NCBI GenBank assembly: GCA_010645155.1
Contig: CM021320.1
Span: 3,590,745-3,654,744 of the forward strand
Origin: Tigriopus japonicus
Lineage: Eukaryota; Arthropoda; Copepoda; Harpacticoida; Harpacticidae
Length of the DNA stretch: 64,000 bases
Direction: 5' to 3'
Shown here: in pieces, positions 1 through 64,000 of the stretch
How the letters are laid out: every line of letters begins with the position of its first letter
Numbering within the stretch: the first letter of the stretch is position 1
Position numbers and translations under genes: made by a program
The notes under the pieces: generated by a model
Told to the model about the DNA's origin: nothing
What the model saw: only the letters and a program-made list of their open reading frames with translations
The model's database searches: none

Positions 1-110
1 CACAACAATTGCTATACTCATCGGTTTGTTTCACGTTAAGTATACTTGAGGTCAGCTATGTAGTAAGACCAGAGTTGAGTATACTATAAAACAAATCGAT
101 CTTATGTGCG

Positions 111-530
111 TTAACATGCGACCCAATGGCCCACATTTTGGCGCCGTTGCTTGAATACACAGAGATAAACAAACTTCCTGTAAAATAAAATCAGCCTATT
201 TATGGCGTCATCTATGGATGGTTCCTGCTTCAAAATGGAAAACAAGTCCAACTCTTCCCTTCTTTCAACAATAATGGGCCAGTGTTCATCTTTGAACTTA
301 AACTTGGCCACGCCCACCTTTTGAGCAGGTTTTACTCTAGAGCTCGCCGGTTTGATTTGCTTTCTTATACTTCTTTTATCTGAAGTACTTTTATCGTCTT
401 GAGCATCAAAGGTAATATAAGTTTCACGTGGAACAACATGATCACTATCGGTTTCATGGTCTTTCGAGTGAATGATTGCTAACATTTTAAAACATTTTTC
501 CTTTTCTCTACACTTGAATTTAATTATCAC
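111..530 (-). CDS. Unrecognised ORF or exon, hypothetical
   Basis: An open frame of up to 139 codons; the first good ATG is at 485 on the minus strand. I do not recognise the product. The N-terminal half is charged and polar (Asp/Ser/Lys rich); the middle carries a mixed basic/acidic stretch with KFKFKDEHWP. A consensus-like 3' splice site (TTTTATTTTACAG, exon starting near 177) lies inside the frame, so the last ~60 bases may belong to a separate exon. It stands alone, outside the hAT-like element that begins at 613. Amino acid use looks more protein-like than most neighbouring frames, but no domain or homologue is evident. It may be an exon of a gene to the left, or chance. Confidence 0.2.
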   Translation of the reverse strand: MIIKFKCREKEKCFKMLAIIHSKDHETDSDHVVPRETYITFDAQDDKSTSDKRSIRKQIKPASSRVKPAQKVGVAKFKFKDEHWPIIVERREELDLFSILKQEPSIDDAINRLILFYRKFVYLCVFKQRRQNVGHWVAC

Positions 531-612
531 TTAGCTATGAACATCAATCACACAAGGACGGTTAATGGTCAATAACCATGCACACTTGGGGTCTCTCTTC
601 AATACTGATTAC

Positions 613-1459
613 TAGGGACGGGCAAAAAAATCGGGCAAATCAAAAGAAGCTTTTGGTTACCAAAAGTTGCACAAAAATCAGCCCAAAATTGTAAGATAAA
701 GTGCAGAAAAAGGTCAAAAGTTCAAATAAAAACCAAAAAAAACGCAAATAAAACTTAAAAAATTCGCAGAAAAAAAACAGAAATTTCTGAAAGAAAAAGC
801 TTTAGATACTTTCTTGTCATCTGCTTGTTATTTTTCAATCTTGAAGGGTAAAATTTAGATATTGAAGTAGTTGTAATCAGTACTATGCTAGCCTACGTTG
901 TGAGCCGGGAAGATTTTCAAAATATGTAGTTCAAGAACTCTTGCTTTTCAAAATGGTCTTTTTTGTTTTGATTATGCTTAATGAGAAAGGCAAACAAAAT
1001 GCAAAGAAGGAAGTTCTGATCGCGTTTGGATGCAATCAAAGTTGAAAATAAAAGTACTCAATAATTAGGGAACATTTATTGACTTTTATTAAAATAAAGT
1101 CATTGAAATAGGAAAAACATTGCTGTTGGAAAAATATTGTTGTATTCAGTTATATTAAATGTGGTCTAAAAATACAAGAAAGCCAATATTCGGTGAGATT
1201 TACAACATTCTTGCTTGTTTGACTTTTACAGATTGTCTAAACTTTTGTGATGAGTGTTAAATCAGATTTAGTTTTCAAATTTGAAAAAAAATCTTCCAAA
1301 AGTAAATATTTTCAAAGTAGGAATAGCAAACTCTCAACAATTTGTTCATTTTAGGCCGAATTCGTAAAAAAATCGTGCAAATAAAGGCGAAAAGTGCAAA
1401 AAGGCAAATAAATGTGTTTGTGTTACCAAAAATCTTTTTACACTTTTTGCCCGTCCCTA
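613..1459. mobile_element. hAT-like MITE with 8-bp target duplication
   Basis: The termini are inverted: TAGGGACGGGCAAAAA at 613 and TTTTTGCCCGTCCCTA ending at 1459. The element is flanked by a perfect 8-bp direct repeat CTGATTAC (605-612 and 1460-1467), the target-site length typical of hAT transposases. The 847-bp interior is AT-rich with no transposase frame, so it is non-autonomous. The termini resemble those of the element at 29001-29820 (TAGGGAC-G/A-GG). Confidence 0.85.
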
Positions 1460-1467
1460 CTGATTAC

Positions 1468-3382
1468 GCTCGGTGTTTTTATTGGGTAAAATTCCTTTCT
1501 TTTCCTGCTATAAAATGAACTACTAGGTTGAGACTTTGGTATTTTTCGTGTTCCAAGATATTGCCTGTCCTTTGGGAAGCCCTATTGTGTGCTTTTACAT
1601 ACAATCTAAAAATTTGACGACAAAGTAAAAGGGCAAAACCAGCGTGATGCTCGGAGCGATATAGATAAGAAGCTGTCCACAAAATGAAGGACCTTTAAGG
1701 CAAAGCAAGGTGCTGCCGAGACCCTTGTTGATGACTAAAATTTTAAATGATTTTGTTTGATTGCCTAAGCAAATCCGACAAGCGTCATGCACACAATAAA
1801 GGAATGAAAGCATCAGGAATGAGGTATGAAATATGATCTATGTAACAAGATTTTTCGACCTTCCTGGCGGACTGAAAGAAAGATTTGCAATGAGCACAAG
1901 GCTGTTAAATTTTGGTAAAGATATTGACAAAAATGAAGTAATTTTTTGTAATATTTTTGATAAATAATGTTATGAAACATAATTTTTGGGTACTTTCACT
2001 TGGACTTTTCTTAGTAATTACCGTAGAAATTGACTTTTACATACAATTCCATCATATGTAAGTCTTACTTCATAGCTTGGAATGGCTGATAAAATAAAGA
2101 CGCACTGTTACAACTGTAATAAATCCTCCCTAACTCTTTTCTTATGTTGATTTTGCCATCCTTTTTCCAGATCATTCCGAAGGGAACAAACAATTTCGCC
2201 AGATTTCTTTTGAAATTTTCCTAATTTTGTAATTTTGGACAAAAATCGCAAATTTTGCAATTACATTGTAAATTTTATTTTACAAGTATCTAGTGGCAAC
2301 AAAGATAAACTGATTTTTTTTTTGTAACAACTATAACATATAATTATTATTAGTTCATGTTATATATTTATATATGCAATGCATCAGCATCAGATCCGTC
2401 ACAAGAATTAAGATGAAAGTGGAAAGGGTGCAAATGTTTTTTGCACAATTGACAGAGGCAGGAGCTTTGTGAGTTTAGGTGTTATTCCTGATTTTCTCAC
2501 ATTTTAAAGTGATTTGAATCAAAAATGGCACGACACACTTCTCCTTGGCATTTGGGGTTCAACGGCACTTGCAAAATTGTTTTGCTTTGCCAAAACCAGG
2601 AGGGGACATCTTGTACTACATTGACCTCTTGAGGAGCAACACTATAATAGCTAATAATATTACAATAGAAATATAGATTATATTTTAGAAGTATCTGGTG
2701 GCCCCGAAGATAAACTGATTTTTTTTGTTGCAACTATAATAAATCAAGTCGACTTGTTTCCTAACTTTAATTTTGACAGATCAACTAACTCTTTCCCAGA
2801 AAAGTTTCAACGGAATAAGAAATCTCCCAACATGTTTTTTTTTTTAATTTTCCCCGTTTTTTGTAATTTTGGGCAAAAATTAACGATTTTTGCAATTATA
2901 TTTCAAAATGTAATTTACAACTATCTGATGGCCCTGGCAATGAGATCTGACTAACCATATCATTGTTATCTTTGAAAAAATCCCACCTTGTAATGGTTGT
3001 AGTGTAGCAAGCTATTCGTTCAAACTGCACCGTTTCTTCCCAAAATACTCTCTTTTCGAAAACAATAGAGCTTAATGGGAGAGTGAAATTGTGTTTGGTT
3101 CCACGCATTTGATCCCAACAATTAAAGTGGCTGAGGTCCTCCTTTAGAGTAGAAATATCTTGGAGAAATACATGCGAGCTTTTGCTTTCAACTTCTTAAA
3201 CCCTTTTAAGTAGTTGCTCAAGATAATTCGATATCTTGATCTGTTTCAGCATGATAACCTTAAGGGAGAAAAAAATATTTACCTCGCTTTCTTATTGCAA
3301 ACAGATACCAAATGACTAAGCCTTTACAAAAACCCCTTTACAAAAACCATTTGTGTGTCGGAAAATGGATGCCAATAGCCAT
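1468..3382. other. Intergenic, with locally repeated AT-rich units
   Basis: No gene seen. A unit of about 200-240 bp recurs. Its end (ctggtggc / ctagtggcaac ... gataaactgatttttttt ... caactata) appears at about 2285-2340 and 2687-2750, and a related body (ctaactctttcc ... tttgtaattttgg ... caattatat ... tttacaa) appears at about 2130-2285 and 2765-2935. Copies are diverged and carry no open frame of note. Confidence 0.5.
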
Positions 3383-4195
3383 ACTGTCAAATTAGACGAA
3401 AAAAGACGAATAAAATTACCTGATTAGACGAATAAAATTACCCGATTAGACGAATAAAGACGAATAAAATTGCCCGATTAGACAAATAAAGACGAATAAA
3501 ATTGCCCGATTAGGCAAAAAAAACGAAAAAATCTGACAAATGCGACAAAAAAAGACGAAAAAACTGACATACACGGCAAAAAAGACTAATAAATTGCCTG
3601 TGAAGAGGATTAAAACTGCTGCACATAAAGTAGACAAAATGTGTGGCCCAATTTAGGGGAAACAGCTGCACCCTTGTGCAAAACGGCAAAATCTACTAAG
3701 GTAAGAAACGGAAAAGTGCCAAATAAGCAAGAAATGGTCAGTGGAACACATAAATTCAAAAATACCAACCAAGAGCTCAAAACCGCCCTTATTTCAACGT
3801 TTTCAATAGAGCAACATTTAGAAGCAGATTTGCTGACATTAATTCTTCGAATAGTCAGAAAGCCTTTTCAATCCAATTTTCTTTCTTTGTGTCAGGAAAC
3901 TCTACAAGTTAAAATGTAAGTTTGGAGCATATTTTGTTGCCCAAGTTTTGGCGTTGAACTTTTTAAAAAGTGTCTATTTGGTTCCAAATTTGAGAAAAAA
4001 GCTTCAAATCTAAGAAAAGCTCCAATTTTTGACTAATAAGAAGAAAAAAGTTGAGTGAAATTGCCGGATTAGACGAAAAAAGACGAATAAAATCCAAATT
4101 AGACGAATAAATTTGTCGCGACGAATAAGGGTAAAGAAGACGAATAAAGACGAAAAAAGACGAATAAGTTTATTCGTCTTAAGTTCCTGTCCCTA
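3383..4195. mobile_element. hAT-like MITE, second copy of the 29001-29820 family, left end lost
   Basis: From about 3383 to 4195 this matches the element at 29001-29820, including the GACGAAAAAA repeats, the segment around AGAGGATTAAAACTGCTGC, and the right terminus AAGTTCCTGTCCCTA. The left ~28 bp, including the terminal inverted repeat, is missing. It has fewer internal ~30-bp repeats than the 29-kb copy. No transposase frame is present. Confidence 0.75.
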
Positions 4196-5366
4196 CGGTA
4201 TGACTATTAAAGTACAAGAAAATCCCATTATTGGTTATGCAGTTTCGGTTCGGATGTTCCTTTGCAGACTACATACCCGACAACAGCAAACTAGCCGTTA
4301 TGACTGATGAGGTCCGATGGCATCAGTCTTCCTATTTTCAATGATTTTCCCCTTATTTATTCTCGGGACCAGTAAATACCAAAATACCCAATACTAATTT
4401 GTTTGAACTGCGACAAAAACAACTAAAGGATTGTACATGTGCATGGCTCGTAATTCCATTCCCTCTTCATCTTATTTTTAATAATGTATAAGCGTTTTGC
4501 TAAAGTCTGAATGAGTTGGCTCTCAACCGATGTTCAGGAATAATTGGTCCAATTAATTAAGGGTTTATCCGTTCACTGAATAATTGCGATGTAACTAGGT
4601 CAAAGCAAGTGCCAATATTTGTTTTGCTGCATCACTAAAGAGGTTGAATAATGCTTTTGGTGGACTTGCCATTTATGGTGCATGAACCTTCTAGATTTCG
4701 ATGATTCAAAAGACAGACTCAAGAGACACCAGTTTATTAATAAATTGGCACTTAATAATAATTCAAGGTCACTAAAGCGACAAAATGACGCCACTCTTAC
4801 AAAATCAACCACCCAAAAAGCTGAAGAAGAATGCACTTTAAATGAGGTCTCGATATCCATTTGCGAAATACTGCCGTTGGGTCATTTCGACCTTAATTTA
4901 AGAACCACCTCAGTGTCAGAACATTATCCTGAGAGAGCAAAAAAAGGCCACTGCTCCTTAATGAGGTTAGCACGGTGGAACTTTGGCCTAGGATCCATTT
5001 GCGTTGGATGGTTTAGTCTTTGTAAAAACCATTTAGAATAAGATCAACTCTTACCTTTTTCAAGCTTGTTGATTACACGAATGCTGTGCTCTTCTTTGCT
5101 CTTCTATCATTTGACTGGTTAGTATCGTGCCAATGGCTGCTCATCTCGCTCCCCATTTTCTCGCCGACTTGTGACCCAACGGACCTTCAACGCGCCAATC
5201 CCTGTTTGCGCCAAGTAGTCTTTGGTGTACCACCCTACTTCGACGGAGACTTTCGGAAATTTGGTTAACATCCATTCACATAGAAAAGCAGTGCACAAGT
5301 TGTATCTTAGTTATTTCTAGAACACCTTTAAATATGCTCTTTTATTTTCCATTTTGTCAAATGAAA
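4196..5366. other. Intergenic, nothing recognised
   Basis: Open frames here (for example 4682-5041 on +) are short, overlap an antisense frame and show no family motif. I see no RNA gene or clear repeat. Confidence 0.4.
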
Positions 5367-5368
5367 TA

Positions 5369-5777
5369 CCGGGCGCTTCATAAGAAACGGAGCAAGAAAC
5401 CATGTCCCTAACTCGGAAGTGATTGATCTCATAAAAATGTCTGAAGCTCAAAAAGACGTGGCAGATGACAATTTTTGAGATAAATACAGTATGGTTTTAT
5501 TCCCTGTAAGTCGGCTTATTTTCGATTTCAGCCAAATTTCAGAGGGGAGAGAAAAGAAAACATCGGAGTCACAATCGCTGTGCTTTCAAAGATAGCCCAT
5601 CATTGGAAAAATCGTCGTCGCTTAAATGTTTATCTTGGTTGGTATTGTTTTTTCTGACTCTTCAAGCCAAGTGTATGGCTAATCATGCATATCCAATGAA
5701 AGTGAGGTTCATATATTGTTTCAATCACGAGTTATAGACGATATAATTATGTGTTCCGTTTCTTTTGAAACACCCGG
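5369..5777. mobile_element. Tc1/mariner-like MITE, TA target duplication
   Basis: Inverted termini CCGGGCGCTTCATAAGAAAC (5369) and, read on the other strand from 5777, CCGGGTGTTTCAAAAGAAAC. TA dinucleotides lie at 5367-5368 and 5778-5779. A related copy with a decayed left end is at 41325-41710. At 409 bp with no transposase, it is non-autonomous. Confidence 0.75.
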
Positions 5778-5875
5778 TACGGACCTCTCTTACCCGACAG
5801 AGGGACATACTTGATAAAAACCCTTGTTACTATGAAAGTAGTAATCGGAAAAGGGTAGATTAACTGAAAGATTGT

Positions 5876-6280
5876 AGGTAAAAAGGTCACAAGCAAAACG
5901 GTCACAGGTAAATAGGTCACAGTAAAAAGGTCACGGGGTAAATAGGTCACAGTAAAAAGGTCACAAGGTAAAACGGTCACGGTAAAAAGGTCACAAGGTA
6001 AATAGGTCACGGTAAAAAGGTCACAAGGTAAATAGGTCACGGTAAAAAGGTCACAAGGTAAATAGGTCACGGTAAAAAGGTCACAAGGTAAAAAGGTCAC
6101 GGTAAAAAGGTCACAAGGTAAATAGGTCACGGTAAAAAGGTCACAAGGTAAATAGGTCACGGTAAAAAGGTCACAAGGTAAATAGGTCACGGTAAAAAGG
6201 TCACAAGGTAAAAAGGTCACGGTAAAAAGGTCACAAGGTAAATAGGTCACAGTATAATGTCACAAGGTAAAAAGGTCACA
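5876..6280. repeat. 30-bp tandem repeat array, left arm
   Basis: About 13 units of a 30-bp repeat, each carrying two AGGTCAC- or CGGTCAC-type motifs. The central units are almost identical; the outer units vary (CAAGC, ACGGTC, CACGGGG). On the minus strand one frame stays open only because 30 is divisible by three; the resulting FTVTYLPCDL peptide is a repeat artefact. Confidence 0.9.
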
Positions 6281-7481
6281 CGAGAAAAGTTCTTGTAATC
6301 ATTACAAACACATAATGTTGTTGGGCTGAACATCGTACTTTAACTGAGGTTGAGACAATTTATCAATCGTGGGCTTTACTGGACGTTAAGGAAACGTCAG
6401 TATGACACTAAACAGCAACAAATAATTCAGCAAATCAAATAATAAGAAGTGTCTCTAACAAAAATATAGGTTGTAGGTTATTTGAAGTTATTACTGTTCA
6501 AAAGTTAACACCAAAAATCGAAGTTGAGGATAGATCTGAAATCAAGGGACTTTGCCCTTGTTTTTGACTCCATCTAGAGGCGATTTTTGTAACTTTCAAT
6601 TAACATTTTTCATAGAATACTACAAAAGCAAATGTGGGGGTCAAATTCAAAGGGTTCTGAATTTTACTGAAGTTCTTGAGGATTCATTTAAAACCCATTC
6701 TCACCTTCCTGACCATGGCGTAATTGTCATTGCCAAGATAAGATTTTATTCTTGCGAATCCACTGAACAAACCAACATCTTTAATTATTGCTTGAATTAA
6801 TGATAAGTCCTTTTCTTGCAATATCACGAGGCTTGCTTGATTGGCAGCCCAAATGGCGGCATTTTTCACCCTTTCTTTGGATTATAATAATCGAGTCATG
6901 ATACCTTTGGGGTATTTCATACAACTTGCACTTCAAAAAAATTCATGACAAATCCTTAAACTAATAAAGTTCCGTTAAGTAATAAATAATTGAAAAAGTA
7001 TGTTTCAATTATTTACCTCATACCTCAATACCCTTTCATACACATTGTGTTTCTGAGTGGCTCTTATAAAAGTACAAAAGTAAGTGTTTTGCATTGCCTT
7101 TATATCTCAAAACTGGCCTCAAAAGATTCTGGAATAAAAGAAATACTTCTCCAGCTAAAAAAACACATTGCTGACACAAGGGCAAGGTATTTCATGTCAT
7201 AATTAGATCCAATATAACTTTTTTAGTTTGTTGTATTTACAATTCATTAAATTTTCAATAAGTATCGGTACAATTTTCTTCCAACTTCTAACTAAGGACC
7301 CTTTCAAGTACAAAATTTGTATAAAAAAGTTTTTCCGTCAAAACACGAGAAGATTTAAAAAATTAAAACTGTACTGGCATCTGTACATAGATTGTATGGC
7401 ATACAGTCCATGTGCTCAACAACAAATTATGAATATCATTTCAATTTAAAGTTTTATTGTACCTTTTTCTGCTTTTGAATT

Positions 7482-7727
7482 CCTTACCTTGTGACTTCTT
7501 TTATTGTGACATATTTACTGTGACCTTTTGACCGTGACCTATTTACCTTGTGACCTTTTTACTGTGACCTATTTACCTTGTGACCTTTTTACCGTGACCT
7601 ATTTACCTTGTGACCTTTTTACCGTGACCTATTTACCTTGTGACCTTTTTACCGTGACCGTTTTACGGTGACCTTTTTACTGTGACCTATTTACCGTGAC
7701 TTATTTACCTTGTGACCTATTTACCGC
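7482..7727. repeat. 30-bp tandem repeat array, right arm, inverted
   Basis: Same repeat as 5876-6280, reverse complemented (CTTGTGACCTTTTTACCGTGACCTATTTAC...). About 8 units, with irregular units at the outer end. Confidence 0.9.
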
Positions 7728-7798
7728 GCGCCAACTGAAAAGGTCATTGAAATGTTTTACTCTAAACCAAGGTTGACTTGTGAATGATGGTGGCATAA

Positions 7799-8320
7799 TG
7801 GGAATAATTACCGTATCATTTTACGGACCTGCTGCCGTTAGCAGTATAGGCTTGCCAAAAAAATCTCAGTTTTCAAGGGTCAGATTTTCGAAAAATGTTG
7901 CATTTATGGGTAATGGCATGGTTAAGAAGTATTGCAAAGTAGTTTGAAAAGAAATTGGAAGCCTTCTATTAAACAAATTATTTGTTTTTAGTTTAATTTG
8001 CCTTACTAGGAACCGATCTCCTCTGGCCATCTTGTTATTCAAAGTCGGGCATTCCCAATTTCAAAATTCGGAAGAACCCTCTCAACTTATGTAGCAAAAT
8101 TTTAAAATTTTAGATAACAGCAACAAAACATACTTTTTGCTAAAACAATGTGATGAATTGCTATTTCAACTTCAATTTGTGCAGATAAGAAAGGCATTGT
8201 TGTAATTACCAGGCCAAAACCTTCGTTTTAGTTACCTCGCATGCTTATCAGAAACACAGGTCTTCAGAACTTCTTTTCCCACCAAAAATGATGACGTCAC
8301 TAGTATTTGCTGGAATTGTT
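7799..8320 (+). repeat. Dispersed ~520-bp repeat, copy 1
   Basis: Begins ATTACCGTATCATTTTACGG and ends near GATGACGTCACTAGTA. Homologous along its length to 38888-39392 (same orientation) and 61974-62506 (opposite orientation). Shared landmarks are GGCTTGCCAAAAAAATCTCAG, GATCTCCTCTGGCCATCTTG and AATGATGACGTCA. No convincing protein is encoded; probably a non-autonomous element. Confidence 0.8.
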
Positions 8321-8394
8321 ATAACTTTGAATTTGTTGAAATTAAGTCAATGATGTCGCCTTTATAAAATGGGTCATTTTTCAAGAATCATGAG

Positions 8395-9120
8395 TGGGGA
8401 CAGGGAGGTGCGACGAATAAAACTGTCAAATTAGACGAAAAAGACAAACAAAATTGCCCGATTAGACGAAAAAAGACGAACAAATGTATCCATAAGACGA
8501 AAAACGACGAAACATTTGACTAATAAGACCAAAAGGATCGATCTAATTACCCAAAAAGAAGAATGAAACTGGCTTGTAAGACAGAAGACGAATTGATTGC
8601 CCGGAAAGCCAAGAAAGAAAATTTAAAAAGGGAAGTACCTAATGGGTAAGAAATGGTCAGAAGTACATGCGTATACTACAGAAGCTCATGAGCTTCTTTA
8701 ACGTATACCAGTCAAAAAACGCCTCTTGGTAAGTACCGTTTTTAGGAGAACTATAGTTAATATCAGATTTGCTGATAGATTAATTGTCCTTAAAACCAAA
8801 TAGCTTTTTCAACCCAAAAGTGATCTTTCTTTCTGTGTCTGTCCAAGGTCTGATTTGGTCTGTCCAAGGTCTGATTTGGTCTGTCAGGCAACTCTAGCAA
8901 TTGATTTATTTGTGTGGATCGTACTTTCTTTGGGCAAAACCGCAACTGACAATTTTACTGTTACTTTGACAGAGGATTTAGTGTGAACTTTCTTTATATT
9001 TTTCAAATGCTGTGAAAATTGAAAGAAAAAAAAACGCTTTAAAAGCTTGAAGTCCAAGGAAACCCTAATTTTGACCGAGTAGACGAGAAAAGACGAATAT
9101 AATTTCCTGGTTAGACCAAG
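8395..9120. mobile_element. Diverged copy of the GACGAATAAAA hAT-like MITE family
   Basis: Starts with GGGGACAGGGAGG then CGACGAATAAAACTGTCAAA, as in the 29001 element, and continues with TTAGACGAAAAA-type repeats. The interior is diverged, with a 22-bp direct duplication near 8844-8887 (TCTGTCCAAGGTCTGATTTGG). The right terminus is lost. Confidence 0.55.
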
Positions 9121-11133
9121 TACCCCTGAAAGGGAGTACATATAACTTCGCCCGATCCCCTTTTGGTTTTTACACAGGAGGGTCCAAAACTCTCCCCTTC
9201 ATTTTGATTGACTCCCGCGGCTTTCATGATTTGAAAACTCGTTCTTTCTGCTCAAAACGGGACATGAGGCAGTCTACTCACGGGCTGCTACTCATTCTCA
9301 GTCAGTCAACATTCTTCTTTTCCCATAAGCACTAGCCACCAAACAAACGAGTGAATTTCAAAATTAGACAAACCTCTGAATTTGTATTAGTGAAATGAAA
9401 CGTTATTTTCATCCCTTTGGCCTTTCTGGGAGGGCTCACAATCCTCAAGACTTGAGACAGTCTCACAATTGCCTTGATTTCAATATGTACGTACGTGACT
9501 CGTCGATCTTTGCTTTGCCAGTAGTGATCAAGGATCAAAGAAAGAATTCAGTGCAATGTTGCCAGTTCTCAGTCTTCAGTGCCAATTTTTTCCGTTTGAG
9601 CCAGTGATGGCATGCAGTGGAAATGCATATTGACATGCCTGTACAAAGGATATCTACCGGAAAATCTCAAAGCATTGAAGGACCAACAGTTACAGACAAA
9701 CATTATTTGGGTTTCAAATTTCTGACAAATTCGTAGGATCTCAAAGCCACGCAAACTTTTAATTGACCTTGAACAGATGACAAGTTGAGAGACAAAAATG
9801 ACATAAAAAGAACCTCGAAAGTAAATTGAATTGGCAAAAAGCCGAGAAAATAACAATTTAAGTAACAGCAATGGACATCAAAAAAAGTGAATATAGCAAG
9901 TTTTTGAAAACGTCATAAAATGATTAAAATTGTTTTGCCGGTCTCTGTGGATATCTTTGTTTCATCATTCTGATCAATTTGGATGCCTCATATTTAAAAT
10001 TAGTAAATTGGCATCAACATTTTGAATTGTGATTTGATTATAAAAGTGAGAAATATTGAACAAAACACTTTTACCTAACAATGTTTTGCTGGAAATTTTG
10101 AAACCCTAATCATCATACCCATGTGTTGTTATGAATGTAACATATTCAGCCATATGCTACGTTACTTCCAGTGATTTACAATCTCAACACATCTCGGTCA
10201 AAAATCTTTCGAGCACTAGGAAGATTCCCTAACTTCAATTGCCGTGGCTAATGTTTCCTTATCTTAAACAACGACTCAGAAAATTAACAGAGAAGCAAAT
10301 GTTGAGAAGAACTTCCAATTGGACTATTTTTACTCTCGCCTTCCTACCTTGGTTCATTATCCATTGATGAACAATAACCAAGAGTGCTCTTCATCTTTGG
10401 GTTTTAAAAACTCCAAGTACACAAAAGATCAAGAAGAATTCAGAAAAGTGTAGAATTCAGGGTCAAGGACTAAAACCAATCAGAATACTTTCAAGCTACC
10501 AAAATATACCCAATATACCAATCTACTAAAGTCCTGTCTACCAGAATTCTTGGTGATAAACTGTGTTGTTCTTTGGCAAAAATGATCCATGTATGTCTCC
10601 TTCTAACCAAAATGATACTGTGGTGGGATTTGATTACAAAATTTTGTTATTTGATCCACATTTCTGCTACCATCTTCAAGAAAATCGTTGCTTTATGTTT
10701 CACTTTTTATTTAGCTGTCATACTCTGAAATCTTCATTTAATTTGTGAATCTTGGATAGCATTATTGCTCAATCTTTCTTGATACGAAATTGTGTGCCTA
10801 AATTTCATTTTTACTTTCAACTTATCATGCTTATGATGTTTGCTTTTGCTTTGTACCCGTTTAGTACCTCTGGTTAATATATTTCTGCCATGCTTATTGA
10901 ATGAATGGTGTTTCTTGTTTCTTAATAGCGAATTAGAATTTAGATTTTTACAAAAAGTCATGGGTAGTGTACAAGATTAGTATATATTTAGGCCAAATTT
11001 TCACAAATGAGGTGGTAAGGATACAGGCCCTCGAGTTTTTAACATGGGAGAAACACTTAGTACTTGTTGAGTTTTGGACCCTCCTACGTATTGGGGAAAA
11101 AGAGGTTAAGTGTACTCCCTTTCAGGGGTACAT
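9121..11133. other. Intergenic, nothing recognised
   Basis: Several frames of 60-100 codons on both strands overlap each other and show no family motif. Short motif GTACCCCTGAAAGGGAGTAC at 9120-9140 recurs in inverted form near 11112 and, diverged, near 30795 and 31822, so it probably marks repeat termini. Confidence 0.35.
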
Positions 11134-11256
11134 GGTTAGACGAAAAAAAGACGAATAAAGTTCAAACAAGACGAATAACTTTTTCACCAATAAAAGAAGT
11201 AAAAAGAGAAAAAAGAAAAAAAGACGACTTAATTGATTTATTTAAGTTCCTCTCCC
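11134..11256. repeat. Fragment of the GACGAATAAAA MITE family
   Basis: Contains TTAGACGAAAAAAAGACGAAT and ends in TTTATTTAAGTTCCTCTCCCCT, close to the family's right terminus. The rest of the element is absent. Confidence 0.5.
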
Positions 11257-12590
11257 CTCATCGTGAGCGAGTAATTCAAGGAATTAAGATTTAATTATCA
11301 TTTCAAGTATACCTCTTGTGCTTTTTGGACATAATCGGGAAATTCTCAGGAATTCAAATACTCTGCATAACTCAGTTATCGACAATAGTGAAGTATTTTT
11401 TCTCTGTCGATATTTAAATTAAACAATGCGTGCAATTTACTTTGCAATCTCAAAGCTGACTTTTCCTATATATCGTTTATCAATCACTTAGTATTAGATA
11501 GATCTTAATACTTTTCCCTTCTATTTGTAACACCATTTAATGCTATCTTGAACAAAAGTTTCGTCCGAGGATCTGCCATTGCCATCTTGTGGTCAAATTC
11601 AAAAATGGCTGATAGACAACAAATGGTTGCCAGATTTTTTTTGAAGGCAAAAGGCATCTTTCAAAAAAATCGTTTTCACTTTCGATTAAATGCATAGAAG
11701 CCATAGATTATTGCAAAAAGCATTTCAGCTTTCTACAGATGTGTAAATTGTTGGAAAAACTTTGCAAAATGACTTGACGTACAAATTTTACCATTTGTGT
11801 AAAAATTTAAATGTTACAAAATTGTTTGGTAGAGATATTACTTTTTACTGGTGAATGATTTTTTTTTTGCTATGGAAGAAGTTTGCGGATTACGAGTTCA
11901 CCGCTTTTTGTAGTTGGGTAGCAATTACCTTCTTTGGACATCGTCCACCATTGTCTAGACTCTAGAGCAGGTTTTTTAACGTTTTTCAAAACTTTTTAGC
12001 GCCCCCGTGGAATATCCCAGGGCCCATTAAGAACCGCTGGTTTAGAGAGATGGTTAGATCCCACCTCAAAACAAGTTTATGCAAGGAGTAAGAGACTCCT
12101 TTTGAACGTAAAAATGTAATAGTATAATATGATCTTGTATATTTATTAAAAGAGGTAAAGAAGAATGTCCGAAAAGGAAACACCTGCGTTGCTTCCAACG
12201 CGACAAACACAAAGCAAAAGGATGATCAAATAACCCGGTTTTTTACTTCCATTTCTAAGTTCCTCAAGTTCTACAGAGTAAAAGTTGAAGAGCTCAAACG
12301 AAGAATACAGCAAAATCAAATCATTTTCGTCGTTAAAAGTCGCCACAAAATGACACTTTCTGAGAAAAATGACACTTCAAATTAAGAAATGCCACGGACC
12401 AAAAATAGTTGCCGTTTTGTCGAAAAAGGCAAAAAAATGCCATCCGGCAACCATGGCCAAACAGTGTTGCTAAATTTTGGGAAATTCCCAAAATATGCGG
12501 AGGTTTAGAGCGAATCCGAACAAAATCTTGCAACATCTGCTTAAGGTCTGACATTTGGCTGCGAGCAGTCTGTGACACCTGGCAACGCTG
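11257..12590. other. Intergenic; one possible 72-bp hAT-like MITE
   Basis: 11968-12039 runs from CAGGTTTTTTAACG to CATTAAGAACCGCTG with imperfect inverted ends and flanks CTCTAGAG / GTTTAGAG (6 of 8 identical). This suggests a very short old hAT derivative. Otherwise no gene seen. Confidence 0.3.
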
Positions 12591-12768
12591 ACGCCAATCA
12601 GCTGGCAAACGTCAAAACATTGTTTTGTAGGAAGTTCTTTGTGATTGCAATACTTAAAGGAGGCGTAAATATGACATACGGTTTTCCCGAAGCAAACTCT
12701 TGAACAGACGCACCCTTCAGACAACGGCAGTTTAAAGTCGTGGGTTCTTCCGAACACTCACGGCCAAA
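12591..12768 (+). promoter_or_regulatory. Likely promoter and 5' leader of the SLC49A4-like gene
   Basis: CCAAT at 12594-12598 sits about 170 bp before the start codon, in a stretch richer in G+C than the DNA to the left. No TATA box is obvious. Inferred from position only. Confidence 0.3.
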
Positions 12769-14282
12769 ATGGCGTCGCCGTCAAGTGAAATCGCACCTCC
12801 AGAGCTAGAGGAACATATTTCCGAGACTTCTTCTGACTCTCTTTCTTCCCGTCCAATCTACCGAGTCTTCAAAACCCGTTGGTACATCCTAATACTGTTC
12901 TCGTTGTTGGCTTGCTTTCAATGTCAGGTGTGGAACACTTGGGGTCCCATAGAAGTGGCGGTTAGATATGGCTATGGATGGCAGGATTCCACAGTAGCCA
13001 TGATGGCTAATTGGGGTACCATCATGTTTGTAACCATGGCCTTTCCTTTGTCGTATTACTTAGAGGTCCGTGGTTTGAGGGAAGCCGTCATTTTGGTGAC
13101 GGCCTTGTCCGCCATTGGCACAGTGATACGAACGTTCCCCTTGGGTTCCACGTATTTCACTTGGTCAAGTCACATTTGCGCCATTTTGAATGGAATATCC
13201 GGCGTCACTGTGATGTCCGCCCCACCTGTGATATCCGCTCTGTGGTTTCCGCCCAATGAGCGGGCTTTTGCCACGGCTGTGGCTCAGGTAAGTCTTAAAA
13301 AATATGTTCAAGACCAAACTTACAATTTAAATAATTATTTTTTCAGGTTGGCAATCAGCTTGGATCAGGAGTTGCCTACCTACTTGGACCGTATATGGTT
13401 CCGGATACGCGTATCCCAGTTAATGGGTCATTATTTTTATTATCTTCTCCTAAAGTGGACCAAAGAGTGATTCAACAAGACATTGAGTGGTACATGATCA
13501 TAACTGCTACAGTCTTTGTGGCAATTTTGGTCATAGTTGTGTTTTATTTTCCTTCGCAACCGTCCATTCCTCCATCGCCGAGCGCGGATGTGCCCAGAAC
13601 TAACTACAAATCGGGCTTGATCAGTATTGCCAAGAACAGAAATATGTGGATGTGTATGCTGGCCTATGCTATTCCGGGAGGGGTCAATGGAGGTTGGGCA
13701 GCTGTGATGACCATCAATTTTGAGCCCCTGGGTGTTGATGCGGCCGAAACCGGATTCATAGCAGTGATCGCTGTGCTCAGTTGTGCCCTTGTGACGTTAG
13801 CCTCGGCTTTTGGATTGGACCGCGTCAGACGATTTTTGAAACCTTGTCTTTTGGGCCTCTTGACCATGTCGACTCTTTTCTTCATCTGGTTGGCGCTCTT
13901 GTGCCTTCAATTTATTCCCTTTTCTAAATGGCAGATCTATGTGGCAACCATTGGCGGGATATCGTGCAATTTTGCCACAAATCCCTTGTTCTTTGAGTAT
14001 GCTGTCGATTTAGCTTATCCCGTATCCGAAGGCTTGGTTGCCACCTTTTTGACCGCCTTCAACAATTTTATTGGGATTATCTTTTTGGGAGTATTTTTCA
14101 TCCCAAACATAACGTTCACATGGATGAACTATGTTTTAGTAGGATCATCCTTAATTAGTATTCCATTGGTTGTTTTTACCAAAGGAAGTTTTAGAAGAAT
14201 GGCAGTCGACGATGGTATCACATCCTCCAGTGAAGAAGGTTACAGGATCCTTCAAAATCCATCCGATGATATCCTTTGTTAA
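12769..14282 (+). CDS. SLC49A4: MFS transporter, SLC49A4 (DIRC2) type, two exons
   Basis: Two coding exons, 12769-13287 and 13347-14282, separated by a 59-bp phase-0 intron (CAG|GTAAGT ... TTTTCAG|GTT). The product is 484 aa, close to the 478 aa of human DIRC2. A polar acidic N-terminus with Glu/Ser clusters precedes the first membrane segment. WNTWGPIEVAVRYGYGW, the segment around VMSAPP, WFPPNERAFATAVA after TM4, and the central LAYAIPGGVNGGW match the SLC49 family pattern; about 12 hydrophobic segments follow MFS order. Human SLC49A4 sits in the lysosomal membrane and has been reported as a proton-coupled pyridoxine exporter, so a lysosomal solute exporter is the likely role here, by homology. 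The tail ends in an acidic, Ser-rich stretch. The start has good context (GCCAAAATGG). FLVCR1/2 are the next-best family members. Confidence 0.9.
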
Positions 14283-17200
14283 ACTCAATTTGGAAAACTC
14301 AAGTATTGTCTATTTTATACCGGTGATGTGCATTTTAAAAGTATCTATTTCAATAGACAAAGAAAAATAGTAAGTGATCTTATTGCAAAAAGCAGGCAGC
14401 ATATTTTTTTAAATTGGGTTGGAGAAGCCAATCAATAGTTTTGAGAGTAGATGTAAAGCCGCCTATGAAATCGAGTTCTGTTAAATGGGTCATGGTGAGA
14501 ACAGGAATAATGTCCTTTGAAACACGCTTAAATCAGATGATTGAAAATTCCTTTAAACGCATTAAAAGGTAAGTGGTGGTCGAAATTTGCATTGTTGTCA
14601 AAAATATTTGATTTGGCCCTTTTTCTATTTCGATGTAAAAAGGATTTGCGATTAGGTTCTTCAAGTATAGTGATTGTAACGAGTCTAAAAAAATTTACCT
14701 TTAGTTTTGAAGGACACCGACATACGTGTGCTTCACAACAATGTCAAAAATCATAGTCAAGTTTCGAGTATATAAACCGGATTTGTAATTTACTTTTTGA
14801 GAATATAATTTTTCCATTTATCCCTAGTTTTTGTGATTATTAGCGTGATTTGTTTTACGTTTGAGAAATTTCAGCAAAACTTCTCAGATGGCCAAATATA
14901 CTTTGAAGCAAAAATCCTTGGAAGTCTGCTTTTGGAATCACTTCTTGAAAATGAATCAAAGTGCCTTTGAACATTGATGGCCAAAAAATCAAATCGATCG
15001 TTTTGCGTTTTAAGTTGCTTGAAGCTATACTGTTCCTTGCAATTTCTCACAAATATTTAAATGGTTGCCATTTCTGTACCCCTTTGTAATCGGGGCACAA
15101 TCATCCTAATTGGAATGACCATGAGAATGAGTGTGGAAATCTAGCAAGATAGAAATTTAAAGGCAGGAATTCCACAAAGTAAATGTTTAAGGTTTTTGTA
15201 GAAAAATTAGTCGGAAATAGCCCCAAAGTAGGGAAATTCAGTGCCTCAGAAAGAAACTTGATTTTCAATGTTATAGTTGATATCTATTAAGTTAAAAAAG
15301 GTTTTGACTCAAAAATCATCTATTTTAAATCCGGTCACTAGTAGGGATGGGTCGGGCCAACATTTCATATTGAAGCAATTTCTAACATCATTGCGCTTGT
15401 TATAACGCTTTTTAATGGTAAATTTTTAAGTGGAATATATTTTTGTAACACTTAAGTATTTTTTAGAATTAGGTAAAATTGATGAAGTTAAGTTTCGAAA
15501 TAAGGTTTATCAAGAATTTGATGGGTCGGTTCCGATTCCGAATCGGTTTCTGGAGTTTGGCTCTAACTCACAACGAGCCTAACCAGGAACCCCTCTGGCC
15601 TAACTCAGAACCGATCACATCCGATACTGAGATCATAGAGGTCTATAAAGAGGACATTCTCCAAATTGTTTTCTGCCTTGCTATAGTTTACTGCTGATAC
15701 TGGCCAGAATCAGCATGACAAATTGTGTTTCAACTAATCCTAAAACTCCAATTTAAAAACGCCAAATTTTATGATTTTCATTCAAAACCGCTAGCAACCT
15801 GTCAAAATGTTCTTGCCAGCCAAACTAAAAATTCCTTCCGCCAAACTATGGCATAAACCGCCAAAATGAATTTAGAATGTAAAAAAAACGATTATTTCTT
15901 ACATTTTTTTAAAAGATCTATTTCTTGGTTCCCTTTGCATGATATGAATCGATAAAACATCTTGATTCTTGATTACAAGAAATGATTTATGTGGTATTTG
16001 AGTTTTTGAAAATCATTGAGTGCGTCATGCTGACAGTACATAAAAAACTGAGGACATTTTTACTTCAATGAAACAGTGATTTCTTTCTAGGAAATGAGTT
16101 CTGCCGAAAGCAGTCCTCCAATCGTGATTGATTTGGAATCTACAATGGTTAACTTGAAGTCATGAGAAAAAAATGAACATATGTATCAATCATGAACGTT
16201 TGAATTTGAACTTCAAAATGAAGCAATCACCAAACCTCGGACTTATCTCATAATTCCGATCCGACCGCAATTTCTTCCATGGGCCCAACGTGACCATTTC
16301 CACATTTTTTTTAATTGCAAAGGTGTCAGAATCTTATTTCTGCTGAGACTTTTGTGTTGGCTCTGATTCATTTTACATTCGGTGTTCCAAATTAGATCCA
16401 AGTTTTGTTGTTATAGGGTGTTTATTGCTTTGTAGCGTAATTAAAAAATCTTGATGAAACGTCACAGAATTTGTTGTTCCATCACTCTGAAATAAGTATG
16501 AAATATCTGTAGCTGCCACTCCGGTTTTAGGCAAACACTTGATGTCATCAGATCGAAGGCTAATTCTCGAAATATTTTGCATTTCCCCATGTGAGAGAAT
16601 TGAAGTGTATAATTTTCTTAAAAATACATCCTTTCAAAGGTATGGGCCCTATTTAGCTGAATCAGCCTGGTTTAGTGAAATTCGGATGGCAAGTTTATTC
16701 TTCGTTCATAGCAAATTTGGCAAACCTGTTAGCTGGGAAAAGTACTTGTACAAGTACCCAAGCTATGCCAAGCTTCAGCAAGCCCAAGCATTGTGCCAGT
16801 ACAGCTTGCCCAATCTCTTGTTTGCCCCCCATCACTATAAAATACTGGCCCAAACAAGTGGAAGATCATAGTGCAAATGAAAGTGTGCAAGACAGATTTT
16901 CAATCCCAAATCCTATAATTAAATTGAATTATCACATTCATTGAGCGCCTTAGTATAATTTGAGAGACGCAAAGCTTAGACAGGAGGCCACATGTCCAAA
17001 AAACTTTGTTTTTCAAAAATTTCCGTTCTACGAATATGTTCATAAGCGTCATTTCTATCTTACATGCTTTTTCAAAAACAATGTTTTAAGAAGAAAATAA
17101 GAAAAATACTTCTTTAAATTTGACTGAAAAAGTCAAACAAAAAGCTTTGTGAGAGACACCCAAATGAAAATTTGTTTTGAAGTTATTTGCTGTTTTTCAA

Positions 17201-20200
17201 TTTTCCTTGCCATTTGGATTTGTCACTTCAGCAAATTTTACCTTCCATCCCAGAACATGTAATTTGTTATTTACCATGCCAGCACATTTTATTTAACACT
17301 TCAGCACTTTTTTTTGAGCTTCAAAAGCATCTTTTGTTCGCTCAAAATCCAAAAACTGGTCACACAATTTTTTATAATTTTGAACTCCCTTGATTAGTGA
17401 ATCGTGAGTGAACCACAGATTATATGATCTGTGGAGTGAACCAAATAGCGCTGAATCCTTTAAGAATCAAGTGTGAAAAATTGTTTTCATCTAATCCTAA
17501 AACTCCAATTTAAATTCGCCAAATTTCGCGATTTTCATGTAAAATTAGTACGGTGACCTCCCAATCTTATGTAGTTTTCACAACATTTAAATAACAAAAA
17601 TGCAGCCCATGTTCTGAGACGTATGGTTATTTTTATTTCGTCCCACTATGCTTATAGTGAACTTCAAATCCCTTCAACAACCGACCTAGTATCATCTTTT
17701 AACTTTCTTTCTCCACTCCAAAGTAGTGCAGTTTTGATTGTTAATACTTTTTGATTAACATAGATGGCACTGCATGTAATTGCATTTCATGGTCACGTGA
17801 TATTGTACGTCACCAACTGTTAAGCTGCGTTTTTTGGCTGTCTAACGAAACTGTACGGTATGAAGAAGTTGATGGCGCTGCTTAAAGTTCTTTACTTCTA
17901 CTGAGTTAGCAGGAGCCTTTTAAAACAGGAAAGTCACAGACTTGAAAAGATTAATTCGCATTATTCGAAACTTCAAAATCTGCGAGAATCTCAAAAAGTC
18001 TTTTTATGAATGGATAATTTTCGCCAAACAAAAATCTGTTTTGTTGTCTATTTGGGCGATTCGGACGAAGAAAGGGACAGAAGACACAATTGAGTCCACA
18101 GTTCTCTGATGCCTCGGTTTTGGTTCATAAATATTTTTGATTGTCCTTGATCACCTGACCGTTTTTCTAGTCTGTACAACCTTAAGTCTATATTATGAAG
18201 AAAAAAAATGCAAGCCTTACAGAATTAGCTTTTAAGAGCTAAAGACACGTTAGGCTGTATTTCCCATATTTTACAAAGTGACACTCTTTTGGCCAAATTC
18301 CACAGTTGAAAAGAGAGACATCTTTTTCCAAATTTTTACGATATTTGGTCGGTTTTCTAAAAAAAAAAATCAAGTGCCACTTTGTTGGAAAAACTTCAAA
18401 TTTAAGCCCAACCAAACAGAGACTTTTCTAGCCTTTATTTTTAGAGTTTTTCAACTTTCTAACGTCCAACGATAAAATGTTGAGATTCCTTTCCATATAT
18501 TTTCAGTATCCATTCCTCAGTAGCTGGCTTTTCATGTTATGGCGGTACTGCCCACCCTGAATTTGGAAGAAAAAGAGGGCGAACGAAGTACGTCCAAGAG
18601 CAGGCCAGATCAATCTAGCAACTAAAGCTGTTCTTTCGAATAACAACAGTGTTTCCAAATTTTGTTACTAAAAAGTTTCAAGCTTCTACTTGCTTCTAGG
18701 TTTCTTATCAAAAGCAATGATAAAATGAGATGCAAGATGTTCTTTGTCTGTTTTTCCCACTAAATGATCAACATTTAAACGTTTAATGATGTGGACTAGA
18801 GATAGGCATTGATACGAGGGTTTTTACAAGGTACTCTTTTTAACAAGCAAGTATATATAAGTTGATTGCAAGGAAAAGTTGGAGCAAGTTTGGAATACAA
18901 TATTTTCGACAGTTACGAGTAAAAGGTCCTGCTTTTGTCCTTTTTCGATTCAAAGTTACTAAAAGAGATTTATCAAGGCAGTCTTCTTATCAAAGTCCAT
19001 TTCTCTGTTTCTGCAACTTAAACAACTACAAAATCTAGAAACACTGTGAAGGGGGCCGTTCGACGTCAGAAATTCCTCACAAGTCTCCAAGGTCAAAAGG
19101 GCCCACAGGGTAAGAAAAAACTATTTTTTATTAAAAAACATAATTCCTTGACCCTTAAACACATCGGGCCCTCTTGACCCAAAAACTCAGAAATCTCTAG
19201 GGTAAAAAGGGGTCTGAAAACTAGGTTCAAACAAACGTTAATCCCACTCTCATTTGCGTTGTTAAGAGACAAGTGCCGCGTGTTAGATTGGCCTCTGGCC
19301 AAAGGTCAGTTTTTGAAAAAATGGATGAAAGGCCAAACTTTGAACTAGCCCGAATTCAGTTTCATGAAGCTCGAATGAAGCATAAAATATTTTGTTACTC
19401 AAACAACGAGTATATTATGATTCCTTGAATGATATAAGCCTTAAATAAACACGTCACTGCTATAAGTATTAGAGATAGGGTAAAAAGCCTTTTAATCTGA
19501 GTTTGCAAATAGCATACTTTGTCCTTTTGAGCTCAGTTTGTGTAAGTGATCAAAACGGCTAAAGAACTGCTCCACCCTTAATGGTAGGTTTTAACGTTTT
19601 GGGATAAGTAAAATGTTAACGCTTCCAAACTAATGATTTACGGTAAGGTGGAATGAAAAGGATTAAAACGTTAGCCTAGGACACGAGCAAAAGCAAAAAG
19701 GGAAGCGTCAACCAAAGGCCTTTAAAGCACTAGACTAAAATTGGTTGGTTACGGATTAAGTATGGCTCGAACAAAGCTGCTATTTTTGGCTTAATTTGTG
19801 ATATTTTATTCTGCGATCCTGTGAAAAATCTGTGATGTTTATTGCTAAATTTTCATTCATTTTTGCTCCAAGTTGTAGTCAGTTGTGTTTTTGCTTTTCC
19901 GGGTACTCTGCCTTTCTTTGTACTAATAAAAGGAATATGAGCAGAAAAGAACCCTATGAGGAGAGGTTTTCCAATCTTGAACTCGAACATTTTATTTTAA
20001 AATATCAATAGTGAAAGTTATAATGCCAAAAGTTAATTTGTCCCGAAAAAAATCGAAAAAGTTGTCATATTTAATCCAAGCACCGAAAGTCACAATTTTT
20101 GACGAAAGTTGCATTGAGCAACTATTAACGAGTCACATTAAAAGATAACCTTTGTAGTGTCCAAAGAGTGCTTTGGTTTCCTATTCTTAGTATCAAGATG

Positions 20201-20400
20201 TCAAAAAGGCTCAATAAGCTCAATTTCGTTTGTTTTCATGTACCCAAATTGAATTTGAGATTACGTTTGGGAGAAGTAGGGCCTTTGAGTGATTGTGCTG
20301 CAAACAAATAAGGGTCGTCGAGTAGTTTGCATCCATTCCCTGTTACGGCACAAAAGAAGCCATTCTCAAAAGAGGGGGGTCTTTCCTGTTCTTCTTATCC
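14283..20400. other. Long intergenic region, no gene recognised
   Basis: No coding exon with family similarity. Two direct copies of a ~75-bp segment (ctaatcctaaaactccaatt ... cgccaaat) lie at about 15726-15790 and 17490-17545. A hairpin CCACAGAT-TATATG-ATCTGTGG lies near 17414-17435. TAGGGATGGGTCGGGCC at 15342 resembles a hAT-type terminus, but I found no partner. Confidence 0.4.
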
Positions 20401-23400
20401 ACAAAGGCATTGAAGATGGAAACGCTGCTATTGGCTGACAGCTGTCATAAGGTTGCTGCCCTGTTTGCTTGGCAACCCAATCGTGCCTTCTAGCAGCTTG
20501 GGTTCACGATCCTTGTTGCTTTTGTCCATCATGCACTCCCCTTACACACACACACACAAAGAAGACACCACAATCGCACTTCCTCGCTCTTTGGCCACTC
20601 TCTGAACCTCTTGTGATCCCAATAATTCTCTCATGGTTCTTAACAATATGTGGACCTTATGTATGCCATGAGAGGGGAGGCAAACATTTTCTTTCAACAA
20701 AGAGCATCAAAAGAAATATTAGGCCAATTAAAAAATCCATTCTATAATTGCGATTTACTTGTGATGTCTTCCCCAAACATGAATGAATTTATACCGGTTA
20801 AACTGAGAGACCGATAGATGAATAATCTTATTTAGTTTAACTCAGAAAAGAGAGGTTTCAAACCCGGTGATTGCGGATGTTCTGACGAAAGTTCGACCTC
20901 GTGTTATCAAATATTGATGATAGCTAATCTTAACAACCAACATCTCCCAATGCAAGTCTTCATTTTGAAAAACGTCATTATTGAGCAATTATTCAATTAG
21001 TGCGTAAGACTTCGAGAAAATTACAGATGCAATGACGATCGAGTTCTACGAAATAGGTACGAGAAACTTCTTACACTCATTTCGTATCATATAACAAAGG
21101 AACAACGTGTTATTTTGTCTCGTTAAGAAAATCGTTGTTCCCCAAACCCAAACGAACCCATCGCCTGTCCCCAACCTGACCCTCATTTCATTCTCACTAC
21201 TTGTTTTTAGGTTCTTCGTCTTACTTCGAATCTGGAATAACCCCATTGTCCCACGGAGGAATCTGGATCCAGGAAAACATTCGCTTTCTGCTCCAACCGT
21301 GTTGGCGAATCAAAACGAGTCATCCTTAGTGTCTTTCTTGCCTCCTTAGTGGTGTTATTGAATGTGCGAGTGCCAGTTGAAATAAGTCGAAGTACAAGCC
21401 CGCCCTTTCATCAGTCGGTCTCGTACCCGCTCTCTCGCCTCCCGGATCTCTAGTCGACCCGGATCGTTCAGAAGCAGCTCAGAAATCGTCTCAGCTGAGA
21501 GAACTTTTCAAGGCTAACGTTCCAAAAGACTGGTCGTCCTGTCACGGGAGAGGTCTGCGTGGAAGGTGTGGATGAGACTGGAGAAGAAGTACTACTGAAG
21601 CCTTAGACAAAGGAGGACCAGAAGTGAAGCTGGCAAACACAGCCAGTTCCCTTTTATCTCTCTGTGAAGGAAGCAGTTGGGTGTAAAGTTGTGCTGGCGT
21701 TGGTTCGTTCGACTGATATTGGATGAGCTTCCAATTTTGTTGAACAAGAAGTTTTATTGTGGTCCCAGCATTTGTGCAAAAAGTGTTGGGAGAACCTCAA
21801 TTTCATTGAAATCCACCCTATTCCTTGTTCAAGTGAGGTTCTAGGATCCATAAAATCCAGGTACGTAAGTGGTCTATCTTCTATAGCCCTAGCCCTAACC
21901 ATCTTATCCCCAGATCAATTGGTGTTCTCAGTAGTGGAAGCTTCGCAAAGCACGACAGCTTTACCTGACTTGTCTGCTACAAGCTTGCTTGTCATAAGTG
22001 GCCATTCTGTCGTCACGACTTGCTTTGGTTTACCTGTCTTGATTCACACTCCTTCACCAGAAGCATTGTTGGGAAACAACAATAGTTCAGAGTAAAAATG
22101 TGTCATATCTCGACCATTAGTGGGTGCTTTAGTCACCACATCAGTACCTGGGAATTCATCCATGCTTTGATGTCCTTCCAATTTTTAGCTTTGCGGATTG
22201 GATTGGATTGAATTAAATTCAAATGTTTCATAAAAAATTGCGGTTGTAACTGATCAAGGCGCTTTTGTCCGTTAAGCAAAGCTTTTCATCATCCATGTGT
22301 GCTTCTGAAGTAGATCTATCACAACAAGGATGATCCGCCAACAATTGTTGACGTACTCTTAGAGCTAGCTAGCTTCCGTAGTAGTAGGATTTTAATTTTT
22401 TGTTGGAGCAAGTGAATCGTTAGAAGAGCTTGGATACTTGAAAACAGTTTGTGTATTTGGATCCATCGGTCTAGCACGTTCGTCATACCAGAAACTGGAA
22501 TGACGTGTTTTCCAGCCTCAATGGACTTATGCATTGGGTTTGTCCAACGCAGATGAATACTCGACTATCGAGTAAAAACCTTGTGCGCTGACGTCACCCA
22601 AGAGGCCTCGGAGAAGTGCGAAGCAGGCCTTAGGCCTTGGGAGTTTGGCTTGAAGGGCAAAACTTCGAAGGGCAAGTGAGAGAAAGACACACACTCACTC
22701 ACACGAGCCAATACTCAATGCAGAAGCTTGACGTTTACGTATTCTCGGGTACGTACCTTCTCTCAGAAGGAATTTGCGCACCGCTTCTTCTCCTTAAGAG
22801 CTCTCTCAGAAATGGCTACATTCAGGATTGACCAGAAAAAAGCAGTTTGAGCGACGTTTGTACGGTCACATTGCAAGTCTGTGGTAATTTGAAGACCCTA
22901 CTTCAAGATGTTTCAGACAAAAGTGTTTTGCATTGAGTCGCAATTTCTTTGTGCTCTTTCAGTTGCAATTGTTATCCTTTTCATAACAACAAATTGCCCA
23001 TCACACACACGAGTAAACCGCACAAGTTTGGGCCTAGTTTGTCAATGCGTTGCTTCCATTCACTCTTGAATATCTAAGAATAACCTGCTTGAAGGACTCC
23101 ACCTTGGCACTTAAGGTGGAGCCAGTTCTTTTACTGCTGCTGAAGTTGCCTCAAAGAGTCTAGTAGTCCTGGTTCTAAAGAATGAGACTAGTGAAAGTTT
23201 GTTACTTCATTATGGAAAAAAGAAAAGAACAAGTTGATGTTTTGTTTCAAGACACAGTCAACTGAGCTTATGAACATTCTGCGATCATCAACTCCTCCAT
23301 GATAGTCATATGTCTAGAAACATTAGTTTTACCAGATGTGTAATAGTGATTGATGCTCACTCGAAAAACAGTAGAATAGATCACTCCTTTGAACAATTCT

Positions 23401-25412
23401 CGGTTGTTCTCCAAAAGTTGGAAATGTTTGTATCAACTCCGAATCGCAACATCCTGTTTTGGGGTTTGGGCCATTTGGACGCCATCTGATGATATTTGAA
23501 GACTGTAAACAAGTTTTCACGAGCCCAAGATTTGTTTCCACTCATTTGGGAACTCGAGCTCATATGCAGGTACGTCTTGGCTCAGTACCCAACTTATTCT
23601 CCTCCTTAATAAGGCCAAGTGACCCGAGTCATACTCACGGGGAAATTTCCGGGTTAAAAACCTTGCATGAGTCGGTCAACGTTGAACAACGTGTTTTACT
23701 TACTTCCTAGGAAGAGAATCCTTGTGTGTCCGTTGCGGATCATTTGTGTTTGCCCTAGATTTTTCTACCAATTATTGCGAATGGCGTTGCCAGGATTAAG
23801 ATACGATTCATAGTTGTCAATTGTTTCAGAAGGAGTTGTTACTCAGTTTATCAGATGAGGACAGTGACCGAATTTTAACACGAGCTCCTCAAAGACGTGT
23901 TTCTTGAACAGTGTATATTTGAACGCCAAATTTACTCCTTGTGAAGATCAGTCTTACTCTTGACATCGACCCGAATAGAGGTCAATTACAAAAATTTGAA
24001 CATAGTTTTGATCCCCATAAAATATAAAGAAGGTAAGAAATCCCCACTATTTTTCATTGAAATGATGAATTAGATCCTAATGTAAACAGCAGTCTCTCAA
24101 TTACCCACAACTGATATGCACACTTCTGATAGCTTGGAATATTTAGAATTAGTAAGAAGAAAAATTAATTATTCGTATTTTTATTGGCTATGACGGTGAT
24201 GTAAAACAAATAGTAAACTCTTATGGTGTAGGATGTAAATTTATGATCCAACACATTTATTTTTTAAGACTTCAATGCAAAGTGATCATTTTATTCTGAC
24301 GTCTGATATTGATCTGTGTGCTCTATGCGCTTTTGTGTAAAAGAAAAAGAAACTTATGAAATTCAAAAGCAACATTAATGTTTGGTAAAATTTAAATCGA
24401 TGCACAAATGTTGAGATTTTACGATTCACACTCGGGGGTCACTCTGCCTACGAAGTTTTTTCATTTGTGCAATCCCTTAACCGAAAAATATTTAAGTGAT
24501 TGACAGTAGATATGTTTAGTTGTGAAGTAAAGTGTACTGAGCTTCTCATGAAATTTGTGTTCTGAGGCAACTTAACAAGAGTTTGTTTAAAAGTGCTTGC
24601 AACAACAGGTTTCCCTCTTTTGCTTCATGTGCTCAATGTCCTTGAATCATTCTAGTTGGGGATGAATTCGTTCGCAAATCCGTTTTATCGAGCAGTGATA
24701 ACAACCAATAGGAGTTTGTTTTTACAATTGATCATGCATGAATCTGACAGAGTTGAAGTGTATGTTAAGAGCCCCGTAGGTCTGGGCGGAGCGAGAAGGG
24801 TTCCAATCCCCATAAATTGGGCACAGCAACGTGGGATGTGGAATTTGGTTTCGGCTGCTGCAGGACTAACAGCTGATGCTCTTTTCAACGTTAGGAAGAT
24901 CGCAGAATGACGTTCATTGCGAGTGACAGCTGGGGAAAGGAGAAGCTGTTCTGGCCCTAACAGCATATTCAGTCCACGGGGCTGGACCAAGAGGAAAGCT
25001 GTTTGGATGGCCATGTTGGCCAACTGTGACTGAGTGTAGAACTAGTCTCTGCTTTGGTAGAGGAGTCCAGGTTATTCTTTATGCTCTCTCCGAGTAGCAA
25101 GAAGTGAGCAAAGCTTGGCACTGGCTTCTCCTGTGAGACTGTTCACGAGCAAGTCAATGACAAAAAAGTGTTCTCCTCGCCTTTCTTTGGAAGACAAAGC
25201 TTGTTTTAATCGGGTCTCCTAAGATTGCTTTGTAAGTATAGCCAAAAGTTTAAAAGCAGGCGTCAAATTTCAGTAGATAAGAGTGAAGCCAAGGACTCTA
25301 GGCGTTGAATAGCCAATCTCTCACCAATGAACTAGCAGCTTGGCTCTCCCTAATGAAGGCAATAAGGGAAGATTTCAGAGTCTATAACTCGAACACGATT
25401 TCTTATTTTCAG
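20401..25412. other. Intergenic / probable 5' region of the AN1 zinc-finger gene
   Basis: Higher G+C patches at about 20400-20540, 21390-21480 and 22560-22680 could hold promoter or non-coding 5' exons. They include CA repeats at 20544-20559 and a consensus CRE (TGACGTCA) at 22589-22596. I cannot define exons. Frames at 21757-22095 and 24656-24910 have no recognisable product. Confidence 0.3.
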
Positions 25413-25439
25413 AAGAAGGGCTCTATCCTCGCAGTCATC

Positions 25440-26403
25440 ATGGACCAGGAATCGAATCAGATGGAACAGCAATCCGTGCAATGTCGCAACGGGTGCGGCT
25501 TTTACGGGAATGCGGGCAGTGAAGGCTATTGCTCCGTGTGCTACAAAGAGGTGATCAAGAAGAAGCAACAACCACCAACGAATATGCCTTCATCATTGGC
25601 ACCCACACATGGCACGATGGCCAGCCTGTCCATCGACGAAGCCTCGTGTTCCAGAGGCACCGCCACCGCCGCTAGTCAATTGAAATCTACTTCCCTCAAC
25701 ACGGCTTCCCCCACAGTCCTGATACCACCTTCACAAATGGAAAAGGTAATAAACCCTCCATCAAAACGAGCCTTAACTAACAGAGATACAGAGAACTCGA
25801 TTTATATCCTCTAGATCAAGATCCACTTGCTTAACAATGATCAATCCTTGTTACAGAGGGAGTCGGAGACAGACATGAGCGGCTCCTCAGCTTTGTTAGG
25901 CGGTTCCCCACTCCCCTCTGATATCAACGCAACAGCGGCTTCACCAAGCTCCTCCTCCCCTTCGGAAGATGCCGATAGTGGGCCCAAGGATGGCAAAAAG
26001 AAAAAGAACCGTTGTGGTTGTTGCAAGAAGAAAGTGGGTTTAACAGGTAAGAGCCAACAATCTTGTGTTAAGTCTTTGTAAAACCCTTGTTATTGCCAAA
26101 GCAAATGCATAGAAAAGTCTGGTCTTCCCAGCCGAATTAGACAATGAAGACTAAGTAAAGTAGGATGTCGAATCAAGGCACCCTACTGAGTAGCGCACAA
26201 ATTAATGAGAACAGTTCTGCAGAATGTCCTCTAAATCTGGGTTCTTCTTTTTAGGATTCACTTGTCGTTGTGGAGGACTGTTCTGCTCAATACACCGATA
26301 CAGTGATAAGCACGATTGTCCCTTTGACTATAAGGAGCTGGGTGCTGAGGAAATCAGAAAGAGCAATCCTATGGTGGTAGCCAAGAAGATCCAAAAGATC
26401 TAG
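25440..26403 (+). CDS. ZFAND6: A20/AN1 zinc-finger protein, ZFAND5/ZFAND6 type
   Basis: Coding exons 25440-25745, 25857-26046 and 26255-26403; introns 110 and 208 bp with GT/AG ends (GAAAAG|GTAATA, TTACAG|AGG, ACAG|GTAAGA, TTTTTAG|GAT). The 214-aa product matches the family length (human ZFAND5 213, ZFAND6 208). The N-terminal A20-type finger is [20 protein letters not shown] (residues about 16-35). A Ser/Thr/Pro-rich linker follows. The C-terminal AN1 finger starts [19 protein letters not shown] and ends at [18 protein letters not shown], with the conserved tail VVAKKIQKI. Family members bind ubiquitin or ubiquitinated cargo through A20 and act in protein turnover and stress response. A 3' splice site (TTATTTTCAG, ending at 25412) lies 27 bp before the ATG, so at least one non-coding 5' exon lies upstream. 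ZFAND5 versus ZFAND6 cannot be decided. Confidence 0.93.
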
Positions 26404-29000
26404 GGACAATTTTAGAATACTAAACACAAAACCCTGAGCAATGTTGTGTGGCAAGAAGAAAAAAAACAAGAAAATATTAGAAGAATCGTCAGTGACCGGA
26501 TATCTCGAACTCAAATGATGGCCAGTTATAACCTCCTGTGGGAGAAACAACCCAATCCACGACATCAGTTCCCCTGATCCATCTCTCAGGAACACCTTTT
26601 GTTCTTCTAAATGATGAAAATTTGTCATTTTTTTCCAACTGCTTTCACATTGTGTTTGACAAACTTTCAGAAATAGAAAAAAAGACTCGTCTTGTGGTTG
26701 TTAACTCTCAACATCAACGTTCTCGCTCTTTATTGTGAAGGATGGATCACATCCCTTCCATGAGAGATGAAAATCCCTGGTCAATGATAACCGGGTCGAG
26801 AAATCTAGGTGTCTCCATAATTGTTGCCTCCACAACAGTCTCTACATCTACATACAACCACAGTCCCCCCGCTGCATCTACGAAAACAATCCTTTGAGCA
26901 TAAGGAATCGCAATTGAGAGACTTTGTGATCAGTGTTTATCCCCGGGTCCAGATTTCGTGACCGACTCGTCGTCAGTTTGCTCCTCTTCCAAAACGGTGT
27001 TTTGTCTCCTGAAATGGCCAAGTTCGTAGCCCTGAAATCAACCATACCGTCCTCCGTGAATTGACTATCTGTCTGGAGCAACCCTGCCTTATCCGAACGA
27101 GTTGGAGTACAGCTGCTTGGAAACGTGTTCCATATCTAGTGCATAGAAGGGTCAGCGGTTAAAGGACAAACATCTGTCTGGAGAAACTGGATGTCAAACG
27201 GCACGAAGGACCCATCTCGACTTGGCTCGAATAGTGTTGAGTTTTCGTTCACTTTGTGTGTGTAAATATAGCATATACCTTATGATAGATTATGTTATAC
27301 ACTCCTTGCTCTTCCTGCTTTTTCCTCTCCTCCCTAATTCCACCTTACACTCGCCCCTTCTTGATTCTTTGTGGCTTTGAAATTCGTCGATTTCCTCATT
27401 TTTTGCTGCCGTTTATTCCTCACAATATGTTTGACACGACTCTTATCCTCAATTACCTCACCTCAGCAAAGCATCCTAAGAAAACGCAAACGCAGATTCT
27501 TCGATAAACGCGCGCAAGAAAGTGACTTCTCCCATTTTTGGCAACAGCAAACACATTTCCTTAAAATATGAGGACATTAATTTTTTTCTTTCCCCCAACA
27601 CTGATCACTTGGACAAACAGAAGTACGCATGTCGCAAACAGTAAGCCCTTCAAACGGGGGCGAATCATATCTTTATGAGATTTGCAAGATTTGGAATTGA
27701 AATTCATCTTCTCTGAAACCATCGTGAAAAGTAATCTTATCCTTGCCCAGCTAAGAGACGAAATTGCATTCATTGGAAAAAAGATCAATTGGCAAAATCA
27801 TGCTTTTTGAGAAAAGTCAGCACAACTTCTCCTCGTATTCGACAGGAAATAGAAATGATTCGCCCCAACCGATCTTAGAATTCAGACTCGTCACGCTGTA
27901 ATAGAAAAGAACGACTGTAAAAAGCCAGCTTGGTCCCTGGTTCTTCGTGATAAGCGATGAGCCATTTAACATTACACTTGCAAACTACTACTATTACTAC
28001 ATCTAAATCCGCTACACCTGAAAGAGTTGTAATCTGCTTGAAAAATGTTAGTGTAAAATTTTCTTACAACTTTTTCTTGTTGCCAACAATAAACATTTCA
28101 TTGTTTACTAAAAATACAGAAATATGTGTTTCTGTTCATTAAAATAGGAGGTAGGGGGAAACTAAAAATCTTGTCTCAATTTTAAAGTTAATTCTTATTT
28201 CTCGAATAATATCTTTCAGACACTGGCCATTCTTTCAAAAGAAAATTAACACTTTTTTAAAACTCAATGGAGTAGACCTTGACGGTGTTGAATAAAGCAT
28301 TTTGGAATCAGACCGCCAGCGGTCAAAGAGCTTGAGTGCTTGGTATTGGCATTCAAAACTCGATTCCAAGGATATTATGTAGGTCAGTTTTGGGGGCATT
28401 TGGAGATATTGTTTGAAAGTAAAACGCAATGGAAATTGCATTGCCTTTCTTGCATACCGTTTCGCTACATAAGTCGGGGTTTTAAATCGCAAGAACGCTG
28501 CTACAACTATTAATGTGAGATCCATTCCCAAAATTTCAATTAGTCAACAAGTCACTCGATTTTGCAACAGGCTAGTTACAGGTATCCTTGCTTGATCATG
28601 GTCAGAATGGAAGCATATTTTTAACTTCATAGCCAGAGATGGGTAGTAATTGCAAATACACAATCTCAACAATTACAATCACATTTAATTTTATGGCCAA
28701 GTAATTGTAATCAATTACATTTTTGGCGATGTAATTGACAAATTTTCACTTGCAAATTATTTATTTGTTTTGAAAAAGAGTTTTGGTCTCAGGAGTCCAT
28801 GTCTTTTACAACCAAGGGCGGACAACAAACGCATAAAAAGTGTTTGAAAATTGTTTTATTTCATAAATAACCTTTATTTTTTCCATAAAGAAAAAATATT
28901 CCTTTGAGTGATGGCATTGTAATACCTTGAATGTTGTACCACATTTAAAAGTTTTTGGTTTTGGCTAAACACTCTTCCAGTTGAAACTTTCTGTAATAAT
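26404..29000. other. 3' UTR of the AN1 gene followed by intergenic DNA
   Basis: The first several hundred bases are probably the AN1 gene's 3' UTR; no clear AATAAA could be assigned. A segment at 28633-28760 (gatgggtagtaattgcaaat, repeated aattacaatc / taattgtaatcaattaca) is repeat-like and low in complexity. No other gene seen. Confidence 0.35.
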
Positions 29001-29820
29001 TAGAGACAGGAAGTTAAGACGAATAAAACTGTCAAATTAGACAAAAAAAGACGAAAAACCTGACAAATACGACAAAAAAGACGAAAAAACCTGACAAATA
29101 CGACAAAAAAGACGAAAAAACCTGACAAATACGACAAAAAAGACGAAAAACCTGACAAATACGACAAAAAAGACGAAAAAACCTGACAAATAAGACGAAA
29201 AACTGACAAATACGACAAAAAAGACTAATGAATTGCCTGTAAAGAGGATTAAAACTGCTGCCCATGAAGTAGACAAAATGTGTGGCCCAATTGAGGGGAA
29301 GCAGCTGCACCCTTGTGCATAACGGCAAAATTTACAAAGTTAACAAACGGAAAAGTGCCGAATAAGCAAGAAATGGTCAGGGCAACATATAAATTTAAAA
29401 AAAAACAAGAGCTCAAAACCGCCCTTATTTCAACGTTTTTAATAGAGCAATATTTAGAAGCAGATTTGCTGACATTAATTCTTTGAATAGTCAAATATCC
29501 TTTTCAATCCAGTTTTCTTTCTGTGTGTCAGGAAACTCTACAAGTTAGTATGTAAGTGTGGATCATATTTTGTTGCCCAAGTTTTGGCGTTGAACTTTTT
29601 TAAAAGTGTCTATTTGATTCCAAATTTGAGAAAAAGGCTTCAAATCTATGAAAAGTTCCAATTTTTGACTGGTTAGACGAAAAAAATTGAGTGAAATCGC
29701 CGGATTAGACGAAAAAAGACGAATAAAATCCAAATTAGACGAAAAATTTGTCGCGACAAATAAGGGTAAAAAAGACAAATAAAGACGAATAAGTTTATTC
29801 ATCTTAAGTTCCTGTCCCTA
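29001..29820. mobile_element. hAT-like MITE, full-length copy with internal minisatellite
   Basis: The left end TAGAGACAGGAAGTTAAGAC (29001) and the right end, read on the other strand from 29820, TAGGGACAGGAACTTAAGAT are inverted repeats. Flanks GTAATAAT (28993-29000) and GTCATAAT (29821-29828) are a near-perfect 8-bp duplication. Inside, about 29038-29226 is a tandem array of a ~30-bp unit (GACGAAAAACCTGACAAATAC...). The rest matches 3383-4195. No transposase. Confidence 0.85.
29038..29226. repeat. ~30-bp minisatellite inside the hAT-like MITE
   Basis: Five to six units of a CTGACAAATACGACAAAAAAG-type repeat, differing mainly in A-run length. The copy at 3383-4195 has only about two units, so the array has expanded or contracted after transposition. 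Confidence 0.85.
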
Positions 29821-29872
29821 GTCATAATAAATTGTCAGTTGGTCCTTGGCACTTATAAATGGTAAGTCTATT

Positions 29873-32800
29873 CAGGGATAACCTATATAATAGTATAAAT
29901 ACTGGTTACGAACTCACGGAATTTCCTGGCACGCAACCTCCACGTAAGAGGCCAAGAGTTTGTAAACAAAAACTACCAACGGCCACGTTGAGAACCAAAA
30001 ATCAAACGGAAATCGATAAAAAGTCCTAAAGATCGGTGTTTCCTGTGTCCCACGGGGGTCCAGCCAAGTCCTAGCCTTGACAAAGGTCAGACCTGTCAAA
30101 AGTGCCCTTCAATAGTTATAGCCAACATTAGCTCATATGTTTTGCGTGCACCAAGGCGTGCTGCAAGCATGCTTCCATTATTGACTTCAAGCGTATTTTA
30201 AGCCTGCTAGAGCATTTCTTACCAAATTTTAGGTTAAGCATCTAATACACAGAAGCTGGCATTTGTATGGCGTCGTTTTAGAGGCCTGAAAACGTTAAAG
30301 ATACACAAAATGGATGGAAGTCAATTGATGAAGTATGCTTCAAGCATGGATCTCCAAACACAAAACATATGACCTAATATCTCCAACTTGGACTCCATCT
30401 TCTTTCAAAATGAGACCATTCTTGTTCTTTCATTTTCCTATGGAAATGGTTCTTGCATTGTGGAGGTGTTGAAGAGGATGGAAGAGGAGTAACACTCCAG
30501 ATACCACCACAGATACATCTGTTAAGCTTTGTTTCACAGAACTTTATTATTATGAGGACCAAAATCCTTTGGAGAACTGAATGTCAAATGTTCATGAGAT
30601 GAGTAAAAAGGGTGCTAGGACCTCTAAAATGAAGGTGAAGAACATCCATTCCATAAATAATAACACAAAAAGTTTGAATGAATTCTTTCAAAGCGCATGT
30701 TCAACACTTTTAGCCATTATTTAGGAATAAATGCCGTTGTGTCAAAAAATAGCTTCGGCCTCATACCATATTTCCAAAAATTGGAGTTCGCATCCACCCC
30801 TTTCAAGGGTTCCTGGTCTATTTATCTTTTATTGGCTTGGCAAAAGCAAGAAAGGGGTGAAAAGTTTTGGTTGTCCTGTATTGAATATGTCATGCAGTCA
30901 ATTACATTTTCAGACAATGTACTTGTAATCAACTACAATTATATCGTTTTATATCATTCAAAATTGCATTTTTCAATGAAGTAGATTTAAGGAAGAGAAG
31001 TTCTTTTGCTTCCTTAAAAGAAGGTGAGAACAAAGATGGAGGTACTTGCCAACAAAAATAAGCATTAGGGAGGGGTCTGTGTGGAAAAACTGCTTGCTTT
31101 GGTTGGGGTGCTATTGTAAACTCACAATGTCAGCAAGGATCAACATGTGGGAGTAGAAAATGGGATCAAAAAATAGGATCAGTAAGTGGGATCAGATTGT
31201 AGGAGAGGAAAATAGGACCAGAATGTTAGGGCGGAGAGTATGAAATATTCAGACTATGGGAAAACAGGTGGGTGTGCCACATTTGAATTATGTTTTGACT
31301 CATTAACTTCAAGTTAGATCACAAGGCTGTTCTAGAGTTTAGACCAAACACTTTTTCTAAACACTTTTTCTAAACCAAACTTAGCAGGTTCAATACTCAT
31401 CCCCAGTGACATCAGAAAAAAAGTTTATTTTGAGAAACTCTGAGCCCCAGGTCAACCAGGCTTTTGGCCTTTGAGTTTTTTCCACCTAGATCTGCTGGAC
31501 AAGTGCCACAGGTGTCAGTGGGGCCAGGAAAAGGAGCAATTCACTCCTACACCTCTGCCCCAGGTAGCAACAAATCAATAAGGGAAGCTCAGTAAACATC
31601 AGCTGGGCCTGTTATTTGCTCCGTAGCACCGTCGTGGCCTCTGGTGTCTCATTGCTTCACTAAAATTCTTCGATCGCATCTCATTCTCGACCATTTGTTG
31701 CAGAGCAACTGACTGTTATTTGATCGAGAGCAGAACAGGAAAGAACATAATCACCAGAAAAGGGCGGCGCAATACTATGGAGCACAAAATCAGCAACCTT
31801 TTTCTGACTGTGCTTATCCAGGAACCCCTGAAAGGGGTGGACACGAACTCCGATTTTTGAAAAAATGGTATGAGGCCGAGGCTATATTTTGACACAACGT
31901 CATTTATTCCTTATTAACGGCTAAAACTGTTGAATTTGCGTCTTGAAAGAATTCAGTCAAACTTTTTGTGTTAAAATTTGTGGACTGGATGTTCTTCACC
32001 TTAATTTTAGAGGTCCCAACACTCGTTTTACTTACTCGTCCTCTTAATAATGAGGAAAATACGTAGATGGAATCTTGCTTCACCCATTAGTCCAATTTCA
32101 GTGTAACAGTGCTAAACAGAAATATCTGTGGTGGTATCTGGAGTGGTACTCCTCTTCCATCCTCGTCAACACCTCCACAATGCAGGAACCATTTTCATAG
32201 GAAAATGAAATAACTAGAATGGTCTCATTTTGAAACAAGATGGAGTCCAAGTCGGAGATATTGTTGGCTATAACTATTGAAGGGTACTTTTGACGGTTCT
32301 GGATCAGATCAGCCATCTGATCCGGATTGGAATGGGAACAAAGGCAATAACAACGTCTTTGAGACGAAATGAGTGAAAAAACATGAGGATTAAAGCCTTG
32401 ATTGTGGATTTGATTGAAAATGTTTCAAGTCTTGGGACTCAAGAAGGTCAGGACCACGTAGGACTGGGGCTAAGGATCCTTCAGGACCAGAGGATCATAT
32501 CTTATCATTGCAGGAATAGGCTCTACAGGTTTGATAAGGTTTGATTGATCTTCTTAGATCCCCTTGTACAGGAATTAACAATCAGATTGAATGAAAAAAT
32601 CCACACAATTCAATCTTGATGGGAGCATTTTATTCTAAAGACTTTGAGAGGGTCCATGTAATCCGGGTTAGACTGTCAGATCACCAATTTGGGCTGACTG
32701 ACTCAAAAGGCAGATCAAAATATTGAGCCTATCCATTGCTAGTAGGTCCACCTGATAGGTTTCAAAGTCATCTTAACTTGTTCTTCATTTGATCGAATTA

Positions 32801-33875
32801 TTGACACTGAGGACTTCTTCTTTCTTTTGTTCTATATGGACCTTAATCCGAACGCAAAGTCCACTTGAAAAGGGATTAAGAACCAACTTTCCCCCACATA
32901 CTCTCACCCAGATCAAAACGGAGAGTTTTATCGCAATCATCCATCACACAACTTGAACAACTTAAGAATATCTTACCTGTCCTTATTATCCTGAACTAAA
33001 AGACACAACCATACAAAAAAGAAATCCGAAAATGGACCATCATTTATAGAACATTAAGTTATGCCAAGGTGACACAACCTATAACAACCTTGATTTCATA
33101 CAAAGTTTGGCATAAGTGAATCAAGTTCAGGATAATACCTTAAATATTGATGGATGGATTTAGAGCGTCTCTAGATGGATTCAATTGTAAGTTCAAAGAT
33201 ACTACTAAGACGTTCAAGTCTGATAATAGATGAGCTCGGAAAAATAATGTTATTTTGTTGTTGATAATTCAAGGAATCGTAAGATATTCTTTGTCGTTCA
33301 AGTTGTGTATTTGATGTGCGTAAAGAAACTCCCCGTTTTGGTATGGGCGAAAGTTGGTTCTTAATCCTTTTTCACGAGGAATTTGCGCTCGGATTCAGGT
33401 CCATATTCATTCTATTTGCTTTAGATAAGACTATCACTTCTAAAGATTGTAGCAGGTAACCTGGTCATTCATTTGATCACTTGATCGTCATCTTGAAGAA
33501 AAGACACCTTGCGGGTTCATTCCCAATTTGCCCTCCATGATGTGATCATTTATTCACTCTTTCATTCACTCGTTCATGGCTGAACTTGGATGTCTTTGAA
33601 ACACCAACATCGGACTGATTTTTGGGCGTGGCGTTGACCTTTGCCAAGGCTAGGACTTGGCTGGACCCCCGTGGGACATAGGAAACACCGATTGACGCAC
33701 TATCTTTTGGACTTTTGGTAGATTTCCGTTTGATTTTCGGTTCTCAACATGGCCGTTGGAAGTTCATGTTTATCTTTAATGTTTACGAACTCTCGGCCTC
33801 ATACGTGGAGGTTGGGTGCCAGGAAATTCCGCGAGTTCGTATCCAGTATTTATACTATTATATAGGTTATCCCTG
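29873..33875. mobile_element. 4-kb element with long inverted arms and CAGGG ends
   Basis: The left end CAGGGATAACCTATATAATA (29873) is mirrored at the right end ATATAGGTTATCCCTG (to 33875). The outer arms 29873-30110 and about 33637-33875 are inverted copies. Inner stretches about 30377-30822 and 31815-32290 are also inverted copies of each other (for example GCATTGTGGAGGTGTTGA at 30457 versus its complement near 32170). So the left arm is about 0.95 kb. The right arm is interrupted by about 1.3 kb (32300-33630), and the loop is about 1 kb. No transposase frame was found. CAGGG termini fit hAT or foldback classes; target duplications are not clear. Confidence 0.65.
30137..30375. mobile_element. 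Small MITE nested in the left arm of the 4-kb element
   Basis: Bounded by AGCTCATATGTTTTGCGTG and CACAAAACATATGACCT, which are inverted. The corresponding point in the right arm (near 32265) lacks this segment, which supports a later insertion. About 240 bp, no coding. Confidence 0.55.
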
Positions 33876-34689
33876 GCTTATCCGATTGGAAAATAATCTG
33901 GTAGAATCAATGGTTCAGAGGTGCCCTCAACCAACTTTTTCTCTCTTCTTCTCTCCTTACTCAAACCCTGGTATAATGTTACTCTTGTTAAAGAAATGGC
34001 TATTCCAATGGAGAGCTTTTTAAAAAAGTAAGTCATGAGTAGAATGAGGATAAAAAGTGTTATTTTTGAATTTGAAAAGAAATCTTGACTGTTTAAGGTC
34101 CACAAAGGACATTTTGTGTGATTTAAAACTTTTTTCGAGCTTTTACAAGAGGGTTAATATGCTTTTTGAGCATCTAAAGAGGGGATTTTGTGCACCAACA
34201 CAAATAAACTATACATGGTTAGGCAAATAATAATCCCAAGGTCTTTAAGTGTGATCTAGAAACTACAATGTGCTTGAAAAAGTTCAAAACATTAAAGTTT
34301 GGCTAATTCACAGCCGTGCCTGGCTAATCTCACAGGTTCAGCTTTTAACCAGTGCAGCCACCAGCATCAGCTTATTACTGATGGGAAACAAACAAATATA
34401 ACCAAGAACAAACAAAGACAAACAAATGACAGCATACCAAATAAATAGAAATCACAAACAAAGAACAAACAAATTGGAAAGAGAAGTCAAGAGCTGTTGT
34501 TTGTTTTGGTCTCCCCCAAAAACTGGGCTGCCGAAAATGACATCCCTTACGAGTTGAAAAATGTCAAAAGAAAATCAAAGTCTTGAAAAAATTTCGAAAG
34601 TCAAAAGTAAGTGTTCCATTTGCATAGAATATTTCTCTTGGACCAATAAATCATTTCAATCATTTCAATCACTTCAATTCATTTAAAGT
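33876..34689. other. Intergenic, A-rich low-complexity stretch
   Basis: 34385-34475 is rich in CAAACAAA motifs. Nothing else recognised. Confidence 0.35.
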
Positions 34690-34845
34690 CTTCGTCGGGA
34701 ATATGTAGGAGCTGATCCTCTAACAGAATTTGAGGCAGGATTGGACAAATTTTTAAATACTATTCCCGACCAACCCACTATTCAAGGTTTGCACAGATCT
34801 GCCAACAGTAACTCATTGGTAGATCAAATTTCATATAAACGGTAA
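34690..34845 (+). pseudogene. C-terminal fragment of a non-LTR retrotransposon ORF
   Basis: Reads in frame LDKFLNTIPDQPTIQGL, then RSANSNSLVDQI, to a stop at 34843-34845. A second fragment with the same pattern (PDQPTIQGL, then DTDSLAA) is at about 41915-42000. This tail resembles the post-RT C-terminus of arthropod non-LTR elements. Only the 3' end survives, as is usual for 5'-truncated LINE copies. Confidence 0.5.
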
Positions 34846-35153
34846 TTTTATAAACTATATTTATCATTAACTCTCTTTACAGGGAATCCCATTCCCTGTA
34901 GCAGTATTAAAAAATCCGCCCCCCCCCCAAAAAAATAGCAATAATTATTGTGGCGAAAATACTCATTAGACACTCGCTTCTACAAATCATGACAAATCTT
35001 GACAACAACACTGTTTTTATTTGGGAATGGTACAAATTTACCCCAAACAAACAAATATTCTGAAAACCCAAACAAACAAAGAAATGGCCAATTTGTTCGC
35101 ATCAGTACAGCTTATTCGTCTTCCCGAGTTTCAATGCATTTTATTGTTCAGGG

Positions 35154-35321
35154 CAGGGGGCGGCAAATATTGGGCCGGGCCCACATGACTGAACTCGTGG
35201 GCTCAAAGCTTTATGATTTGTTTATTTGTGGGCCTTTGTACCCTTGACTCATTTTCGTAGGTCCCAGATTAAACGATATTAAGTTTGGTGGGCCTTACTC
35301 CAAATTTGTTGCCGACCACTG
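35154..35321. mobile_element. Short hAT-like MITE
   Basis: Left end CAGGGGGCGGCAAATATTGG; right end read on the other strand CAGTGGTCGGCAACAAATTTGG. Flanks GTTCAGGG (35146-35153) and GTTTTAGG (35322-35329) share 6 of 8 bases. The interior has GGGCC/GGCCC motifs, like the element at 36971-37202. Confidence 0.6.
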
Positions 35322-35620
35322 GTTTTAGGTTATGAACTGAGCATAAATTCATCAACTATTTTTCTCAGTCATCGTAGCCATAAAGCTTTATGATATTTTT
35401 CTGGTTCATTATTAATTACTTGGTTAAAAATTGCAACCTTCTGGATATATTGATGAAAAAGATGGAGAGGTTATTGTCCATATTAAGAGTCACAAGATGA
35501 TGAAGACAGTTTGTGGCTGTAGATGTCGGTTGGTCAAAAAATAAGCCAGATGTTTCGAAAAGATGATTCAGTTGTGAAAGAATAGGTACGTCAGACTGAT
35601 ATATGTCATTGATAAATTAA

Positions 35621-36366
35621 ACGGTGGCCATCTCTTTACCCAACAATGATCTTCCAAAGGAGGTTTCCCCCAATTGATCTCCACCAAGGGAAACTCCCCC
35701 CGCAGTAATCTCCACCAGGGTTAACTCCCCCAACAATCAACTCCACCAACATGGAACCCCCCATGTTAGATTATCCCATCGGTGAACTACGCCAGTTTAA
35801 ACTCCCTCAACAGTGATTGCCGCCTCATAACCTGCGCCACAGAAAATTGCGCCACGGGAAACTCCCCCAAGTCAATGATTCTCTTGTTAGAAAGATCACT
35901 TTACATCCTCAGTCCTCACACAGATATTGATTGATGGCTGGACAACAAATATCCTTTCATAGCCAAACCAATGGAATTTGAATGGGTATGAGTCAAACTC
36001 AGTGATTCGTCAGTACTGTGTTATGGCAAATTAATAGTCTTTGGGTAAACAATTCCTTTCTCAAATGAGGATGAAAGTTGATTTTCAAACTATTTGTAAA
36101 TATTTGTTCTAGTCCCTTACAAGCTCAGTGATGAAAGCTATTCCTGATATTTTGAAGCGATGGGGGAAATGGGGCAGAGATAAATCCACATATTTAGCGG
36201 AGTTCCATAGTTGGCATAGTTGATTGTTGTGGGAGTTTACACTGGTGGAGATTAGTAGCAGAGGTGATTGGTGGAGATTGAAGTCACTTGTAGAGATCAA
36301 CTGAGGGAAACAAGAGCGCTAAAATAAAAGGAAAATCATTGTAGGGGGAAGAGATGGCCACACCGC
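35621..36366. mobile_element. Second foldback-like element with degenerate inverted tandem arrays
   Basis: The ends are inverted: CGGTGGCCATCTCTTTACCC at 35622 and, on the other strand from about 36365, CGGTGTGGCCATCTCTTCCC. Inside the left end (35640-35880) is a degenerate ~30-bp tandem repeat of the form AACTCCCCCAA...ATCTCCACCA. Inside the right end (36222-36340) the same repeat appears inverted (TGGTGGAGATT...). The core is about 340 bp. No coding frame. Confidence 0.55.
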
Positions 36367-36475
36367 TTGCTCAGCTAGAGTCGAGTTCTCTGAAGTTCAT
36401 CGTGTTAGGGTCCTGAAGTGAAACTGACAAAGCATTGTTTATAAATTTTACAAAATTCACCCCTTTCGTATTAAT

Positions 36476-36547
36476 GCGATGGTGGTATAGTGGTGAGCAT
36501 AGCTGCCTTCCAAGCAGTTAACCCGGGTTCGATTCCCGGCCATCGCA
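36476..36547 (+). tRNA. tRNA-Gly(TCC)
   Basis: A 72-nt cloverleaf. Acceptor GCGATGG pairs with CCATCGC, discriminator A at 36547. D arm TGGTATAGTGGTGAGCA carries the A box. Anticodon stem GCTGC/GCAGT encloses loop CTTCCAA with anticodon TCC at 36509-36511. The T arm CCGGGTTCGATTCCCGG contains a perfect B box. No intron, no mismatch in the acceptor stem; it looks functional. It lies alone, between the foldback-like element ending at 36366 and a retrotransposon remnant starting near 36725. Confidence 0.97.
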
Positions 36548-36552
36548 GTTCC

Positions 36553-36564
36553 TTTTTTTTTTTT
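36553..36564 (+). terminator. Pol III oligo-T terminator of tRNA-Gly
   Basis: Twelve consecutive T residues start 6 nt after the tRNA 3' end. Confidence 0.85.
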
Positions 36565-36724
36565 AACTTTCAGGATTGTTGTAATGCTCGGCAGTGCTTA
36601 AGAGTTGTGCATCGGATCCGACAAGTCCTCAAACCCTAATCCGTACTTGATTTTTGCAATCCGAATCCGACAGCTTCCAACCAATCCGAACGAATCCGAA
36701 TCCGAAAATTTGGAAGCAAGACTT

Positions 36725-37509
36725 GGATTTCTGTTCCCGTCATTGAACATTCGATATCTACCTTTTGATATAGTCATGAAGATTTTTCAAACGTACATAC
36801 TACCTCTTTATGAATACGCCGTACCGATCTGGATCTCATGCTCAGTATCAAAAAACTTATGGGAAGCAACCAACGCAACCTTCACGAAATTTTTGAAACG
36901 CTACATTGGAGTCCTTTTTTCTTCAAACAATGCCAACATACACTTTCTCACCTTGACCAATACCCTAGAGCAAGGGTGTGCAAACTTATTTAGCAGTGGG
37001 CCAAATTGGCCGGACCGGACCGTTGGCGCTTGCGGGCCACACCATCCAAAACGGCAAATAATTTCTAGTATTTTACAATTTAGTATATACCTATCCTACA
37101 TATGCAAAATCGAGACATGACAATGACAGATCCTCTCGCGGACCACACGAAATCAGCTCCCTGGCCACATTTGGCCCGCGGGCCAGGGTTTGCACACCCC
37201 TGCCCTAGAGGATTGGCTACAACATACCGCTGTGAACCGGGTGTCGACGGTCAAGGTTGGCCTGACCTTATCCCTCTGATACCTCCCCACTTTTGGCTTA
37301 GCAAAGTCCTTTTTAACATCCCGACCGACCCAAACTTCAGGAGCTTTAGAGAAATTTTAGTCTCGGATCACTGCTTGAAATGCACACGAAAAGAGTACCA
37401 TTTTAACCCATATTTTACTTGTACTTGCATAATATGTGGATTCAACCTTCACCCTTATCATTCTCAATGTTTCTGTAATACTACTGAACCTGCATTATGT
37501 GTCAAATAA
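36725..37509 (+). pseudogene. Non-LTR retrotransposon ORF2 remnant, interrupted by a MITE
   Basis: Before the insertion the frame reads LPFDIVMKIFQTYILPLYEY, then AVPIWIS, typical of the region just after the reverse-transcriptase core of jockey/CR1-like non-LTR elements. After the 36971-37202 MITE, another frame carries PPHFWLSKVLFNIP and a Cys/His-rich end (CLKC, CTCIICGFNLHPYHSQC) to a stop at 37507-37509. The frame changes, so it is broken beyond the insertion too. The RT catalytic core is absent. The segment before 36725 (repeated AATCCGAATCCGA) is low complexity and not part of it. Confidence 0.6.
36971..37202. mobile_element. hAT MITE with perfect 8-bp target duplication
   Basis: Inverted termini CAAGGGTGTGCAAAC (36971-36985) and GTTTGCACACCCCTG (37188-37202), 14 of 15 matching. 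It is flanked by CCCTAGAG at 36963-36970 and 37203-37210. The 232-bp interior has GGCCACA/GGCCCGCGGGCC motifs. It is inserted in a retrotransposon remnant and is therefore younger than that copy. Confidence 0.92.
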
Positions 37510-37816
37510 TTATCTACAAATTTGATTAAAAAATCAACCAATTTCGGCCTGGGCCGTCAGTCCACTCTTCCTTTTAGAACATATTAGGGTGATCCTACCC
37601 ACGAACCTCTAGAGATATGGACTTTGGTCGGAAGCCAGATTTGATTTTGCCTGACCGAGGGCAGGCCGATCGAAATGGAACTTAAGTGCTGGAATAATTC
37701 CTTAATATAATGAATGAAACGTTTCTTTTCAATCCAAAGGACCATGTAGGAGTTATAAGTGCATGGCTGGTTCAACCATTCATGTACAAATGGTCTAAAA
37801 GTAAATTATACAACTA

Positions 37817-38300
37817 CAGGGTGTCCCGTATTGTCTTTTACACTTTTTTAAACGTTTATAAATGCAATTGAAAGTGCCTACATCGAAAAATTAAAGATTG
37901 ATCGAGGTTCAGTGGATTGCCAGCTTTAATTTGCGGTGCTTACGACAGTTGTACCTTGAAAACAGTGGCCTCTACGCCCAAAAATGTCGGAATTTTGAGA
38001 AAAGATCCACGCGCAGATCGTCGCAGGCGACAGGCCCGCCGCTTCGACGTCACCAGAGCCACCGTCTACAACATGAAGAAGCTGTTCAACGCCACCGGGG
38101 GGCTTCTCCAAGCGTCTCAGTCCAGGTAGGCCTAGAGACGCTCTAGGTAGGCCTCAATCCACCCACACACCAGCCTCCATAGCATTATATATTGCGGTGG
38201 CGCTGGCGGTAGGTGGCGTTGAACATCTTTTCTATTTGAGCACTTTAAATCGCATTTTTGAACGTTTTAAAAAGTGTATAAGACAATACGGGACACCCTG
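37817..38300. mobile_element. Mariner-like element, internally deleted
   Basis: TIRs CAGGGTGTCCCGTATTGTC (37817) and its inverted counterpart GACAATACGGGACACCCTG (to 38300) extend about 33 bp, with TA at 37815-37816 and 38301-38302. Inside, on +, is a short frame containing ADRRRRQARRFDVTRATVYN (about 38010-38070), which looks like the N-terminal helix-turn-helix of a mariner transposase. The catalytic part is missing, so this is a deletion derivative. Confidence 0.8.
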
Positions 38301-38302
38301 TA

Positions 38303-38887
38303 TATTGTGAACTGTGTAGATGACACTCCAAGTTTACTTCTGTTTAAGTTGCTACTCTTGCTCATAATTTTGTCAGTGTTGGGACATATGTAAAAACAAC
38401 TTCTGGGGTCTACTTTTTGGCGAAAGACTTTCCAACCTATGATCATGTAAAGTTGTTTCATACGAACAAAACTTGACTGAAAGTCCATATTGGAACATGT
38501 TTCTAATGGGTAGTTATAGTAAAGAGAGCAAACTTGTCTCAAAATGCATTCCCCAATAATTTATAAGTCCATTGATGCAAGTGCTTAATTGATTCAAACT
38601 CTAAGTACGTAGTCTTTGAATTGACTTTTGAGATGTTAAGACATGTTAAGTGAATCTTAATAATATTTGATGATGCTTAACTTCATGTACTAACACTCCC
38701 ATGAAGATAATTGTTTTATCTCTCCAAAACTGCCATTTCTAAAAGTTGGTTTATTACATGGTAACCTCATAAAAGGTTATTAAGTCTTTGTTTTCTTTAC
38801 CTTACAAACACAAAAAAATATGAAAAAACTTGCTTGGAAAGGTGTTTTGGTCAGTAATTTGAGTACATGTTGAAATGTTTGATTTGA
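38303..38887. other. Intergenic, nothing recognised
   Basis: AT-rich DNA between a mariner derivative and a dispersed repeat. No gene or RNA seen. Confidence 0.35.
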
Positions 38888-39392
38888 ATGGGAGTGATTA
38901 CCATATCATTTTACGGACCTGCTGGCGTTAGCAGTGTAGGCTTGCCAAAAAAATCTCAGTTTTCAAGGGTCAGATTTTCGAAAAATGTTGAATTTATGGG
39001 CAATGGCATGGTTAATATATGTTGAGGAGTATTGCAAAGTAATTTGAAAACAAATGGAGAAATTGGAAGCCTTCAATTAAACAAATTATTTGTTTTTAGG
39101 TTTAGCAGCCCCAGGAACCGATCTCCTCTGGCCATCTTGTTATTCAAAGTCGGGCATTCCTAATTTCAAAGTTTGGAATAGATAAAAGCAACAAAACATA
39201 CTTTTTTGCTAAAACAATGTCAAGAATTGCTATTTTAACTTCAAGTTGTGCAGATAAGTAAGGCATTGTTGCAATGACCAGGCCTAAACCTTCGTTTTAG
39301 TTACCTCCCACACTCATCAGAAACACAGGTCTTCCGAACTTTTTTTCCCGCCAAAAATGATGACGTCATTAGTAATTGCTGCAATTGCGTAT
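38888..39392 (+). repeat. Dispersed ~520-bp repeat, copy 2
   Basis: Begins GGGAGTGATTACCATATCAT and ends near GATGACGTCATTAGTAATTG; same order of landmarks as 7799-8320, with a small deletion around 39175-39190. Confidence 0.8.
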
Positions 39393-39911
39393 CAATCAAA
39401 TTACTTTTCGTTGATTTCAGTCAAATTCCAAAGAAATGTTAGACACAAAGCAGTATTAGTAGCAATTTGATATCAATCAGATTATTTTGCCTAATTTTAG
39501 TCATATTAATAAGAATGCATTTAAACTCTAGACACATTTTCCAATAAATTCATTGTTTGAATTAAACTCATTATTTCTATTTTGCAATTTAGTTCATCCT
39601 CTAACACAACAATTATTTTGACACCATGTGAAGTTCAGAGCTGATTTTTTTGGTTTGAATTGCCCTAACCTTTCATGCCTCTAATGTTAAAGGATAGCAC
39701 TTTCTTCAAAGGATGTAAAAATCACTTACAGCTTTCGGACACTTGAGTATGCTCGTTAAACTTGCTCACAATCAGAAACACATTTGGATATCACAACTTT
39801 AGAAAAAGTCTTAGTTGTGCACATGAAAGAGATCACTTCCTTGAGGTGTTTAGTTACTTATATGATATTTTTCTTCATGGCTTTGCTTTCCATTGGAATC
39901 CAAGAAGCTAT
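39393..39911. other. Intergenic, nothing recognised
   Basis: No gene or RNA seen. Two short related segments (gcaattg/gcaatttgatatcaatca near 39385-39410 and 39461-39485) are weakly repeated. Confidence 0.3.
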
Positions 39912-40577
39912 CCTATTAGGACATGTATAAGGTTGCTTCAAGTGAGCGTTTTAAATCATTCCGCGGGCGGCAAAACAGGGCCGTTGGCTGTGCTGAGCTG
40001 CTCAGCCCATTTTGGCGAATCCAAGTTTTTCCCATTTTAACGTGCATTTGATGATTCTAGGTCCCTGGAAACGATCTTAATTTTACGTTTTGATCCCTCT
40101 GCTTTCACTTGGTTGAAAATATGCCCAATTTGTTTGCTTGAAAATGATACAGAAAAGATTAGATCTTAACAGAAAGAAGCGTTAAAAAATATTACATTTC
40201 TCTATATGTTAAGTATTTTGAAATATTGAAATGATTCTTTGGAACCCACTGAATAAATCCGCATCTTAATATTAGTGTTTGGATCAATGTTAAGTCCTAT
40301 TTTTGCAATAGCACAAGGCCTGCTTACTTGCTTTTAAATCAATCACCCTAATATTATTTTTTGCATATTATTGACCCAATTCCAGCCAAGGTATCCTTAA
40401 GTGAAATACCGATCGTTTCCAAGGACCTAGAATCATCAAATGCTCGTCAAAATGGGAAAAACTTGGACTCGCCAAAATGGGCTGAGCAACTCAGCACAGC
40501 CAACGGCCTTGTTTTGCCGCCCGCGGAATGATTTAAAACGCTCACTTGGAGCAACCTTGTGCATGTCTAATTATACA
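39912..40577. mobile_element. Palindromic element with ~160-bp inverted arms
   Basis: The left arm (about 39912-40077) and right arm (about 40407-40577) are inverted copies. Landmarks are GTGAGCGTTTTAAATCATTC, GGCGGCAAAACAGGGCCGTT and ATTTGATGATTCTAGGTCC on the left and their complements on the right. The spacer is about 330 bp, AT-rich and non-coding. Probably a TIR-type non-autonomous transposon; exact ends and target duplications are uncertain. Confidence 0.65.
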
Positions 40578-41324
40578 CAAGTAAGTGGTATCATGGAAGA
40601 TCAAGTATTGAAGTAACAGCTATTTTCCAAAGAATTAGATGTTCCCAACTTAAGGGGACTTAATAAGTCACTGCTTGGGAAACTAATAAATCAAAAAGTA
40701 TTTCAAATTTAACAACAATTTCAAGCCTCGTGTTTTTCACGCTGGTGGCATTACGTCATGCCACTTAGTTGTTTGATCATTCTGGTCAAAGTTGAAACTT
40801 GTCAAATAGGATGAAAATTGGGGTCAGCACCCTCTCTTTTGAGCTCTGTGGTTTGGGCTAAAGCAAAACAAGTCTCAAAATTTTTATCCCAAAAATGGGC
40901 AATTTTTCATCTCGGGGAAATATTTGGGGTAAATTCTGGGGTAATTAAAGACTTTTATGGGGTATTTTCTAGAAGAAAATCTGGCAACATTGACTACGGC
41001 GTTTTTCAAGGCCGACACTCTCGCTTGTAAAAGTACCACGATTTATTCCAAGATTGCGTGAGTGTATTTATCCTAGAGCAATATTTCACTTCTTAAACAC
41101 TTAACTTAACCTAACCTAACCCAACCTAACCTAACCAAATGTTAACTTCAACTTCATTTATTCCTTTGAAAAATTCATTATACTTATCTGAGTGACGCAA
41201 CCCAAAAAAAGTGCACATTCCGTTTGTAACTCAGAAGGCCGTACCGGCCAAATTGTCAAAGTCGACACTGACACTGACACCGGTGTCGACACCGCACTCG
41301 ACGCCGGCTGTACGTGTGGATGTA
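40578..41324. other. Intergenic with interstitial telomere-like repeat
   Basis: 41108-41137 holds about six AACCT units (CCTAACCTAACCCAACCTAA...), i.e. TTAGG on the other strand, the arthropod telomere unit. 41246-41305 is a GTCGACAC/GACACTGAC-rich low-complexity segment with the palindrome GACACCGGTGTC. No gene seen. Confidence 0.5.
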
Positions 41325-41710
41325 TCGAGTGATTCATAAGAAACGGAACAGGAAACCTTGTCCGGAACTCGAAAATAGTGGATGAAAAAAAATCTATTAA
41401 GCTTAAAAAGATGCGCCAGATATCAACTCTTAGGATACACATGGTTTTATGCCCTTTTTTTCGCCCTAGATTCGATTGGAGCCAAATTTCGGAAGGGAGA
41501 AAATAGTCCGGGCTTACGAACGCTCTGTTTTCAAAAATGTCATTCACGTGAAAAATCGTCGTCGCTTGAATATTAAACTAGATTGAAGTGCCTTTTCTGA
41601 TTCTTCAAGCCAAGAGCTTGGCCATTCGTATCCAATGAGATTCATATATGCCTTTAATCATGAGTTACAGACGATATAATTAGGTGTTCTGTTTCTTTTG
41701 AAACACCCGG
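41325..41710. mobile_element. Tc1/mariner-like MITE, second copy
   Basis: Homologous to 5369-5777. The right end TGAAACACCCGG followed by TA is intact; the left end is decayed (TCGAGTGATTCATAAGAAAC). No coding. Confidence 0.7.
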
Positions 41711-41914
41711 TAGAAATTTTTTCGTTTTTTCGAATAATCACGAAACCATGTATATGTCGGCACAAAAGGCCGGTGTGGAAACTAATGCTGAAATCTGGAA
41801 AAGCCGGTGCCGGCTTCTCGCCCCCCCCATACTTTGCCGTGATGGTGTTTCAAGTAGTTATTTGTTGGTTATGGGACACTGAATCAGGCTAAATAAGACA
41901 CTAATAATGACCTT

Positions 41915-42000
41915 GTAGATTTTTTTAAAACAGTTCCTGATCAACCCACAATTCAAGGGTTGTCCAAGTCTGTTGACACTGACTCGTTGGCAGCAAAAAA
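41915..42000 (+). pseudogene. Short non-LTR retrotransposon C-terminal fragment
   Basis: Reads VDFFKTVPDQPTIQGLSKSV, then DTDSLAA, the same pattern as 34690-34845 but shorter and diverged. Confidence 0.4.
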
Positions 42001-42520
42001 ATGCAACAACAATTTTTTTTCTGACTTCACGAAAAAGCAGGAGAAACAGTTCCAATTGACGACTAGGATTTCAGGAAAGATTGTATTTACATTTGACGAA
42101 ATGGCACATTACAGCAAAGGAAATACATAAAATCAATGACCACTTGTGCGGTTTCAAGCAAAGCACACCAAATCACGCTCATCTCGACATCGTAACAATA
42201 CCCAAAAAAATTCTTCATCATGTGGCTCTTATTGAGAGGGGGTGGGGTGATTTATTTAAATATATTTCTGCTCCATAAGGATGTTCCATCGCTATTTGTG
42301 AATTATCGTTAGTTGATTGTGAACTGATATTTTTTGTGTACGCTTCCATTTCATTTAGTCCACCACAGCACCAGTAAGGATATAGTAACCAAGTATATAC
42401 ACATTTCATATACTTTGCCGGACACATTGAATAAAAGTTCGAAATGATCCTTTGTTCATTTGGTTGCTGAAATGCGATGACAAGCTTTCAAGTCTTTAAG
42501 TTAATAGAATACAGCAGGAT
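42001..42520. other. Intergenic / 3' flank of MVP
   Basis: Part is probably the MVP 3' UTR (minus strand). A reverse AATAAA (TTTATT at about 42250) is one candidate polyadenylation signal. No other gene seen. Confidence 0.35.
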
Positions 42521-45247
42521 TTATGCAGAACTGTCATGTTGTTGGTTGAGATTTATGCCGGAGGTTCCAAGTAAGCCACTGGCCGTATTCAATAAATTGA
42601 TCGGGGTTCTTCCGTCAGTGATCAGGGTGGAGCTCAATCCAAGCGATTGCAGCATCTTGACTTGATGGTCTTGAGGGCCGCTGACCATAGCCTTGATGGT
42701 GTCGGTTCCCAACGCTTGGACCATGAGCTGAAACTTCTCCGTTTCAATTTTAGCCATCAACTCTGCTTTCTCAATGTCAAGGCGGTTCTGTTCGGTTAAA
42801 AATTGGATTTCAGCTTCTCTAGCACCACGCAGACGCTCCAATTCAGATTCAGCTTCAATCTTGGCTGCTTGAGCCCGCAGTCGGGCAGCTTCGACTGCGG
42901 CTTCCGCTTCAATGCGGGCAGATTCAGCCCGAGATGAAGCCTCCGCTTTAGCTTGGCCGGTTGACTCCACTGCGGCGCTCTCAGCTTGCAGTGTGAGAAG
43001 GCTCCTACGGGATTTCTCTGCCTCTGCATCATCGCCGATTTTCTGTCGTTCCAACCGTCCTCGAGCTTCTTGATCAACTCTCTCAGCTTCTCGTTTTGCG
43101 GCAGCCTCCTGAGATTGAGTTGTGATCTCAATTGCCAGAGTCACGGACTTTTGCAGGGAGTCTCTGGTACGTTGATCTACAGGCTCCACACTTCTGATGT
43201 CGATCGAAGTGACGACCAAATTATTAGCCGGAAACCTTAGCTCTTCGTTCGGTTTCATTCCTTCGTCAACGCCAAATACTGCGAGTTTAATGATTCCGGC
43301 AGAGTTCTTGTGAAAGTTGTCGAAACTAACCCCGGAAACTGCTCCTCGAATCCGAGATGCGATTGCTTTACACATGTCGCCAACAAAATCGGGAACGCAA
43401 AATAGTTTAGCTCCTTCTTCTTGGTTGCTTTTGTCTTTGACTTCAAAATGCCAATTGTACGATAGTTGTAATTGCAGACGAGCATGGTCACTCGTTTCAA
43501 CGGTGATGATATCGGTACAAAAGTCCGGGCCCAAGAGGAGAGCCAAAGCTCGAATCAAGTTGGCCTTCTTGGGCTTGCCTCCAGAGATGGAAAGTTGCGT
43601 AAATTCCTCATTAGGTTCCAACATCACCAAGTCGGGTCCGAAAGCGACTCGAGATCTCTTGGATTTGTAGTCATAGATCTGAACGGCTGCGTTGTTGGGA
43701 ACTTGAAACGTGACTACCCGGGTGAGGTCGTCTTCATCCCAATCGCTCTTGGGTTTGGCATCTGCCTTATCGATTTTCCGCTTCTCCTTCTCCGGGTTGA
43801 TCCATTCTCCTCGATCGGCACAAGGGTCTCGGTTTCGGTTCAGCAAGGTCCTCACGATGACCGGCATCTTTTTTGGCCATAGTTCTTCATCTTCCCCCAA
43901 CATATAAGTTTGTCCAATAACTGATCGGACCGATCCGTTTTTCGAGTTTCGAACGTAAATGCCCTCATTTTGATGAAGAGGAATGGCTTCTCTGGTAACT
44001 ACAACTTCAACCTCCACGGGTGGAATATATTCCATGGGTCCTTTTAACATCCATTTGTCACCTGCTTGTCGAGTTACAGGTGGATCTACTGAGGTGTCCA
44101 AAAACTTCTCCAAGGACCTTAAAACGAGACCGCTATCTTCTCCCAAAACGTGAACATCTTGAATTCCATTCTCAAGCTCTTCTCCTGGTTGCAAGAAGAA
44201 GCTTTTCTCTCCCTTGACAAGAACCTTATGTCCCAGTTGAGGTTTTCCATCATTGCCGATGGGATTGACAACAACACAATACTCTCTCTTCGTTAAAGTT
44301 ATGATGTCCACGGTCTGAACGACATGTTCATACACATCCGGAATGAAGGACTCCATATCTTCCAAAGTGACCAAGTATTCTTCTCCGTTTTTCCTCTCCT
44401 TTCCTTTCTGATCCACAAATGATTTCATAGCCATGACATGGACAGCGGTCTTGTCGGTCAGGACGGTTGCCGTACATCTTTCTACAATTTCCTCGAAGGC
44501 TCCCGGCAAATAAGATCCTTGACGGCGAACAAGCCATTCTTCACCCGCAACCCGCTTTTGGTCATGCCGATCGATGGTGTCCCGGAGGGATCTCAACTTC
44601 AAAGCCTCATTGGGTTTGATAATCACAGCCTTTTGTGTCGAAACAACCTCAACCTCTTTCCTTGGAATGTACGTTCCAGGTCCCTCAAAAAGATACTCAT
44701 CTCCGGCTACTCTTGATGTACCACTATCATCGAAGTCTCGCAAGACCCTCAATCTAAGAGCAGTTAAGGCGTGGACGACCGTCAAAGGTTGCACCTTCGA
44801 TTCCAGTTCTTCCCCTGGATACAAAGGAAATGGGTCTTGTTCCAGCCGAACTTCGGTTTCAGCATGAAGAAGCTTCACTTGGCCCAGCCGATCTGTCACA
44901 ACGGATCCATCTACAGCCCGAGCCACCGGATTTTTGATGGTACAATAATGCCGTGGAGGCACCACAACCATCTTGACAGGGGTTTGGAGGACCTTTTCAT
45001 TATCCTTGCGAATGAAGGTTTGAGGTCCAACTTCGACCCGGCTGGTATTGGAGGTTTGATCCAAAACGTGGATGTAGTGGTAGGGTGGAATTCGGAACAG
45101 GGATCCATCACAGTCCGTATCTTTGTCTCGCCCCATCTTGGATCTTGGTTCTGAAAATGGAGATTGTTCCCTATGAGATGTTGAATCGTCCCAACGTGAT
45201 CGACTTGAATTTTGATCCAGATTGCGTTCTCGGTTTCTTTTGCTCAT
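42521..45247 (-). CDS. MVP: Major vault protein
   Basis: A single uninterrupted coding exon of 908 codons from ATG 45247-45245 to TAA 42523-42521 (human MVP is 893 aa). MVP is the main structural protein of the vault, a large hollow cytoplasmic ribonucleoprotein; 78 copies form the shell. Conserved blocks run in order: [13 protein letters not shown] at residues about 50-62; repeated shell modules with [24 protein letters not shown] and [15 protein letters not shown]; the shoulder region with [16 protein letters not shown] and [20 protein letters not shown]; a long Ala/Glu/Arg-rich cap helix ([20 protein letters not shown]); and the cap signature [20 protein letters not shown] near the C-terminus. 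The N-terminus is about 41 residues longer than human MVP, polar and Ser/Arg/Asp rich; an alternative ATG at 45136-45134 (Met38) would give a more usual 871 aa. The C-terminal tail is short. A pyrimidine-rich 3' splice site (TGGACCTTAG) about 35 nt upstream of the ATG suggests a 5' UTR intron. It lies head to head with TEP1. Confidence 0.97.
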
Positions 45248-46039
45248 TATAATGTACCAACCTTGTGAAAACGTGTTGTCTAAGGTCCAGAGAAGGAACA
45301 AGTAAATGAGATCCCCAGATATGCAGACTTTTTCAAGCCAAAGATTTCACCAAGTTGCACAATGGTTACTCAGATGTGTGGGCTAACAACGTCCTATTCC
45401 GAAAGAATGACTCAGCCTTCAAGGGATCTGTTATCTTCGTCGTCCAGGGAACCTTATCGATTTGGCCACGTCTTTGGGCAATCATAAAAAAATCACCTGC
45501 TACGGCCCGTTATTGTCCTTAGGTACGCTAATCGATGTTGTGACAATGTGAAGACTGCTTTCCCATTGGCCTGTCCAAGAACCTCCCACAATAATTCTAT
45601 CAGGTTTTCATTCACACACTGTACAACTGAATCACTCTTTCAGTCATGTGTTTATGCGAGAATTTTGCCGAGAAACGTACTATGCTACATGTGGGACTTC
45701 CCGGACTTCCTACACCTACCTGCCTCTGTGAGCCTGCCTCTGTGAGAGAGCACTACAATCTTGCACCATGGTGAACTTGTAGTAAGTTGATAAGCACGTT
45801 TGGTTACACTTACACAGCCTTCTAGGTGGGAACCCATTTCAAGCTCAGCCTTTAGAACTTCGCTCCAAATCAGTGTTCAAACTCCAGTGTTTTCAATGTG
45901 ATGCTACGCATGGTGTTTGCTTTTACGGTTCAAATAAACCCAAGCAGGTAAAGTAGCTAATGTTTTATTATTTGTTAAAAAAAGGTTTAATTGCTAACCG
46001 GAAGAGTATTCATTCTAGTCGTGAGATAGAGAAGTCATC
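45248..46039. promoter_or_regulatory. Shared divergent promoter region of MVP and TEP1
   Basis: 792 bp separate the MVP start codon (minus) and the TEP1 start codon (plus); no other gene fits between them. Seen here: ATTGG (reverse CCAAT) at about 45565; a 14-bp direct repeat TGCCTCTGTGAG at 45721-45747; and, near TEP1, a likely 71-bp 5' UTR intron (45948-46018: AAGCAG|GTAAAG ... TTGCTAAC ... CATTCTAG) with a textbook branch site. No TATA box is obvious. That one promoter drives both vault genes is inferred from the geometry. Confidence 0.6.
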
Positions 46040-49000
46040 ATGAATGCTTGCGGGAGTGAAAAGGTCCTGTCTGCAAATGAGCCAACTCCATCGGGAGTCA
46101 AAAGAGGTCTCTCGAACCTGGCTTGTTCTCCCACTCACCCCGCCAAAAGATCGCTTACAACGACATCTATGAATTTGACAAACAAGCTCTTGTCGAATTC
46201 TTCCGAGTACCCATCTTCTAGTTTATTCCCCACACAAAGTCTCTCCTTGAAGTCCAAGTATGACCTGATTCCCCTGACAAACTCTCTCTTGAGATCTAGC
46301 ACTCTTACTGGGGGACTCTCAACAAGGTCGAGTTTGATCTCTTCAGTGCGTGCCCAAAAACAACATTTGACAAATTCCCTGCTTTCATCTCCCTCGAAGA
46401 ACTTGCTGAGTGGAAGCATTTCTTCTTCAAGTACTTTGAGCAGCAGGAAACCATTGCTGTCATCCAACTATGGGACGGGAACTCGTCTCTCAGGGAATGC
46501 GGGACTCTCTTACAAATTCAGCACAAGCTATCAGAAGCCAACTTTGGCATCCAATGTCAAAGAAGAAACCAACCAGATCTCGACAACGGAAAAGGACGAG
46601 AAAGAGAATTTTCCTGATTATAGTGACATTTTCAAGCAAGACATCCAGGCAACGCCGCCCCAAATAGATTTGTCCCAAACATCGGATCTTGCCAAGCTTA
46701 GAGAGGGTTTCCAAAAGGCACAAAATGAGTTGAGGACCAAAAAGGTAAATTGAATTTCCTTTGAAAGTGCACGAGAACGAGAGAGTGAAAAATTGTATCA
46801 TTCGTCTTGACTTATTTCCGTCTGATTCTTTCAGGATTGCTTGGTCTCTTTGGCATCGACAGCTCTTCTTCATAATCCCGACTTGGAGGATCCCGAAGAT
46901 GCTACTCGGATCAATCTGTTGAAGGCTGCTGATATCGTTGCTGAGAAGGAGGGGGAATTTATCCTCAAGGTACATAAGCGCAATACCTCGAATTAGAGAT
47001 AACAATGCCTTGAGGATTAACCATGAAGAACACATTTTGAGTCTCTGAGTAATGAACACAAACAGCTGAGCTACTTGTGCACTTTTTTCTTTTTCTATTC
47101 AACATATAACGGATGAATTCAAGCGTAGTTCTCCTACTTCTGCGGAAATGGGTCCTTGGCACAAGCACATTAATCTTCCGGTTTCTTTGAAATGAAGTCA
47201 GCGTAAAAGTATTTCCCTTAGGAAAGAGGGAAGTATCCTTTCACCCAAAAAAGGCCTAATCTGTGAGAACTGTGTAACATTATGGCTGAATCAACAGTGT
47301 GGCTCGAAACTGCTAGGTGTCGCTTTCTCAGATATTATCTACCTAATCCTTAGTACCCTGAACAGAGTGTCATCATCCTAATTAATCTGTTCCACTTCTA
47401 TTCGAAGGGAGCTGATGTTGAATACAAAACCAAAGATGAGAAAAGTCATTTTATTTCTATTCCACAGTTAGCGCTTTACTGCCGCCAAGAGTTGAATATT
47501 CGTACCACGGCCAACTTTCTACTTGCCTATGCGTCTCTGAAAGATCCTTGCAAACCGTACCTTCATCGTTACTTCAAAGATTCTGTTCGTCTACCTTCGG
47601 ATTGGATGGAAGTGGCGGATCTGGTTTGTTCCTTTGGCGTTTTGAATGCGGGTAGTTTGCCCGCAGTTCTGAGACGGGTCATGGTGGAAAAGTTCCTGGA
47701 CTTTGATGCCCACCAATTGGCTAAGCATAAGAAAGTTAAGAAAACTGAGGTAAGATTCCTGCTTTATTAAAAAAGTTCAATTTGCTCTTTGGAAACGAAG
47801 GGAACGAAAACAAACTGAAGATACAGAAGACAAAGATCAGAGACCTGCTAGATGTAAGAAAAACGGGGTTTCCCCTTCCTTTTTGAGATCATTGATGCGT
47901 AAATGACGGCGTTTTGACATCCAATTTCAATCTTGCTCATCTTAATTCCTGTGACAGTGCAAGAACCACTGACTTTCTCTGGAGAAGGAGGCTAGCGATA
48001 TTTTTTTTTCATTAGGAGCAAAGCAATGACGTTCTTCTATAAATGAGACCTTGCTTATATTGAGTAGACTAGGTATTTGAATTTTCAACTTAATCAAACT
48101 TCACAGTCAATGGTCAGAATCTTAGTTTCTTAAGGCTTTACACAGAATGAATAAGTTAGCCCTCTTTTGGCAATTGTTTAACCTCATTCATTCTGTGCTC
48201 TCTTCAGGATATTGCTTTGAGAATGCATATTTTTTGGCATTACATTGAGCACTAAGTTGAAATACATCATCAGAACAATCCAAGTTCAATCTCATTTGGG
48301 GAAAAACGCCATCGATTTGTTCCTAATGAAAATCATCTTTCTCATTGCTTGCCTCTCAATCCAGGAAATTGAGTGATTCTTGGACAGTTCAATGGTGTTT
48401 ATTTCGTTTGACTCTTGATGAAGGAGAGCAAAAAGATGTTTCGTCATTCATCAAACGTGATCCAAATGGAACAAGTAAATGTTCCTTTCACACTTCATGT
48501 TACAAGAACCTTTCGAGAATATTACATTGTTTCATTTACAAATCTAGTGAGCATATCATCAGAACCGCGTTACGAAAGGGATTATTATTAGTGTTTGTAA
48601 AAGTGGAAATGTCTGTATAGCAACATGCTTTGTTGAGATTACTGAATATTAGATCGAGCATTTGATGCTCAAGCGAATTGCTCGATCGTCTGAATAGTTC
48701 TGTATGATTTATTCTTGAGTCTACAGTGCAGTTGTAAATCACCGTGTCTGAAATTTTGCTCCCAGAACCATCCTTGTTTAGCTCAACCCAAGTTTGTAGC
48801 AACTTGCTACTAGCAAGTCTCAAAGGAGTCTGATTTATGAGAACGACAATAGTTCGGGGCAGTCTTGGAAAACCCCGAACCCCGTATTCAGCCAAGTGTT
48901 AAAGTTCCCATTATAATACTGTACGTGTGAGCAATCCAAGTCATGGCGAACTCTCTTCCTGAATTGTAGATCAAGTTTCCGAACGAGGTCCAAGTTCAAA

Positions 49001-52000
49001 AGCCCTCGAAAGATGCAAACCATGATGCAGACTTCCCAGATTTGAACACCTTTGCTAATCCTCAACCAGTCTCCGATTGGAGTGAGGAACTTGAACCCGA
49101 CGAATTACGCTTGAAAGCACTCGCCAAGAATCGGAAGAAGCGATTCAATTTGAAGCGATTAATTCGTTTGCTTCACATTCGAGAGCCAACATTCCACGTG
49201 ATGGGAATTTTGGGCAAAAGGTACGTGAGTCTGATGCATATATAGTCAATCATTGGTGAGACCACTTGGTATTCCAACCAAGCTTGATTTTGGGAGAGAA
49301 ATGATGCCAAACTTTCGGCTGCGCTATTTCATTCTTAAATGCGTTTACTATCTCCTTTGGCCTGTGGAACCTTTAACAAAGTTTTATTGTAGAACGAGGG
49401 AAATGGGGAAAAAGGGGGCTTACTTTTGTCGAGAAAGGGATTTCAAAACTTTGAGCTAGAGCAATTGTCTTCCTCAACTCAAACATTTAAGTCGTGCCTA
49501 ATGACCTGGCATTTGGCACATTGGAGACAGTCGCTAAAACAGAGGCCTCGCTAGTAAAACTATTGCTCAGTCGAGCTGAAATTTGCATGAACGTCAAACT
49601 TTCCAACCAAGAACATGCCATCTAGTTTTGGATATGAGAAGGTTTCCGAGCGTCTAGAGCATTCATTCTATTCATTCATGTGCTCGTTTTAATTCTAGGT
49701 ATCCAAGCAATGTAGAGGAATTTCTTGCCTCACGACTGCCCGAAATGTTCGACCAAAGTCAAGCCGGAAAGCGCATGAAACTACCCACTCCTGAAACTTG
49801 GGAGACTCAAATTGCCAAGTAAGATTGACAATTCAAGTTTCACAGAGCCCTAGTTTATAAACCGTAAAGATAAGCTGGTTGTTATATAACGTAGTTAAAC
49901 GACTTCTTTATCCGTGAAGAGAAACTTCCTTCGGCTGAAGCTACAGCAGACAGACTTGATGCATTTATCTATTACTTGAGAGGAAATGGAGTTGTAGAGT
50001 GACATTTCTGTGGGAGGATGAAGGCAAAATTCTGTTCAGCTGATTGAATAAGAAGGCAGACAATAGATTAAGACAAAAGAAATAACTTGCTTTAACTGGC
50101 CATTAAATGAGCTTAAAGGACAAAAGTGACCATGAAGTGGGCACCATTTGTGTCGATTTTTGTCGTTTCCCTCCATTTAGCCACGGTTAAGGCCCAAGAA
50201 AATCCAGAGACGCCAATTTTTGCCACAGTGCAATGGTCCCCAAGCTCCGGGTTCAGTTTAATCAAAGGGCCTCTTAACAAGACGTCTCAGACTGTTGCTT
50301 GGGGCAGTTTTACCAATGCAATCAACCAAACCGGGTGGAGTTTCTTGGAAGTGGAGACTGATCCGAGCTACCCTGACGAGATCCAGGCCCATGCCGTCGG
50401 CTATCTTGAAGGCCATTTGACCTCGAAACTTATTTATTGGCATTGGATCAATACCGTCCAAAGCTACTGCCGGGGTAAAGAAGATCTCTGTCAAAGAATC
50501 GTTAAGCATATCCATGACAACACCCGTTGGGTTAAGTCGATGGTGGAAAAGAAACGGAACAAGAGAGCTTATTGGCATCAAGTTGGTCTATTTTATGATC
50601 AATACAACGGTCTTGTAGCGGGTTACAATGATTCAACCGAGACCAATATCATTCCTCATGGCGATCTGTTTTGGCTCAATCTCGTTGGGGATCTCTTAGA
50701 TCTCGAGCAGGTTTATGCCCACAAATACAACCTTACAAACCCGCACCAAAAGGGCGACGGCCATTGTTCGGTCCTTATTAAGGTATTGCCAAAAAATGAA
50801 GATCTTCTGGTCGCTCATGACACTTGGCTCAATTACTCATATATGCTTCGCGTGCTGAAAAAGTACAGCTTGCGCTACAAAATGAGAAGGAAATCCGGCT
50901 CCAAATTGATTCCTGGTCATTCCATAACTTTTAGCTCATATCCAGGACTATTATTTTCTGGGGATGACTTCTTCACCGTTTCGAGTGGTTTAGTCGTGAC
51001 TGAGACCACGAACGAGAACTTCAATCCCGACTTGTGGCAATATGTAAGGCCTAAAGGTCAAATCATGAATGCAGTAAGGGTGATGGTGGCCAATCGTCTG
51101 GCCGTAAATGGAAAACATTGGACCAAGATTTATGCCAAGCACAATAGTGGAACCTATAACAATCAATGGATGGTGGTGGACTACAAACGATTCAAACCTG
51201 GTCGGAATCTGAAAAGTGGCCTTTTGTGGGTTTTGGAACAACTTCCCGGTCACATTCATGCAGAGGATATGACCAATGTGTTGAAGAACCAATCATTTTG
51301 GTCAAGCTACAATATTCCATACTTCGCCGATGTCTTCAACATGAGCAATTTTGGAGAACAAGTGAAAAACCATGGCAATTTCTTTTCCCATGATCAAACT
51401 CCTCGAGCCTTGATTTTCAAGCGTGACCAACCTCAAGTTCAAGATCTCAAGTCTGCCATCAAACTAATGCGATCAAACAACTTTAAAAAAGACCCTCTCT
51501 CGATATGCACTCAGTGCAATCCTCAATATAACGCAGAATTTGCCATTTCTGCTCGAAACGATTTAAATGAACGGAATGGAACGTACCCGCTAAGTATATT
51601 TGGAGAAAGTTGCGCTGGAGGGTTTGATATGAAGATCACCAACAGAGAAATGATTGAGAAATTGGAGTTTGTTGCTCAAAGTGGGCCGACATTCGACAAT
51701 TTGCCCCCTTTCCAATGGAGCAAATCGGATTTCGATTCTCAAGTATCACACGTGGGTCAACCAGATCTGTGGAATTTTTCTCCTATCCATCATGTTTGGA
51801 AGTTACCCTCTTTGGCTGATTTACCTTGAAACAACATATTTTGTACCACTAAACATCTGTGTCAACATATTTAACTGGTTTGCATCGACTCGACCGGTTT
51901 CAACTTCATCAAATCATGAATCAGCCCAAAATCAGATCAGTTAATGACTCGTCGTAGTTGTACAAATTAACTTAAAAATCAATAAATCAACTTATGTTAA

Positions 52001-55000
52001 GCTATTGATATTGGGTATTCAAATAGATTTCCTATTTTCGAAGAATATGATCAAAACATATTAAAAGGATGAACTGCAAAACATTTTTTCATCGTTTCTC
52101 TTCTAAGGCAAGCCGGATATCTAAAGTTACGGCTCACTCGTAAACACAAAAAATAATAGCAAAATGAACGCTAAAAGATAGTGTTTTTCAGCTTGTGTTC
52201 GATTTAACTTCTTATTTGACGATTGGTTCACAGATTTCTCATCTGACAAGATTACGTAAAAATGTTAAGGAGGTATTTCTTGTAAAACCTATCGAAGAAA
52301 GTTGTTGTCATCGACTTTTAATAATCCTATTTGACCACCTTTGCCTGAAATGAGACGTAGAAGAGCGTGGAACTGTTTTAAGGAAATCAGGCATTTGATT
52401 TATGGTTAGGTCACATTTTTGAAAAAAAAAAAATGTTTTACCTCCAAATAGGTAGCTCACCGGGTGAACCAATCAGCGGTGCCAAATAGGCAGTGTATTT
52501 TGCTCAGCTATGTGATGTTCTTGAGAAGCTGAACAATTTGAAAGACTTTTGTGCGCCTTTTACATAGATCAAAGAGTTGAACGGATATTTGATCAAAAAG
52601 CTCCTTTTCAAAGCCAATCAGGGATTGAAACTACGGTCTATCACAAATGCTTCTACTTGTTAAGTCTGAAAACTCTTCATATCGGAGACTGAAGACTCCA
52701 TAACCTTTAGTCTTGAAGTCTATAGTCTATAAAAGAAAAGTCTATTGACAAGGGTGGGAGACATTGCGGTTTCTATCAAAGGAAAAAAGAACACTACGTT
52801 TATTGTAAACAACACATGGTTTTGTCTTTGTTTTGGGCTTTAGCAAATAGACTTGGTCTGACCTGTTTTTTTGTCTTTCAGACATGGCAACAAGGCTGAA
52901 ATTTGGGAGTCTCTCATTGACAACAAGAAGCTCCCATACATGGCAACCATACGCAACCTTAGGAATCTCATCCTCACTGGAATCGATGACGCGCATGTGC
53001 AAAAAGTCGCCAAATACATCTCCAATGAGAAAGCTGTGATTGGTAGCAGGATGTTTCCCTTTCAGTTCTACACTGCCTTCGATGTTTTGCGAGACCTTGA
53101 TGTCTTTAAGGACAAAACGATCAATCAGTCTGATCTGCTTAAAACTAATGGAATGAAGACAAAACCAAAAGGAAAGGGCAGTTATTCAGAAGCAATGTTG
53201 AAAAAGAAGATCTACCATAAATTGATCAAACGGAAAGAGACAATGAACTCGGGGTCAATCACGGTTTTCCAAGATGCCTTAGAGAAGGCCGTAACCATCG
53301 CCTCAAATAACAATATCCCACCGGTCAAGGGAAGCACGTTAATTTTGTTTGCCTTTGGCTCTGAACTCAGAGAGACCACCAAGATACGAGCCGTTCAGAA
53401 GCATATGACCCCTTCCCAGATGTGTTGCCTAATGGCTGTAATGCTGGAGCATTCATGCGAGGACTGTGAAATGGTCGCTTTTGGCCACAAAGAGCAAGAA
53501 AAGGCTCCACGTGTACAAGATATAATGGGCCTGTTGTCAAGTGCCAAGTTCCTCGACAACTCTCGCATCAGTCGTTTGGCCACGTCCACCAGTGTGTTGT
53601 CCTTTGATTCTGGAGCTCTGGACGATCTTCGAAGAAATGAGAAATGGATTGATAATCTGGTGGTTATCCATGGACCTCTGGCACAAGCTGATATTGATTA
53701 CGATATGACTTCTTGGCTTGCCAAGTACAGACATGAAGTCAACCCCGATCTTGTTTATGCAAATATCAACCTTGATGGAAGTAAAGCTCCCCCTCAATCC
53801 CACAATGCCAACGATATCTTTTTGGTCGGCTTCAGTGAGCAGATTTTCCATACTCTTTCAAATTCGAGTCGAGGCGGACAACTTGAGAGGATTGAAAGCA
53901 TCGATAGGCGATTCAAATTGGCTCCCTTGAAGAAGCCTCTTATCGACATTCCAGCCCCTGAAATGCATCTCTCGGGAAGGTCTCCGAAGTGGCGCCAAAT
54001 CAGGGTGTTTGTCTCCTCTACTTTCACTGATATGCACGGCGAGAGGGATCTCATCAATCGCTTTGTCATTCCTGAATTGCAAAGGCGTGCTAAGTCTTTG
54101 CACATGGAGATACGAGCCATCGATTTGCGTTGGGGTGTCCTCCCTAATGGTGGAAAGCACGACATCAATGAGGATAATGTATTCGCCTCATCACTTTGGA
54201 GAGGTGGCAACTCAAGAAATGAAGCCAATGGCAAGGCTCAAGTCATGGCTTGCCTTCGTGAAATTGAAAAATGCCATTTGTTTATTGGCCTTTTAGGGGA
54301 CCGTTATGGGTGGAAGCCCCCGCTCTCGGCCTCTTCCTTTCTCTCAGAAAACGAATTATCCATGAAATTGGAAGCTTTGAAAGGCGAAATGGGCAGAGCC
54401 TCAATAACGGAAATTGAAATGGAATATGCTGCCCTTCACAACCCCGAAGAAAGTCGGGACCGGGCGTTTTTCTTCCTTCGGGACTCCTCCCGTCTTAACG
54501 CTCAATTGCCTCCTGACTTAGCCAAGCTTTTTAAGTGTCAAGACGAAGAGGATGAGCGAAGATTGCAATCACTAAAACAGCGAATTATCTTCAGTGGGTT
54601 GGAGGTCTTCAATGGCTATCCCGCCCACTTAGAAGGCGGTGAAAATCAGAACAAACCCACCACGGCTGGACTCGAAGCCTTGGGCCAAAGGATATTGGAT
54701 TCGCTCTGGAATTCTCTATTGAATTTGGATGAGAAGGCCAAGCGAGAAAATGAAAAGCCAAGCGACGAAGGCCATTCCGAGTTTCGCGATCACCAAGAAT
54801 ATAGCTCTTACGTTGCCTTGCACAAGAGTGTTTCTCGCTCCAAAATTGTCGATAGCATTCATGAATCTCTTGGCAGATTATCAGGAGGCATTGTGGAGCT
54901 TACTGGTAATCCTGGAAGTGGTCTTTCCACTCTTATGTGCCAAAGCTTCAATGAAATGAAGAAAAGATCAACTCTTAACGCGACGCAGAAAGGCAAGAAC

Positions 55001-58000
55001 GGTCCTCCAATTCTGGTGCCTTTCTTTTCGGCTGCCTCTCAACATGGAACAGGAAACATGAAGACTTTTCTTATTTATCTTATCCAATCCTTGTCTGGAA
55101 TAGTGGATGGCAAAGGCCCTAGTGGGTGCACCAAAATCCAGGAATATGAACTTCAACAACTTGATGCCAAAACTTTAGGTGTTCGAGTTGCCTCGTTGCT
55201 GACCATGGTCTCTGAAGTGATGACCTCTAATACACGATCTGGAAAGAAACAAAAGTTGGTGTTGTTTGTGGATGGTTTGGAAGATTACATGGAGCAGGCG
55301 AGCGTGGATTGGCTGCCACCCCAAATTTCCGACGGTGTAATTCTCGTGGTCTCGTCTCACGTTGGAAGCAAATGGAACAAACATCTCCAAAACCGAAAAG
55401 AGAAAGACCATCGAGCCATCAGAGTTGGCCCTTTGACTTTATTGGAGAAGAAGGCCTTGGTAAGACAATGTCTCGAGCAAAGAGGGAAAAAGTTGGACGA
55501 GACAGCTTTTAACAATGAGCTCAACTTGTTGGTGAGCAAAAGGGATGCTTCGAATCCAGCATTCCTAAGCCTGCTAACCAATGAGATGGCAGGCTTTGGT
55601 GTCTTTGAAGAGCTCCAATCGAAGCTATCCATGGCAGGGAATACCATGCCTGAACTTCTCTCGCAGATTTTGGAACGCCTTGAGATGGACCTGAGCGAAG
55701 AACTCGTGGGCAATGCCATGTGCTGTTTGGCCCTAAGTGCAAAGTTAGGGTTGACTGAGAATGAGCTTCATTCCGCTCTGGCCCTTCTGAACACTTCCCC
55801 TTTCGAGAAGCGAGACGTTACAGTGGCCGAACTGAGTCAAATATTGTCCGAGGGGCAGTTCAAACCGATTCCCTCCCTCGAACTATCAATCCTCATAAAT
55901 GGACTGGAAAGTTTCCTTCAACCCACACGGGGTAGCCTCATCGAAGGACTCCTCCTTTTAAAGAAAGGAGAATGGTTGAAATCTGTTACTGAGCGTTACC
56001 TCTCCAAGAGGTGCCACTCGGCTCAGAACATTCATCTTGTCTTGGCGGGAGTTTTTCATCATATTTACCGTTTCGCTCCCAACCATCCCAGGGCCTTGCA
56101 AGGATTGCCTGAGCATTTGGCCTCGACAGGAAACGTGAAATTGCTCGAGCAGACCATTTGCAGTCTTGATTACATTCGTGAATGCGCCGCCTTTCCTGAC
56201 ATCCTTTATGAGTTGGTCCTTCGACATTTCAATGGTCATTACTTGAGTGGGAGACCTCAGACAGAGAGGTTCTTAGCCTCTGAGAGAGTCCAGGCATATT
56301 CTGCCTTTGTTCATCTGCACTCGGACTCGTTGATTGAACAACCCAGTCTCACGTATCAGTTGGCTTTGACAGAACCGCAGACCTCACTGCCTCATCAGGA
56401 AGCACTTGCAAAAGCTATGAATAACGGTTATGATGCGAATCAGATTACCAGAAGTAGTTATGCTTCGTCGGCCCCTCTTTGGCTTTTCTGGGAAAATAGG
56501 TCAAACAAAGACGGCTCGATGGAGAACAATGGGATCGCCAACAATCTGCTGGCAGTCAAGGCTTGCAAATCGAGTCGAGTGGCAGTGATTTGCTTGGAAA
56601 AGTCCTCATTAATTCCCCCAGAGGAATTGCTTGTGGCTTACGGCCATGATGATGGTCACATCATAGTGGCTTTGGCTCATAATAACGAGGAGCTCTTCTC
56701 ATTGGTTGGCCATTCGAGCCCCATTTCGTCCTTGACGTTTCTCCCGGGTTCATCGTCATCTGAGACGTGTTTGGTAAGCGGATCTCAAGATGGCATGATG
56801 TCTTTCTGGGATCTTAACAGTCAGATCAGGACGAATTCGGTCCAAGGACATACTCGATGTGTCAGCGGCCTTGCTTGCAGCTCTGATGGCCTAACCCTTG
56901 TCTCAGTTGGGTGGGATGGACGAATCAAGATTTGGAGTGGGCGCTCTCAAAGAGAGATGTCCTGCATTCAACAGAGCACACAAGCCTTTAATTGTGTGGC
57001 CTTTCACCCCGACAAGGACTACATCATTGCAGGTGGTTGGGATGGATTATTGAAGATCTATGACCTCACAACACTTGAAAGAAAAGCCATAGTTCGAGGT
57101 CACTTGGCCTCAATTCAATGTGTAGCCATTTCAACGGATGGGAAGAAAATTGTCAGCGGCTCCAGTGATGGCGTTGTTAAAGTGTTCGATAGTGGCATTG
57201 GGGGAGAATGTGGCTCATTCAGCGTTGGCCAATGTGTTCATTCAATTGCCTTGGACAATAACAAAATCAATACCGAAGGTGTTCCACGAATCTTGATTGG
57301 AACACGCGATGGCGTGATTCACTTTTGGACCACTGACGATGGCACCAGACATCCATCTATTGTTTTGGATTTGACAACGGATCTATCTCTTGATGTTGAA
57401 GCGGGAGTCGAAATTCCAAGAAACTACGAAGATTCTTCTATGGAAATCGATGGGATTGAATCTGAAGATCGACTGAGAGTCTTGAGCTTCTGCATCCTAC
57501 CTCGTCCGTATGGAGTCACATGCACGAATATGGCCATTGGTTGCGCAGACGGAACGCTTTTGGTCGTAAAAATTTGTAGCGTGTCCAAAGCAGTGATTGC
57601 TCGTTCCAAAATAGCTAATGGACCGATACTTGAGACTCAACCAATAACATGGGAACACCTGTGGTCTAACAGCACCTTCGAGCAATGCTACTTCTGCTTA
57701 GTGAAATCCACTGAAGGAGTCTACCTCACGTTTATGAGTAAGGAAACGCTGAATGCTTCTCGTTTACCTTTGGGCGATTCCGAAGTTGAAGTTGTGGGAG
57801 TTCGATTATTTTCATTTGGCTCTTCCGATCATGACATTGCTCTGGCAATTGGTACATCAGCGGGATTTTGTCATCTTGTACAAGTTCAAAATTCAACTTT
57901 GACTAAAATGAGGCAGGTCTTCAAGGAAGCCGTATGTTTTGGTGATGAAGAACTTCTTGATTTCAAGGTTTGCAAGAAGAGTGAGGAGAGCTGCACTGAG

Positions 58001-59602
58001 TTCCATTTCCTAACTCTGACATCCTCCAATGTTCTGAGTCTCTGGCTTGGCACCAAAACTGGAATATCCTTGTTGACTTCCTTCACTGATTTCTTTCTGG
58101 GAACAAAATTATTTAACTGCAATTTTGGCCAGAAAAAAGTTGTGTTTGTCACCAATGAATTGGGAAAGTTCGATTCATATCTCGTTTCCGCCAAAACCAA
58201 GTCGACTGATCAAGAGGAGGATAATAACTCATCTCTGGAATACAGTTTTGTCCATAAAGGAAGATATGAATCCCAAAAGGCTGGATCAATTAAAGGCTTT
58301 CTTGAAGCCAGTGAATCCGACTCCTACTTTGCTTGCATTCACGAAAACAGAGACATCACCATCTGGTCCAAAAAAGGCATAGAAATCAAATGGATCAGCA
58401 TGGAACACCAAACTCAAAACCTGCTGAGTTTAAGCTGTCAGTCGATTGAGGGCCCTTGCTTGAAAGATAACGATCCATCCACGTGGTATTTAACCACGTT
58501 TAACCCAAGCGAAGATTCCGTTCGATTTCAAATGTTCGATGTTTTTGGTGCCACTCTCACCGAGTCCTACATTGGCCATAATGGTCCCGTCACAGCACTG
58601 AATCTGGCCCATGACAGGGTATTTAGTGCCTCTCGAGATGGGACTTTGAGGATCTGGGACGCTTGCAAACGAGGAAAGAGGGTGAATGGAAGTCCTGTGG
58701 TGGGTCTGCTGGCGTGTAATGGACTGATCTTAACTGTGTGTCGTGATGGCTCCTTAGTTAGCCATGAGGTGGAAGGAGGCCATTCCAAAGTTCTGGGGAG
58801 CTTCTTCAATGGCCAGGACCACACTGAACACATTAGATATGCCTCTCTGGTCTCCCTCCAGGAAGCTATTGTTATCATTGTGGCTACCAATCACCGGGCG
58901 TTGCGTGTGGCTCTTCTGGAAGGGGAAGAAAACCATTTGACTTTCCCTTGGCATAAATATTTCTTGAACAGGGAATTGCTGTACTTCGATGCCAAGCAAT
59001 CTGATCCCCAAACATGTACACTCACTCTACTCTTTGATAAACCAAAGATCTCTGGCATGGATATAATTCAGCAACTCTCTCTGAAATTGTCCACCCTAAA
59101 GCAGAAACCCTGCTCTTCAAGCCTTATAACTTTAGGCCAATGGGCTTTAACAGAGATCTCCTCATTACTGACGAGGACAGAAGCTCCCATTCATTTTCAC
59201 GGCCTTGACTTGCCGGATAATGGCTCCTGGATCTCGTCTGCAATGCTCATGAATCTGCCTGAGTTGAACCAGATTCTAATTACGGGCGATGTGAAAGGGT
59301 TCTTGGTAGTCAAGCTCCGTGCCGAGCAATCGTTTTGTCAACGAATCCATAATCAAGCCATTACTGGTTTACTGAACTGGTCTGGGAAATTAGTCTCGAT
59401 CTCTTTGGATGGTAGACTAAAAGTATGGCTAATTGAACCTAATGCTCATTCGGTCAAATTGACAGAAATCGGTCAGTTTTCATCGAATAACACTCCTCTA
59501 ACTTGTTTAAATACTTTGAATGTGGATGGTCGCGTGAAACTTGTCGTAGGAAATCGGTATGGCCAAGTTTACGTGCTGGATCATGGTCTAAAATCGAATT
59601 AA
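46040..59602 (+). CDS. TEP1: Telomerase protein component 1 / vault protein TEP1, six coding exons
   Basis: Coding exons 46040-46744, 46835-46969, 47468-47749, 48970-49220, 49699-49818 and 52882-59602; all introns GT/AG, the first three phase 0, the last two phase 2. The product is 2737 aa (human 2627). TEP1 binds the vault RNA and sits in the vault cap; it was also found with telomerase. Domains: Ser/Leu-rich N-terminus (1-235) without the human 30-aa repeats; TROVE/RNA-binding module (about 240-850) with ALYCRQELNIRTTANFLLAY, RFNLKRLIRLLHIREP and AGKRMKLPTPETWE; DUF4062 starting IRVFVSSTFTDMHGERD (about 871) with IDLRWGV; NACHT with a P-loop GNPGSGLS (about 1173-1180) and Walker B LVLFVDGLEDY; and a long WD40 region from about 1745 to the end (for example VSGSQDGMMSFWDL, FSASRDGTLRIWD). 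The P-loop lacks the usual Lys. The last intron holds a PLBD gene. AATAAA signals follow the stop. Confidence 0.95.
49883..49889 (+). promoter_or_regulatory. Possible TATA box of the nested PLBD gene
   Basis: TATATAA about 240 bp before the PLBD start codon and 65 bp into TEP1 intron 5. It is the best TATA-like sequence in the 310 bp between the TEP1 donor and the PLBD ATG. Position only. Confidence 0.25.
50132..51829 (+). CDS. Phospholipase B-like protein, intronless, nested in TEP1
   Basis: 565 aa from ATG 50132 to the TGA at 51827-51829. A 22-residue signal peptide (KWAPFVSIFVVSLHL core, cleavage after VKAQ) points to a secreted or lysosomal glycoprotein; several N-x-S/T sites follow (NKT, NQT, NDS, NLT, NYS, NMS, NGT). 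The family block GHCSVLIKVLP...DLLVAHDTWLNY surrounds Cys212, which in PLBD1/PLBD2 (N-terminal-nucleophile hydrolase fold) becomes the catalytic N-terminal residue after self-cleavage. The C-terminal blocks CNPQYNAEFAISARNDLN, SCAGGFDMKITN and QPDLWNFSPIHHVWK are also typical. Family members are lysosomal amidase/lipase-like hydrolases; Drosophila lama is a relative. There is no intron in 1.7 kb, same strand as TEP1. Lack of introns could mean a retrocopy, but the frame is intact and all key residues are kept. PLBD1 versus PLBD2 orthology is not decidable by eye. Confidence 0.93.
   Translation: MKWAPFVSIFVVSLHLATVKAQENPETPIFATVQWSPSSGFSLIKGPLNKTSQTVAWGSFTNAINQTGWSFLEVETDPSYPDEIQAHAVGYLEGHLTSKLIYWHWINTVQSYCRGKEDLCQRIVKHIHDNTRWVKSMVEKKRNKRAYWHQVGLFYDQYNGLVAGYNDSTETNIIPHGDLFWLNLVGDLLDLEQVYAHKYNLTNPHQKGDGHCSVLIKVLPKNEDLLVAHDTWLNYSYMLRVLKKYSLRYKMRRKSGSKLIPGHSITFSSYPGLLFSGDDFFTVSSGLVVTETTNENFNPDLWQYVRPKGQIMNAVRVMVANRLAVNGKHWTKIYAKHNSGTYNNQWMVVDYKRFKPGRNLKSGLLWVLEQLPGHIHAEDMTNVLKNQSFWSSYNIPYFADVFNMSNFGEQVKNHGNFFSHDQTPRALIFKRDQPQVQDLKSAIKLMRSNNFKKDPLSICTQCNPQYNAEFAISARNDLNERNGTYPLSIFGESCAGGFDMKITNREMIEKLEFVAQSGPTFDNLPPFQWSKSDFDSQVSHVGQPDLWNFSPIHHVWKLPSLADLP
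51981..51986 (+). terminator. Polyadenylation signal of the nested PLBD gene
   Basis: AATAAA 152 bp after the stop codon. As it lies inside TEP1 intron 5 on the same strand, TEP1 transcripts must read through it. Confidence 0.6.
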
Positions 59603-59636
59603 GTTTGGGAACGTGTTCAATTTTGTGTGCCATATC

Positions 59637-59654
59637 AATAAAGTTTGAAATAAA
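59637..59654 (+). terminator. Polyadenylation signals of TEP1
   Basis: AATAAA at 59637-59642 and again at 59649-59654, 35-50 bp after the stop codon, giving a very short 3' UTR. Confidence 0.75.
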
Positions 59655-61973
59655 TGTTATCATATATCAATTTTTTCTCAAATTAATGATATCAGTCGAG
59701 GGCGGCTTATAAACAATAAAAGCTTGCAATTTGGTGATAGAATGGGATAAAGCTTCTTGTTCTTTGTTGTGAAGCAATTCAAGGCATAACTTGAGCACTT
59801 GTTAAAATGATTCACAAATAAAAAATGTGGAAAAAATGGTATAAAATATCTTTCTTTTTCATGGCGGATTTTCCTAAATCTAATGTTTACTTGCCCAATT
59901 TTTATTGATGCACCCTGTATATACAATCATTGTTGGTATTAAGAAAATTTTATTTCAGGAAGATTCTTGGAAAACGAATGTTTTTGCCACTAATCGAAAT
60001 CAACATTCAGTTTTGAGGAGTCTTGTTAATGAATCATGATTAAAAGGCTGGCAAAAGTTGCTTATTTTTTTGCTAAAATTTGTAGTTTCTTAGCCCTAAA
60101 GTTGCAATATTTTTTTTAAGTCGCCCTCAATTCGACAAAATTTGATAAAAAGTTGCCATTTTTCTTAAATAAAAATGTAAAATATATCCAACTATATGTC
60201 TCAATTCTGGGCGAGAGTTTGTATTCTGAAATTGGTCTTTTTGTTATCTTTTGGCCGCCATAAGAACAGTTTTGCTTTGCACAAATTATTTTAAAATTAA
60301 AAAAAAACTCTTTTTTGCTTTTAAGAGGTCAAGTAAAAGTACATGTAAAATATATAATTCGAACAATTTTTCGCAGATCTAGGTGATCGCGACAAAAAAA
60401 TGCATAAAATTGCAAGTTTTGGTACAAGTTGCATTTTAATACCTTGTCTGAGTCCTAATCATGATCAATAAAAAGATCATATGTACATTAGGTACAAACT
60501 GACAATATTCTGATACTGATATCAAAGGAAATCGTAAGACATGGAAGCCTCCGCTCAGGCGTTCAGCTGTGGATTTTTTATCAATCGAATTCCATTCAAG
60601 TAAATGACTTTGTTTTGATAAGAATGATTAAACAATTATATAAGTATGTCGTTTGCTGAATTTCAGCATCGTATATTGCTCCATCCACGATGAACAACGT
60701 TTCCAAATCTGCTCCAGTCGCAATACATGCGCGCGGAAACGAGAGAAAAATTGAGTCCTTTTGGACGATTGTAGGTGCAAATGTTTGGTCGGATGAGCGC
60801 CCTATGCTCTACGCTTCAAATTACTCTAACTGCCACTAATTTCAGTCGATCAAGTTGAAATTAAGCATGTGAGCTTTGCATTACCAATCAAATAAGATAA
60901 GATTTTTCTCTGTCTAACACAGAATTCGAAAAATGGCTTTTGCCGGTAGCCGAGGCATCCAGGTGTTTAGTGATCCTTGTGATATCCCATTTTGGCTACA
61001 TGTTATCCATGATATTCGATCCCCTCCTTGTTCATGTTGAGTGCGATTCAAATCAGTTGGTTTCAATTTTACCTGAAACGTTGTCTTTTCGAGTTTTCTC
61101 ATCCCATATTCGTACGTTAAGAGTTTTTTTGAACGCACCACCGAAGCGTGTTGTGCTTTCAAAAAGAAGTTCGCCATAAAATCCCTGAAGATTGAGATCC
61201 ACGTCTTGGAGGTTCTGTGCTCTCGTATCTTGAAAGCAGACTTTCCTAGGATGGTTGTCGTATTATTATTTGAGATATACTGCCCACGCAAGTTTATCTA
61301 GATAAGCTTACTGTATACTTTATTCTTGCCGTTTCCCTTGTCGCTATAAAAAGCAACCTCTTATGGCAAACGAATCTTCTCCGAAAGCTTTTGTGGATCA
61401 GGGTCCCGCTTTTGAACACATTTCAAAGTGAAACTCATTATAATTTTAACGCCTTAGAATATCATTTCCATATGATTACATAATGGTTCTGATGATTTGT
61501 GGCATTTTCCTTGGTTTAGGTTTACGTCATCGTCAGTTTCCACACATGTGCTTGGGCGGTGAAATGTTACTCTCACGTTTTTTGTGTTATTTTCATGCCA
61601 AAAGAAATACTTTGACCTTCATCTCCTAACTTGGGCCATTTGTACCAACCACTATTAGGGACATCATAATCAAAATGGCTTTTTGGTCCTTGCCAAGAAC
61701 TTTTTTCATCTCGCTTCAATGGCAACCCAGATAAGAAGCAAACTAAGTAGGCACAAAAAATCTTACATCGGCATCATTTTAGCTACGACTACAGAATTCA
61801 ATATTACTGAAGCCATTACTCTGCTGAAACTGCTTGCAAGTATGGGTAATTTATTTTCGGTTAGAAACACTCGCGGCAGACAACGCCTCATCAGTTCTTG
61901 TTCTGTATTGAAATAACGCCCCAATCTTATCCTTCATGTTAGATAAAATATGTTTCTCATAAGATTCAGGGAT
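59655..61973. other. Intergenic, nothing recognised
   Basis: AT-rich DNA with short overlapping frames (longest 60914-61291 on minus, 125 codons, no motif). GCACCCTGTATATAC at 59910-59924 resembles a mariner-type terminus without a partner. No RNA gene seen. Confidence 0.4.
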
Positions 61974-62506
61974 ATTACAGCAATTACTAGTGACGTCATC
62001 ATTTTTGGCGGGAAAAAAGTTCGGAAGACCTGTGTTTCTGATGAGCGTGCGAGGTAACCAAAACGAAGGGTTAGGCCTGGTGATTGCAATAATGCCTTTC
62101 TTATCTGCACAACTTGAAGTTGAAATAGCAATTCTTGACATTGTATTTGCAAAAAAGTATGTTTTGTTGCTTTTATCTAAAATTTTGCAAAATAAGTTGA
62201 GAGGGTTCTTCCGAAGTTTGAAATTAGGAATGCCCGACTTTGAATAACAAGATGGCCAGAGGAGATCGGTTTCTGGGGCAACTAAAACTAAAAACAAATA
62301 ATTTGTTTAATTGAAGGCTTCCAATTTCTCCATTTGTTTTCAAATTACTTTGCAATACTTCTCAACATACATCAACCGCCCATAAATGCAACATTTTTCG
62401 AAAATCTGACCCTTGAAAATTGAGATTTTTTTGGCAAGCCTACACTGCTAACGACAGTTAAAAACGGCAGCAAGTCCTTAAAATGATACGGTAATCACTC
62501 CCAATG
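61974..62506 (-). repeat. Dispersed ~520-bp repeat, copy 3 (inverted)
   Basis: Reverse complement of the repeats at 7799-8320 and 38888-39392. It starts at ATTACAGCAATTACTAGTGACG and ends at AAAATGATACGGTAATCACTCC. It carries an extra short segment (GACAGTTAAAAACGG) near the end. The 85-codon frame inside (61990-62247) is not kept open in the other copies. Confidence 0.8.
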
Positions 62507-62885
62507 CGGAATGCCATGCCTTCATAATTACGACGAATGTTATGACTACTCACAAGATGATATTTTCTTGGCTTATTTGCTTCATTGCTTTTTTTTGCTT
62601 GATTCCATGATCCGACCAATTACGTTGGATGTCGGATGGAATTCTCGAACTGGATTGGGTGGAACAAGAAAAAGTGGTCAACCAATGAAACTGAAGGGTC
62701 AAGAAAATATCTATTATAACCTAAATTATATCGATTATAATATGCGACGAATTGACTAGGCTGCGTGTTGCTTTCTAAAAAGTTCAATCGATCCGTCGTG
62801 GACTATATTTGAAGATACGAGGGGAATGTCAGTTATAACGAGAATGACACTTTAGTGTAGAAACCTTGAGGTTTTCAACGATGTT
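62507..62885. other. Intergenic, nothing recognised
   Basis: No gene, RNA or clear repeat seen. Confidence 0.3.
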
Positions 62886-64000
62886 TATTTTTCCATTTTT
62901 TCAACATAAATTCCGTTTAGTTCGATGAATTTTTTACATCTCTCTAATCAACCCTCAAATGTATTTAAAAGGCCATCTTTTGACAACACTCTAAGGACCC
63001 CCTGCACGGCTAATTTAAGCTCATTCTCATTGTCAAGGTCTTCCCAGACAATTATTTTTTCAATGATGGAAAAGACCAGAAGTCATTTGATGCCAAATCA
63101 GGTGAATCAGGGGGATGTCCAAGAAACTTGATCCTTTTCTTCTCACAGAAAGCCGCTGTTTCCTGGCTGGTGTGAAGATGGACATTGCCATGATGAATAA
63201 GCCAGTCCTTGTCAGTCTTGTTTGGCCTTTTCCTCCGAAAATGGCGCAAACACCTCTCAAAGGCTTTACAGTAGTAAGATGAATTTACAGTGATTCCTTT
63301 GGAGACATAACGTTGGTAGATGGGACTATCTGAATCAAAAAGAGGACCAGAATGGCTTTCTTGGAGCCGGCAACTGTCTTTGCCTTGAGTGGGGCTTTCC
63401 TCCCTCAACAATCCATTGCTTACATTGGATTTTTGTTTCTGGTGTGTACAATTGACCCACAATTCATCACAAGTGATTATTCCATAGAGAATGTGAACTA
63501 AATATATCGGTGTAACAATTTCCCCCCATAAGTGGAGACAAACAAAAGGGAGGTAAAAGCTCAAAGTCAATCACATATTGGTCACATATGGATTATCATT
63601 TTACAATTGTCATCTTAAGTATGCAAAAGTAAATTATCCTAACCAGAACATTTGCTTTAAGTAAAGTCACTTGACGTAACTGTCTTTAGTGATTTATACG
63701 CACTTATTTCTTGACTAGGTTTAACAAACCACCCCACCCAGCACTTGCTTATCTTCTCATTTTGGCTACCCTACTGTTCCTCTGCACTTCGGCCTAGCTG
63801 ACCAGCACAGATATGAGGATAAAAGGGCTAGATTTCACTAGATTTGGAATTGTTCACACCCTCTATTGAGGAATGCTTGTCCTTCTTGAAAATGATGCTT
63901 ATTGAAGTCTCTTGAAAACTCCAAATGACGCCATCTTGTGTTCTTCTGTGAACAATGGAGGGATCCATCTTGCACTCAGCTTGGACATGTGCAGATCTTC
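62886..64000 (-). pseudogene. Broken mariner transposase, cut by the window edge
   Basis: Read on the minus strand from the right edge: HMSKLSARWIPPLFTEEHK (about 63990-63930) matches the mariner DNA-binding/linker region. Then CDELWVNCTHQ, VNSSYYCKAFERCLRHFRRK, WLIHHGNVHLHTS and PDSPDLASNDFW span 63450-63070, and FIELNGIYVEKMEK ends at a stop at 62886-62888. The second catalytic Asp (normally HDN) is Gly. An in-frame stop lies near 62950. About 300 bp of extra sequence separates the N-terminal and catalytic parts. It is inactive. The N-terminus lies beyond the window. Confidence 0.85.

Follow-up and report, generated by a model that had tools for sequence, protein, structure and literature searches.

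The genes for the two vault proteins MVP and TEP1 lie next to each other in divergent orientation in the harpacticoid copepod Tigriopus japonicus, with 792 bp between their start codons. This linkage is already in print for copepods, from the salmon louse, and Tigriopus is a new example of it. What is new here, as read from an alignment of predicted proteins, is that one TEP1 clade of seven sequences, that of Tigriopus among them, lacks the Walker A lysine of the NACHT region and keeps the catalytic glutamate of the TIR-like NADase domain. The window, which is the whole stretch of 64,000 nucleotides analysed (C6:3590745-3654744, from an assembly of 194,852,151 bases in 158 contigs), holds the following features of the pair.

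42521..45247, minus strand: MVP coding sequence, a single coding exon of 908 aa, ATG to TAA, frame uninterrupted
45248..46039, no strand: interval between the MVP and TEP1 start codons, 792 bp; candidate shared promoter plus 5' UTRs
46040..46744, plus strand: TEP1 coding exon 1, serine-rich N-terminus with no Pfam match; ATG at 46040
46835..46969, plus strand: TEP1 coding exon 2, where TROVE begins
47468..47749, plus strand: TEP1 coding exon 3, TROVE
48970..49220, plus strand: TEP1 coding exon 4, TROVE
49699..49818, plus strand: TEP1 coding exon 5, TROVE
50132..51829, plus strand: phospholipase-B-like gene, intronless and complete, in TEP1 intron 5 (49819-52881) and on the same strand
52882..59602, plus strand: TEP1 coding exon 6, with the end of TROVE, the DUF4062/TIR-like domain, the NACHT-like region, the WD40 propellers and the stop at 59602
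54416..54418, plus strand: TEP1 Glu1010 codon; the residue aligns with the catalytic Glu1008 of the human TIR-like NADase and is retained
54923..54925, plus strand: TEP1 Leu1179 codon at the position of the NACHT Walker A lysine, in GNPGSGLS; lysine lost

The MVP product matched five Pfam MVP models, which cover the MVP repeats and the shoulder domain, and six near-full-length matches to PDB MVP chains were found at 1074-1092 bits, covering residues 48-896. Among the matches listed (best 120 of 2138), the best protein match was that of T. californicus with 95% identity over 98%, and the two sequences are identical at 848 of 890 aligned positions. The next match in the same best 120 of 2138, at 82%, is a sequence with a Tk gene number, which we take to be that of T. 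kingsejongensis. The agreement of Pfam models, PDB chains and the T. californicus match bears out the name given to this gene in a preliminary description of the window. A search of the 194.85-Mb assembly yielded the MVP of the window as its single match and no second copy. Bacterial and archaeal genome contigs gave 214 MVP pattern matches and viral contigs 15, none of which was confirmed by tblastn.

The TEP1 gene extends from 46040 to 59602 on the plus strand as six coding exons forming one 2737-aa frame, with introns of 90, 498, 1220, 478 and 3063 bases in order. The exons were set by GT-AG junctions, guided by the T. californicus TEP1 protein P0122, which aligns in five blocks. The spliced protein shows 84.7% identity to P0122 over 2550 aligned positions, and in the protein search the identity to the T. 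californicus protein was 87% over the region searched. The score of Pfam TROVE rose from 96.7 bits with the last exon alone to 314.4 bits with residues 1-1664 of the spliced product, in which TROVE is full length (model positions 12-442 of 442). For the DUF4062/TIR-like domain, the crystal chain 11gz of human TEP1 was matched with an E-value of 3.3e-31. The NACHT-like region is weak, with NPHP3_N at 16.8 bits, below the cut-off of 24.8. In the C-terminal part, Pfam WD40 and Beta-prop_TEP1_C are above cut-off, and Beta-prop_TEP1_2nd reaches 81.9 bits, below its cut-off of 89. No second TEP1 copy was found, as all three TROVE matches in the assembly are exons of the TEP1 of the window. Therefore, with TROVE, the DUF4062/TIR-like domain and the WD40 propellers present, the preliminary description was right in the name of the gene and in its ATG (46040) and stop (59602), but its single continuous unit has to be replaced by six coding exons with a nested gene in intron 5. 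The two public T. californicus TEP1 models, P0122 and P0123, both look chimeric. Past residue ~2564, P0122 runs into alanine/tyrosine/glycine-rich sequence unlike TEP1, and P0123 passes from TEP1 exon-5 sequence into phospholipase-B-like sequence and back into exon-6 sequence.

The nested phospholipase-B-like gene was absent from the preliminary description. Its frame, counted from 50126, has a Pfam match with an E-value of 2.7e-182, and its T. californicus counterpart likewise lies between TEP1 exon-5 and exon-6 sequence (P0123). The P0123 model, which makes this sequence a part of TEP1, was rejected, because P0122 skips it by splicing, the frame runs from an ATG to a stop of its own, and a paralogue on contig C5 stands free. 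No phospholipase-B-like gene other than these two was found in the assembly. The paralogue shows 57% identity over residues 86-562, residues 14-91 forming a block of their own, and its coding sequence is broken by a gap of ~4.6 kb where the nested gene is continuous. The gap fits a retrocopy, and the nested gene was probably inserted as such into the TEP1 intron before the split of the two Tigriopus species; plain intron loss is the alternative.

Other features of the window were noted in passing. At 5747-6259 on the minus strand is a 170-aa frame made mostly of the repeated unit LPCDLFTVTY, a tandem repeat. An MFS transporter is spread over two overlapping frames at 12736-14282 on the plus strand, a frame with an A20-type zinc finger lies at 25302-25814 (plus), and a tRNA-Gly with anticodon TCC at 36475-36548 (plus). 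Weak Transposase_1 and DDE_3 matches, both below cut-off, give 63052-63570 (minus) the look of a mariner-type remnant.

As the preliminary description had claimed, MVP and TEP1 are adjacent and divergent, both intact, on the minus and plus strand, respectively. T. californicus has the consecutive gene numbers TCAL_04082 for MVP and TCALIF_04081 for TEP1, which stem from different annotation sources (EukProt and NCBI); its MVP record and its NCBI TEP1 record are both on a contig of 16,497,411 bases. This is evidence of adjacency and says nothing on orientation. In the salmon louse (Lepeophtheirus salmonis), a siphonostomatoid, Slinning et al. 2024 (PMC11219742) place LsTep1 (EMLSAG00000005384) beside LsMvp2 (EMLSAG00000005383), the two being on opposite strands. 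The accessible text of that paper has the wording 'opposite DNA strand' and does not say which gene ends face each other, and it gives no co-expression of LsTep1 with LsMvp2. A possible truncated LsTep1 was reported opposite LsMvp3, so that the pair may have been copied together as a unit in the louse. LsMvp1 is on another chromosome, with no TEP1 reported beside it in the same accessible text (PMC11219742), which also roots a tree with the T. californicus MVP. Our search of the literature for Tigriopus together with 'vault protein' found none. Since the harpacticoid Tigriopus and the siphonostomatoid louse have the same neighbours, the MVP-TEP1 linkage probably predates the split of these two copepod groups.

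The human MVP and TEP1 genes are on different chromosomes. For a wider comparison, the length of the carrying contig served as a proxy for the same chromosome, using the best 120 of 2138 MVP matches and the best 120 of 643 TEP1 matches. Nine named species were usable, namely T. californicus and eight non-copepods, all of the latter from outside the arthropods; species in one list only were left out, and Lytechinus pictus was dropped, its MVP row being without a contig size. Within the best 120 of each listing, MVP and TEP1 are on different contigs in seven of the nine species. All contigs are >16 Mb in Glandiceps talaboti, Branchiostoma lanceolatum, Antedon mediterranea and Lineus longissimus, and the evidence is weaker, from smaller scaffolds, in Potamilus streckersoni, Lingula anatina and Acanthaster planci. 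Equal contig sizes for the two genes were found in T. californicus and in Tubulanus polymorphus (31,900,244). The preliminary description had also held it notable that an arthropod retains vault genes. Retention in a copepod is ordinary, because MVP is found in many ecdysozoans: according to the available text of the louse paper, 41 taxa of Ecdysozoa have it, it was lost six or seven times, winged insects being among the losses, and no MVP was detected in Malacostraca or in the groups to which Daphnia and Artemia belong (PMC11219742). Among the matches listed here (best 120 of 2138), MVP was present in Limulus, barnacles, spiders, a centipede and the salmon louse.

The size of 792 bp given earlier for the interval between the two genes was confirmed. 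The interval contains no N and is single-copy, its only match in the assembly being itself. It has 42.4% GC and a CpG observed/expected ratio of 0.59 versus 0.72 for the window; the ratio is thus not raised, and a raised CpG ratio or CpG island is a criterion from vertebrates, perhaps not valid for copepods. One 14-base direct repeat is present in two copies. No TATA box was found on either strand of the interval. Arthropod Inr-like words number six, where the shuffle mean is 2.47, and an ETS-like and a GAGA-like word occur once each (expected 0.12 and 0.07, respectively), excesses that are weak given that about ten core promoter motifs were tried. Core promoter motifs were therefore rejected as an argument for a shared promoter, the excess over the shuffle mean being too weak and the TATA box missing. 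From the distance alone, a shared promoter for MVP and TEP1 in the 792 bp is a plausible candidate. The single bidirectional promoter with matched output proposed in the preliminary description is a guess. Equal amounts of the two products are not to be expected, as the mammalian vault particle contains 78 MVP and about 2 TEP1 according to the accessible text of PMC11219742. A literature search on TEP1, MVP and 'bidirectional promoter' gave a match that, by its title and abstract, concerns PARP gene evolution.

MVP and TEP1 are a genuine divergent pair, and we consider it fairly probable that they are the Tigriopus form of a linkage common to copepods, with promoters for both genes in the 792 bp that keep their transcription in step. 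The linkage would have been fixed before the harpacticoid/siphonostomatoid split, and the interval would carry the promoters of MVP and TEP1 and keep transcription in step in time and tissue, the unequal amounts of the two proteins in the particle being set elsewhere. MVP would assemble the shell around TEP1, and TEP1 inside the shell would bind RNA via TROVE and hydrolyse NAD via the TIR-like domain. It is possible, though less likely, that the two are neutral neighbours instead, brought together by an ancestral copepod rearrangement and inherited as such, each with its own promoter in the 792 bp and no selected co-regulation. Adjacency of the proteins of one complex is not itself proof of co-regulation, no promoter signature stands clearly above chance in the interval, and a third MVP of the salmon louse is unlinked by the available account (PMC11219742). 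However, the two genes have stayed neighbours in two orders of copepods and may have been duplicated as a pair in the louse, as far as that account goes, and a distance of 792 bp from one start codon to the other leaves little room for fully separate 5' regulatory regions.

That the linkage is ancestral to animals, with copepods having kept it and other groups having lost it, appears improbable. The Tubulanus polymorphus and T. californicus records with equal contig sizes would agree with it, but seven of the nine species compared differ (best 120 of each listing), and one same-chromosome case in eight non-copepods is unsurprising by chance. This comparison speaks against a general animal linkage. 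Of the two origins that the preliminary description had offered, a lineage-specific cluster fits best, with the copepods as the lineage, and the ancestral one is not favoured. That an assembly error joined MVP and TEP1, which it had named as a possible refutation, is hardly credible, because T. californicus, in a separate assembly, and the salmon louse show the same neighbours; the interval is unique and without N.

A PARP4/VPARP-like gene with both PARP and VIT domains was not found in the assembly. VIT domain matches number four (C1, C7, C7, C9) and PARP catalytic domain matches 14 (on C2, C4, C5, C6, C8, C19 and C36), with no contig common to both domains, in an exon-by-exon search that a fragmented domain could escape. 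One of the VIT matches, C7:5482675-5482950, has two internal stop codons and is possibly a decayed copy. Vault RNA (Rfam RF00006) gave no match in the assembly, where 14 of 14 control genomes were equally silent, and none beside the pair (30000-64000) at E up to 5, a result to be read with the same silent controls. In the salmon louse, vPARP and vault RNA could not be identified, by the accessible text of PMC11219742.

The DUF4062 domain of human TEP1 is shown in the available text of a 2026 preprint to be a TIR-like NADase that needs E1008, with R908 and R976 mutants being less active (PMC13174449). Activation of this NADase by NACHT oligomerisation is put forward there as speculation (PMC13174449). 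Glu1010 of the Tigriopus protein corresponds to E1008 by our reading of the alignment, in which the numbering of chain 11gz places all four named residues on matching letters. Human R976 is kept and human R908 is replaced by Thr. Judged as an active STAND/NACHT ATPase, the protein has lost the Walker A lysine and kept the Walker B Asp1295. The alignment comprised 126 rows, the window model and 125 proteins; three of 128 proteins without the anchor motif were skipped (P0128, without the Walker A lysine, and P0199 and P0210, with it). E1008 and R976 are kept in all 126 rows. The Walker A lysine is kept in 118 and lacking in eight, which are the window model and P0121 (the same gene), P0122 and P0123 (the same T. 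californicus gene) and P0124-P0127.

In a quick, midpoint-rooted tree of 33 rows, with the trait columns left out, a branch with SH-aLRT 99 sets the seven distinct lysine-less sequences apart from the other 26 rows, each of which has the lysine; P0128 and P0126 are on long branches, and P0124, P0125 and P0127 have odd composition. The catalytic Glu and the Walker B Asp are each present in 33 of the 33 rows. The position of human R908 reads T, T, V, V, A, M and L in the lysine-less sequences, and 106 R, 9 K, 2 L and 1 N in the 118 lysine-bearing rows of the alignment. Our guess from sequence similarity is that P0124-P0128 are from copepods. No literature on TEP1, vault, NACHT and Walker A together was found. 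The loss of the lysine suggests that the NADase of this TEP1 lineage either is not ATP-gated in the way proposed for human TEP1 or has become inactive. The copepod vault may be a particle of two proteins, with an NADase free of the usual ATP gating.

More tentatively, copepods could have reduced the vault to a two-gene module of adjacent MVP and TEP1 driven from one short divergent region, with the Walker A lysine lost and the NADase glutamate kept in the same lineage, so that NADase activity would be set by co-transcription and by packing in the MVP shell rather than by ATP-driven NACHT oligomerisation. We hold this to be unlikely as it stands; were it true, copepods would be a natural test of the NACHT-gating model. 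The loss of the lysine may be the part that specialists do not expect, and it uncouples two activities found together in human TEP1. Should copepod TEP1 have remained an NADase, this activity would not require that NACHT binds ATP. If it has not, the vault would be without its proposed enzyme function and have kept a structural one, which would fit MVP as a component of the salmon louse cement, as given in the accessible text of PMC11219742. The linkage across two copepod orders would mean that the genes for the shell and the NADase have not been parted in two or more crustacean lineages. Vault function is an old open question, and copepods, in which few vault components are recognised and the candidate regulatory region is short, offer a simple system for the study of co-regulation.

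Compared with known bidirectional gene pairs, whose start sites are <1 kb apart, the MVP-TEP1 pair is alike in being divergent, with 792 bp between start codons, and in having both partners in one complex, whereas its distance is measured between start codons only and its CpG ratio is not raised. With the human vault (MVP, TEP1, PARP4 and vault RNA), Tigriopus shares the MVP domain set and, in TEP1, the TROVE, the DUF4062/TIR-like domain with its catalytic Glu and the WD40 propellers. It differs from the human vault in that a PARP+VIT gene was not found in the assembly, the TEP1 Walker A lysine is lost and human Arg908 is Thr. The LsMvp2-LsTep1 pair of the salmon louse is similar to that of Tigriopus in having neighbours on opposite strands, and VPARP was identified in neither genome. 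In contrast, there are three MVP genes of three exons each in the louse and one MVP match with one coding exon in Tigriopus, and the accessible account of the louse mentions no nested phospholipase-B-like gene such as is present in Tigriopus (PMC11219742). T. californicus is alike in that its MVP and TEP1 have consecutive gene numbers and one contig size, and in the position of the phospholipase-B-like sequence, and its public TEP1 models differ from the six-exon model presented here.
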